Source: Bryoerythrophyllum caledonicum
Taxonomy: Eukaryota > Streptophyta > Bryopsida > Pottiales > Pottiaceae
NCBI GenBank assembly: GCA_963971425.1
Contig: OZ020514.1
Span: 18,139,406 to 18,203,405, forward strand
Reading direction: 5' to 3'
DNA length: 64,000 bases
This document shows positions 1-64,000 of this stretch, in pieces (positions within the stretch are counted from its first letter, which is position 1; each line of letters opens with the position of its first letter). The notes beneath the pieces are model-generated. The model was given only the letters and a program-made list of their open reading frames with translations. It did no database searches and had not been told where the DNA came from. The position numbers were made by a program, and so were the translations under genes.

Positions 1-429
1 CACCAAGAACATTGTTGATGTCATAATTTTTTTCTTTATGTCGGCATCGATTTTCATAGACTCTTCTTTTCAGTGCAGACGTCATTTCTCTGTACCTCAA
101 AGTCCCGAACGTTTTCATTTTTGCTCGTATACGCGCGGGATATGGCCAATGCACTTGCGGCCTCGAATTCCCCACCTATTTGTTCTCGTCTTAAAAGGCA
201 ACGTTTTAATCCAACAGTTTATAAATTTCTAGACATTTGGGCCCAGGAAGATAATGACTTCAACACTCTCTATGGGTCTGATAGATACTCTGCAAGCAAA
301 TCTTAGCATCGTGGTTATTATAAACATTATAGTTTTGCATTTTGTGACTCAATATTCATACAAGTTGTTTCTGGCTTTTATCTGAAGTTTGCCTTTTTTA
401 AATTGAAATGAAATATCATCAAAAGGAGA

Positions 430-562
430 ATACCTAAACCAAGAACCCTAAACCCTGAACCCTAAACTTGAACCAAAATTTTGAATCCTAAATCCTAAAC
501 CCTAAATCCTAAACCCTAAACTCTAAAACCTAAAACCTAATCCTAACATTGAGCTTTACCCT
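430..562. repeat. Degenerate telomere-like CCCTAAA repeats
   Basis: A run of imperfect CCCTAAA, CCTAAAC and CCCTGAA units. It matches the plant-type telomere heptamer but is interrupted and diverged, so it is interstitial rather than a chromosome end. The preceding 429 bases hold nothing I can assign. Confidence 0.7.
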
Positions 563-1185
563 AACCCTTAATACTACAATTATTGTGAATACTGGTCGCA
601 TGTGCGAGTATATTTGATGTATGTACTCTTCTTAATTTAGTCGATCGGGAAGTATTTGATTCAATTTCCCGCCGAGATTTCAAATTTGCACTTTCTAAGG
701 GGCTCTGGAAAAATTTCACCCCGCCATTTTTGAAATCATAGCTGCAATTGAAACGGTCGTGTGTCCGTGATTGACCTCGGCGAACGTCCCGAGTTTCTTC
801 ATTTCTTTTCTTCTCAATTTGGTTATTGTGCAAGGCTGGTGGGTGGGAGGCTTGGGGGTGGTACAACTGTGGGAGGTTCAGGAGGGCAGCATTTATAGGT
901 TGCGCACGGTTGAGCAGGGCGCTTGCGCGAGGCAACAACGCACCGGTTGTCTACTTCATAAGGTAAACAAAGTATACTTCTTGCATTCTCCATGTATTCT
1001 AGCAATTAGGATGTGACAGTGATGCTTATTGCTCTAATTCCAGTTACTAATGTCATTTTGAAATGTCACTACAAGTTTCTCGATTACTAACGCAAAGATA
1101 TGGGTTCTAATATACAGAAAGGCAGATTTTTAGGCTAAAGAGTTTGTCTATAATATGCCCGAAAATGACAGCAATAATCACAGAA
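563..1185. other. Spacer without a recognisable gene
   Basis: Short ORFs on both strands show no family motif. A block near 660-690 (CAATTTCCCGCCGAG and following) faintly resembles sequence near 16085 upstream of the second DUF7869 copy. This may be a remnant of a shared 5' flank, but the match is weak. Confidence 0.35.
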
Positions 1186-1189
1186 GGAC

Positions 1190-1690
1190 ATTTTAGCTCG
1201 AACCGAGCTAAAGTGTCAGACCTTATTATCAACGGCAATTTCGCTCGACTCGAGCTAAACTGCCATACCATGTTATAAACCACAATTAAGCTCAAATGGA
1301 GCCAAACTGTCATACTTTATTACCAACGACAATTTAGCACGACTTGAGCTAAACTGCCATACCATATTATTAACCACAGTTTAGCTCGACTCAAGCTAAA
1401 CTATCATACCTTATTTTCTATAACAGTTTAGCTCGACTCGAGCAAAATTGTCATACCGTTTGATGTTCAACATTTCAGCTTGTGTCGAGCTGAAACGTCA
1501 TTGTCAAGGGTGTGATTATTTCATATTCGCATAAAAAGTGTTGATATGAAATTATATTCTTGTCATATAATACCATTTGAGTTTACCTCGAGTCGAGCTA
1601 AATTTGCATATTCTACAATGTCAATTCAGTTGAATGCAAGTTATTTTTCAAGCGCATGACCTTACCTCGATTCGAGCTTAATTACCCACT
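1190..1690. repeat. Palindromic minisatellite, TTTAGCTCGA/TCGAGCTAAA
   Basis: Units of roughly 65 bp each carry the inverted pair TAGCTCGA...TCGAGCTAAA followed by CTGTCATACC. About five units lie between 1190 and 1460, with scattered degenerate copies to 1690. The centre is often the perfect palindrome GCTCGACTCGAGC or a one-base variant. The array ends about 90 bp before the start of the DUF7869 relic. Confidence 0.75.
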
Positions 1691-1782
1691 TCATATGCTT
1701 GTGCATTGATGTCCATTCCTATAAGGTATTCACCCATACTTATTGGAAGGATTATCTAATATTTATTTCATTGGAATGCAAG

Positions 1783-4580
1783 ATGTCGTCCTTGGAGGAC
1801 GACGATGTTTATGTTGACGCTCCCGTGAACCTAGACATTCCTGACTTTGATGTTATTCCTCGCCGTCTGTGGGTCGGGATGACTGTTTTGCTTCACAATG
1901 GTTCGGGTGTTCGCATTGCGGAGGGCTTGGTTCGCAATGTCCGGTCCAGTGCAATTCTAGGTTCTTATAGTCCTTTTGGAGATTTTAATGTTGTAGTACA
2001 GGTGTCCAATACTTTTGTAGAGGAGGAAGCTCCCGATAAATGGAGGTACTCATTTAATTCTTGGCCAATTCAACTAGTCTTTTTAAACGGTGTGAGTCTC
2101 TTCCATCATTGCCTTAGGGACGTTTACAATGTCTGGTTGGTTGAGCGTAACAGACCTCTAGGTGGGAGCTCCCGTTCATACGACAATTCCTCAAGGAATA
2201 CACGTCCAACAATGTCTAGGAATGTTGAATTCCTCATGACCCCTCATTCCATTAAAGCAGTTGCGAGCAATAGTTGTTGCATTCAAAATTGTGTCCAACA
2301 CTGCCCTAGAGATAAAATAAAAGTCCTCCAGACGCGCTTGTAGAGTGAGACCACCGTGGAGTTTTGAAATCATATCAAACTCGATGTTCACAGACAGTTT
2401 CATAGAAACGCTGCGGGTAGGAAGGTTGTGACCCTAGAGGGTGTGGACGTTTTGCCCATGTCTGGATGAAAATCATGGGTGTAAGTTTGAGTACTTTCTA
2501 TAGAAATGTGAAGGACGTTGCCGTTGGTCATGCGGCTCAACACCACGGAAATACTAGTTTGCGTAAGCCTAGAGGTCATACAGTTGTGGCTACTGCCGCT
2601 CTTGGAGCCATCCTCGATAGACATGCGGACCACATGCCTCACAGGTCTCGTGTTCTCCTATCTGGCAAGAAGGTTGAGGCAAAGGTCCTCTCTGCAAGTT
2701 TTAAGTGGAAAGATCACATACTCCTCTTGATGATCATCTGGTTGACTGTGGATTGCCGCCAATCTCAACCTCAAACTTGAGTAAGATTTGGCGACTAAGC
2801 TTCCCTGAGTACTATGCCAAGAAAGGAGAAGACAACTTTGTCCATTGTTCTACGTGTGACAAATACCAGAATCAGAAGAAGCTTACTCAACCAGGAACAC
2901 AAGCATCATTGCTATGGCAGAAGAAGATGTAGGTCCACATCGATTTTTCTTTCGTACATCGGGACTTGTACTACCATTATGGCCATTACGGCCTTGATTT
3001 ATACTCCCATGATGCCAATTACACGGTCGGGTCGTTTGCAAAACTATTGCGTGACCTAGAGGCGCCTCCGAAATCATCACCCGCCAACTCTTTCCAGAAT
3101 CTAGTTCTCATCTATTGTATGCGGCGATATTACGGGGTGCAGAGATGTGTTTGGATCTATTAAGGCAGATTCCACATATCCCAGTTCCAGAGAGGCCTTT
3201 GCTTCTAATATTGAACGTGCAAATGGACAATGATGTTGATGATAACAAAAATAGATTTTTTAATCTATTTTTGGTCTCTCCTAGTTGCAAAACGCATCTT
3301 CCGCAAGGTATATGTTAATTTCATGCTAGTTGGTCACATACATGATGATATAGATGTTTTATTTGGACGTTGGAGTAAGACACTAAGGAAGGAGAGTTTT
3401 CCAACCATTCCTTTGCTCATGAGGTCGTTCATGAAAAATGAGAGTGTTCCCACAATCTCGCATCTCATCCAAGAGGTTCCTGACTTTAAGAAGTTCATTG
3501 GGGATATGATTGCAGTCGGTGATGAAGCTTTGCAGGGTCATACAAAGGCTCATTTGTTCAAGTTTTTTCTGGACTCAAGTGTTTGTCCGGTAATGAAGTA
3601 TAAAATCCTTTGTCATGATGAGGATTGGCTTCCTAAGGGAGGAGAAGGTAGTGGCATCAAATTGTGGAAGGAGGATTGTGAAGAAAGAACTTTATGCCCT
3701 CGCGGAGAACCCGATGTATTAAAGCCTTTTACAATGCGGCATCTCCATGAGGTGGTGAAGGGACTTTCAGGATTCGTTGATCACTGGAAGCAATCATCGC
3801 GGGAGTCTGTTGAAGCTAGATCACGTCTTGGAACGCCCATGTCATTGGAAGACGGCTTTCAGCCAATGACGCAAATTGCCCATGCCATTGAAGATGAGTT
3901 CTCAGCGGAGGGAGAGGTTCGCGAGGAGTACCGCGAAGATAATGTCGTGTAAAGAAAGATCGATAACCACAACAGATTGAAAGTCCTAACCAACATCAAA
4001 TAAACGAAAAACATACTCTAACATAAGTATATGTAATACACCCTCAAGGAATGGATAGCAAATCACTAAATAGTCAAGCGTCTCGCACGCCACGAAGGGA
4101 GAATCAACGAGTGCAAGTAGTAGTAGAAGAATGCGGAGTCTTCACTAATGAAATCACATCACTTACAAGCAAAGGAACTCACTAACACTCTCTAACTCAC
4201 TCACAAAGCTTGACTTGACAAAGACGTCAAGTCAAGGACAAGTGCGGCACTATACGCACACACGTGCAACCCTAAGTGGATGAAAGTCATCCACGGATGA
4301 ATAGGGTGCGCCGCCATATGTCCCTAAACACACGTAGATTAGTGACAAACTAATCTACGCTAAAACTACGATACGGAGAGGCCCTCGACGCCACGTTCCG
4401 TGACAATGAGCATTTTGTTGGCCAAAGACGCGATCATCCACCTCCTTCTTTTAGATTTGGTCGTGATCTTTTTGCTCGCTATTTTGTTGCATTGTGGCCT
4501 TATGATGGAATCGAGCGCCCATTTTGGATTGGTGAAGCAATTTCAGATCCTAACTCTAACCCGGATATGCCAAACACCGT
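1783..4580 (+). pseudogene. DUF7869-type transposase-like gene, broken copy 1
   Basis: Fragments in three frames align in order with the fuller copy at 17.5-21.0 kb. They include an acidic N-terminus (MSSLEDDDVYVD), the ADHMPHRSR segment near 2620, a CSTCDKY segment near 2850, the NVQMDND...DNKNRFF block near 3220 and the VGHIHDDIDVLFGRW block near 3330-3370. The last two are the LDN and H-x-H-E/D-D-I-D motifs typical of DUF7869 proteins, which look like RNase H-fold DDE transposases (family knowledge plus inference). A final piece at 4400-4580 (FGRDLF..., RPFWIGEAISD) matches the C-terminal region of copy 2. Frameshifts occur near 2700 and 3160, and 3953-4400 does not align. The intron present in copy 2 is absent here. 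Clearly dead. Confidence 0.7.
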
Positions 4581-5639
4581 GTGACAAAACCGGCAACTGC
4601 TCTCGTTTGAGAGAAGAACTAGACAGAACACAGTCTAACATGAATTCAATGTTTCTCGGAATGGCGCAACTCCATACCACAACATTAGCCTTACTCCACA
4701 ACCAATGCAAAAACGGAACACACACTATAAGAAACCCGTGTTTTTTGTTATGTCATTAATCATGTCAGCGTGTTTTTTTGATGTCTTGGAGCTAGCCAGT
4801 AATGTCCCCGTGAACGTGAGGATGTCCACGCATCAATAATGAACAGTGGAGGTGGGAGGGTCCCGAAACGCGCGTGCGAAATAGGAGACGCGACGATGTC
4901 TCCAACAACGCGCCCGTCTCCGAGGACGTCATCGAGGACATCTTGGGTGACGCAAAACTGCCACGCTGGCAGCAGACAAGCGTTTCACCTGGGGTAAGAA
5001 TGTCGAAGTTACTGTTGTCCAAGGTAGAAAGCAGCCCAACGTTAAAAAAACAACGAAACGGGCAGCGGTCTGCAAGAGGAGAAAAAAAAGGCATGAGCCT
5101 TGTAAAACTAGATTTTTTTTTTTTAAAATTAAAAAAATGAAGTATATAAAATTGAAGAATATTCTGATTATATTTATTAACTTTGATCCTCTGAAATTTT
5201 TTATTTGTCCACTTCGTATCAAAATGGTTTCCAAAATAAAATTTAATTTTAAATATTAAAAATACAAAATATTAATTAATATTATAATAATATTTTATAA
5301 AAACTGATTATTCTGTAATTAAAGCGGACATATTAAATTCAGTACTGTATATTTAAATATTAAATTATATTTATTAATTAATATAATATTAAATTGCCAC
5401 TTTTCTACCAAAACCCGAATTATAAGGAATTTAGGGTGATTTTGTAAAGTCCTTGGTGGCTTACCCATGTGGACATATTATATATTTTGTAGTTTACAGC
5501 ACTTCATCTACATGGCAAACACAATTCCATGTCGGACAAGGTGACACGTCATTCTGTGTATAGGTCCACGTCACTTGAGACATCCAATTGAAGATGTCTC
5601 GAGTAATGTCTACATGTCTTTGAGGACATCTCACAGAGA

Positions 5640-5735
5640 CGTCTTTGAAAACATCAGTAGTGTTTGGCAAAACATTGACATGTCCTGGAAAACATCGACA
5701 TGTCCTGGAAAACATCATCGTGTCTTGCAAAACAT
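5640..5735. repeat. Short direct repeats within the CACTA element
   Basis: Near-identical units of GACATGTCCTGGAAAACATC repeat two to four times. A similar run of TATTCATGTCTTGTACAAC occurs at 6318-6390. They fit the subterminal repeat pattern of the element. Confidence 0.6.
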
Positions 5736-5924
5736 AACCATCAAGTAGGATGAATTTCGTCAAGTTCATTGGATGAATAGAGGCGGCGAGGGTTAGCTGC
5801 TCCAGCCATAGTTAGGTCATGAGGCGGCTAGGGTTAGCTGCTGCAGCCATAGTTAGGTCATGAGACCTTTAAGTAGAATTTGAGGTTGCACAAAGCTCAC
5901 TTTGGCCTTCATTTCTCCAAGTAG

Positions 5925-6110
5925 TTAGAGTTTAGAATGTAGAGGTTGGAGTTTTAGAGTGTAGACTGAGTTTATAAGTTAGAATGTTAGAGTTTAGAGT
6001 GTAGAGGTTAGAGTTTTGAGTGTAGAGGTAAGAGTTTAGAGTGTAGAGGTTAGAGTTTTGAGTGTAGAGGTTAGAGTTTAGAGTGTAGAGGTTAGAGGTG
6101 CAGTGTTAGA
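5925..6110. repeat. GTTAGAGTTTAGAGTGTAGAG minisatellite
   Basis: Tandem units of about 20-24 bp built on GTTAGAGTTTAGAGTGTAG fill the centre of the CACTA element. They have no coding potential. Confidence 0.8.
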
Positions 6111-7083
6111 CATGCAATGTGCTGTGAGCGACATATAGACGTGACCATGTTGTAGAAGACGTATGCCGCAACACTGAGGAAACGCAGGGACGTCTTTTGA
6201 AACATCTCCGTGTCTATGGAGACATATTTTAAATTGCGTGTATATCATATTACCACATTTGCAAGTAGGCCAGTAAGCATGAATTTGGATGAATGTACAT
6301 GTTACATGTAAGATGAGGTATTCATGTCTTGTATTCATGTCTTGTACAACATATTCATGTCTTGTACAACGTATTCATGTCTTGTACAACATCTCTCAAT
6401 GTCCCTCCAAAACACCATCACATACACAGCGTCAGCAATACCATGAATCAGGGGATGTCACGTCAGACATGCATAAGTTCTTTGAGACGTCAGGATGACA
6501 CCCTCATTGCCGACGACCATGGGTCGGCAACGTATTGGAGGACGCGATCATGTCCATCGCCACGTCCTCTAGGACATGACGATGTTCAACAAAATCAACA
6601 TCAAAATCCAGGTAGCGTTGACGTAGACGTCGAGCAGGACATCTCCACGTCAACCCGGGACGTCTTAAAAAACACAGCCATGTTACCAATGACGTCCCCG
6701 CAAACACGAATCTGAAAAAAAAACCACGCAAATCTCTGCTGACGTGGCCTGCCACGTCACTCTTTCCCGGATCCAGGTCAGACGCCACGTCAGATTCCAC
6801 GTCACCATTGGATTGGATGAAATTCCCGGCCATGTGGCACTGCCCGTCATCGTGCCGCTTAGGTGTCGTCTACATGGCGCCCAGTTGGCACCATTTCCAG
6901 CCTCTCAAAATCTCCGAAAATCGTCCATGTCGCAAGGATGTCCTCGCGTTTTTGGTGATGTCTCCACGCGTTATAGCGTGTTACACACGTTGGTACGTCA
7001 GAGGGATGTAAATTTGGATGTCTACATGTCTCCTGGAACATGATTCAGGACGTGACAAAAAACACGGGTTTCTTGTAGTGACA

Positions 7084-7264
7084 GTCGGGTCTAGGGATAC
7101 AACCGCAACCGCTATCAGTTCTGTGGACCAAAAATCCATTCAAGTCCAGGACGACCGTGTACCTCGGATCCATTATCTTTGTAGAGTGAGGGGCGACAGT
7201 CAAAGCGGGTGGAGGTATTTCAGCTGCAGCAAACCAAAGAGCAAGCGTTAGTAGAGAGCAAAGG
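7084..7264. other. Spacer after the CACTA element
   Basis: A short plus-strand ORF (7018-7251) spans this stretch but begins inside the CACTA end, so it is unlikely to be a gene. It could be residual 3' sequence of DUF7869 copy 1, but I could not align it. Confidence 0.3.
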
Positions 7265-7446
7265 ACATCGAAAGATCTTCCTATCTAGCAATATAGAGCA
7301 CCAAAAGGAGAAGGTTCGGACATCAAAAGATCTTCCTATCAAGATCTATAAAGCACCAAATGAAGGAGGCGAGGACATCAGAAGATCTTCCCATCTAGAT
7401 ATATAGAGCACCAAGAAGGCGATGACATCAGAAGATATTCCGATCT
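7265..7446. repeat. Four AGATCT/ATAT-centred palindromes
   Basis: Copies lie near 7267-7286, 7321-7340, 7377-7397 and 7426-7445. They vary around CATCGAAAGATCTTCCTATC, with half-sites GATCGAA and TCCTATC and a central AGATCT (one copy has GATATT). They belong to the same family as the copies in the introns of the adjacent minus-strand gene, in keeping with this being intronic or 3'-flanking sequence of that gene. Confidence 0.75.
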
Positions 7447-8334
7447 ACCGAAACATCGCAAAAAGAGGAGAGTAGTGAAGGTAGAGCGGCCTCCAAGAGA
7501 TGTACCTTCAATAGAGGGTCGACCACCAGAATGGGCACCGCAGCGTGCATTCATCTCCCCAACAGCAGCTTCATCATGAAGCAACTCCAAGTCGACCCTG
7601 TAATCCTGGCTAAACTTCAGTGAGTCTGAATCTGCATCATTGACCGCAGACTTCAATACGTTCGCAGGAGGACTGAAGGCCTGCAGAGATTCGCTGGCCT
7701 CATCGAATATCCCAGCCAACAATTCTTCGGCAATCTCCACGCCATCTCGGGAAGAAGTCCGAGCTTGAGGAGTTGGAGAAGACGCGGAGCAATCAATAGC
7801 AAGAAGTCTGGCAAGTGTGTGCAACCGAGTGTTGCTCACGATCCGAGATAGTCCCAGTGCAGCGCTGGAACTAGGCTGAGATGATGCATCTACCTCCATT
7901 GGCATCGCGCCGGACATAGGACGCTGAACATCGTCCGATGGAACTTTCGGTGGAGATAAACGTACAATCGGACATGTCACTCTCGTCCTAGAGCCAGATT
8001 TCCCCGGGGTATACTCCGTCGTGTATATAAATACTGGCTTCTTATATTTTGAAACAGTTAGTTTCGGCAACGGCACAACAACTGCCTCGATGTCCTGTGG
8101 CAGCTTTTCAACAAGGGCCTCAACAGAGTTGTCCTCGATGCCTTCATCGACCGTTCCACTCATACCACCGTGCTCGATGTCGGACAACGACGCCACTCCA
8201 TCCATCGCCTCGGTATGAGCAGCAAGACGTACCACCACGTCTTCACCAGTGCATGCACTCACGTCCTGGATATTAGGCCACCGTCGAGCTTTCCAAATGG
8301 AGGGATCCCCCTTCGCACATAACCCCGACGGCAT
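7378..8334 (-). CDS. Uncharacterised ORF, possible further exon of the 8.8-13.4 kb gene
   Basis: An open frame of 318 codons from ATG at 8334. The N-terminal part is ordered (GDPSIWKARRWPNIQDV), followed by an acidic, Ser/Pro-rich stretch. I recognise no domain. The last 30 or so codons run through a palindrome (7426-7445), so the true coding end is probably earlier; a possible splice donor lies near 7500. Palindromes on both sides (8421-8440 and 7265-7446) resemble the intron contents of the upstream gene. It may therefore be a 3' exon of that gene, but no convincing acceptor was found just upstream of 8334. A separate small gene is the alternative. Confidence 0.4.
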   Translation of the reverse strand: MPSGLCAKGDPSIWKARRWPNIQDVSACTGEDVVVRLAAHTEAMDGVASLSDIEHGGMSGTVDEGIEDNSVEALVEKLPQDIEAVVVPLPKLTVSKYKKPVFIYTTEYTPGKSGSRTRVTCPIVRLSPPKVPSDDVQRPMSGAMPMEVDASSQPSSSAALGLSRIVSNTRLHTLARLLAIDCSASSPTPQARTSSRDGVEIAEELLAGIFDEASESLQAFSPPANVLKSAVNDADSDSLKFSQDYRVDLELLHDEAAVGEMNARCGAHSGGRPSIEGTSLGGRSTFTTLLFLRCFGRSEYLLMSSPSWCSIYLDGKIF

Positions 8335-8420
8335 AGATTTAGGACAGAGAATTAGAACATGATAGAATTAGGGTGCTCAAATTTTCGTATTAGAAACGGG
8401 CAAAGCGTAAGACCAATGTG

Positions 8421-8440
8421 GATCGAAAGATCTTCCTATC
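8421..8440. repeat. Palindrome GATCGAAAGATCTTCCTATC
   Basis: A single copy of the mixed half-site form, between the end of the exon at 8777 and the ORF at 8334. Confidence 0.8.
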
Positions 8441-8776
8441 CTCCAGTACTCACTGAGAAATGAATGATCCTCCAATCCACAAAGACTAACCGAGGAACTT
8501 CTAAAACAAAAAAATTTACAATAATATACAAAAAAAATTACAATAGTAAACCAAAAAAATTCCCTATTAGATTAAGAGCATCTAAAAAATTGTTAAGAAC
8601 CGTCAGAAGATTAATTGTTCTGGTGATTGAGTTTGGAGTGAGCCGCTGCATCATACTTGAGAACTGTGCGGAGAGGAGCCTTCTCCTACAGGAGCCTGAG
8701 ACGGTACAAACTCGTCATGCTGATGGGGTAGCGGCTCCTTCGAGACTTTCTTCTTTAAGATCATACTCTTTCGAGG

Positions 8777-11700
8777 CTACCGAACTTGGACCTCCACCTC
8801 CTCGTCCTCCGGCTGGTCCTCTGGCTCATCCTCCGGATCATCCTCTCCCTCGTCCTCCCGCTCGTCCTCTGGCTCGTCCTCCCCCTCGTCCTCCCCCTCG
8901 TCCTCCGTGCTCAATTCTTCATCAGATGGCTCTTGTCGACGTTTCATCCGCATCTCCGGGTTGATGTCCTCCTCCTCATCTTCGTTCTCCTGCTCTTCTT
9001 CCTCGTCCTCATTTGCCTCCTCCCTATGCCTTTGCCTAGATGCCACAATCACCTCTTGCTCGTCAGCAAAGACCAAATTCTTACGATTGTGCCCTCTCTT
9101 GGAGGCCCGCTCCTTCTTCCTGGGCTGTCTATCCCTGGGCTCTATCATCATGGGCTCCTTCATCTTGGGCTGCTTCTTCCTCGTTCGTTTCTCTTGTTCT
9201 GGAACTGTTACAGGAGCCACTTTTCGAGAGTCCCAGATACCTGTGGCCGTCCTTATGGCAGCCAGACGTTCGTCCTTCGAATAGACGACCTCGATGACTT
9301 GCGCGCCCTTTGTCTGCAAGCAAAATCGAGCGATACAAATGAGAACCTGGAATGCCAACAAACACAATGCATCAACGAGAAACACACACATCATAGCATA
9401 CCGCGGGGAGATCGAAATATATTCCTATCCACTTACCAAACCAAGCCAGGTTATTGCAGGGCCTCCACCAATGTTCACAATGACATTCTTGGACGCCGCA
9501 AGTGTCCCAACTATATCATCAACCGCGTCGATATTGAAATTTGCCCACTTGAGCTGATTCCACTGCATTGTCGCATTCTTGAAGTCCGATGCGGATACTA
9601 CAGACTTGAATGGCATGTCGTTCCCAAAGAATCGACGAAAGGATGCCGTAGGCTGGCAACCCTGTTCATTCCCATAGACAAAATTGAAGTAGAGAGGAAG
9701 TGTCAGTTCAGGAGTTGGAGGTCTCTTGAAGCCCTCAGTACCCTCCGTGATATATAATGTCGATGAAAAATTCCATGGTTTGATCTGGTGAACCGTCGAA
9801 CCCTTCTCCGCAATAGCATTCGCAACGTCCACCATACCATCCCGGTCGGTGATAAACATGCCAGGATTACGAGCCCTCCGAAATTGATGCTCATCCTTGT
9901 ACTCCATGGCCTGCAAAGTTCTCACGACCCGCTCATAGATCCCGTTGAAATCGGATTCACGGCCAGTATCTCGATCAATGAAGCAGGAAGCAAACACCAC
10001 GTTTGCATCCATCGCCAACCATCCCTTCTCCAATAATGTGGACAAGCGGGTAGACTTCTCAACATCCCCAGTAAGCCTGTCCATGGTGTTGCACGTATAA
10101 AAGACAAAAAACGACTCAACGGCAGTCGACGGCTCGGGCAGACGCTCCTGCGATGAAACTTGCCTCTGCTGATCGAAGAGCAACTTCAGAACGGCTGGAA
10201 AGTCTTCTGGCTTCAAGGATGGCGCCAAGTTATTCCCTCGCTTTGCAAAGAACTTAATGCCACCCTTATCCTTCATCAACCTGTCATACCAAGACTCAAC
10301 GACAAACTCCGAGACCTTGAATTCATTGACCGCAACACCGTACTCCGTCTCCGTGTAAGACACATCCTTCTGAGTCTTTGACTTCAGCGGCTTCGACTTA
10401 AAGTAGTGCTTAAACTCATTTTTGATGAGTCTCTTCTTCTTCTCGATGTTGCACCAGTATTCAAGTCCCTTAAGCACATGAGCCTTCTTCGTGGACTTTG
10501 TCGACTTAATCGAGCACTTCTTTTCCATGACCAGCTTAGCAACTCTGTCAATATCGGTCTCCCACATGGCATATAGCGGCTGAAGATCGGCCTTTCTCAA
10601 GGCCGTACTTTGGTACCGCCTTTGCTTTGCCCTCTCCCTCCTCACCACAGCATCCGCATCATCGGCCTCGTCGGCAGAGTCGCCGTCCGCACCGCCAAGA
10701 AAAGTGCATTGCACCCCGTATGGATCAGGTAGTAGACCACTAATCCAGTTCTCCTGGATGCTAAGCCAGGTCTGATAAACCCGCTCATCAACAAAGTGAA
10801 GCGGCAGTTTTGGCTGACCAGTGGCATCATCTTTTGTGAAGTCATTCTTCGTGAAAACAGCGGGAACCTTATCTAGCCAAGCCTGCACGAAAAAATCGAT
10901 ACAAAAAACATCATCAGAGACTCGGATCGAAGAAAGCACGAGGGTATGATAGGAAGATCTTCCCATCCAGTGAGACGCTGAAGATAGGAAGATCTTTCGA
11001 TCTACAAGAATGATGCAAAGTCTAGAGGCAGAGAAGATAGGAAGATCTTTCGATCTATAAGAATGACGCAAAGTCTAGAGGCAGCGAAGTAAGAGCATAC
11101 GCTAATGCAACGGGGTCAAAAGGTGCATGGGAAAATCCTTAGAATGACAACATCCAATATTAATAACAGACATCAAAGGACACTGCGGATAGAAAGATAT
11201 TTCGATCTCTGTGACCACTACGGTGATTAGAGGACCCTTGGGATAGGAATATATTCCGATCAATTCCGTGGTAAACATCATAACAACGCGGACAAGAAAA
11301 TGCAATTTAACAAATGGTTTCAGACTTACATTGAATTGAGGCGAGTGTGCCAAACCATTTGGAGACGGCTTTGGACACCCCGCCTGGGCCCAGCTCTTCC
11401 GTGCAAGTCCCAGTTGAGTAAGATAGTTGTTCTCCGCCCTAACTCCGGCCAGATCTTGGTTAAGGATTCTTGAGTAATAGATTAACTTCCCAAAGTTGGC
11501 TGGATCTGCCTAAACGATGGTAATTATGAAGCTTTGTGCGTCGGCTAGTTCATCATCACTAAGAGACTTCTTGGCAATAAGGACTTTATGCGCAGCGACG
11601 CAGTGCTGTCCACCGATGATAACGTAGTGCGTATCATCTGTAATGTTCTGTCTTGTCGGCTTTGTCATAAAATACTCGAATATACTATCAACGGGATCCA

Positions 11701-13364
11701 CACCAAAGTCGTCAGCAGCAGGCTTGTTCTTAATCGGCAAAACGTACAGATGCTGAAGCGAAGCTTGAAACGGCATCATCCGCTTCTGGTCAACGATCTC
11801 GCCAACACGTTTCTTCTTGAGCTTCCGATACACCACCACCCCGGGTGTGGCCCTATGCAGACGTTGAATTCCGACGACGAGGTCAATCTTCGCATCGTCG
11901 AGTCTCTTTACCGGGCGCGTACCAAATACATGCAGACTCGAGAATTCTTTCTCGTACAACGCCCTCACTTTCTGCAGGTCCTGTGCTGAATACTTCGAAA
12001 CAGAACTGCTCGATAACATCACGGCCTGAGCCAATGAGAAGTCTTCAATCTTGGGATCTGACTTCTTCCGTTGTTTCTTCGTGTCCCCAACTCCTGAAGT
12101 CTCCCCAGCTGCCTGTGACGGCCTCTTCTTCTTTCTGGGAGGTGTAGGCGGATCTTGCTTGGCCAACTCGCTATTGGCAGCATCACGACAAGCTCGGAGC
12201 TCCGCCCAACTGTCAATAATTCGATCAACGTCAGGTCTTGTCCTAGCAATAGAAAAACCATGATCTCTAACCAAAGTACAAGGTCGGGGGACCATATCCT
12301 TTGATGATACAAAAAGACTGTAGATCCTCGAACACTTCACACTTGCAACAAACTCCTTAATTACAAGAACAACAGTGTCTGGAATTCCAGGCACGTCCAC
12401 CACATCCAGCACCTCCACGTTCTGAATCGTAAGCGCTATCGTTTCTTCATGTTCCTCGGCGACATCGGCTACAAACATAACTGGCGCAATTTGGATTGTC
12501 CGCTTCGAATCATCCCGAACCCAAGCGAGACTCCATTCGGTGACATAACTTGCTATGAACAAGGCGCTCGGTTTAGGTTCTTCAAATGTGCGGCCAACGG
12601 CCTTGACACCACAGTTCACTGCATCACGGATGCAGTGAGGACGCCAGTCCTTGTTTGTCTCCAACCACGGAATCAAGTTTGCACTGCTCATACAAACAGA
12701 ATGGTCAGATCAAACGGCATGATGGGATAGGGATCTACCGATCAAAACTAAACCAGACGTCGCAAAGTATCCACGCAAAGGGATAGGAAGATCTATCGAT
12801 CCACAAACTCTCAAGCATCAGAAGCCCACCGCAATGTGGGATAGGAATATATTCCGATCAAGAAAGAGCCTCTCAACTAATATAGATTCTAAGACCCCAC
12901 ATGGATATATGGGAAGATCTACCGATCCACAAACTCTCAAGCAACCCAAGCCCACAGCAGAGTGGGATAGGAATATATTCCGATCAACAAATAGCCTCTG
13001 AACCAACACCGATCCTATGACCTAACAAGGATAGATGGGAAGATCTACCGATCCACAAACTCTTAAGCAACCCAAGCCCACCGCAGAGTAGGATAGGAAT
13101 ATATTCCTATCATCTAAAACCCTAAACCTCAAGGAGATATCGCTATGTCCATTGATAAAGGAAGTGCTTTGGAAACCTTTCTATCAATAAGGAGAGATAC
13201 ATTGAATTTTCTATCTACTGCACCTTGAATTGCAATGCATAACATAACTAAGCGTAGTGAATATCATATGATATTCATTGATCTACGTTCCTGTGTATGA
13301 CAACAGAGATAATTCAGAGCATGGAATCTTACTTGACGGGGTTTTCTGAGGTGGTTTCGTACAT
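8777..13364 (-). CDS. Multi-exon gene with possible ParB-like fold and Rossmann-type glycine loop
   Basis: Exons read on the minus strand: 13364-13333 (from ATG), 12683-11330, 10882-9437 and 9313-8777. Every junction is GT...AG and keeps frame: donors GTAAGATT, GTAAGTCT and GTAAGTGG; acceptors after GAGCAG, GTGCAG and TTGCAG. Exon 2 has a Lys-rich segment (PPRKKKRPSQAAG) and then HYVIIGGQHCVAAHKVL, which resembles the G-x-H-R-x-x-A motif of ParB/sulfiredoxin-like proteins. Joining exons 3 and 4 gives VNIGGGPAITW followed by QVIEVVYSKDERLA. This looks like a SAM-binding glycine loop with a following acidic strand, as in DNA or other methyltransferases, but I see no DPPY/SPPY or PCQ motif. The C-terminus is a Glu/Asp repeat tail. 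One in-frame TAG (11510-11512) interrupts exon 2, with open frame continuing for 60 codons to a good donor. The function is inferred and uncertain; the exon structure is much firmer. Confidence 0.6.
9410..9429. repeat. Intronic palindrome GATCGAAATATATTCCTATC
   Basis: Lies in the 123-bp intron 9436-9314, two bases after the donor hexamer on the minus strand. The core is the ATATAT variant. Confidence 0.85.
10948..11261. repeat. Five palindromes inside one intron
   Basis: Copies lie at 10948-10967, 10983-11002, 11036-11055, 11188-11207 and 11242-11261, all inside the intron 11329-10883. Three have the AGATCT core, one has GATATT and one has ATATAT. The 10983 and 11036 copies share longer flanks and look like a local tandem duplication. 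Confidence 0.85.
12722..13111. repeat. Tandem ~122-bp units, each with two palindromes, inside an intron
   Basis: Three units begin near 12782, 12905 and 13030. Each has an AGATCT-core palindrome (GATCTATCGATC or GATCTACCGATC type), then CACAAACTCTCAAGCA and CCCACCGCAGAGTGGG, then an ATATAT-core palindrome (12840-12859, 12966-12985, 13092-13111). All lie in the intron between the predicted first and second coding exons. Confidence 0.85.
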
Positions 13365-13875
13365 CGTGCTGCGTCCAAAACAGTGCGCAATCTGAAGATC
13401 ACAAGAAAATTAGTCGTTATTGATTAGTTACATGATTAATACGTAACTAGTATAATCAGATTGATATTCATTTAAGGAACTCTATTCCGAAGTGGAAAAA
13501 AAAATAACTGGAGAGAATCATAACCTAGGTTTAGAACGCTCTTTTGGTTCTAAAATCCTTCAAGTATGCAAGAAAAAGCTGAGGAATAAGAATGAGCGCT
13601 GAAATTACCTTTGTCTGTATGAATCAGCACGTCGAGGCACCCGCTGGTTAGCACTAGGGTTGCACCCGTTGGACGCACCCCTTAGCTGCAGTCGCTCGCT
13701 CGCTTCGTCTGTAATCAGAGCGCTGAAATTACCTTCGCTCGCTCGAACAATTTTTCGCTTGCTCGCTCTCTTAGAACCCTCAAACACCGGCGCTGCTCGT
13801 GCTCCTCCTAGAACGTCCGACGATGCTCTTGATCGAGCTCACGAAATCCCCTTCGACCGAAACTAACACCTCGCA
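13112..13875. other. 5' region of the minus-strand gene
   Basis: Contains the short predicted first coding exon (59 bp open from about 13391 down to 13333, bounded by TTCAG and GTAAGATT). A further GTAATT donor lies near 13610, which could end an untranslated or earlier exon. A CCCTAAAC-like stretch occurs at about 13118-13133. No promoter element could be called with confidence. Confidence 0.4.
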
Positions 13876-13879
13876 CTCT

Positions 13880-15140
13880 TGTTGTATGTATAGTTGTAGG
13901 TTGGAAATATATATATATATATAATGTATCGATAGAATATTATATATATATATATATATAACATCTGTGTATGTAAAGTAACATAGTTATAGGTTGGATA
14001 TATTTAAATATATAAAATGCATCAATATATAATTATTGTATGTTGTATATATGTATAAAATATATGTTTGTATAGTTGTATGTTGTTTATAAAGATATAA
14101 ATCGTATGGAGATATAATTGTGTGTTGAATATATATAAAACATCTGTGTATGTATAGTTGTAGGTTGTATATATATATAAACATATAAAATGTATCGATA
14201 TATAATTCTTGTATGTTGTATATATATATATACATATAACATCTGTGTATGTATAGTAACATAGTTGTATGTTGGATATATATATATATATAAAATGTAT
14301 CGATATATAATTCTTGTATGTTGTATATATGTATAAAATGTATGTATGTATAGTTGTATGTTGTATATATAGGTATAAATCATATGGAGTTATAATTGTG
14401 TGTTGTATATATATATATAACATCTGTGTATGTATAGTTGTAGGTTGGAAATATATACATGTATAAAATGTATTGATATATAATTATTGCATCTTGTATA
14501 TATGACTAAAATGTATGTATATATAATATATGTGAATAAAATGTATGTATGTATATCCTCAGCCCCACTAAGATTTTCTCCTCCCTTCTCACTCTCTCCC
14601 CCCCCACCTCCCACTCCTCTTAGTTACCCCTATGGGATGACAGACTCACTGGTTTTCTGATACCTGTTTTATAGTGTCTACCCTCAAAAGGGGGAAGTAG
14701 TCCCAACTTACTAATTCCCTGTCCGGTGGACATGGTCTTAGTAGTGGAACGAACAGACACTTTATTCACGTCGGCCCCTTCTATGGGGACCGACTTTCTT
14801 CTTCTTCTTCTTATGTATGTATAGTTGTATGTTGAATATATAGATATAAATTGTATGGAGATATAATTGTGTGTTGTATATATATATAACATTTGTGTAT
14901 GTATAGTTGTAGGTGGTATATATATATAAATATATAAAATGTATCGATATATAATTCTTGTATGTTGTATATATGTATAAAATGTATGTTTGTATAGTTG
15001 TATGTTGTATATAAAGATATAAATCGTATGGAGATATAATTTTGTGTTGTATATATATATATGTAAGATCTGTGTATGTATAGTTGTATGTTGGATATAT
15101 ATATATATAAATGTATAAAATGTATCGATATATAATTGTA
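13880..15140. repeat. AT-rich minisatellite of TATGTATAGTTGTATGTTG units
   Basis: Tandem units of about 60-70 bp combine TGTATGTATAGTTGTATGTTG-like blocks, (TA)n tracts and AAAATGTATCGATATATAATT. The apparent minus-strand ORFs here are repeat translations rich in Tyr and Ile and are not genes. A non-repetitive, more GC-rich block (about 14551-14812) interrupts the array and ends in a (CTT)n tract. Confidence 0.9.
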
Positions 15141-15860
15141 TGTTGTATGTATAATTCTAGTAATTTCTATTCAATCTTTCATTCTAATTCTTTATTCCAT
15201 TTTTTGATTCTAGTTTTTTTCATTCAATCTTTCATTCTATTTCTATATTCTATTTTGTGATTCTAGTTATCTCTATTCAATCTTTCATTCTATTTCTTTA
15301 TTCTATTTTTTGATTCTCTCTTCTATTTTGTGATTCTAATTATTTCTATGCAATCTTTCATTCTATTTCTTTATTCTTTTTTATATTTTAGTTATTTTTA
15401 TTCAAGCTTTCATTCTATTTCTTTATTCGATTTTGTGATTCTAATTATCTCTATTTAATCAAGTTTCATTCTATTTCTTTATTCTATTTTTTTATTTTAT
15501 TTTCTATTTTGTGATTCTAATTATTTCTATTCAATCTTTCATTCTAATTCTTTATTCCATTTATTGATTCTAGTTTTTTTCATTCAATCTTTCATTCTAT
15601 TTCTCTATTCTATTTTGTGATTCTAATTATTTCTATGCAATCTTTCAATCTAATTCTTTATTCCATTTATTGATTCTAGTTTTTTTCATTCAATCTTTCA
15701 TTCTATTTCTCTATTCTATTTTGTGATTCTAATTATTTCTATGCAATCTTTCATTCTAGTTCTTTATTCTATTTTTTGATTCTCTTTTCTATTTTGTGAT
15801 TCTAATTTTTTATATTCAATCCTTCATTAGAATAATTCTCAATTTTATTTGTATTCAATC
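15140..15860. repeat. T-rich minisatellite, ATTCAATCTTTCATTCTATTT type
   Basis: Tandem units of roughly 55-60 bp composed of CAATCTTTCATTCTA, TTTCTTTATTCTATTTT and TGATTCTAGTTATTT. It adjoins the previous array directly and has no coding potential. Confidence 0.85.
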
Positions 15861-16950
15861 TTTCATTAGACTAATTCAAACCGTCGGATGTCAATGAGCA
15901 CTTGTGGTGCACCGTGGGATGCTCATGAGAACTACAGATCTTCATCATTAAATTCCGACCATTTAATTGTCAAGAACCGTTACACTCAAGATTCCATTTC
16001 ATCTGCCAATCATTACAACAAACGCTATTCTCCATCCCCGCCAAAATGGTCAATCATTCTATGATGCCAAGAATTGGACGTACAATTTCCCGCTCAAGTT
16101 TGAAAGGAGACGCTCCATCCCTGAATTGAAGCAATTTCAAGTCTTATTTTTCAGCACTACAGCAAGTGGTAGGCATCGTGTGTAGTAAGGCGCAATTAGG
16201 TTGACAGAACGTTAGAGCGAATGTTAGATGGAGAACGTGAGGGACGTGGTCAGGGAGTTTGTATTCAAGGCAACAGAGCTTGAGCATGCGTTGTATCGAG
16301 TGTGGTGTTGGAGTATGAGCGCTTAAGCGTTAGTAGATGCTGGCGCCTTCAGCGCAAGCTTGGTCGTGGGTGTTTGTGCGTGGAGTTGGATTGTGTTCAT
16401 TGATGCTATTGTCTGGAGCTCGATCGTGATCCATCTCTGCATAGTTTCGCCTCAACAACGGTACCATCGCCTCTCTCTTTCAGCATTTCTTCTACGAGTG
16501 CGTTTGTTATCTCAAACATTAGGAAATTGCTATGACGTTGTTCATCCGATGTGTTAAGGTTGATTTTGTCTCCTGAACTTCAACGTTGATCACTTCCATA
16601 CTATTCAATTCTATATACGAGTAGAATTGAATTGTTGAATGCCTCGAATTCCGAGGCTCTCTCAATTTGTATGTGAATGTAATAAAGCTTGTGGTATGGA
16701 TTCATACTTCGCACAATTCTATCGATTCTTCTCCAGTGACAATGTTGTCCTACAACATTGACTTCATTGACTAGGCACATGATTCCGTTCCAGTGTCGAC
16801 TTATTTGTATATAGAATTAATCTTGTGGTATGGATTCATACATCGCACAATACTATTGGTTTTGTTCCAGTGTCAATGTTGTTTCCATTCCGATAGAATA
16901 GTGCACTAACTCGAGGTATATTAATAACCACCAGACCCTCTCGTTGCTTT
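15861..16950. other. Spacer with no gene recognised
   Basis: Short plus-strand ORFs (72 and 65 codons) have no family signature. A segment from 16640 to 16880 contains two similar blocks (TTGTGGTATGGATTCATAC and CAGTGTC/CAGTGAC with AATGTTGT), which look like a local duplication. Confidence 0.35.
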
Positions 16951-16954
16951 CGTT

Positions 16955-17472
16955 GATCGAAAGATCTTTTGATCTCCTCATCAAAAACTTCTAGGGGAGG
17001 GGGACCTTGCACATAGGAAGATCTTTCGATCCTCTACAATTCTTTAATAGTCCATCGCTCCTAAATATTTGATAAGAGTGAGACGGTGTGGATGGGAAGA
17101 TCTTTCGATCCATTTCATCGACCCTCTTGATCGAAAGATCTTTCGATCTCACTTGGTTCGTCTAAGGTTTTTTCGAGACCTCCCGGATTGGAGTTTCTTT
17201 CAAACTCCCTCGTAGATAATTTTGTTGTGTTTGAGACCTAAAGATTGGTAGATCATTTAATCACTGTCATGGTTAACTTTGATTTGTGAGGGACCTTGGA
17301 GATTGGAAGATTATCGATCCGCTTAATGTTCCGGTAAGTCTCTAGGATGACCCTGTAGATAGGAAGATCTTTCGATCTGTCTTATGGTTTACTATGGCTA
17401 CTGAGTAACTTTGTAGGTTGGATGATCTTTGAGTCCCTTGGAGGGCCCACTAAATAGGAAGGTATTTCGATC
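16955..17472. repeat. Cluster of six AGATCT-centred palindromes
   Basis: Copies lie near 16955-16974, 17012-17032, 17091-17110, 17129-17148, 17358-17377 and 17453-17472. The copy at 17129, GATCGAAAGATCTTTCGATC, is a perfect 20-bp palindrome. The others mostly pair one GATAGGA half with one TTCGATC half. The cluster ends just before the second DUF7869 copy. Confidence 0.85.
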
Positions 17473-17546
17473 TTTCTTGTGGTCGACTTGTCTCTCAGGG
17501 TGAGTGTGAATTTTGCCGGATATGTTGATCTGTCAATCTCTCTTCT

Positions 17547-20500
17547 GTGCCTGATGGTGTTCTTGTCCGGTTGTTGATCGACTATTTTGAATGCTTGCGC
17601 AGGGCCATTATCAAACCAATTAGGATGTTTTCTTCTTGTGCCCGTGACAATGGCATGCAAGACCGCCGAGGTGAACTAGCTCCAGGAATGGATGTTCTGC
17701 TTTGCTATGCCGGCCATGGGGTTGTGGGACGCGCCACTGTTATTGAAGCAGCCCCCTCAGGGCGTTGGCTTGGCGTTGACATCAACGTTCACATGCCTCA
17801 GATGACTCTTCTCCGACCTATGGAAATTTGTCCTGCGGCTCGATGTCGTTTGATTCACCCAGTCCAAGAGGGTCTTACTTTGTTGGCTGATTCAATCGGT
17901 AGAACTATTCTTTGGGTGTCAGCATGCGTTGTCCTTCCAGATGAGCCAGTATCAGTCGACCCAGAACTTGATGGCAGTTCCGAATCTGCGGACTCTCGTC
18001 CGTTCTTTCCGTAGGAGGAATGGGTGGGGATGGTGGTGATACACTATAATTGCGATGGACTTCCGATTGCATCTGGTCGCATTGATTGCGCCCTACCTGC
18101 TGAGCCTTTCCAGGACAATACATTGGGGGAGGGGAACATTGGCGTCACTGTCTTTGACGTATTCATCGAAGATCGTAACGACATCATGAGCCATCAGAGG
18201 TGGCCCATTCTTGATTGTAGATTCGATGGGGGGCGTGGTCTGAGCGAGACAATGGACCACTTCATCCGACTTCCTCCTCCTGTGGACCCCAACGCCCACC
18301 TTGGTGGTCGTCTGAAAGCAGCATACCGCTTTGTTCGTCGCAAACCGCAAATAGAGGAAAAGTTCACCTCTTATGCAAAGAAGACTCTCTCCGAAGCAAT
18401 TCAGGCGGTCAGTTCATTGTCATGTTGTCCTGACGAATGCGTCAGATTATTCCGGCCCCAAGATATGCTCCACATTCGGCAGAAGTTCTGGCTGAAAGAT
18501 TTCGATGACCGACGGGAGTATAGTAGAGCTGTGGATGGGCAATTGCATTACTTGGGAAATAATAGGAAAAGAAAGTATGTGACTCTGCTTGGACAAGATG
18601 TCTGCTCAACAGCATGGTACCGGATCCATGGTATTCCAAAGTCAACGTTCCACACCTATATTGACCAGTACAAGCTGGGCATCATTTCGTCAACGCATGG
18701 GATCAAAGGCGTCAAACATCCGCGCCTCCGAACCGTGCAAGCCATGGGTACAATTTCTGCTATCATAAGTGAGAACGCTGATCACATGCCTCATCAAATG
18801 CGCACGACTGTACCAGGGCGGATAGACACATTGAAGTTTTTGCCCTCTCGGCATAGTTGGAAGAGGATCCAGGCTGACGCCACAGAGGTATTACTCGACA
18901 CAGTTCACCTCAATTTAATCTTTGACTCATTCAATGAACTGCTTTAGAGTCATTGTCAATGAGCTGCTTTAGAGGATAGGTAGATCTTCCTATCCTATTC
19001 ATGAGTTATTGCTTGGATTTTCTCACCTGTAAATGGCATCGATTCCATCTCCTGGTAGATAGGAAGATCTTTCGATCCCTTCACTGCCCACAATGACACG
19101 TTTCTTGATTTCTGTTGTTTGGCTTTGTCTGTAGACAAATCTACAGTATGGGTTGCCCATTGTTTCGCAGTCTGCTGTGAGTAGAATCAAGAAGGAGTTC
19201 TTCAACAACGTTGCGGTTAAGCCTGTTGGAAGTTCCTTTGCCAAGTGCACCGTCTGCGACACTCTTCAACAATTCATCAACAAATCGGTGAAGGGCTCTA
19301 CCGAGTATGTATCCTTCGTGAAACAACGGAGTCAGCACTTGAATCTTCAAGCTTCATGTAGGCGTGTGTACCATAATTGGAGAGAGGAGTCAAAGCGCAA
19401 TAAGGGGGAGATTCTTTGCATTATCCACGATAAAATGGATACAGCCAAGACTGCAATCCCGCGCATGCGTGTTTCCACCAAACTCACTTCACCTCTTGAT
19501 CAGCTCCCAATGAACGTCACCGGTATGGCGACGCATGGACATGGAGACGGTGCTTACGCCCACTATTCTACCGACTTGTGGCCAGGGGACTCAAATTACA
19601 CAATCTCATCCCTAGCGAGATTGCTTCGTCGTCTTGAAGAACCTCCCATTCGCGTTACGGGTAAACTTTTTCCTCACAAGCCGGCAAACTTGTTTTTTGA
19701 GGCTTTGCTGAAAGGAAAGTCTAGATATATGAACCTTTAACCTACGGTGGTACCAAACCACTCAATTGCAGTCGTCCCACTTCCCAAAAATCTGTATTTG
19801 CAGCTGGACAACTCCGCAAAGGACAATAAGAACCAGTTTCTCATGGCTTTCTTATTGATGTTGACTTATCGTAGGGTGTTCAAGGAAATCCAAGTTGGAT
19901 TCTTATTAGTCAGCCACACGCATGAGGATATCGATGCTTACTTCAGCCACTTATCGAAGGCCCTTAAGAATTGGAATACTTATGTGGTAGCGGATTTGAT
20001 GAGGTCTTTTATGGAATCGCAGGAGTTGGGCTTTATGCCCGAGTTTGTTCAGGAGGTTGCGGATTTCAAATCATTCGTCAAAGGCTTTCTATGTGACGGC
20101 CAATATACACTTACTGGTTTAGGAGATATGCACCTCTTCAAATTCTATGTAGATGATGATGGTTGGCCCGTCATGCGCTACAAAGAGAACGCAGTTGACA
20201 CTCACTCGCTACCCGGAAACAACTCTGGTATACGGCTTTGGAAGTCGGATGCCAACGGAAGTCCCAAGATACCTTCCGGCCTCCCAAAGCCAGTGCCTTT
20301 CAGGCGAGTGTGGGGAGACGAGGTTCCTTCTCCAACTAGCAATCAAGAAAAGGCAATTGAGAAGGCAAGAGAGAGGGTTTCCAAAGCAATTGATAAGAGG
20401 TCCTTCATTAAATCTGGAATTCAAGGTTATATAAAATTCTAGGAGAAGGGGATGGAAAAATGTGAGGGCTATCGACGTGATTTTCCACCGTATATTGCAT

Positions 20501-21003
20501 ACGGGAATGCAATTCTTGAGGAACTTGAGAAACCTTTTCCTTCCACGCCCCCGGCTTTGGTAGAAGGATTTTGGCCGATTCAAGATTGGAGTGCGATAAT
20601 TTCTGCTCCTTTGAGCCGTATTACTAGAGGAGATGTCACACGTGAAGATGAGGAGCCTGAACCTTTTTGTGGCCCACGTTCAAGCAGATCAAAGGTCGCT
20701 TTGAATCCATGGCGAGACATCGTTTCCGGATCTTGGGTCCTTCTCCGTCCATTTGACCTTGAGATTTATCCTGTCTGGTTAGGGAGAGCGCAATCAGCAG
20801 TCAATAGAGTAGTTGGTGATGAGCAATATGGAATGTTAATTATCCAATTCTCAGAGCCAAGAAATGCGTTCAAGAACCACAAGAAGAAGTACAAGGATTG
20901 TTGGTCGGCGACGTGGGTTCCGGAGAAACGACGTCCGGTGCACGTTCATGTTGATTCCGTCGTATTTTCTTCTTGGTCAAGTACATTGAACCCTCAGACT
21001 TGA
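17547..21003 (+). pseudogene. DUF7869-type transposase-like gene, copy 2, with one intron and three in-frame stops
   Basis: Exon 1 is 17547-18887 and exon 2 is 19135-21003. The frame holds throughout apart from TAG at 18012, TAA at 19738 and TAG at 20440. Recognisable parts, in order: an N-terminal domain (ELAPGMDVLLCYAGHG), a segment with ADHMPHQMR, CTVCDTL near 19250, IHDKMDTAKTAIPR near 19425 (first candidate acidic residue), LYLQLDNSAKDNKNQF near 19795, and LVSHTHEDIDAYFSHL near 19905. D...LDN...HTHEDID is the DUF7869 signature, which resembles an RNase H-fold DDE transposase (family knowledge and inference). The C-terminus (WLGRAQSAV) matches 4400-4580 of copy 1. Having stops but no frameshifts suggests recent inactivation. 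The start may be ATG at 17547 or 17650. Confidence 0.75.
18888..19134 (+). other. Predicted intron carrying two palindromes
   Basis: The donor ACAGAG|GTATTA and acceptor TCTGTAG|ACAAAT join in phase 0. Palindromes lie at 18975-18994 (GATAGGTAGATCTTCCTATC) and 19058-19077 (GATAGGAAGATCTTTCGATC). The paralogous copy near 2700-2760 runs straight through this point without an intron. Confidence 0.7.
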
Positions 21004-21119
21004 ACAATTCCACGGAGGGACCGAATAGCAACAATGACTAACCTTGAAGCTGCAAACGCGGCGGATCCTTGAGTTCAAAGACTAGACGACCTATCGATCC
21101 TCAGGCGATATCCTATATC

Positions 21120-21920
21120 GACCCTAAGTCTAGAAGATTGGAAGATCTATCGATCCCTACTCTATATGAATGTGTAAGATTTCACATCCTAATACATACG
21201 ATATTGAATTGCCTGTTGTTGTGATAAAAATTCTTTAGTAAATCAATCCTCTTTGGAAAAGCCTTTTGTGCCTACTGGGACCGATTGTATGTTACATTTG
21301 TTGGGTGCTTTTGAGTATAGGAGATAGGAAGATCTATCGATTGCACATATACCAGCATGTGTATGATTTGCGTATCTTAATTTATTCGGTTATGAATTTG
21401 CCTGTTGTTGTCATGAATTGTCTTCAGTGAATTAGTCCAAGAGATAGGAAGATCTATCGATTGGACCTATACCAGCATGTGTCTGATTTGCGTATCTTAA
21501 TACATTCGGTTATGAATTTGCCTATTGCTATCATAAATTGTCTTCAGTGAATCAGTCCAAGAGATAGGAAGATCTATCGATTGGACCTATACCAGCATGT
21601 GTCTGATTTGCGTATCTTAATACATTCGGTTATGAATTTGCCTATTGCTATCATAAATTGTCTTCAGTGAATCAGTCCAAGAGATAGGAAGATCTATTTA
21701 TCCCTCCTATACCTGCATGTGTCTGCTTTGCGTATCTTAATACATTCGGTTATGAATTTGCCTGTTGTTGTCATGAATTGTCTTCAGTGAATCAGTCCAA
21801 GAGACAGGAAGATTTATCTATCCCTCCTATATCTGCATGTGTCAGATTTCTACATCTCAATTTATTCTATTATTGATTTGCCTGTTGCGGTCATGATTTA
21901 TCTTTAATGTCTCGGCCTTT
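21120..21920. repeat. Tandem 120-bp repeats, each with a palindrome
   Basis: Units beginning at about 21322, 21441, 21561, 21681 and 21801 contain GAGATAGGAAGATCTATCGATT, then CAGCATGTGTCTGATTTGCG, CATTCGGTTATGAATTTGCC and CTTCAGTGAATCAGTCCAA. The 21441 and 21561 units are almost identical. A separate palindrome copy lies near 21135-21154. The array follows directly on the DUF7869 copy 2 gene. Confidence 0.85.
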
Positions 21921-22560
21921 TTTTAAATTGCTTATTGTGTCTACTGGATCCGACTGTATGCCACATTTGTTTCCTACCGGATTGTTCTCGCATGTACTAC
22001 TAGCATGTCCCCCTTGATCTGCTTTGGAACATCAGCAGTTGTTTTTTAAAGGATCCATTCACCCTTATTTATCATACGTTATTCTTTCCTCATACTTTTG
22101 AGGGATTCACTTCCAAGTTCTCTAGGTACAGTTGGTCACATCGGAAGATCCTCCTATATGTGAATGCAAGGGCACATGATACCATTTCACACCCATTAAT
22201 GTTTCCAACGCTTCTTCCATAAAGCTCCTTCCTTTCAGAAGAATTTCACCATCTTCGATTTCTTCGATAGATCTCCCGATGCACCTTTGTGCCATATTTT
22301 TTGCACATTCTCTTGATGACTAAATCTAGACTTTGACCATTCTGGACTATTCAAAGTCTAGATTTAGTTAAATGTGGCATATTTCCGCATTTGAAGCCAT
22401 TTCCTCACCTATGGATTAGCCCACCAAGGATCAACCTTTAATCACTAGGGTAATTTATTGTTTGACTTGGCAGCCTAGATGGCAAGAGAATGACGCATTG
22501 TGCGTCTTAGGGTGGAATGCTTAATAAACAATAACAGAGCCATCGTGGTTTGTCGTACAG
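21921..22560. other. Spacer with a strong hairpin
   Basis: No gene is visible. Positions 22320-22336 (CTAAATCTAGACTTTGA) and 22351-22367 form a perfect 17-bp inverted repeat around a 14-base loop. Weaker pairing extends to about 22303 and 22378. It could be a small MITE-like relic or a structured RNA signal; no TSD was identified. Confidence 0.5.
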
Positions 22561-22596
22561 ACGCCAATCTCAACCGAGCTATCTCCCTCCGTGGTA

Positions 22597-22980
22597 TGTT
22601 GGACTCCGGAGCTCAGCAAGTGATGATTGGCAAGCAATAAGCCCAAGATTTTGGTCTAGGTGCTTTGAACCTCAAGCCTTGTCCATTTATGATTATTGCC
22701 TCGATAGGGGGCATAGAGAAGGCCATGGGCTACATACGACATCCGTTGCAGTTGTTGTTTGGCGTGAGATCTGGTCCTTTATTCTCTCATGTATCTCTCC
22801 AGTGCATTGTAAGTGGCGCTACCAACTATGACATTTTGGCGAGTCAGAGGAGCTTTGTCCTCTTGGCTTTGGGATTGATAACTAGACGGAGGAGGCCTGG
22901 ATTAGGCATGGATGGACTGCCCGTGATGGCAAAAAGGGGCTCATTGCAGTTGTCTTTGCCGCTAGCGCGGTGACTTCTAC
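22597..22980 (+). pseudogene. Retroelement aspartic protease, relic
   Basis: MLDSGAQQVMIGKQ carries the D-S-G-A signature of clan AA retropepsins. It aligns with LLDSGAQPLMLG of the second element (61898 onward). An in-frame TAA follows at about 22639, and the frame is broken further on. Confidence 0.7.
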
Positions 22981-23261
22981 AACGTATGCTATGTTCGAGT
23001 GCAGTGCCTGGGTATCCGATTTGCGATGTGGTTCTACGCTTTTGGAGGAGACATATGCTTTTATGTTGGGGGTAGCGGAATCATGTAAGCACAAATCAGT
23101 GGAGATCCCTGCATGTCATTGCAACGATCCTCATTCTCCGTTGGAACCTCAATTGGAGCTCACACGCCGCATTCGAAAACTGTGGATGCTATTGATGCTC
23201 CATTGCTTTCAGTGGACTCTTCTACTCCGTTGTTGGCTTGCACTATTCAGTGGCGACCACT

Positions 23262-24776
23262 GAATGAAGGTATTATCCTTGTGGAGCTGTTTGCCAATAT
23301 CGATACGAAGCTTGCGGCTGTGTTAGAAGCCGAGCTTAAGGTACTACTGTTCATCCATGTGGATAGTCGCTTTGCAGCCAACCGTGCTGCTCACCTTCAT
23401 ATTCAGCATCTTTTAGCGTTGTAATTGGAGCAGTTACCACCTTCTGCGATTCGAAGGTGTCTTGGCAAGTTGCCATGTGATGTGACGTTGATCAGTGAGG
23501 ATGATCGTCGCCGGTTAGGTCACGTGGATTTGGTGATTGCCGGATGGCGTTGCCAAGGCCATTCACGTGCGGGCACTAGACGTGGCTTGGATGATCCACA
23601 ATCAAGTTCCTTTGTGGATTTACTGAGGCTCATCCAGTGGTGGACTACCCACCAATCAACGCCACCAAAGTATATTTTTGAGAATGTACTTCCATCGGGG
23701 GATACACGGATGAATGTGCTAGAGGATGGGACATACATCCATCACCTTCTTGGCATCTTCACGTTTGTTAGTGCTGCTGCATTGGGCTCCTACACGTATC
23801 GGCCACAGGGTCATAGTCCACTAGGGTTACTCACTTTTAGGCAAAAACTGAGAATTCACTTAAAAATTCAAAAAAAAGTTTTTAAAATTTTTGTTGATTG
23901 GTGATAGAAGTTAACTTGATCCTACATGTAGGCCTGATTTTTTTGTTATTTTATTCCTTGTACAAGGAATTTTTTAGGAACGCTAAACTTGAGAGGAGGG
24001 ACATTGTGACGCTAAAAATTCCTAATTTTGAGTTTACAATTATTTCAACAATGAACTAATTATTAAAAAATTATATGTACCTATTCAATCTTGTTTATTT
24101 CCTTTTCCAATTAACAAAAGTGTAAAAAATATTATTTTCAATTTTTTATGGAATTTCTCATTTTTTAGTGAATTAGTGAATAAAACCTAGTAATGATTAC
24201 AAAATGGTGAATTGCCCTTGGACCCTAGGATCCATTAGTAATGTCAATCATTCCACCAAGTTCAATTATGCCATTTTCCTGATTTATATATCCTCAAAAT
24301 AAATAAGTAGTGTTTTTTTTACTTTTGTGACACTGTGACATCAAAAATGGGGTACCTTAGTGAACCGTGACCCCACGTTGGATTTGGACCAACATGGCAT
24401 CATCGGCGACGCTCAGTGTTGCACTTGTTCAAGTGCAACGGCCCATGCACCGTGAGGTCGATGATATCTTGGACGATCACCGTGTTTCCACGAAGGTCTC
24501 CAAGGATGATGAGCCACCATTGGTGATGGTGAACGGCATTGATTTTATTCCGGGGGCATTTTCCACATTAATGGCTATTCAGGATCTTTTGCCTTCAGGA
24601 CACGTGATCCGGCCATGGTTTGAGGTTTTTCTTCTCAAACTTACGAGGAGCCTTCTGTCCATGACAAGGAGCGGGCGATGGACTTTTTGACAGGAACCAC
24701 CGCTGCACCGGATCTCTCAAAGGGCGAGCGTCATTACTTGTTGGGTCAAGCCATCGACCTTAACACCCTCGTTTGA
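23262..24776 (+). pseudogene. DNMT3-like cytosine-5 methyltransferase domain, copy 1, interrupted
   Basis: Motifs run in the standard, unpermuted order. Motif I is degraded (IILVELFANIDTKLA). A motif II-like HVDS is followed by GHVDLVIAGWRCQGHSRAG, where the catalytic Cys (codon 23551-23553) is kept but the PCQ proline is Arg. FENV is present near 23680. The domain is cut at 23808 by a 566-bp transposon. After it come WTNMAS, ERAMDFLTGTT and RHYLLGQAIDLNTLV, equivalent to motifs VIII-X. One in-frame TAA lies at 23422. Motif I and the P-to-R change argue that the enzyme was already dead. The unpermuted order separates it from plant DRM enzymes. Confidence 0.8.
23808..24373. mobile_element. Non-autonomous TIR transposon inside the DNMT relic
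   Basis: The left end is GGGTCATAGTCCACTAGGGT. The right end, reverse-complemented, is GGGTCACGGTTCACTAAGGT. The flanks are CACA (23804-23807) and CACG (24374-24377), a 3-4 bp target duplication. Removing the element restores an alignment with the second DNMT copy that has no gap across the junction. The 566 bp are AT-rich and non-coding. The same family occurs at 44413-45255. Confidence 0.8.
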
Positions 24777-25329
24777 TTTTGTGGCCTCTGCATTGCTGTT
24801 TAGCGCCATTTGAGTGACCATCCACGTTGAGGTCAATGAGGGCAGACTCTAGTGATGAGGAGCCAGCGGTGCCCCATCTCATAGACATCGAGGAAGCGAA
24901 GTTGTTTTTTTGTTTGAAGAAGCATGCAGTTGAAGAGCTTGCTCAACGTGTCTTTGCAACCTCGGCCGAGGACTTTGGGCGAGAGAACGCCCGGGATATC
25001 TTTGCTTGGTTTATCATCACGACACAAGAATTTATGTGGATCGCGTGAGTGAGGAGTCTTGAGGCATAAATGCCCTGTCTGCTACCAAGTAGCAATCACC
25101 GACCGTGCCGACACGCGGTGAGTCCTCTACGGTGGAGAAGAAGACCACAGAGTTTGATGATTGGCCTTTGGATTTGGGGCCACATCTCATTGGTGCCGAG
25201 GCACGGAGGATACAAGCGTTTATACATTTGTATTGTAGTTGTTTTGCCTTAACACTGAGTCTAAACCCCAACTTGGAAGATGACCACCAACTTGGAAGAT
25301 CCGGTGGTCATCTTGGTCGCCAACTTGAT

Positions 25330-26085
25330 TGAGCTCTCTAACAACAAGTATGCTTGTGCCACGATTATGCCATCAAAGAAGGATATCTTTGGCAACTAGA
25401 GGGAGAAACGGATAGGTCTGAATTATAGGCCGGTCAATTGCAAGACCAAGTCAGACCGGTATCCCATGCCAACGCCGGAGGAGTTGTTTGATGAAGTGGG
25501 CCACGATAGAGTATTTAGCACTCTAGATTTGCAGTCGGGTTACCACCAATACCATTGATGGTGGATGACCGGGTGAAGACTGCATTCTGAGGAGTTGATC
25601 AGAATATGAGAGATCAACTCTTTTATTGGAAGTTTCTCCCGTTCGGCCTCAAGAACGCACCCGCAGAATTTCAGTGGGTGACTGACCGAGTGTTGACCGA
25701 TTTACTATTTCCCCGATGCTACATTGATAATGTAATCATTTTAATAGCAACCCACAGGAGCATGTGAAGCATCTTCAAGCGGTGTTCAAGAAATCATGAT
25801 AGTAAAGACTGCGCTTGTACCATGGCAATTGCAAGTTCGTCCACGATCGGTTGCCATATTTGGCACATATGATTGTTTGAGGCGGTCTTGGCGTGCAACA
25901 GGCCAAGGTGGATGCGCTGTAGAAGATTCCTACCCCAATCAACGTGTGACGGATTCGAGTTTTTCTTGGCTTGGCAAACTACTATCGTTGATTTGTCAAG
26001 AATTTTAGCTTGATTGCTAAGCCTTTGACTATTCTCACGGGGAAGGATCACCCATAGATTTGGAGACGGGACGAGCAATAGGTGT
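25330..26085 (+). pseudogene. Ty3/gypsy reverse transcriptase, relic
   Basis: Recognisable RT blocks are NYRPVNCKTKSDRYPMPTPE and FSTLDLQSGYHQ near 25430-25550, FLPFGLKNAPAEFQW near 25633, and YIDNVII near 25720, where the expected YxDD is YIDN. LGLANYYRRFVKNFSLIAKP lies near 25965. Several stops and frameshifts occur. The linker between DNMT and RT (24827-25300) has partial open frames without known motifs. Confidence 0.8.
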
Positions 26086-26580
26086 GGATATCCGTTCCCA
26101 CAAGGTTCCGGAATTAACCTTTAAAATCCAGTGAATAAAGAATTTCTTTAAAAATTAGTGATTCAAACGGTGTAGACTAGTATAACTAGATAAGAAATAG
26201 GAAATAAGAATTATGTGTTAAAACACAATCGTTAGAAACCGTTGTCGTTAGAAACTTTCCGGAAATCAAACATCCGGATAAACGGAAAATGTCCGGAGTA
26301 TTCCGGAGGATATCCGGAAGCGGAACCGTCATTATGGCGTTTTTGGAAGCGCTGTCAGAGCCGTTATAGATTCCGTACGTCGCGCCCATTTTAAAAAGGG
26401 GCCGAAACGGGAATCCTTACAGTTGTTGTTTCTGTTTCTTCTTCTTCTTCTTCTTCTTCTTTTCTTCTCTTTCTCTTCCTCGTTTTCTGCCCCTGTTTTC
26501 GTTAGATTTTCAACATATGGTAGTAATTCAACAACTTTTGTGAGGTCAGTGCATGCAGGTGCGACCTGACAAAAGGAAAA
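26085..26580. other. Start of a second element family, CCGGA-rich leader
   Basis: ATCCGTTCCCACAAGGTTCC at about 26090 is found again, inverted, at about 39135-39155. The following 250 bp are dense in TCCGGA/TTCCGG motifs (26266-26325). A (CTT)n microsatellite lies at 26437-26465. Confidence 0.55.
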
Positions 26581-26589
26581 GTGATTGCA

Positions 26590-27905
26590 TGGCCAGAGGA
26601 GAGCGAGCCAGGAAACCAGGAAGGGTGAAGAGCGCGATCGCCAGAGCGCCACCAATCGTGAAGGTGGTGCCCTAGTATCTAACGGAAGACAAGGACTTGC
26701 ACGTGTTGTTACATTACCTCAAAAAGATGGAGAATTCCAGGCTCCTCGAGGCGGCGTGAGAACGAAGGAGGAATGGATGGTTATGGAGTTGATCGGGGAC
26801 CCGGACAACCAATATGACGGAAGTCTTCGGGCGCACCAAGAGAAGTCATAGACCCAGTTGTAGTGGAAGCGCACGTATGGCTTCTAGGACGGAGACGTCA
26901 AGGTGGCGGAGAGGAAAGACGATATTGTGGACGGGGAGTTCTATCGAAATCCCAACCCGAAGGACGGCTTCACAATGAGTGATCTTACGACCCTGAGGCC
27001 CAAATCTTGATTGGGTTTCTAAACCCAATCTACCATTCAGAGAAGCCAAAGCGAATGGTCTTCAAGTAGGCAAGTGTCTTCCAAGAAGCATTGCGGGGAA
27101 AGATCACCGTTGACTAGTCATCCTTGATGCAAGACTCAATGGAGAGATTGGTCAAAAGCCTCCACCGGACAAGAGATGCTTAGTCACCGCTTCCGGCCTA
27201 CCTGACTCACCTCTACTTCCGGCACGAATTGCTAAAGCCGGAAGAGCAAGACAAATACGACGAACTTCTGACCATCCATAAGTATGGTCGAATGGAGACC
27301 AACTTCGAGAAGGAGACTGAAGACGCGAAGCCGACTCCGGCCGAAATCCCTCGGGTTCAAAAGCCAAGTAGGTCACTACAGCCGGAACCGGCACCAATAG
27401 GATCACCACCGACTCGGTTGGACGCGACCTCGGAAGGTCCTGATTCGGCAGGCCCCTCCACTCAACTAGGACATGCAGGGACCCCCAAACCTCCGGAACT
27501 CACCGAAAGTTGGTGGAGGACATCATGGAGTTACACCGGCACGTGGCCTGGAAAACCACGCAAATCAACCAAGACCACGCCGATAGCTCAGCAATGATAT
27601 ACAAAATCATAAACCAGTTCAAAGTCGACGATGTATCAGAAGTAATGCCCCAATTGAAGGATCTTCGGTATGTCAAGGCCCAGTTGCTGGTGATGGAAGA
27701 ACAATAATTTTTGATAGTCCAGTAGCAAGCAATGCTGCAGTAGGACTTCGCGATGACGGAAGCCACGTTGATGGAGGCACGATCAGCACAGAAGGAAGCG
27801 AAAGACATTTAAATCGCATCTGCTCAAGCTCTCGTGGAGGTTCGGGCGGCGCTGAGCTTTTTGGTGGACACGGTCAACCGGAGTCTTCTCTTCAACGAGC
27901 GCTTG
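26590..27905 (+). pseudogene. Gag-like gene, decayed copy 1
   Basis: Stop-riddled plus-strand frames align with the minus-strand gene at 36.7-38.6 kb. Shared blocks include PDNQYDGSLRAH, RKDDIVDGEFYRNPNPKDGF, PAYLTHLYFRHELLKPEEQD and DTVNRSLLFNERLEKEG. Later parts are Pro-rich, then coiled-coil-like (DIMELHRHVAWKTTQINQD). I do not recognise the family. The size, charge pattern and repetitive context suggest a retroelement gag-like protein (inference). It stops at a GTAAGC at about 27917, where hAT-associated sequence begins. Confidence 0.55.
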
Positions 27906-28039
27906 GAGAAGGAAGGTAAGCAATGTTGTCAAGACGCTCGACATCCATGACGTCCGGTCGTTCGGACAGAGGACGTATTCACACCCATGAGGACGTCCAG
28001 TGACATAACAATTTTTTTTAGTTTACCCGGGGATATATA

Positions 28040-28240
28040 GCCGTCCGCAGCCTCGGCAAATTGCCCATTCCGTCTGCTTGGGCCAACCGCACGACCGTCC
28101 GTACTCCGCCAAGGCCGTCGACTTTGGGCGACCGGCTTCCGTCGTCTGCCGTCCGTCACGGCCGACGGCCGTCTCCCGACCGCGCGATGGACCCTCCAGC
28201 GGTCGTCGTGTTGCCCTCCGCCTCGTCAACCGCTCCCCCG
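28040..28240. repeat. GC-rich CCGTCC/GGCCGTC subterminal-like repeats
   Basis: CCGTCCG, GCCGTCG, GGCCGTC and CCGTCCGTCACGGCCGACGG recur in both orientations. Similar motifs occur at 35285-35350 and just after the gap at 39362-39460. Confidence 0.55.
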
Positions 28241-28500
28241 ACCTCGTTTGCTGGTAGATTGACATCCTCTCGTCTCCCAACGGTCATAATCATCGTGAGT
28301 ATAAAGAAAACAACACATGGAGCATCACTTCACTCCTAAACTTTTGTTTTCCAAGAGCTTTGAGCTACACTATGTATCCATTGTTTGGTAATCATCGAGT
28401 TCGGAAGTCTTCAATATTAGAGTTTCTTTAGGAAATCCTGATATTTCTTCCACATACTTCCTATCACGTTCGTTCATTTCTTGAAATTACACCCATCAAA

Positions 28501-31163
28501 ATGGCCACTAAACCTTGGTCTCCTTGGTATATGGAAATCACTATGGTGCAAGGTAGGAAGACCGGCTCCCTCCAATGCAATCTTTGTCATAATGAAGAAC
28601 TGTTCTCCAAACATTGCCCTACCCCATCATTGAAATTTGCGCCTCCCTCAGAATATAGCACGCCCAAGTCCACAAGTGGAGACTCTTGTGTAGGGTCCAC
28701 TCAAGCCCCCTCGTGATTTTACCATCAACCATGGTTGAATCGACACCTATCTTCCTTGACTTCACCAAACACGGGAGTGTAGATGCCACCTTCTCCAGAT
28801 TGGTGAGGCAATCCGTGCTCAAAGAGGGCTTTCAAGAAGTGTAGCGGCGAGAGTTCGACAAAGTGTGGACGAAGTTTTTCTACGAAGCAAACGTGCCATT
28901 TGCTATAGCACGGAATGCTACGTTCAAGAAAGTCGTGATGAAGACTGCCTCTTTCAAAAAACCATATGTCCCACCTTCTTACCATGACATTCGGAAAAGG
29001 TTGTTGGAACAGCGAAGGTTGATTTGAAAGCACAACTTAATAAAAGATTGTTCGAGAGTGTTTGGAAATTTGGAGGAATTCTAGTCCTTGATGAGTGGAC
29101 ATCTGTGACTAGTCGCCTTTTGTCTAATGCAATGCTTGTGTCTCCCGCGGGAGAGCTCTTCTTGGGAGCTGTAGATACTACGGGCAAAGAAAAGAACGTT
29201 GCGTATCTGGCATCTATCACATATAAGTTCATTGAACAAGTTGGCCCCCACAACATTGTTCACGTGTGTAGAGACAATGCTCCAGTAATGCTCAATGCCT
29301 CAAAATTAGTCGTCAAGAAATATCCACACATATACATTCAAGGATGTGCCGAGCATGCCATGGATTTATTGTTGGAGGATTGGAGGAAGGCTACATGGAT
29401 GAAAGAAACTCTCGAAAAGGCCAAGTTCTTGGTGAAGTTTGTCAAGAATCGGCAAATGCTCCTCGCCGTGTTTTAAAAACACAAGGCCAAGTTCAGCCTA
29501 TTGATGCCCGGGCAAACAAGATTTGCATGTAATTTCATAAAGATAAATCGTTTGTTGACGGTCAAGGAATCATTGGAGCAAATTGTTGTTGATCGTGAAT
29601 GGCGGGCATACGCCTAAAAGAAGTCACTCTCGGCTAGAGATAAACTAGTGATCTCTCAAAGCATCAAAAGAGTGGTTCTAGATGAGCGTTTCTGGAAGCA
29701 GTACACGAACTTCCAGGAGATGGTAGCCCCTTTAGTGTATGCGCTTCAGGAATTCGATGCCAACGAACCTTGTATGCCTAAGGTTTTGAACATCCTTTGC
29801 GACCTCGAGAAGCATGTTTTGGTGTTGCGTAAAGAATCATTTTGTCTCGATTGCAACTTAGCGGTCATTGCTGCGGATGAGTTCTACGCACGGAAACAAA
29901 TGATGACAACGAATTTACATTCCGCTGGTGCACTTCTCAATCCTTATTTACTCCATGACAAAGAGTTGGCGATGATCAGGATGTCATTACAGCATGCAAA
30001 CGAGTACTACGAAAGCTATGTACTTCTACGGCTAACTCGGACGTGGTGAACGAGTTCATAGCATTCCGAAACAAGGATGTACCATTCCATGACATGTTGG
30101 ATCCTAAGGACCAAAAATGTTCTCCGTATGCTTGGTGGGATTTTGAAGGTGCTTGTGGAAAACTCCTTGCACTAATTGCAAAGAAAATACTAGCGTAGAT
30201 AGTGTCATCTTCTTTTTGCGAACGCAATTGGAGTAGCTACTCTTTCGTCCATGACTAGAAACATAATCGGTTACTACCGGGAAGGGCTGATGAATTGGTC
30301 TTTGTGTATACAAACTCGAAGTTGCTCGCAAATGTAAAATTGACCGATGAGAAGAAGTGGTACGCGGAGAATTTGGATTTAGAGGATCCACAACTACGTG
30401 AGTCGGATGACCCGAAATACTCTCACGATTTAAACACCGGTGCCCTTGCCAATTACAATGCAGAGCATCTAGACGATGACATTGACAACAACCCCCTCTA
30501 TGTATAGGTAATACTGACGACGCCCCAATCACCGAGTATGATTTCGTCGAAGGCGACGTTCTTGCACAGCAAGAAGATGACTCTTTGCCCATAGCACGGT
30601 ACTTAAATGGGGACGGCATGGTCAATAGCAATAATATCCTTCATCATGGACCAGCTTTGCTTCTGGAAGACACGAAGGACAATGGAGAAGAAGATTTATC
30701 ATTCTCATGTGCAATGGCACTACACGGGCAAAAAATGCAAGGGCTCTTAGTGAAGAATGTTGAGGAAGGTAAGCACCATGGTCTCGCACTTGCGGAAAAT
30801 CGCGAGCAAACAACAAAAGGGCCATTCCTAGACAACACGGTTGTTCTCGGGGAGAAAACTATGGACGACAGTACTTACGACGGTACAAAGAGTCCCATTC
30901 ACGTCACGGAGAAGAAGGCGTCCTCCCCAAAGGATCAATCGTCCTTGCATGGTCGCGCTTCGCAGTCTCTATTTGGAACCCCTCAAGCAACGGTCACTAC
31001 AACCAATTTGAAATCCTCCCAAGGTTTGGTGTCCCTTCAAAACATGTGCGACCCCGAACGCCGCAACGCCAATCCGATGGCATACCTAGTGATGGCAATG
31101 TACCTGTATCTAACTCTTCATACATCACCCCGAGGTTCAGGGAGGTTTAGGATTACAACCTAA
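28501..31163 (+). pseudogene. hAT-family transposase, degenerate
   Basis: Residues 18-22 of the N-terminal ORF, CNLCH, suggest a BED-type zinc finger. The central ORF at 29024-29476 (GGILVLDEWTSVTSRLLSNA, CRDNAPVMLNASKLV, HIYIQGCAEHAMDLLLEDW) has the DUF659-like RNase H core found in plant hAT transposases. After several frameshifts, SSFCERNWS and YSFVHD...NRLLPGRADELVFVY (about 30208-30320) match the hAT C-terminal dimerisation region. A low-complexity acidic C-terminal extension continues to about 31163. Breaks occur near 28716, 29015, 29476 and 30046. The family call is firm; the gene is inactive. Confidence 0.8.
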
Positions 31164-31439
31164 GCAGCTTACAAAAGCCACGAAGAAACGTAAAGCTCCC
31201 ATGCATCCATTTCTTTGCACGCGACCTTTGTAATCCCATTGATGTCATTGAAACTCACAAGAGATTCAAAACCATTCAAACATTGTGGATCAAAAAGAGA
31301 ATCAAACAAGAAGCCACCATGGATTATGAAAACGATCCTTCGGGATCTAGTGGAGCTGAAATCAAAGGAGACATCGATTACGAACTTCCTACCGACGTGA
31401 ATGAGTAGGAAAATTTGGCCCATTTATATAGTATGCGTT

Positions 31440-31920
31440 CACCGCACTTATTTTTATTGCAAATAGTGTAGTTCGAGTTCTTGGAACTTTATAGTTGTTC
31501 CGCGTATGCATTGAAAGCTTCTATTGTCTCAATTGATTTTTGGATTCATTCCAAATATCAATAAAGATTTTTCATATATGCACAAGTTTTATATCCATCT
31601 TTTTTGCTATTCTATTGTCTTTTATTTAGTGTATGGATTTAGTCATCCCCTACGAAATGACTTAAACATGACATTCTTGTTGTGTACCGAATGTACCTCA
31701 AGTTTGCAAACTTCTATTCATTTGACTACTTTGCATTCACCTAATGCACTACAATATTTCTAACATCCACATAAAATTAAAGAATTAACAAGTAGACAAT
31801 ATATCTTACAAATTGTAAACCTTTATTTCAAAAAGTATGCCCCACCACAGCATGCTTGCAACTTCTTGCCACACCATTCCTTAAACAACAACTACGCAAA
31901 GCATTACGTTTATCTACCCC
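31440..31920. other. AT-rich spacer between convergent genes
   Basis: Lies between the 3' end of the transposase relic and the 3' end of the minus-strand RING gene. No coding signal is visible. Confidence 0.4.
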
Positions 31921-31923
31921 ATC

Positions 31924-34900
31924 CTACTGCCTTGAAGAAGGAGGCTCGTTCGTATGATCCGTTCGTGTGCTACTACAAGTCCGCGGTCTCCAGCTTGGCC
32001 AGGCAATCCTTCCCCCCTCTTTGTACTCTCGATCTAAGGCTGCAATTTCTCTATGCATCTCCGACCCCCAACTATCGTCGTTGTCATTGCCATCATCCCT
32101 CTTCCGCTTCCCGCCATGATCCACCTTCTTCACCGCAAAGATTTCCATGGCCTTCTCAATTCGTTCCACCACCTTGTTCACAAAAGCGTCATACTTCGGG
32201 AATAACATCAATAATTCCCCTTGGGACTTTTGTAGCACATTCCGCCAATAGCGAATGATGTCCCAAATCCTCCGATCAAATGCTTGCATCGCATCCCAAT
32301 AAGAACATTCTACGTCTTCAAAAGAGGCCTCTTTGGTTGAACACCGAAATTTTGCGGCCTCTTTCAACTTTGCAAGGACCAAGGCTCTTCCAACCAAAGT
32401 ACGATTGTACTTTTTGTACTCATCTCCCAACTCAATGCCATTATCTATGTCATGCCATACACCATCTTCTCTCTTTTCAGCTCTCTCTAGAGGAAATGGG
32501 AAGAAACGCTTGTGCTCAGTGCTCCAATGCCCGCCGAAGTTGCAGCAAAACAACTCTTGTTGCTCGCCATCTTCAATCTCTCGCGCCCTTATCTCCACCT
32601 CATAGTCTTGTATCATCCAAAAGAATGGATCAATTTCCATCGCATACCCCTCGTATAGTTGGTGACAAGAATACTCAATATTCCAAATAAGTGATTTCCC
32701 CGGTCACGATAGTTATGGGATTTCTTTGAAAGTTGATCCAAGGGGAGATTCCATCGGTTGAACTCGCGCCCCGGTGGCATAACATCTTGTATCCCATCAC
32801 TTCGTAGAATCTTGTGCTAATTGGAGACCGACACATGGGACACACCGATTGTATCATAGAACTTGCGGAAATGCAAATAATATGAAAGTTATGGCCACAT
32901 TGACCCAACGTATACGCTCCCTCCGGACTGAAATGATCTTGGCACAAGCTGCATTTGTCAGTGAGGAATGTCGAAACAGGGTCGCAAATATGGATTCTTT
33001 TTTGCTCCGATTCCGCAAAATGTGATGAGAAGATATTGTAGGGCATCCATCCTTCCTCCACTTCTAAACCCCAGTCAATACCATTGCTCTTTCCCTTCCG
33101 ATGATAGTTTGTGCGATCTTTCATCTTCGGTACATCACCCCAGATAGTAACCTTTGTGGACTCATGTCCATGTTGTCCAACGAATTTCTTGAATCTCTCC
33201 AATAAGGTATCCACGAGTTCACATGATTCTTGTGATTCGGCAACAAATTTTTTGAGATCATGTTGTGATTTCAAGACCATGGTCTCCCTGTTCTGAAGGC
33301 GATGAACCTAACCTGACCAAGGCATTGTGTTATCGTTGCATGGTGTGTCGTCCACCGATCTCAATGTCCTCCGCAATGTCTGTAGTTTGGCTCGTGCCTC
33401 ATCCCTCTCCTTATTTGCCACCTCCAACTTCCGTGACATCGATTCCATTTCCCTCTCACATTCCACCATTGCCTTCCCTTTTTCGTGCGCTTCTGGCCGT
33501 ATTTGGCTAATCCCAACTGGTACTACCAATTAAACAGAAGAAGGCTCGACCGGTCTGCTAGATTTGATTGGTGTAGCATCCTCTACATCATTCCCTTCAA
33601 ACTTGGAAAGAAAAAGGTCGTTTGAAGAGTCGACGCTGTCCTCAATGACTACCACATCCACCTCATGAACCTGCGCATATCTTCTTCGACATCTTCTTAA
33701 GGATTCTCTCACTGGCCTCCGACTGCCGCTTGTTCGCTTCTAGTTCAGATTTTAGTTGTCCAGTGAGGGCTCCATTTTTTTTTACCTCATTCTCCAATAT
33801 TATCACTACCTGAGTTAGCACGATCATGTCTTCTAACATTGGCAGTATACAAGAAGCCAATGTGTCGAAGCAAGCAACGCCTTGTAGCACACTTGGAGTT
33901 ATACTTGAAAATGCATGAGGCATATCTAAAAGAGAAGGAGCCATTGCTGCAAGAATTTCAGCCCCATCCATCAAATTACGTGCCACTCTCACTACTCCAT
34001 GTATTTGGGCCCATTCGCTCGAATCACTTTGCAGATTGGTTGGATGACCAAATTCCATTGCTTAAACGCACGCTTCAATTCACTTTAACACTCAAGTTGA
34101 GCAAGTCTTTGAACTTATCCTTGTTTGGCATTGTTCGAAGCATTTCTTCAATATCAAAAATTATACCTTTGTTAACCATCGGGTCATTGGAATTTGGTTC
34201 CAATGTTTCCTGCGTTGAAGTGCTTGGCCCCGCATCCATTGTCTCAGGTCCCAAGCCTTCCAAAGTTTGAACGTTTGGAACAACGGTTTCTTCTCCATCC
34301 GTATTCCGCCCCCCTTGTTCCGCGTTACCATTGTCTTCACCTTCTACTATCACAATATTCGGAATAACTGATTATACGGGGTCTTCTACCATCCTTATCT
34401 CCAAAGTGTCTTTGGAGATTGTGGTTGATAATATATTGTCGACTACAATGTCCAAATGTTTGTCAAATTCCATCACAATGGCAACCTCCTCCACCAAAGG
34501 TATTTTCAGCATGGTATCCACCACGGTCATGCGACAAGGCTATTTTTTCAACTCCTCCAAAATATCCTTAGTCAAGGTCGATTGAGGATTGAATAAATTG
34601 GGAATATGCTTTTGATTACGCCCAATCCTAAGCGGATATTGTGTAGTAGTCGAAAACGTGCTCCAATCTACCTTTTGTTTCAACACGACCTTGGTGTATA
34701 CCATTGATAGTAGGCTGTAATTGAAAAACCCTTTGCATCTTTGGCGATTCCCAAACAAAGCCTGCCAAACCTCCTCCACACGATAAATGAAGTGGTCATC
34801 TTTGCACATCCACGGCTTGCAAGCAAAGTAAGTCGTATGACTTATGTGGCAATCTCTTGGCCAAAGTTTATCGATGTGGTACATCTTAACGTATTTCTTG

Positions 34901-35121
34901 CATGTCTTGGATATCCAATAATTCTCCGTTTCAACCTCCCAACCTTCCTCCGCTTGAATATCTTCATTATCCAAATTCTCCCACCGTAGATCATGAGTAG
35001 CACCTTTCTGTTTGATCCTTTTCTTCGACCATCCCGTTCCAATTTCACTCACATATTCCACCATGATCCCTTCCTCTGTCGCCATGGTAATACTTGTTTT
35101 TAAAAAAACAAGCGCCGACAA
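31924..35121 (-). pseudogene. RING-finger gene, fragmented, possibly the hAT partner gene
   Basis: Four minus-strand blocks in order are 35121-34540, 34353-34075, 33280-32675 and 32640-31924. The third has CSLCQDHF...CGHNFH...CPMCRSP (about 32950-32810), a RING-type C-x2-C...C-x-H-x2-H...C-x2-C zinc-binding pattern typical of E3 ubiquitin ligases. The first (ISKTCKKYVKMYHIDKLWP, EEVWQALFGNRQRCKGFFNY) and last (RRIWDIIRYWRNVLQKSQGE) blocks are unfamiliar. The middle (34075-33290) is broken by many stops. The gene converges on the hAT transposase relic and lies inside the same pair of GC-rich blocks, so it may be a second gene of that transposon; a captured host gene is the alternative. Confidence 0.5.
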
Positions 35122-35284
35122 TCCGGTATTTATTCGTGAATGAATGGTTTGAGAAATTTAAAAACAAAATATCTGGTCACAATAAAAGGACCCCCGTCTC
35201 CTCACCTAGTAAGAGCAACAAGTACAAAAAATTGTAATTGTAGTATATCCGACTCAGCATGAGAGGAGAAGAAGTGAGGAAAAA

Positions 35285-35350
35285 ACAAGCGGCCGTCCAC
35301 TTGTATATGCGGACGGCCGCCTAATCTAACCGGGCAGCCGTCCAATCCGG
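35285..35350. repeat. Inverted GCGGCCGTCC hairpin
   Basis: GCGGCCGTCC at 35290-35299 pairs with GGACGGCCGC about ten bases later, followed by GGGCAGCCGTCC. It is a candidate hAT subterminal repeat. Confidence 0.55.
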
Positions 35351-35399
35351 CTGTCGTAGTTTGTAGAGTCAGTATTCCTCCGAAATGCACTCAATCGTC

Positions 35400-36655
35400 A
35401 CTAAGTGCTTCCAAAGTGAATCACTCCGGTTTCGTTCCCACAGAGATCTATTATTCCTTTTAGATTATCCAAAACAACTAATCTATTGATCACTTAAGTT
35501 AGTTATTCTATTCAGTAACGGCTCCGGAAGCTTCCGGATTCCAGAACTCAAGCAATCTTGCCGAAACTAGTTTTCGGCAGGTATATACAGTTGTTTCCGG
35601 AAATGATTTCCGAAAAACGGTCGGGTAGTTTGATTTATCTCTGTTCCTCCCTAGAGCGATTTCTGGAAGGTTTAAACGAGTGACCGGAAGACCACTGATC
35701 CTATTTTGTGTAAGTGGCCGGATTCCCCACTGCCTTGTAACTTTAAGTGGCTAGACACCCATTGCCCCGGAGTTTATGGTGACCAGACAGTCACTCTCCC
35801 TAATCTACTAACCGGTGATATGGTGTTGATCCTGGATTTAACTGTCACGACACTCGGAAGGCCTTCCGGATGCGGTCACACAAAGGAAAGTCCAGACTAC
35901 AACGACGTTTCGATAGCACTTTTGTAGCCCTCTGAAGAAAGTGATATAGTTTACTTGGGAGGACTCCTTCTAGACTCACATAGCAGGCTTTTCCTATCGT
36001 GGGGGTAAACTCCGGCTTTGGACCGGAATCCGGGTTCACACGGACTATTCCGTGCCCTAAAGACTACCAGGAACACCTCTGCAATATATCTCTTCCCCTC
36101 CTGGATTCTTCCGGACTTTGAAGGTGAACAGGAACACCTCGGCAATCTCCTCCAGTTATTCCGGGCACTCCCCTGCTAGAGATCCAAGCCGGTTCACTCC
36201 TAAGTACAACAAAATATCCCTCTCTTCAAAGAAACTTGCACAATACGTACTACAGCAACGGACCTTGAACCTCACACATAAAACAACTCTCTTCACAAGT
36301 ACTAGGTAGCAAATCCAGTCATAGCTCCGAAATATATTCAACGTAAAGGAAAAAAACAAGGCGATGAGTTTTCCAAAACTCATCTACTAAGTACTAGAAC
36401 TATTCCTATTTTAAGGCTAATTTGATCTACAAGAAATCTGGAGGATCTTATCCCTAAAAATCCGGAAAAGAGAATCTCAGATCCTATTTTTCCGGGTCCG
36501 GATTTTGGACATCCGAAAAATACGCAAATCTCCGGAAAGTTTACAAGTTTCCGGAAGTCTTAGCTTCCGGATTAAGTAGTCGGGTGCAACTTTGTGCCCC
36601 ATCGTTAATCGCTACCTAACCTTGATTACTAAGCTGCTCCTACTTCTAAATCAAA
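35400..36655. other. CCGGA-rich non-coding region
   Basis: Dozens of TCCGGA, TTCCGG and CCGGAAG motifs are spread through this stretch. It contains a duplicated segment (CAGGAACACCTC at about 36069 and 36129) and a CGTTCCCACAGAGATC block at 35434. It lies 3' of the minus-strand gag-like gene and is similar in character to 26250-26330 and 38860-39000. It may be LTR or untranslated leader of that element family. No ORF is supported. Confidence 0.45.
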
Positions 36656-36661
36656 ACCTAC

Positions 36662-38649
36662 CTAAGGAGGTGATCCAACACTCTTGAATCGGGGACTGGT
36701 ACGCCTCGTGGAAGCTTCCGCCTTGGACTTGCCGGCTCTCCTACGCTGGGGCGTAGTAGCTGCCGGAACCTCTTGTGATCCGGTTTCGGAAGCTGGTAGC
36801 AATGCTGCTGCCGGTGGAACTGGATCGGTGGTGGAATCCACCACAATGGTCTCCGGGGCTTCAACGAAGCCCTGGAACTGAGCTCCAGGACAAGGAGGAT
36901 CCGTCGCCAATCGCCTAGCAAGTGGGGGAGTGGACTTCTGGCGACTTGATGAAGGAGGGGTAGGTGCAGGCCGGATGGGAGAAGGGGTTTCGCCAGGACT
37001 CACCTCTGGTAGTAACTCCGTTCAGTGCCTTCCAGTACCAGTGTTCGGATTATCGGGAGGACTGCAACTCATGTGTGCCGCAGGCTCCGGTGGAGTCAGG
37101 CTCTCCTTTTGCTTCTCGGAAGCCTCCGGCTGCACGCTTGAGGGTCCGAATTTGTCCGGGGATGTCCGGATACGGACCGGAGCTGTGAGGTCCTTCGGGA
37201 CTTGAATGCTCCGGTTCTCCTGTCCTTCAGTGGTCATATTGGCCACCAGTTCCGGCATGGGGCTCCATGTCTTCTCCATCTTCTTGCCGTGGTCCTATAA
37301 AAACCGTATTCTCTAGACCCGGTTCAGTTTGTACTCCTTCTCCAGCTGACCTGTGAATAGAAGACTCCGGTTGACAGTGTCAACCGGGATGCAAGTGCTG
37401 CACGTACCTTTGTCAAGGCCAAGGCGGAAGCGTCTGCTCGATCTTTAGCTTCCTTCAACTTCTTTCTAGACTCCGTGAACGCCGTAAACGTTTTGTCGCA
37501 CGTGGCGGCAAACTGATCCCGACACCGGATGATAGCAGCCTGCTAAACCTCCAAGGCTTGAAGTCGGAGCGTGTTCTTCTGCAATTCTTGGATCGCTGTC
37601 GGTATCTCCACAAACTTCTCCACCTCTAGCTCCTGCCGGATGCCGTCCAAGATCTCATTGTATCGTGCCTCGAATTGGCACACGAGGGCCGCACGCCAAC
37701 CCGCATGTTGGATGAGCTCTAGTAGGTTGGGTCCGTCAAGTCCAACGAGGTGCGGGGGCTCCGCCGAAGGAATGCGACCTTTCCGTGGAGCTTGTCTAGG
37801 GTCTCCTTGAGGTTGACCACCTGTTGGCTGAATCGACGAAGATGGTCCTGGTGTTGACTCCCTCGGCACAGATTGGCTCCTCTTCCGGTGTTGGGAAACA
37901 GCCTCGGGCACGGAATCCTCAACATCCTCCATACCCTCGTTGTTGTCTCCTGGTTCCGGATCGCCATAATTCTAGATATTCAGCAGCAGCTCGTACTCGT
38001 CTTGCTCGTCCGGGGTAAGCACGTCGTATTGTACATAGAGATGGGTGAGGTACGAGGGAAGTGGGGTGCCGGCCCTCTTCGACTTCTGGAGCCCTCTCAC
38101 CATCCGGTTGATCATCTCGCTCATAAGCGAGGCCCTATCTACACTAAACTTCTCCCTCATCGACCCTGGAATGGTGGTGGCCCATTTTGACACCACCCGT
38201 TTAGGTTTTTCCGGGTGAAAGATCGGGTTCAAGAACCTTACCACAATTTCCGCTTCTTGATGCCGGAGGTCGTCGGTGCTGAAGCCTTCCTTGGGGTTGG
38301 CTTGCTTCGTGAATTCGTCCCCGAGGATGTCATCGTTTTGCTCCGCCGTCTTGACGGTTCCACTACTAAAGGAGTAGGTACGCTACCACTCCGGTATACC
38401 CTAAGTTTCGAGGTGAGCTCGGATGGTGCCGTTGTACTGGTTGTACGGTGCACCAAGTAGCTCCACCACCAGCTTCGCTTCCTTCGCGCCCCATGCAACA
38501 TCGAGCAGCCCGCGGCAGCCCATGTTGGTGAGGTAATGCTTGAGGACGGCCTTCTCCTCCGGATCTATCGGTATGATCGGAACCACCCATTGTATCGCCG
38601 GCTGGGTCGTCGTACCTCGAGTAGCCCGGGAAGGTTCCCCTTCCGCCAT
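36662..38649 (-). pseudogene. Gag-like gene, copy 2
   Basis: Starts at ATG 38649 (MAEGEPSRATRG). A frame with two in-frame TAGs near 38400 continues through EQNDDILGDEFTKQANPKEG, LTHLYVQYDVLTPDEQDEYE and LLLNI*NYGDPEPGDN to a Pro/Ser-rich and then helical region (RYNEILDGIRQELEVEK, about 37640). After a frame change near 37400-37020, a Pro/Lys-rich, basic C-terminus (PQRRRAGKSKAEASTRR) ends at 36662. It is homologous to the decayed copy at 26.6-27.9 kb, with the NPK-GF, YLTHLY and TVNRSLL-type blocks in the same order. The family is not recognised; a gag-like retroelement protein is likely (inference). Confidence 0.55.
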
Positions 38650-38859
38650 TTCTACAGAAATCTCTCACGATCTCTCTGGTACCACCTGCTTGCACTGTCC
38701 TTACCACACACCCTCATGATCGGAAACACTTCCGTTCTAATGAAGTCAAGAAAGTAGGAAGCAAGAGAGAAGGAAGGAGAGCAAGCCAAGAAGTGTAAGA
38801 AGCCAAATTTAGCTTCTTGCTCTTATACTTTCGGCGGTGTACGGATGGCGATTACAGTC

Positions 38860-39161
38860 ATGATGGTGGTTCCGGCTCCTGATCGTTTTCGGATCCGGGT
38901 GCCTTCCGGCCCCAGAAGCTTCCGGTTCCGGATGATTCCGGAAGGTTCCGGTGGTGGGGGTTTCCTCCGATTCCGGATCTCTTGGATTCATGGCAATTCC
39001 TAAGAGCTATTAAGGATCTTGGGTACCCCTTATTTGTCTTATTTGCTATTTATTTTTTCTATGGTTTAAACCTATCACTCTAACATTCTAATACTAATTT
39101 TTTTTTTGTTTTGACGGATTTTTAGGTTAACTTCCGGAACCTTGTGGGAACGGATTTCCAC
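38860..39161. other. CCGGA-rich 5' flank of gag-like copy 2
   Basis: Dense in TTCCGG motifs. At about 39130-39161 it holds the inverted counterpart of the 26085-26130 block (GGTTCCGGAA and CGTTCCCACA). This marks the outer end of the same element family in minus orientation. Confidence 0.55.
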
Positions 39162-39361
39162 NNNNNNNNNNNNNNNNNNNNNNNNNNNNNNNNNNNNNNN
39201 NNNNNNNNNNNNNNNNNNNNNNNNNNNNNNNNNNNNNNNNNNNNNNNNNNNNNNNNNNNNNNNNNNNNNNNNNNNNNNNNNNNNNNNNNNNNNNNNNNNN
39301 NNNNNNNNNNNNNNNNNNNNNNNNNNNNNNNNNNNNNNNNNNNNNNNNNNNNNNNNNNNNN
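39162..39361. other. Assembly gap
   Basis: Exactly 200 Ns, a round number that suggests a placeholder. ORFs called across it are artefacts. Confidence 0.99.
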
Positions 39362-40600
39362 CCACTGGGGCGGCCGTCGGCTGAGCCTGGCCGACCGCAC
39401 GGGTAGGCCGTCCGCCCGCCGGCCATCTGCCTGGCTTACGTCCGCCAGCCTCGTCCGCCTGTTTTTTTTTTTTTTTCTAAATTTATTTTATTTTTATTTT
39501 TTTCTTCTGTAATAGTAATGAAAGTTGTTAACCCCTAAGGTCCTGTGACAGTTTTACACCAAAAACACTTCAAAAGTATTAGATTCTAATGAAATGGACA
39601 TAGAAGGAAACAAGAACTTCAATTTCTAGTTTTGACCGTAGGATCTCAATTAAGACTTACTAAGTAATGTACTCACAGAATTTCATAAAATTTGACAACA
39701 CGGATTGAAAGTTTATAGTGTTTGAAGTCAAGCAAATGGTTCATTTTCTTACCTCCACTCAATGGATCAACAGTCTTTGACTTTACTTGGTGTCAAATTT
39801 TTGCACTACACAAGGTCTTAATCCATTACCATGTTGTTAAACATGATGATAGTTCTTGATACACCACTTTTTAGAGGTAAAGGACGAGTGTAGCATATTA
39901 AAAACAAATGTGCAATGAGTGGAGGTTTGAAATTTGCCAATTCACACTTTAATTTTTTGTGAGATGAATATGTTTTTGATTGATAATCTGAATAGTGAAT
40001 AGGAAGGCTTACACTAGATGTTGTTGTGGAAAAAATAAAAAGTGAAAATTATGAAGATCTTTAAATTTTATCTAGAAAAGAAGAAATTTTTTTGTACTTT
40101 GCCCAACAATGAGTGACAATGTGTGAAAATGTTTGACTTGGGTTGATAAGCTGTTTTTCAGTTAAGACAAGAACTTTTTTTTGACAATATGGGGGCAAAT
40201 AATATTGCTTGCGAGTATTCAAAATCTCACTTTCAATAGAGTGTCCTAACAAAAGTTTTTGGAGGTGCCCGAGGTGCCCGCTTTCCTCATTGGAAATTCA
40301 AAACCCTAAAACTTTTTCATCCAATGTCCAATTTAAGAAAAAAATGTTTTCTTACTAAGGTATCAGTAATGCCTTTCTATAATATAAATTTCAAAGAGAA
40401 ATGTTTGAAATTCACACTGTAGGAACTTGACCAAACTTTCAAAAAGCCCATTTTTGACACTTCGTCCTTTAGGAGTTAAGATGGAGCTATATACCGTAAG
40501 GTTATAGAGCTACAGACTCTAGGAAAACCAAAATATAAGAGAGAGAGAGAGATAGAGAGAGCAAATTTAAGGGAGAGACAACAAATAACACAGTTATATT
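39362..40600. other. AT-rich spacer, microsatellite at 40538-40562
   Basis: The first 100 bp after the gap are GC-rich with GGCCGTC motifs like those at 28.1 and 35.3 kb. The rest is AT-rich without genes. A (GA)n tract lies at about 40538-40562. Confidence 0.5.
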
Positions 40601-40615
40601 TGAAGTATATTAGTT

Positions 40616-41149
40616 ATGGACCAAATGGAGCTGCTGGTAAACAAGGCGGCGAACATTGTGGTCCGGGAGGAACCGATGGCGCCAAACTCGAGCATTGACT
40701 TCGACTCATCACCGGATGTAGCCAGACCATCAAGGAATGTGCGGGAATCTTCTGGCAAGGGTAAACGGCCGGCAAATGAGGCTTTTGGCAAAACGGATGT
40801 GTCTTCACCCGAACATTGAAGCAAGGCTTTGCATACCAATCCGAAGACGGCCAAGACTGGGAAGAACCCTCTTCCGGCAACGCTGATCCACGAGACTCTC
40901 CCGGTCTTTTAGATACATGCTTTCTCCCCCTCCTCCACCCACTGGAAGACGACTTCTCCATTGTCCAGGGATCTTCCAAAGGAGACCTCCAATGTCAAGG
41001 CTGTGGTGGGAACCACGACCGGCACGGCGGAGAAGGCGACCCATGCACCACCCTCATCCGACAAACCGAAGCCGGAAACCCCAACTTCTAGAAGCACGAT
41101 ACAAGCACCTGTGAGCCCAATTTTAGGGTCCCATTTAATTTTTGGATAA
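40616..41149 (+). CDS. Short uncharacterised ORFs, possible gag fragment
   Basis: An acidic and Ser/Pro-rich reading begins MDQMELLVNKAANIVV and continues after a frame change at about 40815 to KPKPETPTSRS near 41080. It has no domain. Composition and the preceding GA-rich leader would suit an element-encoded polypeptide, but nothing confirms this. Confidence 0.25.
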
Positions 41150-41925
41150 ATTGTTGAATTTTGGTACACTAATAAGAAGTTCGCCACGACAGGCGATCAA
41201 AAGTGTTAAAAACCCTGAATACTTCACCAAATTAGTGGAAGGAAGTTTGGGTTATTATGGATGACTTAGGTGCAAGGAGAAAAGATAAAGAGATTTATAA
41301 GGCCCTTCAGTAGTATTTTAGTACTTCGACAGGTTCGACGCGTTGGAGGATTTGTGGAGGTTGGTTTACGCGTTGTAAACCAACGAAGAGGTTAAACGGC
41401 CCCAGGAAACCCTAGATACTAGCTCTAGCTAGTAATTAGAGTTAGTATTAGAGTCTTTTGACTTTTAGGGCATTGGTGGTGTCTTTGACACCTCATTTGG
41501 GACTTGGAGTCCAAATGACCTCCACGTGTAGTGTAGGGAGACTCATCTTTCTCAAGTTGAGTCTCCCACGTGATGGAGTGAGAGAGTGCGTGCGTGCGTG
41601 CACTTCTTAAACTTCATTGTTATTATGCGACCATTCTTTAAGAATGGCATTGGCTTGACTATGTGTAGTTTATGAGTATTTTCTACTTGTTTATTACTTG
41701 AGAAAGATCATCACTAAGATATGAGTGTATTCCTAGTGATTTAGTGACACTTAAAACCCTCAAAATGTTGTGTTTAGGGTGTTTTTGAGCAATGTTATAG
41801 TGCTGAAATTTTATTGCAAAACCTCACGTGTGCTTAGCTAAGCGGATGAAATCCATTGGATAAGGGTGAGAATGAGTGGCGGATGTCAACTCTAAGCCGA
41901 TCCGAGTGGATGATAGTCCGTTGAC
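41150..41925. other. Spacer with no feature recognised
   Basis: AT-rich sequence with a short GTGCGTGCGTGC tract near 41590. No coding signal. Confidence 0.4.
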
Positions 41926-41929
41926 CTTA

Positions 41930-43270
41930 GTCTTGATCCACACTTTCTGTGAGGATCTGTAGATCCGCTACGTGCGAGAGTGCACGCAATAGAGAGACGA
42001 CGACGTAGGGTCTGTGCGAAGGCGGTGGTTGCAAGTGCGACTTCGGGAGCTTGCTGAAGGTGGACGGGCGTAACGTCTGGGCGAACGACCTTGGGAGCCG
42101 CGGCGATGGCTGTGGTGGAGGAGCTACAGACGAAGCTGGACCCGGAGTTGGAGTCCTAAGTGGCATTCGGCGCTGCTGTGGTGGTGGTGATCGTGGTTTT
42201 TGACTTTTGTGTGCAGAACGTCGGTGGCGGTGAGAGTTCACTCAATGTGCAGTTGCGCAAGGAGCTGGACCAGTTTGCGTCGCTAGTGCATTTCTTTAAC
42301 TTGCCAGGGCTTAAGACGCGCCACGACAATGTCAACATCGTGGTAATTTGGGAGACCGGAGCAGGGATCCACGTGAGAGCTCCCACGCCTGCAAACGGCT
42401 TCGTCGCCTTGCGACCCCTTCTCTCCGGGCTGTGGAGAAGAGAATGCAAGTTACAAAGGCAGGAGCAGCTTGGAACCAGATCTTACCATCCTTCCCAAAA
42501 GTAAATTGGACCAGGATCTCACCATCCTCTCCATAGGTGACCCACCTATGAAGAAAGAGCCTCTCTGCACAGTGAACTGCTTCCGCGTTGATCTAGTACG
42601 TGGGTCGGATGGCGTGACCTATTGGTGCGGTGTGAGGAAGGCGCAGGCTGTTCGAGTGGGGACTGCTCGCGAAGCTGAATCCGTTGGTGAAGGAGGTCGT
42701 GCCGCCGTCGTTGGCGGACAGGACGATTACGTCGTCCGGGGGCTCGTCCATGGAACAGGCGCAAAGGAAGGTGGACGCTGACATTTGATCTCTTGCATGG
42801 TACTTTGCAACATACTCTGCGAGTCTGAACTTCTGCGAGTGCGGGAGAAGCTTGTTGTGCCAGAGGCGGAGTGGCCTCGTGCGATTGACGAACTCATGAG
42901 CGAGAACCACATTGAGGAGGCTGGCGTTCTTGGTACATGAAATTAGTTTAAGAGTTACGTCGTGGCTGTCTCGTTGAACAGGGGTTCCCAAATGGATGTC
43001 GAAGGCCAACAACATCTCATGTAGAGTGGTGTCGGCGATTGCGGCACCAGCCCTGCGCGCGCGGCGTGCAAGTACCAGCGACGGGGTTGTGGTTTACGCT
43101 GGTCGATAGACCCACTGGTCTCCAGTTCGGCGCTTTTCAGACACCAACATAGTGTTGATGCAGCACCAAGCATTAGGCTATCGTGCGGCATTCACCAGGA
43201 GCAACAACTTTACGCCGGATGCACAAATGAACTACAGGGTGTGGTGCATGAGCGAGGAGTGAGAGGTATC
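41930..43270. other. GC-richer block with overlapping ORFs on both strands
   Basis: The minus strand has 140- and 104-codon ORFs (43015-42593 and 42241-41927) and the plus strand a 114-codon ORF (42160-42504). A plus-strand reading LLAKLNPLVKEVVPPSLADR near 42665 also looks protein-like. I could not assign a family or decide the coding strand. It may be captured host sequence in the leader of the DNMT element, since it lies beside the TACCCGG array that precedes that element. Confidence 0.25.
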
Positions 43271-43319
43271 TCTTCAGACGCAGGAGGGTTCAGACAGACA
43301 TAGCGCAAACAGGCACAGA

Positions 43320-43669
43320 CAGTGTTCGCTAAGGGTGTCTCCGACTCAGTCTGTTGGTTTATGGCTTATACCCTGTTGATGATCTATACCCGGCTACGGT
43401 GTAGTACCCAGTCCTTGCAGATGATACTTGGTCCTCACAGCTGATACCCGAGACATCGGTTTATACCCGGTTGTGATTGAGATTCGGGGCAGATATTGCT
43501 ATCCACGATAGTGATTGATATCCAGGGAGAGGTTGATATGTGGTTTTGGAACTGGTACCCTGTTTGTGTTTGAGACCCTCTTGTTTGTTGTTACCCTGTC
43601 GGCCGTGATACCCTTTCCAAGCTTATACCCGGCAGGCTTCCGACACTCGGACTGGGTCATGATACCCGG
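43320..43669. repeat. Degenerate TATACCCGG/GATACCCGG array, left part
   Basis: GATACCCGG or TATACCCGG recurs about every 20-45 bp with variable spacers. It stops exactly at the left end of the gypsy element and resumes at 58414 on the far side, so the element has split one array. Confidence 0.8.
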
Positions 43670-44412
43670 TGTGAGCCAAATGAACCACCCCCTAACGGGT
43701 GGCTTATCTTGAACACAAGACCCTAAGTGTGGGATGCAGCCCCTTGTTCAAACACCCTTCAACCATTCATACAAGCACGGTGACCCAAGGTGTGGTCACT
43801 CAAGAAGGTTCATTAATGATTAGTGTTGTGATGGCTAGATTCAGCCTTAAATTAAACCCAACTTTTAAACAAGCATAAGTTCCACCTCAAAGCTCGGTTT
43901 TCAACGTTTTAAAGCTCAATTAGGTTCAATTCCACCTTGTGAACTTGATTAGAACCTCAACAACCAATTCCAGAATTAAGTGCGACCCTGACGGCAGTGG
44001 CCAGCAGACAGGTTTCTTCTTATTATTCCCAAAGTTTAATTCTTCATTATCTTCGTGGTTATGACTCCGTTTTCTATGTTTGTTTTTTGTATTCTTATTA
44101 GTTTTTCTTGCTTAACACGATGGCAGCCTTCAATTAACCGTTTGACTAAATCCTGGACCCACGGCCAACGACCAGCAGTGTACACTTAACATATGCGTTT
44201 ATTCAAGATCATGCACCACACATTCACGTGTACACCTCATACATTTGCACAAGTGATCCTACTCGAAACTTACACCATGCATGAGCCTCCAGCTGCATTC
44301 ACTTACTAATGACGATTAAACTGATTGTTGGGTTGAACATATAGCAAACCCTAATCCTAGTAAAAAATTGGCAGCGCTTCCGCGTGATTTCTGTATTTAG
44401 AAAATTAGGGTT

Positions 44413-45255
44413 GGGTAGAAGTCCACTAAGGTTACTCACTTTTGGGCAAAAAAAATATACTGCAGAGTATATTTGTTTTGAAGCCCTTTGTTAAATTGTT
44501 GTTGAACGCCAACCGTCCATTGATTAGGTGTAAAGAAATCATGGCCAATAAAATGTTAGGTGAACAGAAAATATCTTGAAGAAAGTGCTGATTTTTTGGA
44601 CTTTGTGTTGTCATAACACATGTCGATTTGTAGGTGGCCGAACCCTTTCCCGAGATGAGTACATTGCATACTGCAGAGACTGAAAATATACCAAATATAC
44701 TACGCAGTATATATGTTGAATCAAGGCACCAAAAACTAGGTTTTGAAGAAAATGATGGAAGAAAAAAGTTTTTTTGAAATTTTTTTATGTACCAAGATAG
44801 ATTTTTGTATACTAATGAAGGTTGGATAAGAATTTGGAGCAAAAATCAACATTAATTTCTTATTTAGGCTTCTTGAAAAAATAACTTATTTTTTATCAAT
44901 AAAAGCCAAATTAAGTTTTGGATCTAGAATTTTCAATCATAATGTAGAAGCACATTATGGTATGAAAATTCGAAGTATTTTACCTCCTGAAACTCTAAAA
45001 AAAGTATATTTGTCTGATTTGAGATACCTGTGACATGTATGTAGTTATGAAAGATATACTTCTATTGGCCAAACCATGGGCCGGAACTCTAATTTTTTAG
45101 GATTCTCATATTGCTATTGAAGTAAGAAATTATATTTCACTAGAAGAATTCCAAAATCAATCCTACATTGGCACTAGGTAGCAAACGAAGGCTCGTGACT
45201 TGTCCCGACACCATTTGTGACAGGTTTTTCATACTAGCTTAGTCGACCGAGACCC
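44413..45255. mobile_element. Non-autonomous TIR transposon inside the 3' LTR
   Basis: The left end GGGTAGAAGTCCACTAAGGT and the reverse-complemented right end GGGTCTCGGTCGACTAAGCT form the inverted repeat. GGTT is duplicated on both sides (44409-44412 and 45256-45259). The other LTR has the empty site with a single GGTT at 56115-56118. Same family as 23808-24373. It is AT-rich, with repeated ATATACTGCAGAGTATAT-like blocks and no transposase. Confidence 0.88.
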
Positions 45256-45359
45256 GGTTCTTATCATGCACGAGGATTTGTTCACTAGTCCAAGGGAGAG
45301 GAGAGGTTCCCTGATTTAGTTCGGTTCACCCTCCATCCTTAGCCGTCGAACTTCAGCTC

Positions 45360-46740
45360 CAGCTCGTGTGGTCTTGACCCTGTTGTTCGTCCTGCTTGCT
45401 CTAGCTCTTGTGATCATGCTCGTGATTTGGCGTTCTAGTGCTTGCTCCAGCTCGCGTGATCTTGCTCGTGATTCGGCCTTCTTGTGCTTACTCCAGCTCG
45501 TGTGATCTTGCTCGTGATTCGGCGTTCTTGTTCATCGTGCTTACTCCAGCTCGTGATCTTCACCCTCTTGTTCATCGTGCTTGCTCCAACTCTTGTGATC
45601 TTGCTCGTGATTCGGCCTTCTTGTGCTCAGCTCCAGCTCTCGTGATCTTCACCCTCTTGTTCGTCGTGCTTCCTCCAGCTCTTGTGATCTTGCTCGTGAT
45701 GCGACGTTCTTGTGCTTGCTCCAGCTCGTGTGATCTTGCTCGTGATTCGGCCTTCTTGTGCTTACTCCAGCTCATGATCTTCACCTTCTTGTTCGCCGTG
45801 CTTGCTCCAGCTCTTATGATCTTGCTCGTGATTCGGCGTTCTTGTGCTTGCTCCAACTCGTGTGATCTTGCTCGTGATTCGGCCCTCTTGTGCTTACTCC
45901 AGCTCGTGTAATCTTGCTCGTGATTCGGCGTTCTTGTGCTTGCTCCAGCTCATATGATCTTGCTCGTGATTCGGCCTTCTTGTGCTTACTCTAGCTTGTG
46001 TGATCTTGCTCGTGATTTGGCGTTCTTGTTCGTCGTGCTTACTCCAGCTCGTGATCTTCACCTTGTTGTTCGTCGTGCTTGCTCCAGCTCTTGTGATCTT
46101 GCTCGTGATTCGGCGTTCTTGTGCTTGCTCCAGCTCATGTGATCTTGCTCGTGATTCGGCCTTCTTGTGCTTACTCTAGCTCGTGTGATCTTGCTCGTGA
46201 TTTGGCGTTCTTGTTCGTCGTGCTTACTCCAGCTCGTGATCTTCACCTTGTTGTTCGTCGTGCTTGCTCCAGCTCTTGTGATCTTGCTCGTGATTCGGCC
46301 TTCTTGTGCTCAGCTCTAATTCTCGTGATCTTCACCCTCTTGTTCGTCGTGCTTGCTCCAGCTCTTATGATTCTGCTTGTGATGCGGCCTTCTTGTGCTC
46401 AGCTCCAGCTCTCGTGATCTTCACCCTGTTGTTCGTCGTGCTTGCTCCAGCTCTTGTGATCTTGCTCGTGATTCGGCGTTCTTGTGCTTGCTCCAGCTCA
46501 TGTGATCTTGCTCGTAATCCGGCCTTCTTGTGCTTACTCCAGCTCGTGTGATCTTGCTTGTGATTCGGCCTTCTTGTGCTTGCTCCAGCTCTTGTGATCC
46601 TGCTCGTGATTCGGCGTTCTTGTGCTTGCTCCAGCTCTCGTGATACTGCTTGTGATTCGGCGTTTTTGTGCTTGCTCCAGCTCTCGTGATCTTGCTCGTG
46701 ATTCGGCGTTCTTGTTCGTCGCTCGCCTTCGCTCTCGCTC
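45360..46740. repeat. Tandem repeats in the 3' LTR
   Basis: Units of about 45-60 bp are built from TTGCTCCAGCTCGTGTGATC, TTGCTCGTGATTCGGCGTTC and TTGTGCTTACTCCAGCTC. Open frames on both strands result from repeat periods divisible by three and are not genes. Confidence 0.9.
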
Positions 46741-47659
46741 TAGTGATTCAGCATGTGCTCCTAACCTAATTTTTCTCCTGTTCGTGGCCGGGGCTTCCGG
46801 CTCTCTCTCAGTTTCTCAGTCTCTCTCCCTGTTCTCTCTTCTCACCACATTCCTCGCACACTAGCGAATGAGCCTCTCCAGGGGGTAATCCCCCCAAGCC
46901 TTTGCTCTCCTTACGTTCCCAAGGATGTTCCCCGCCGCCTTTTCCACCTTCCATTAATGACTTTCCTCTTAAAACAACTATTAACCTATGACTACCTATC
47001 TTCGTGCCTCCCTTGCATTAATAAAAGTGGGTGTCCCACTAACCAAGGAATATCTAAATCTCCTACTTTAATTTCATGCCACATGGAGTGCGCATGATCT
47101 CCAATTAGTGAGCTATTAAGCTAATTCCAAGGATGCTAAATCTAATTAATCTACCTAGATTGAATTCCCCTTGCTTGGGGTAATTCCAAATTTTACCTAG
47201 TAATTGGTGAGGGGTTTGCCCAAGCCTTTTGGACCTTTTTAACTACTTTTTTAAGGGCTTTTTAAGCCTTCTTCTTTTTTCCTTCCCCTCACCATCATTT
47301 CTCTTCTTCTCCTAATTTTTTCTTTCGTGATTTCCTCATCGTGGCCAATTGCCGTCCATGACTCGGTAGGAGGTAAATTCTTCTCCACCACTTCTATTTC
47401 TACTTCTTTTCTATTGTTTTGTTTTTTCTACCTTTTCTCATTTTTTCCTTTCTATTTATTTTTTGGTTAACTTCATAAAATTCTTGGTTGCCACAATGTG
47501 GCTTCTAATTAAAGAATTAGCGCATGGAAAGGCTATTTAGCCATCTTGATCAAAAACCATGAACTAACCAATGGGATAACCTATTCCCATTACTTTGTTA
47601 ACCTTAATGGACACAATGCGTGGTCCATTCGTCACCGTGAGCCGTTTTTGCAGCTCACC
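46741..47659. other. Unique part of the 3' LTR
   Basis: Non-coding and pyrimidine-rich on the plus strand. The same sequence recurs at about 57490-58413. Confidence 0.7.
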
Positions 47660-47805
47660 CATGGCGGCCATCTGGGACAACTCGAAGAGGCAGAGAATCC
47701 AGCTCTTGCTCATGGGCACACGGTTATGTCCTATCTCTTTGTGTTCGAAGGACCCATGGTTGCCACCAAAATTAAGGAGGTCTTATTGTAAAGGTTGTGA
47801 ACAAA

Positions 47806-49629
47806 TCACACCTTGTACTCTTTGCAATGGTTGCCCGACGTTCGCGTGGGGAAATCCTCGCCATTAAGGGTTTGGAGTTGAACGGAGTTGTTGGGGAAGA
47901 CCTCTTTCACGAGATATGGCCCCAACCACAAGGCATCAAACTTGCCAGGGAAATCCAGTCTCCTCGCATCTTGGAGGAGGACTAGCATGCCTGGTTGTAA
48001 CGATCGAGCCTTGTTTCATTTGTCGAAGGCGATCTTCCTTTGACGTTGGATGGCTTCCATGTTCTGGGCGCTCCATCGGCGCATCTCATCAAGCTCCTCC
48101 AATCGTTCTAATCGATTGGCTAAGGACGTGGCCATGGACCACCGTTCGGTCACGGCAACTCGTAGGGAAGGAATCTTGAACTCTATTGGCAAAATGGCTT
48201 CAATGCCATACACCAACGAGAAGGGAGTAGCATGGGTGGTTACCTTGAAGGTGGTTCGGTAAGCCCATAATGCGGCGGGGAGTTTAGTGTCCCAATCCCT
48301 CTTGGAATCGGTGACCGTCTTCCTCAAAATATTCACGAGGGTTTGGTTGACCCGCTCGGTGTGACCATTGGTTTGAGGGTGATAAGGGGTGGTCTTACGA
48401 TGGTTGATCTTGAACCGGGTGGTCATGGCTTCGATCATCTCGTTCAAAAAATGTTTCCCCCTATCACTAATGAGGATTTTGGGACAACCAAACCTGGTAA
48501 TGATTTGTTCGAACAAAAACTTGGCCGCATGATTAGCATCATTGGTTTTCACGGCTCGAGCCTCGGCCCACTTGGTGAGATATTCGGTTGCTACCACAAT
48601 GTACTTCATTCCACTAGAAGAGCTAGGGTGCACCTCCCCCACGTAGTCAATACCCCACTTCTCAAATGGGACCAAGGGCAAGGATACCCGTAGTGGCATG
48701 CTCATTCGAAGGTCATTTCGGGCATACCGTTGACAAGTGTCGCATTGCTTGGTGTACTCATGGGCGTCTTGGAACAATGTGGGCCAAAAGTAACCCGCGC
48801 GAAGGACTTTTTGGACCGACAAGGTCCCAGAGAAGTGCCCTCCACACGCGCTGTCATGGCAGGCCGAGAGGATTGTGGGGATTTCCACGGACGTCACACA
48901 TCGACGTAGCATGCCGTCAACCCCACGACGGTACAATTTGCCTCCTACGATGGTAAAGTGGCGGCTATGGAGGCGAACCTTCCTACGCTCGTTTTTGGAC
49001 AATGAGTCCGATAGAAGGTGGGTGGTAAGGAATTCGGCCACCAAATTATACCATGAGGGAATGGAGGATACTTTAAACAAGTCCTCGTCTATCAAGGCTT
49101 CATCAATGGGGACTACACCGGTTTCCTCTGAGAGCCGTGAGAGGTGATCCCCTTGAAGGTGCATCTGTCCCGGGCGGTATTCAATCGTGTAGTCAAACTC
49201 CTCTAAAAGTAAGACCCACCTCGCTAAACGACCACTCAAGTCCGCCTTGTTGACAAGGTACTTGATGGCCATGTGATCCACGTAGAACACTACGGGGTTG
49301 GGTAACAAGTAGTGGCGGAATTTTTTGACCGAAAAGACCATTGCCAAACATTCACGTTCGGTGGTGGTATAGTTCTTTTCGGCAGGGTTTAATTGCCTAC
49401 TTGCAAAGGCAATGGGGTGGTCCTTGCCATTAAGGCCCGCCGGTTGGCACAAGGTGCTCCCTACTGCCACCACCAAGGCATCCCAAAAGATGTGGAAAGG
49501 CAACTCCCAATTTGGGGGCCTACAAACCGGGTAGGTGGTTAATTCCTTCTTCAAAACTTCGAAGGCTTCTTGGCAACTTGGGGTCCATTCAAACCTCACG
49601 CTCTTTTGGATGAGCCTAGTGATAGGCAT
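47806..49629 (-). pseudogene. Gypsy RNase H and integrase part of pol
   Basis: RNase H comes first (FHIFWDALVVAVGSTLCQPA, then YTTTERECLAMVFSVKKFRH, then GDHLSRL). The integrase zinc-binding H-H-C-C follows (HDSACGGHFSG...CDTCQR), and then the catalytic core with D in GIDYVGE, D in ISDRGKHF and E in HTERVNQ (the DDE triad, all present). A single in-frame TGA at 48016 precedes a C-terminal SH3-like tail (LGPYLVKEVFPNNSVQLQTL). The reading frame differs from the RT part because of a C-run near 49712-49718. Integrase inserts the cDNA; RNase H removes template RNA. Confidence 0.9.
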
Positions 49630-49679
49630 GGCCTTTGTGGCATAGTCATGGATAACCTCTCTATACCACCCTATATGCC

Positions 49680-50579
49680 CTAGGGTTTTTTGTATCTCTT
49701 TGACATTTGTGGGGGGTGTAACTCCACAATAACCTTCACCTTGTAAGGGTCCGGCTCTCTACCCTCCTTCGAGACCACGAATCCTAGTAAGACCCCATTT
49801 TCTACGGCAAGGAAGATCTTCTCGGGGTTGAGAGCGATGCTGGTGCGCCTACATTGCTCAAAGCTTTGCCTCAGACATGCTAGGTGCTTGTCCTTCGTGG
49901 ACTGGGTGCTAAAATCATCAATGAACACCATCATTGATTTGTGCAAGAGGTCTGAGAAGGCATAGGTCATGGCCCTCTAGAATGCGGAAGGGGCATTGCA
50001 AAGCCCAAAAGGCATGACCAAATAAATGAATATACCCCACGGGGTAGTGAAGGCGGTCTTGTGATAGTCCTCGGGGGCAATGGAGATTTGATTGTAGCCC
50101 GAGTAGCCATCCATAAACGTGTAAAGCTCATGACCACCTACCTCCTCTAAAATGGTGTTGATAAATGGCAAGGGGAAGTGGTCTTTTTGGGTGTGGTGGT
50201 TGAATTTCCTATAGTCAATGCACACCCGTAGCTTACATTTTTTCTTTTTAACCAAGACCATGGAGGAGACTCAATCGGACATCTCCACGGGTTTAATGAA
50301 CCCCGCTTGGAGTAGCTTTCTCAACTCTACCTTGACAATGAGCTGTAGGTTGGGATTCATGCGCCGCTCTTTTTGTTTGATGGGAATAGTGCCCGTGAGA
50401 AGGGGAATGTGATGTTGTGTCACCGCCGTGGAAATACCCTTGAGGTCTTTGTATGACCATGCAAAAATGTCCCGAAACTCGACCACTAGTAACTTGTACT
50501 TCACCATCTCTTCCTCGGTCAATCCAACACCCACCTTTATACTACGCTCTTCTTCCTCCTCATGAGAGACTACCATCAA
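49680..50579 (-). pseudogene. Gypsy reverse transcriptase part of pol
   Basis: CIDYRKFNHHTQKDHFPLPF, FMDGYSGYNQI, MPFGLCNAPSAF and MMVFIDDFST are the conserved RT blocks. FIDD keeps both catalytic aspartates. In-frame TGA at 50271 and TAG at about 49971 interrupt an otherwise constant frame. A frameshift at the C-run near 49715 separates it from RNase H; in the other frame the protein continues as NVKEIQKTLGHIGWYREVIH. Confidence 0.9.
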
Positions 50580-50831
50580 CTTCCAATCATCATGATGTAC
50601 GTGTGGTTGTTGAATAGGTCCTTTATACCAGTCATTTGGAACTTGGGGGTACGTTGCCCCCTAACCGCTAGCTAGAATACCGGTGGATGTCCTCCTAAAG
50701 TGGAGAGATAGGTTGAGAGGGCCCTCATCGATTAACACCTCTAACTCCATCCCTTGTGTGCCTTCGATATCCACTCCGAACACTGCTGCGGGTTCTAGGT
50801 CATCCAGGAGGGGAACCAAGCCCACATCCAT

Positions 50832-51554
50832 CTAGGTCTCCACTTCAATCATCTCACTATCCACGAAATGCACGGACATATCTTCATCCGCGCTTGAGGT
50901 GGGGTGTTCTCTCAACCACTCTACAAATTCACCGCTGGGGACCCACTCATAAAGATCCGGTCGCATGCTCTTGAATGGCATCACGTGGGCCTTCGAGGGT
51001 TGGGCTCGATCCACCGCCTTGTGGGGCGCAAACCACACCCTTTTGGGAGGCTCCTTTGTTAGAACCTCTTGTAATTCATCCTCCGACGAGCCCATGCAAC
51101 CGTGGCATAGTCCTAGCCTACTTGGTTGGATATGGACCGTAATAGAGTTCTCTGGTGGACCATAGGTGATGTTTGGGTTTAGTCCTCCCCATTCTACCGT
51201 GGCATTGGCAATTCGTAACCAAGGCCTACCTAGTAGCAAGGGATATGCCTCCTTATTGGAGTGCATTCGAATGACTTGGAAGGTGAGGGAATACTCTATT
51301 CCCCCCGTGGTCACTTTACAACCACTAATTTGGCCTAACGGGGCCTCCAAGCTTTGATTAGCCATGTTGATGATGTACGGTGAAGGTTCCGTGATGTCTA
51401 GGCCTAGCTTCTCCATGGTTGAGAGGGGCATAATGTTCAAACCACTACCACCGTCCACTAGTACATTGGGTACCACCTTGTCCACAATTGAAACCTCGAT
51501 TTGAACCGCCTTGACCTCGATATTGGGGTGTGCAGTTTTAACACGAGCTGCCAA
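50832..51554 (-). CDS. Gypsy aspartic protease
   Basis: VLVDGGSGLNIMPLSTMEKL carries the D-G/S-G-S retropepsin active site, and AYPLLLGRPWL is the hydrophobic-hydrophobic-G motif near the C-terminus. An intact 240-codon frame lies between gag and RT. The C-terminal third, acidic and Trp-rich (DLYEWVPSGEFVEWLREH), has no clear assignment. Confidence 0.85.
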   Translation of the reverse strand: MAARVKTAHPNIEVKAVQIEVSIVDKVVPNVLVDGGSGLNIMPLSTMEKLGLDITEPSPYIINMANQSLEAPLGQISGCKVTTGGIEYSLTFQVIRMHSNKEAYPLLLGRPWLRIANATVEWGGLNPNITYGPPENSITVHIQPSRLGLCHGCMGSSEDELQEVLTKEPPKRVWFAPHKAVDRAQPSKAHVMPFKSMRPDLYEWVPSGEFVEWLREHPTSSADEDMSVHFVDSEMIEVET

Positions 51555-51569
51555 CCTAACCCTTGCCTT

Positions 51570-52036
51570 AGGCCTTCATTTCACTGGGGTGCCCGACCTA
51601 AGGACCTTCCTCATGGGTGGTGATACCTCTAATAGTTGGGCTATGGTGATGTCCGCCTTGAGGCGACTCAAATCCGCCAATAAATTGTAAGGCCCTTCTC
51701 CCACGTGTTCCTCGACACGCCGAAATGTGTTTACCTCGGGACTAGGGAGTGGTGGACCCTCCTATGGTCCTTGGAGGGTGGACAAGGGTATTCGAGACCT
51801 AGGTGTCTCATGGGAGGACCTTAAGTTGGCTCGTTTAGTGCCTTCCACCGCCTCCTTGGTGGTATCGTTTAGGTCAGAGAAGTGAGGTGAATCCTCCTTT
51901 GAGGTCTCACCTTCCTCTGGTATGGGTGGAGGCGGACTCGAGTACCTAGGCTCCCGCCGGTTAGACTGAGTCTGGACTGCCAATGTGGGTAACTCACAAG
52001 TTTTTGCTTCCTTGTTTGTGCTCACCTCGTGGAAAA
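51570..52036 (-). other. Gag-protease linker region
   Basis: Pro/Ser-rich frames (RREPRYSSPPPPIPEEGE) continue from gag at 52220 down to 51762. The stretch 51570-51760 has a broken coding signal. Confidence 0.5.
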
Positions 52037-53877
52037 CTACATTGAGCTCAGTGAGGGAAGGGTTGTGGGTGGACACGATTTCACTTGACATGGTGACATA
52101 ACACACATCTTGTCGGCCTTGGTTTTGGTTGCCCCCGGGGTTTTGTCCTTGGTTTTGTTGGCCCCCGTGGATTTGTCCTTGGCTAATAGGGATGTAACCG
52201 GCCTTGGTATTAATCCCCATTGGAGGAGTGTGATTTTGGCGATTATTGTTGTAGTCGTAGTAGAGACTAGGCGGCCAAGGGTATTATCGGAGGTGGGATT
52301 ACGTGCACCTCTCAAATGGTCTTGGGCTTGTTGAGGGTAGTTCCCTGGTGGAAAGGGCATGGGAATTACCTTGTCCGGTCTATGACATACTTGGGTAGGG
52401 TGATTACCCCCACAGTTACCACATACTACTCTACTTTCGACCCAACATTGCCCCGGTGCGTGTCTCTTGCCACACGTGTGATGGATTTCATATCGTGGTC
52501 TCGGAGGTCCCCCATAACCTTGGCTTGGAGATGCATAGCCTTGCGGTACGTAGCTAGTTACCGCCGGCGGTTGGTTCCTATGGGGAGGCACATACGGAGG
52601 TTGAGTGGCTTGGTGTTAGGGTGCTGCCACTGGAGTGGTGCAAAAAGGGCTGGTGTGGCCTGGTTGACCATATTGAGTATACCATAGGCCCGAAGCATGT
52701 CTACCGGACTCTATGGGTGGAGGTGTGGGGTTAGGGACTTGGTTTTTAATCAACAAAGCCATTTGGTCTTGCATGGCCTTGATTTCTTGAGCTAATTGAT
52801 CCTGGAAGCCTTGTTGACCTTGGAGGATTTTGTTCTTCATTTCCTCCTTCCATGTGCCCCGCTCTCCATGATAGGTGAGCTCAGGAAGAGCTACTGGTGG
52901 CCTAACGTCCAAGGGTGGAGCATAGTAGTTCCATGTAGGAACTTCTGCACCCGTGGATCCTTGGTTAGGTTCTAGGACTGGTCCCTTGCCTTTGGCATGG
53001 ATGGGCATGAAACTAGGAATATGGTGATCTTCCTTTCTCCACATGCGCTCTAGGTCTCGATCAACTTGCTCTATTAGCCTAGCTTGTGCCTTGGCCTCGT
53101 CTAACGATGCGGGGCGGACCTTCAAAATCTCCCTAATGGTTCCCTCATTGTTGAACCCTTGGATAAAGAATTGGGTTAAGGTATCATTGGTGAGGAGGTT
53201 TCCCACGAATCTTGTAACCACCAGGTCGAATCTCCTAATGTATGTCGTGATATCCTCCCCTGGACCTTAGCGTAGCGCGGAAAGGGCTGTGAGGGCATTA
53301 CTTTGACCGACTTCGGGTCTAAAGTGCTCCAAAAAGGCCCTCATGAGGCTATCCCAATCCTGAAAGGTGTCGGGGGGTGGTTCTTATACCACTCGTAAGC
53401 GGCATCCTTCAAGGTACACGAGAACCACACTAGGAAATACCCGGTGTTGGTGATGAGGCAAGTAGTGAGGAGCTCTAGAAACCGTTCCACGTGTGCGGAG
53501 GGGTCTTCATCCTTGGTTTCTCTAAGTGTTGGCAAGTTGGGTGGCATAGGCGCCACTTGCAAGCCCTCGGGTACTACGATTGGTAAACCCCTTGGCTGAA
53601 CCAAGGGGTTGATGGGAGGCCGAACCGGGGGTGGTCCTCCAGAGGCCATGGTTGGGGCTGAGGTGGTGCCTCGTGGACTAGTGGTGTTGGTGGTGTTTAC
53701 CGGGTCTAATGAAAGGAAAGGAAAAGATGGGGGAAAAGGAAGGGGAGGAGCTGGGAGAGCCTCTAGCTGAACCTCTAAGAATCCTTCCGCCGTGTCCTCG
53801 GTGAGTTCCCTAGACCTACTCCTTCGTTTCCACGGTGGTGTGAGGAAAGGTCTTTGGGACCTTGTGGCATGGGACAT
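52037..53877 (-). pseudogene. Gypsy gag polyprotein
   Basis: Begins at ATG 53877 (MSHATRSQRPFLTPP), with a basic, Pro-rich N-terminus. The capsid-like retrotrans_gag domain follows (DPSAHVERFLELL, SCTLKDAAYEWYKNHPP near 53400; TRFVGNLLTNDTLTQFFIQG after a break at about 53260-53340). A Gln/Pro-rich region then leads to CGNCGGNHPTQVC, a CCHC-like zinc knuckle, near 52420. Breaks at about 53340 and 52613. Gag forms the particle and binds element RNA. Confidence 0.85.
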
Positions 53878-55353
53878 CTATTCTAAGGTCCAAAGGTAAG
53901 GTCTTGTCGTTCGTTGATTGTAGTCATGTCCCCCAAAAGGTTTTCCGTTCAAGGTTTGAGGGTCATGGGTGGATCTACACAAAGCACGGCCTATCTCAAA
54001 CGATGAGTGGGTGTTTTCAACACTCCTACTCCCAATACTATCACGAGGATGGACTGACTCAAGACGAAGACCAGAGTTTTTAATTGTGGAGTTTTAGCTC
54101 GATGAAGCCGCCGAAGAATCCTATTAAGGACTACCCTTCAAGGGTAAACGACAAAAGGCTAACCGAATTGAGGAATGTCTCCACGAGCATCACCCCGTTG
54201 GAAAGCTGTTCCCCAATTGGCGCCACACGGTACAAATCCTTACTGTGGGGCTGACCTAGACCTCAACTTGATAAAGGTAGGGTTCCTCGATATCTTCGGT
54301 ATCCCCCTTCCACCTTTTACCACTTGAGCTAGGCATTACCCACTAGGAGGAAAACAACACAATCACGGAACGGCATACAACAATGTGTGTAGAACAATGT
54401 TATCATCGTGAAGAAGACATACCTTGATGCATCTCCAGCCACCCTGTCACCATTAGTTGAAAACGACCGTGGACCTAATCGCACTCTAACGATTCTACGG
54501 CCAACCGATTTAGAATCATGCAATGTTTTAGAGGGGGGAGAACTTACCTTTTAGCAACTCCAGCCACTCCACATGTTAGCACAAGGTTCGTTGCAAGCAA
54601 TTCGTGGTTGGCCAACCCTAGAGTTTCTAAGGCAATTGTTCCACACGGCTCAAGTGGGGAATCAAGGTTTTCTTAACCCTAATGTGGTCACCTCATCCAA
54701 TTAACCCTATTTAACTATTCGCGGTCCTAAGAGAAGGTGTAGGGCACATACCGTATGCAGCGCTCCTTCCAATCAACACCCCTACGTCTTGGATACATCC
54801 ACGACTCCAACTCCCCTCCAAGGTGGCTCATTTACACATACATACCATTAACTTGCAACATTTGATTCAACCATTCAATTCACACCAAGTTGTTTTTACC
54901 TTGGTGGTTAGTCTAGCGCGGGGGATAGGAAGGGGCGCCCTTGTCCCATACCCGGGCTCATGCACCCTTCCCCTTCGACCTAGGAGCTCACTGGAAATCC
55001 TTGTGGATTTCCGTGGGAGGGCCTCAACCTTTCACCCCTAGGCCCCTCGCTCAACTCAAGCCACAAGCCTAGAAGGGGATCCCTCCAACACAAGGTGCTT
55101 CGTGGTTGGAAGGTCGAGAAACCACACTCCCTTCTAGACCCCCACCTTTAAACACAACTCGGTATTCAAGCATTCACAACACTTCCAAACATTCACAAGG
55201 CATTCACAACCCAACAATCACTCAACCATACATGAGCAAGTTGGGCACTTACCTCAAGCTACCCCATGCTGCTCCATACACCATAAGGCTATTAGCGTTT
55301 GTACCTACATTCAACGATAGAATGATTAACACAATCAAACCATGAACACGCCT
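53878..55353 (-). other. Internal leader between primer-binding site and gag
   Basis: About 1.5 kb of non-coding sequence with short spurious ORFs. A leader of this kind normally carries packaging signals; none can be pinpointed here. Confidence 0.5.
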
Positions 55354-55372
55354 CCTCCCGGCAGACGCACCA
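55354..55372 (-). promoter_or_regulatory. Primer-binding site
   Basis: On the minus strand, TGGTGCGTCTGCCGGGAGG starts three bases inside the 5' LTR edge. It resembles the plant TGGCGCCGTTGCCGGGGA site complementary to a tRNA 3' end (probably tRNA-Asp), with several mismatches. Confidence 0.7.
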
Positions 55373-55375
55373 AAA

Positions 55376-58300
55376 TGTGAGCCAAATAAACCACCCCCTA
55401 ACGGGTGGCTTATCTTGAACACAAGACCCTAAGTGTGGGATGCAGCCCCTTGTTCAAACACCCTTCAACCATTCATACAAGCACGGTGACCCAAGGTGTG
55501 GTCACTCAAGAAGGTTCATTAATGATTAGTGTTGTGATGGCTAGATTCAGCCTTAAATTAAACCCAACTTTTAAACAAGCATAAGTTCCACCTCAAAGCT
55601 CGGTTTTCAACGTTTTAAAGCTCAATTAGGTTCAATTCCACCTTGTGAACTTGACTAGAACCTCAACAACCAATTCCAGAATTAAGTGCGACCCTGACGG
55701 CAGTGGCCAGCAGACAGGTTTCTTCTTATTATTCCCAAAGTTTAATTCTTCATTATCTTCGTGGTTATGACTCCGTTTTCTATGTTTGTTTTTTGTATTC
55801 TTATTAGTTTTTCTTGCTTAACACGATGGCAGCCTTCAATTAACCGTTTGACTAAATCCTGGACCCACGGCCAACGACCAGCAGTGTACACTTAACATAT
55901 GCGTTTATTCAAGATCATGCACCACACATTCACGTGTACACCTCATACATTTGCACAAGTGATCCTATTCGAAACTTACACCATGCGTGAGCCTCCAGCT
56001 GCGTTCACTTACTACTGACGATTAAACTGATTGTTGGGTTGAACATATAGCAAACCCTAATCCTAATAAAAAATTGGCAGCGCTTCCGCGTGATTTCTAT
56101 ATTTAAAAAATTAGGGTTCTTATCATGCACGAGGATTTGTTCACTAGTCCAAGGGAGAGGAGAGGCTCCCTGATTTAGTTCGGTTCACCCTCCATCCTTA
56201 GCCGTCAAACTTCAGCTCCAGCTCGTATGATCCTGACCCTGTTGTTCGTCATGCTTGTTCCAGCTCTTGTGATCTTGCTCGTGATTTGGCGTTCTAGTGC
56301 TTGCTCCAGCTCGTGTGATCTTGCTCGTGATTCGGCCTTCTTGTGCTTACTCCAGCTCGTGTGATCTTGCTCGTGATTCGGCGTTCTTGTGCTTACTCCA
56401 GCTCGTGTGATCTTGCTCGTGATTCGGCGTTCTTATTCATCGTGCTTACTCCAGCTCGTGATCTTCACCCTCTTATTCGTCGTGCTTGCTCCAGCTCTTG
56501 TGATCTTGCTCGTGATTCGGCCTTCTTGTGCTCAGCTCCAGCTCTTGTGATCTTCACCCTGTTGTTCGTTGTGCTTGCTCCAGCTCTTGTGATCTTGCTC
56601 GTGATGCGGCGTTCTTGTGCTTGCTCCAGCTCGTGTGATCTTGCTCGTGATCCGGCCTTCTTGTGCTTACTCCAACTCGTGATCTTCACCTTCTTGTTCG
56701 TCGTGCTTGCTCCAGCTCTTATGATCTTGCTCGTAATTCGGCGTTCTTGTGCTTGCTCCAGCTCATGTGATCTTGCTCGTGATTCGGCCGTCTTGTGCTT
56801 ACTCCAGCTCGTGTGATCTTGCTCGTGATTCGGCGTTCTTGTTCGTCGTGCTTACTCCAGCTCGTGATCTTCACCCTCTTGTTCGTCGTGCTTGCTCCAG
56901 CTCTTGTGATCTTGCTCGTGATTCGGCCTTCTTGTGCTCAGCTCCAGCTCTCGTGATCTTCACCCTGTTGTTCGTTGTGCTTGCTCCAGCTCTCGTGATC
57001 TTGCTCGTGATGCGGCGTTCTTGTGCTTGCTCCAGCTCGTGTGATCTTGCTCGTGATCCGGCCTTCTTGTGCTTACTCCAGCTCGTGGTCTTCACCCTCT
57101 TGTTCGTCGTGCTTGCTCCAGCTTTTGTGATCTTACTCGTGATTCGGCCTTCTTGTGCTCAGCTCCAGCTCTCGTGATCTTCACCCTGTTGTTCGTCGTG
57201 TTTGCTCCAGCTCTTGTGATCTTGCTCGTGATTCGGCGTTCTTGTGCTTGCTCCAGCTCGTGTGATCTTGCTCGTAATCCGGCCTTCTTGTGCTTACTCC
57301 AGCTCATGATCTTCACCCTCTTGTTCGCCGTGCTTGCTCCAGCTCTTGTGATCCTGCTCGTGATTCGGTGTTCTTGTGCTTGCTCCAGCTCTCGTGATAC
57401 TGCTTGTGATTCGGCGTTTTTGTGCTTGCTCCAGCTCTCGTGATCTTGCTCGTGATTCGGCGTTCTTGTTCGTCGCTCACCTTCGCTCTCGCTCTAGTGA
57501 TTCAGCATGTGCTCCTAACCTAATTTCTCTCCTGTTCGTGGCCGGGGCTTCCGGCTCTCTCTCAGTTTCTCAGTCTCTCTCCCTGTTCTCTCTTCTCACC
57601 ACATTCCTCGCACACTAGCGAATGAGCCTCTCCAGGGGATAATCCCCCCAAGCCTTTGCTCTCTTTGCGTTCCCAAGGATGTTCCCCGCCGCCTTTTCCA
57701 CCTTCCATTAATGACTTTCCTCTTAAAACAACTATTAACCTATGACTACCTATCTTCGTGCCTCTCTTGCATTAATAAAAGTGGGTGTCCCACTAACCAA
57801 GGAATATCTAAATCTCCTACTTTAATTTCATGCCACATGGAGTGCGCATGATCTCCAATTAGTGAGCTATTAAGCTAATTCCAAGGATGCTAAATCTAAT
57901 TAATCTACCTAGATTGAATTCCCCTTGCTTGGGGTAATTCCAAATTTTACCTAGTAATTGGTGAGGGGTTTGCCCAAGCCTTTTGGACCTTTTTAACTAC
58001 TTTTTTAAGGGCTTTTTAAGCCTTCTTCTTTTTTCCTTCCTCTCACCATCATTTCTCTTCTTCTCCTAATTTTTTCTTTCGTGATTTCCTCATCGTGGCC
58101 AATTGCCGTCCATGACTCGGTAGGAGGTAAATTCTTCTCCACCACTTCTATTTCTACTTCTTTTCTATTGTTTTGTTTTTTCTACCTTTTCTCATTTTTT
58201 CCTTTCTATTTATTTTTTGGTTAACTTCATAAAATTCTTGGTTGCCACAATGTGGCTTCTAATTAAAGAATTAGCGCATGGAAAGGCTATTTAGCCATCT

Positions 58301-58413
58301 TGATCAAAATCCATGAACTAACCAATGGGATAACCTATTCCCATTACTTTGTTAACCTTAATGGAAACAATGCGTGGTCCATTCGTCACCGTGAGCCGTT
58401 TTTGCGGCTCACA
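55376..58413 (-). repeat. 5' LTR of the gypsy element
   Basis: Runs from TGTGAGCC to GGCTCACA, 3038 bp. It holds the empty site of the 44413 insertion (56115-56118). LTR length is dominated by the tandem array. Confidence 0.9.
56215..57480. repeat. Tandem repeats in the 5' LTR
   Basis: The same TTGCTCCAGCTCGTGTGATC-type units as in the other LTR, with a different order of variants. The two arrays have therefore changed since insertion or during reverse transcription. Confidence 0.9.
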
Positions 58414-58960
58414 CCCGGACTGGTTTCTGATACCCGATTTGGACTCTGATATCCCATTTGGATCTGGATACCCGGTAGTTGGTGCATATCCGAAGAGTGA
58501 GGAGAGTACCTGGCTGTGAGGGATTATATCCGAATGTGCTGATGATACCCGGATGATGCTACTGATAGACGGATGAGCTATTTATACCTGGTTGCTAGGA
58601 ACATACCTGGTTCTGTTATTGATGCCCTGGTCAGGTTTTGATACCTATACCGAAGTCAGAGTTTGATATCCGGGATGTCGGGTTGATGACCTGCAGTCGG
58701 ATTGATAACCTGTAGTGTGGATAGGTCACCTGGAGTGTGGGTTGATACACTATATAGAGTTTGATAATCGGGATGTCGGGTTGATGACCTGCAGTCGGGT
58801 CGATAACCTGTAGTGTGGATTGATAACCCAGAGTGGGACTGATAACCGATAGGGAGGGTGATACCCGCATGGTAGTAGGTACCCGTATTTGTGCACGTTA
58901 CCCAGTTTTGCTATTGATACGCTGCTACAGCTCGTCACCCGTAGCTCTTATTCGTATACG
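58414..58960. repeat. Degenerate GATACCCGG array, right part
   Basis: Continues the array at 43320-43669: GATACCCGG, GATAACCTG and TGATGACCTG units about 20-30 bp apart. A roughly 125-bp internal duplication occurs (TTGATGACCTGCAGTCGG at 58682 and 58779). Confidence 0.75.
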
Positions 58961-59225
58961 ACAAGTGGGGTATCCACATCATATGGTATACGGTTCGCAT
59001 GGTATTCGCATTGAGACCGTATCTGTGGTTGGCATACTTGTACGAGGTTTAAGAAGGGCTTTTATGTGAGATCACCCGAGGATCAAAATTGAATTTGAGG
59101 AGGTTGAGAGTTGATTGCACACTCATAGCGCCTAGTAGGGGGTAAGTGGACGCTTGAAAGCTTGCGGGGACTCTACTAAAATGGTTTGAGGGTTTCAAGG
59201 ATATTGGAGACTTAAGTTATGGACC

Positions 59226-61730
59226 ATGGAGGGAAGAGGTAAGTCTAAGAAACCCGAGAAAACTAGTGGGTCTAAGGAAGAAATTGATGGGGAGGTGTTG
59301 GACACCTTGATTACCTGCTTGCACAACTTGCAAGTGAGAGGCACCCCCTCCGCAACAAGTAGTTGCCACGGGGACTTTGAACTTTCTCCAATAGCCAAAT
59401 CTTGCACGGGGCCCCAGAGTTTGCGTAAACCAGGCACGAAGGTGTTGAGCACATAATCGGTGAAGTATTGGACTTCACTCGGTGGGGTGTAGAAAATCCG
59501 CTCACTTTGGATGAAGGAGGGAATTCCAGCACCTTTGTGCCGCGCTCGTGGGCAAGTGAGGGTCGAAGACTTGGTAACTGGAGGTAAGGCCGTGATTCTT
59601 CGAAATTCTGGGTCAAGCTATAGTGTAGAGGTGGAGGATTTCTCCTCAGGCATCCAACTACCCACATTTTCCCTCATTTTCACTGATTTCGAGAGCGAAG
59701 GGTTCTTATTCCACACTACTTGGCAGTGGGAGGTCAACACGTGGCAAGAGCATGCCTCGAGTGTGTGGGATATTCTTACCTTAGAGTAGTTAGACTGGGA
59801 AATGAAACCTACGATCTATACTCCAGTGATGAGAAGAACCCATGAAGCTTGGCGGTTGTTCGAGTAGATCACGAAACTCATAATCTGGAGAACTAGAAGG
59901 GTCCCGAGTTTATACATAGAAACACTCCCTTCTCAGTAGATGCTAGTGAGAGAGTGTTGACAGAAAATCGAGGTCAACCATAAAAGGTAGAGGAGAGTGA
60001 TTTGCCACTGGTGGAAGAGGAGGAATTTCTAGAAAGCCCGCAAGTGAGTGTTCAAGGCCCAGTTTCATCCACAAAGCCTTACCAATCACATTTTGATTGG
60101 GAGAAGATAGCTTCACCATATGGAGGTGGAGAAAGAGGGGTACGAAGGTTTTCGGGTGCCACGGGCACCATCGAAGTCCATGACTTCAAGAGGGAGTTCA
60201 CCATGTGGTGTGAACTTCAGAAGTCTCGTAACCCCAACTTCAATCCGTACATGGTGTCGAGAGCTTTGTTTGGATGTCTGGAAGGAGCTCCACTGGCGGA
60301 CCACGGAGAGTTCGAGGCGGCTCATTTCACCGAAATCATGGCCTAAAGAGACTTTTACGCACCGAACTACGTGGATGTGTTTGGTGGAACACCGAGGGTG
60401 TCACCCCTACTCTTGTCCAAGGGGAAGATGGAGGAAGGCACAAGCACAACGGAGGATGTGGAGCAGCCAGAGGTACTGGTAAATCATCCACCTCCATTCA
60501 ATCCTACGGTGGGATTCCTCGTGCAACTCCATAGAGACTACCAAGGACAAAGGGCGGATAAGATGAAGGCCCTTCGTTCCTTCACACGTGGAGGTGAGGA
60601 GTCTCCGAGAGAGGCTTATGCGAGATTAAGGAGACTAATCTCAGCCACTCACGGAGTTTCAGAACAACAGGCAGTGCAACATTGGTACAGTATCCTGGGC
60701 AAGAAATTGAAGACCTTGGTTCGCAATGAGGCGTTGCGATTGAGAGTACCCACGTCACTACGATTTGTTTTTAAGACTTCGGAGCGGATTGAGATAAACT
60801 TACTGGAAGAGAAGGCAACCATGGGATTTTTCAAATGTGAAGAGAAGGTCCTAGAGAAGGTCAAGGTGGCCAAGGTGGCTATCCCTTCGTTTACTGCAGA
60901 CTCTAGTGCCTTGTGCTTCAAATGTAAGAAGCCAAGACATCAAACGGAAGGATTGCAAGGAAGGTAAGCCCTCCACACCTCAGACTGGAGGTTTTTGCTT
61001 AGGTTATGGTGCCAAGGGGCATGCACAGGCCAGTTGATGGAAGCTTCATCTAGAGTTGAAGCCCACGGAGAGCAATGGAGCTAAAGGAGGCAAGGACAAG
61101 GAACCCAAGACCACTGGAGGGGAGAAGAAGAACTGGAAGACCAAATTTGCGGAGTTGGAGGCCAAAATAGAAGCTATGAGTGCTAATACTAATGTGGTAG
61201 GTGGCAACCCTCAGGTTACTCCCAGTTTTCATGTTGGGGGCGGTTTTAGCTCCGTGGATGATGAGTTTGGGGACTTCATATTGAGTGGCATGGCACTTGC
61301 CATTAGAGATGGCACACAGGAAGCCTATGCTCTCACACAGAGCCATACTCCAATTTCTAAGGATATTCCACGTGGAGCTACTTCAACTCTGGATCCTTAC
61401 CATGGAAATGATAACCAACAAGCAAGGTTGACACAATCCTTCACGTTAGAAGAGATGGTGCCCACGTTGTCCATGGGGCCTCCACCACGACCAGTCGCGA
61501 CATCCACACGAGCCTCACCACGAGCTGGAGGACTCACAGAAGGTTCGGGAGCACTTATGGAGGCAACTACTTCCGTGTGGGAAGCCTCATTATTTTCTGC
61601 TAAGATGTTGTCAGAAGATGGCTTACGTGTGGCAGAAGTTTACAAGAATGTAGCCTCAATGTGTGAGTTTGACAATTCCACAGGGGTTAATGTGTTGAAG
61701 ACGGAGATAATCAATGCAAAGGAGAGCTAG
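59226..61730 (+). pseudogene. Gag of the DNMT-carrying element
   Basis: N-terminal fragments at 59226-59456 and 59511-59789. The main frame at 60002-60967 has one in-frame TAA (60344). It includes FKREFTMWCELQKSRNPNFN, a capsid-like helix-rich region (RADKMKALRSFTRGGEESPR, YARLRRLISATHGVSEQQAV) and CFKCKKPRH near 60918. After a frameshift at about 60945 the knuckle continues (KRKDCKEGKPS) and a second degenerate knuckle CLGYGAKGHAQAS appears. Then comes a basic, coiled-coil-like stretch (61056 onward, KKNWKTKFAELEAKIEAM). Two CCHC-type knuckles and a retrotrans_gag-like core support the call. Confidence 0.75.
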
Positions 61731-61879
61731 AGTGACAACGTGGAAGGGCTGCTTTCAGCAGTCATGCGTGTGAAGACAATGGCCGCTAGACCTACGATTG
61801 AGAGATCATCCATTACCCCTGGTGTAATAGTGGTTGATAATTCCCAGGTATTTTCCAACTCGTTGGGCCTAAGGGGAAG

Positions 61880-62335
61880 GTTTTTGTACCTCGATGCGTG
61901 CTTCTGGATTCAGGAGCTCAACCTTTGATGTTGGGAGCATTTGCTATTGAAGGGTTGGGATTAACTAGGGATACTTTGGAGAAGTGTCCTTGGACCATTA
62001 GCACATCCATGGGGGCTACAGAGTACGCTACGGGGATCACAAGGATTGAGTTGGTGCTACAACTCAATCAAAGTGATGTGGCAGATGCTAGTTCCATGAA
62101 GGTGAAGGCAATAGTCACGAAGGCCAAGTCATATGATGTCTTGGTGGGCTCGGTGGTGCTATATCCAATGGGATTCACCTTAGATTTATGGGAGGAGTCA
62201 GCAAGCTACAAACCAGGATGGCAAGCAGGAGATGGGCGGAAGGCTCAGCTGCCAGCTCGATTTCTTCGAGTTCTTACAGGTAATTTTGTGGACGTGTTTG
62301 CCTTCTCTGGAGGAATGAATATGAAACCTTCATGA
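61880..62335 (+). pseudogene. Aspartic protease of the DNMT-carrying element
   Basis: VLLDSGAQPLMLGAFAIEGL has the D-S-G active-site motif. YDVLVGSVVLYPMGF matches the later hydrophobic-G motif. A TGA at 62333 separates it from the DNMT in the same frame, so a protease-DNMT-RT polyprotein is likely in an intact copy. Confidence 0.8.
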
Positions 62336-62362
62336 TTTCAGGCAGGTTTTGAGGATTCTTCC

Positions 62363-63961
62363 TTGGTTGACCACATTTCGGAGAAGGTGGATGTCTATAT
62401 GGGCAACACGAGTGGTGGGGAAGAAGAAGGATATCGACCTGGAATCGAGGCAGCGTGGAGTAACACCACCCGGTTGAGGGAGGCCGCGGAGTTAGCAATG
62501 GAAGAGGCATGGCAACATTCTATGCTACTACAGATGCAACAGGAGCATGGACTTGATCAAGACCTAGGACCTCCATTAGACACTGCCACAATCCATTGGA
62601 AGGCCCCAACAAATGGCATTGTGTTGTTGGAACTATTTGGAGGAATTGGCATAGGATTAGCAGATGTTTTACAAGCTGAGATCAAGGTTAAGCGCTACAT
62701 TTACTTGGATGTGGATGAAGCAGCAAGGCATGTGGCCAAACGTCACACACGGAGACTGAGGACTCAATTTCCAGAATTGTTGGCCACTAGTGCCATCAAA
62801 ACCTCCTTCTCTACACTTGTGGGTGATATTTCCTTGTTGTCAGACGATGACATTCACCGTCTGGGTCATGTGGACCTTGTCATTGCAGGATAGCCTTGCC
62901 AAGGCATGTCTATGGCAGGCAATCAGAATGGGTTAAAGGATTCCCGTTCTTCCAGGTTCTTTGATATGATTCGAGTGCTTCGGTTGTTTCAGACTTCTTA
63001 GAGGCAACCGCCTGGTAATATTGTAGAGAACGTGTCCATAGAGAACAGTTCGAGGTCCAGGACACTCGAAAGTATGCCTAGAATCCATCAGACTCTGGGT
63101 TTCCCAGTGTTAATTGATGCGGTTGCAGTAGGATCCAGGGCACATAGACAATGCTTGTGGTGGACAAACCTGGCACCAACAGAGTTGTTACAGTCCGCGG
63201 CAGGTCGCATTAAACGCCCAAATGTGTATGTGAGTGATACTTTGGATCCTCACAGGACACCACGGCACGTGTATCACGATGACCAGGCACCATTAGCAGT
63301 GGTTAACCGCAAGGAGGAACCACGTAGGGCCTTGCCCACGTTGGTTAGTTTTACACGGTCTTATGCTTTCAAGGATAATGGACATGGGTTTGTTTGGGAT
63401 TCATTGTCTCAGGAGATGGTAGAGCCCAATGCAGATGAAAGGGAGAGAGCCATGGGCTTTCCCACTGGCATCACCGATGTGCTTGGAATTTCAGAACCAC
63501 AGAGACGGTTTCTACTTGGTCAGGCAATGGATTTAAATTATCTGACTTGGATTGTTTCATTAGTGGTTGCTGAACAGAAGCGTTTAGCTTCTAGTTTGAC
63601 GAGTTACGTGGGATATTACGAGTTGCGGGCGGCAAGAGAACCACTTGCCTCTATCAGGGTGACAAGCAAACTGGTTGGGGGCGAGAGGGCCTTTGCACTT
63701 CATCCATGGTATATGTGGGATACCGCAAACATTTTTGCATCCACCAAGGCAACAGATCTTGACTATGGAGGGGAGAACTGGAGTGAAGGGAGCAAATTGG
63801 CTCACCAGAGGATGGATTTGGAGGATGCTGTGGAAAAGATCTTCTTGGAAGAACACACAGCTCTTCACATGGAAGAAATTGACAAACTTGATCAATTAGA
63901 AGGACCTGGGAGCGTTATTGAGGAGGAAGGAGGGAAGTCTCCTTCACAAGAGATTCAATAG
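62363..63961 (+). pseudogene. DNMT3-like cytosine-5 DNA methyltransferase, copy 2
   Basis: Motif I is intact: VLLELFGGIGIGLADVL (SAM binding, about 62620). YIYLDVDEAARHVAKRH follows, with D in motif II position. GHVDLVIAG-stop-PCQGMSMAG comes at 62864-62920, with catalytic Cys codon 62897-62899 and a TAG replacing the Trp seen in copy 1. NIVENV is motif VI. IDAVAVGSRAHRQCLWWTNL (about 63115) is close to the motif VIII region of DNMT3. RERAMGFPTGITDVLG and RRFLLGQAMDLNYLTW (63450-63540) are motifs IX and X. TAGs at 62891 and 62999 are the only breaks in the domain. The rest of the ORF to 63961 (AFALHPWYMWDTANIFAS) has no known domain. The enzyme would methylate cytosine in DNA. Confidence 0.88.
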
Positions 63962-64000
63962 CAACCAAGGGTGGAAAACCTTGCTCCAAAGGAACGGAAG

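What the first reader, a model, noticed from the sequence alone, without database searches (positions are those of the whole stretch)
62363..63961. DNMT3-like methyltransferase inside a gypsy element, near-intact copy
The domain lies in the same frame as the element's protease and carries all main C5-methyltransferase motifs in unpermuted order. Only two TAG codons interrupt it, one exactly at the residue before PCQ. C5-methyltransferases captured by retrotransposons have been reported in dinoflagellates and a charophyte (as I recall, de Mendoza and colleagues, 2018), so the principle is known. This family, its DNMT3-like type and its position between protease and RT deserve comparison. A transposon that methylates DNA could be maintaining its own CG methylation.
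Basis: partly seen in the sequence, partly recalled or inferred. Interest (0 to 1): 0.9.

Follow-up and report, generated by a model that had tools for sequence, protein, structure and literature searches.

The report
Jumping gene carrying a DNA methyltransferase
The stretch is a worn copy of a jumping gene whose own protein includes a DNA-methylating enzyme related to animal DNMT3; younger copies with open frames lie in the same genome, and relatives occur in liverworts, a moss and green algae.

Summary
Confirmed and extended. Window 62336-63961 encodes a DNMT3-class methyltransferase in a gypsy-type element (copy 1); an older relative (copy 2) lies at 22.4-26.1 kb. The host assembly (437 Mb) gave 123 scored methylase places of 1057 candidates; I fetched all 20 with open frames of 1300 aa or more. 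In 18 of 20, gag-protease-DNMT ends at a UAG followed by CAAYCA, the tobamovirus-type readthrough context; the same frame then encodes RT-RNase H-integrase-PHD finger (unbroken in 10 of 20). Both worn window copies keep that junction. The DNMT is under purifying selection (Ka/Ks 0.04-0.09); two copies are 99.87% identical over 9.3 kb. Ends are split repeats (A ... B-A-B) with 4-bp target duplications. Known precedent: KnitGypsy-Dnmt3 of Klebsormidium (PMC5890265), with DIRS-like repeats. Not seen in print in ten library searches: bryophyte and chlorophyte members, a second architecture (DNMT after RNase H), the UAG on the DNMT's far side, the PHD finger. Likely mechanism (inferred): DNMT made with Gag, packaged, methylating element cDNA de novo before integration. 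Self-maintained CG methylation is not shown. New variant of a known kind.

The parts
41323..41326 (.). left target-site duplication of copy 1 (ACTT); the right one lies beyond the window (L045:5143-5146)
   Evidence: printed flanks
41327..41697 (+). repeat A1, 5' end of copy 1 (right end approximate); 97.0% identical to its A2 beyond the window
41698..43669 (+). 5' leader of copy 1, first part
   Evidence: A1 plus leader of another copy match 41330-41969 at 94.7%; the rest by position
43670..58413 (-). younger gypsy element nested in copy 1's leader (TSD CCCGG at 43665-43669 and 58414-58418); not part of the DNMT element
58414..59845 (+). 5' leader of copy 1, second part (end approximate)
59846..61885 (+). 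gag region of copy 1, frames broken; zinc knuckle about 60914-60961 (limits mapped from an own-genome copy)
   Evidence: alignment to own-genome copies at 89%; Pfam on the ORF1 of L018
61886..62071 (+). aspartic protease core of copy 1 (ORF 61841-62332; limits mapped)
   Evidence: PF13975 E 0.015, below cut-off
62333..62335 (+). premature TGA between protease and DNMT (decay)
62615..63562 (+). DNMT3-class methyltransferase domain of copy 1 (reading frame 62336-63958; domain limits mapped)
62891..62893 (+). premature TAG before PCQ (decay)
62999..63001 (+). premature TAG (decay)
63959..63961 (+). conserved UAG closing gag-PR-DNMT, proposed readthrough stop
63962..63967 (+). CAACCA, fits the readthrough context CARYYA; the RT frame starts here and runs on beyond the window (RT, RNase H, IN, PHD in L045)
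22458..22957 (+). copy 2: protease region (frameshifted)
23182..24824 (+). copy 2: DNMT with its N-terminal lead, interrupted by the insert at 23809-24372
25090..25092 (+). copy 2: conserved UAG, followed by CAATCA
25093..26096 (+). copy 2: RT part of the second frame (frameshifted; match ends at about 26.1 kb)

Best explanation
What it is (shown): a decayed copy of a multi-copy, recently active gypsy-type retroelement with two in-frame coding parts, gag-protease-DNMT3 then UAG then RT-RNase H-integrase-PHD finger, split terminal repeats (A ... B-A-B) and 4-bp target duplications. How it works (inferred): most ribosomes stop at the UAG and make Gag-PR-DNMT; a few read through (UAG CARYYA) and make the full polyprotein, so the DNMT is made in Gag-like amounts and is packed with RNA and RT in the particle. 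There, or in the pre-integration complex, it methylates the double-stranded cDNA de novo; the integrase, guided by a PHD finger of the unmodified-H3K4-reading kind, inserts the pre-methylated copy. The benefit is probably that a copy arriving already methylated is tolerated or is not sensed as foreign.
Against: No methylation, translation or packaging was measured. In PMC5890265 the KnitGypsy DNMT gave no methylation in yeast (the authors call it inconclusive, since human DNMT3B also failed; passage). Some relatives have one uninterrupted frame (P0148) and 80 of 133 long proteins carry the DNMT after RNase H, so Gag-side dosage is not needed by the whole lineage. Two of 20 fetched copies lack the junction (L031 has a sense codon there, L023 has lost the frame), though decay explains that. 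A gypsy element in which no DNMT was noticed lies nested in the same window (43670-58413), so methylating cDNA seems not to be required for transposition in this host.
Confidence: 0.62

Rival explanations
1. The DNMT acts on the host genome or on sister copies after translation (silencing the element's own insertions, or disturbing host marks), not on cDNA.
For: De novo class enzyme; worn copies show C>T excess: CG 40 of 436, CHG 53 of 489, CHH 139 of 2550 against A>G plus T>C 69 of 3453 in copy 1, and a like pattern in copy 2, so copies are probably methylated in the genome.
Against: Plants methylate transposons in CG, CHG and CHH with their own enzymes (established knowledge), so the excess needs no element enzyme; the position beside Gag and PR points to the particle.
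Confidence: 0.2
2. The DNMT fold serves as a nucleic-acid-binding or RNA-methylating part of Gag; DNA methylation is not the point.
For: It sits in the Gag-side product; PMC5890265 discusses RNA methylation for the LINE type.
Against: Catalytic residues nearly invariant, Ka/Ks 0.04-0.09, closest solved class is DNMT3, with DNMT2 far down the list.
Confidence: 0.12
3. RT-IN is expressed by splicing around the UAG or by internal initiation, not by readthrough.
For: Gene models in Marchantia (P0135, partial) and Sphagnum (P0152) run from DNMT into RT without a stop; predicted introns may be the cause, which was not checked.
Against: Same frame, coding constraint right from the codon after the UAG and no shared Met; UAG CAAYCA context across subfamilies.
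Confidence: 0.12
4. A host DNMT pseudogene fell into one gypsy copy by chance.
For: The copy in the window is broken.
Against: Same arrangement in 18 of 20 fetched copies and in other species, and under purifying selection.
Confidence: 0.01

Closest known systems
KnitGypsy-Dnmt3 of Klebsormidium nitens (de Mendoza et al. 2018, PMC5890265)
   Same: Unpermuted DNMT3-class domain without introns, inside a gypsy-type element; repeat structure said to be as in DIRS (here A ... B-A-B); DNMT under purifying selection.
   Different: Reported for K. nitens with the DNMT in the Pol ORF; here the DNMT is the last domain of the gag-PR frame before a conserved UAG, a PHD finger follows the integrase, and relatives occur in liverworts, Sphagnum, Closterium and chlorophytes. 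No direct sequence comparison with KnitGypsy was made.
SymbioDIRS-Dnmt3 of Symbiodinium (PMC5890265)
   Same: Retroelement-borne DNMT3-class domain in the polyprotein; two domain orders.
   Different: DIRS class with tyrosine recombinase; here an rve integrase with 4-bp TSDs.
Chromoviruses (Ty3/gypsy with a chromodomain)
   Same: Chromatin-reader domain C-terminal to the integrase (abstract of PMC3605345).
   Different: A PHD finger, not a chromodomain, and a DNMT in addition.
Tobamovirus-type UAG_CAR_YYA readthrough (PMC3542737, passage)
   Same: UAG followed by CARYYA between two in-frame parts.
   Different: In a retroelement, between DNMT and RT; readthrough itself not measured.

Membership tests
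C5 cytosine methyltransferase (PF00145), DNMT3 class | PF00145 match above cut-off | tested here: met
   E 5.9e-12 with X at the stops; 6.6e-14 on an own-genome copy
C5 cytosine methyltransferase (PF00145), DNMT3 class | Catalytic motifs in unpermuted order | tested here: met
C5 cytosine methyltransferase (PF00145), DNMT3 class | Closest to DNMT3 among solved relatives | tested here: met
   74.6 bits DNMT3A, 41.4 DRM, 34.2 HhaI; first 39 of 50 structural rows DNMT3
C5 cytosine methyltransferase (PF00145), DNMT3 class | Clusters with eukaryotic DNMT3 in a tree with host genes | not tested
   no host DNMT3 sequence obtained; the trees hold element proteins only
C5 cytosine methyltransferase (PF00145), DNMT3 class | De novo methylation activity | not testable with these tools
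   needs an assay
Ty3/gypsy LTR retrotransposon | Order RT-RNase H-integrase (rve) | tested here: met
Ty3/gypsy LTR retrotransposon | TG...CA ends and short TSD | tested here: met
   TGTCA...GACA, 4 bp in 9 of 9 tested
Ty3/gypsy LTR retrotransposon | Two full identical LTRs | tested here: not met
   A at the 5' end, B-A-B at the 3' end: A1/A2 in 10 of 10, B repeat in 15 of 20. Hence 'gypsy-type', not a standard LTR element
Ty3/gypsy LTR retrotransposon | RT groups with Ty3/gypsy in a tree with other RT classes | not tested
   only one other gypsy element was used, as outgroup
KnitGypsy-Dnmt3 type | DNMT3 in a gypsy polyprotein | tested here: met
KnitGypsy-Dnmt3 type | DIRS-like repeat structure | tested here: met
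   wording in PMC5890265
KnitGypsy-Dnmt3 type | DNMT under purifying selection (Ka/Ks below 0.2) | tested here: met
   0.041 and 0.085
KnitGypsy-Dnmt3 type | DNMT in the Pol ORF | tested here: inconclusive
   here on the Gag side of a UAG in the same frame; the paper's exact ORF limits were not seen
KnitGypsy-Dnmt3 type | Common descent of DNMT and RT with KnitGypsy | not tested
   no protein named as K. nitens appeared in the lists of the three protein searches, the first of which shows 120 of 166 hits
Type I stop-codon readthrough | UAG CARYYA between in-frame parts | tested here: met
   motif in PMC3542737
Type I stop-codon readthrough | Measured readthrough | not testable with these tools
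   needs an assay

The most novel reading that the evidence does not exclude
A lineage of gypsy-type elements spread over green plants (chlorophytes to bryophytes) has rebuilt, inside one transposon, the two halves of an animal-like de novo methylation machine: a DNMT3-class enzyme and an unmodified-H3K4-type histone reader. By a leaky UAG it makes the enzyme in Gag amounts, methylates its cDNA before integration and places it in chromatin of its choice; the DNMT was captured once and later moved within the polyprotein (protease side in one clade, RNase H side in the other).
Probability: 0.3. Interest if true: 0.85.

Novelty: new variant of a known kind. Interest (0 to 1): 0.66.

Why it matters
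Transposons are usually the targets of DNA methylation; this family carries the enzyme itself, keeps it under selection much as it does its RT, and has been active recently in this genome. If pre-methylation of cDNA is real, it is a silencing strategy run by the parasite and a direct, testable answer to why retroelements keep DNMTs, which PMC5890265 left open. The UAG junction would fix the amount of enzyme relative to RT and can be tested with a short reporter.

Tried and rejected
Rejected: host-DNMT pseudogene insertion; permuted DRM type; all stops as decay (the TAG at 63959 is conserved). Led nowhere: the single-protein scan of viral contigs gave no relative; the alignment scan gave five weak matches that were not followed up; the first genome-contig scan gave no relative, the second gave L006. 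No site like the recalled tRNA-Met primer complement within 2 mismatches in L006 or in the window beyond 58 kb. The direct Foldseek search did not complete; only the VIA second look was used. The genome-wide count of the stop junction (pattern search) did not complete, so the UAG statement rests on 20 fetched copies, L006 and two window copies. The 20 copies were chosen for long open frames (all 20 of the 123 scored places with 1300 aa or more), which selects for intact ORFs but not for the stop codon or its context; the two window copies are an unselected check. Host organism: not identified; that it is a plant is inferred from the named relatives. On the RT tree the first architecture is not one clade in the free tree, but holding it together is not rejected (p-AU 0.81), so single versus double capture stays open. 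Tree rows: 38 of 74 architecture-B proteins, 12 architecture-A proteins, three own-genome copies and L006, plus the window copy in the DNMT tree; the RT tree has 15 architecture-A rows, P0145 being absent from it. The DNMT tree has no outgroup; both trees are quick ones.

Full report
Observation. Neither piece alone reaches PF00145; the whole with X at the stops does (E 5.9e-12). A TGA at 62333 separates it from the protease in this copy, and gag is broken.

Extent of copy 1. The element starts at 41327 with repeat A1 and a 4-bp duplication ACTT. Its leader is cut by a younger minus-strand gypsy element, 43670-58413, with its own duplication CCCGG. It ends at window coordinate 68142, beyond the window: in L045, RT, RNase H, integrase and PHD fragments follow the DNMT in order, and the right-hand ACTT is there. 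A1 and A2 are 97.0% identical (7 mismatches and 4 gaps in 367), so copy 1 is not among the youngest.

A second copy in the window. At 22.4-26.1 kb lies a more worn relative with protease, DNMT and RT in the same order, 80-87% identical in DNA to L006, a 9285-base contig filed under a cyanobacterial assembly and presumably eukaryotic contamination. L006 repeats its first 127 bases at its end, as assembled loops do, and has both frames open.

The host genome. The window lies in a 437-Mb assembly; PF00145 gave 123 scored places of 1057 candidates, 12 of the 123 with a stop inside the matched stretch. The copy-1 DNMT DNA gave 40 scored matches of 625 candidates; besides the window's own, 39 at 90-92% identity. 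Both counts are lower bounds. I fetched all 20 places with an open frame of 1300 aa or more. In 18 of 20, gag-protease-DNMT ends at TAG followed by CAACCA or CAATCA (in one of the 18, L026, the first part has a further stop); in L023 the frame is shifted and in L031 the TAG is a sense codon. After the TAG, in the same frame, runs RT-RNase H-integrase-PHD: a single frame of 1041 or 1047 aa in 10 of 20, broken or cut in the others. Three subfamilies are present; the closest pair is 99.87% identical over 9346 bases.

The UAG. Its context fits UAG_CAR_YYA, the consensus for efficient readthrough of tobamoviruses (passage of PMC3542737). The same junction stands in the two worn window copies and in L006. 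The codons just after the UAG are under purifying selection (Ka/Ks 0.11 and 0.095 for codons 1-90; for codons 1-45 alone 0.21 and 0.24 with wide limits) and no Met position is shared by all four copies compared, so the second part is most likely made as an extension of the first. Natural stops at the end of the second part are TAA or TGA in unrelated contexts.

Ends and integration. A (about 370 bases, starting TGTCA) stands at the 5' end; B1-A2-B2 stands at the 3' end, B about 232 bases (about 107 in subfamily c), ending GACA. A1 against A2 was found in 10 of 10 copies with upstream flank, the B repeat in 15 of 20 (not in L021, L022, L025, L031, L032). Four-base duplications match in 9 of 9 tested; L030, whose 3' end runs beyond its stretch with extra A-B units, was left out. 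PMC5890265 (abstract, sections 9 and 11 and passages read) states a DIRS-like repeat structure for KnitGypsy and gives the DIRS order as A-coding region-B-A-B.

Spread and two architectures. The three protein searches list relatives named from Marchantia polymorpha, Riccia sorocarpa, Calypogeia fissa, Sphagnum fallax, Closterium, Haematococcus lacustris and Monoraphidium neglectum, many from unnamed contigs, and two filed under bacterial MAG names (P0113, P0231; presumably contamination). Of 133 long proteins (P0122-P0254), 19 carry the DNMT before RT or RNase H in one chain, 30 are protease-DNMT chains without RT, 80 carry the DNMT after RNase H, and 4 show other or cut-off orders. Of the four named chlorophyte proteins three have the second order (P0218, P0229, P0240) and one shows the DNMT only (P0251). 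The DNMT tree splits the two orders by one starred branch (99; 17 and 38 rows); on the RT tree the second order is one clade (99) and the first is not rejected as one (p-AU 0.81). One capture with one move inside the polyprotein is the simplest reading; two captures remain possible. A PHD finger follows the integrase in 77 of 82 proteins that extend more than 230 aa beyond it; its nearest solved relatives include CHD4, KMT2D, KDM5, BAZ2B, PHF21A, UHRF1 and AIRE. That several of these read unmodified H3K4 is recalled.

Methylation traces. Polarised by two other copies, C>T (both strands) in copy 1 is 40 of 436 at CG, 53 of 489 at CHG and 139 of 2550 at CHH, against 69 of 3453 for A>G plus T>C; copy 2: 68 of 336, 57 of 274, 105 of 946, against 62 of 1289. 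The CG and CHG excess over CHH fits methylated cytosines, but general C>T bias also contributes and it does not say which enzyme acted.

Mechanism and novelty. The best reading is a DNMT made in Gag-like dosage through a leaky UAG and acting on cDNA before integration; only the anatomy, conservation and selection are shown. The principle was published for K. nitens and dinoflagellates (PMC5890265), and PMC12344493 (passages) repeats it. The listings of ten searches of the held library (long listings were capped) showed no title or abstract reporting the bryophyte or chlorophyte members, the UAG junction or the PHD finger; that library lacks most subscription papers and all preprints. Other papers seen in passages only: PMC9033089, PMC6338049, PMC8616336; in PMC7466625 (Physcomitrium retrotransposons) a search for methyltransferase, methylase, DNMT and PHD found nothing.

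Noticed in passing
L007 (G000:C14:16016358-16017317, minus strand): A single-frame bacterial-type dcm/HhaI-like cytosine methyltransferase on a 22-Mb contig (TIGR00675 above cut-off, best PDB HhaI): possible horizontal transfer.
   Followed up: partly
window 43670-58413: Young nested gypsy element on the minus strand, terminal repeats about 99% identical outside internal tandem arrays, TSD CCCGG.
   Followed up: partly
window 23809-24372: An insert of about 564 bases with imperfect terminal inverted repeats (GGGTCA...TGACCC) in copy 2's DNMT, MITE-like by eye.
   Followed up: no
window 3943-4405, minus strand: Remnant matching L006 6949-7403 (77-85%), probably terminal-repeat sequence of a copy-2-type element.
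   Followed up: no
L030 (3' end): Extra tandem A-B units at the 3' end of one copy, possibly a trace of how split-repeat elements replicate.
   Followed up: no
full DNMT domains of the homologues (for example P0154): Motif IV has E in place of the proline (ECQ for PCQ) in 61 of 144 domains of 280 aa or more; the proline is near-invariant in known enzymes (recalled).
   Followed up: no
P0161 (Closterium sp. NIES-53): Gene model joining a copia RT (RVT_2) to a gypsy gag-protease-DNMT, likely a model fusion.
   Followed up: no
window 14001-16000: AT-rich (25% GC) stretch with many internal repeats.
   Followed up: no
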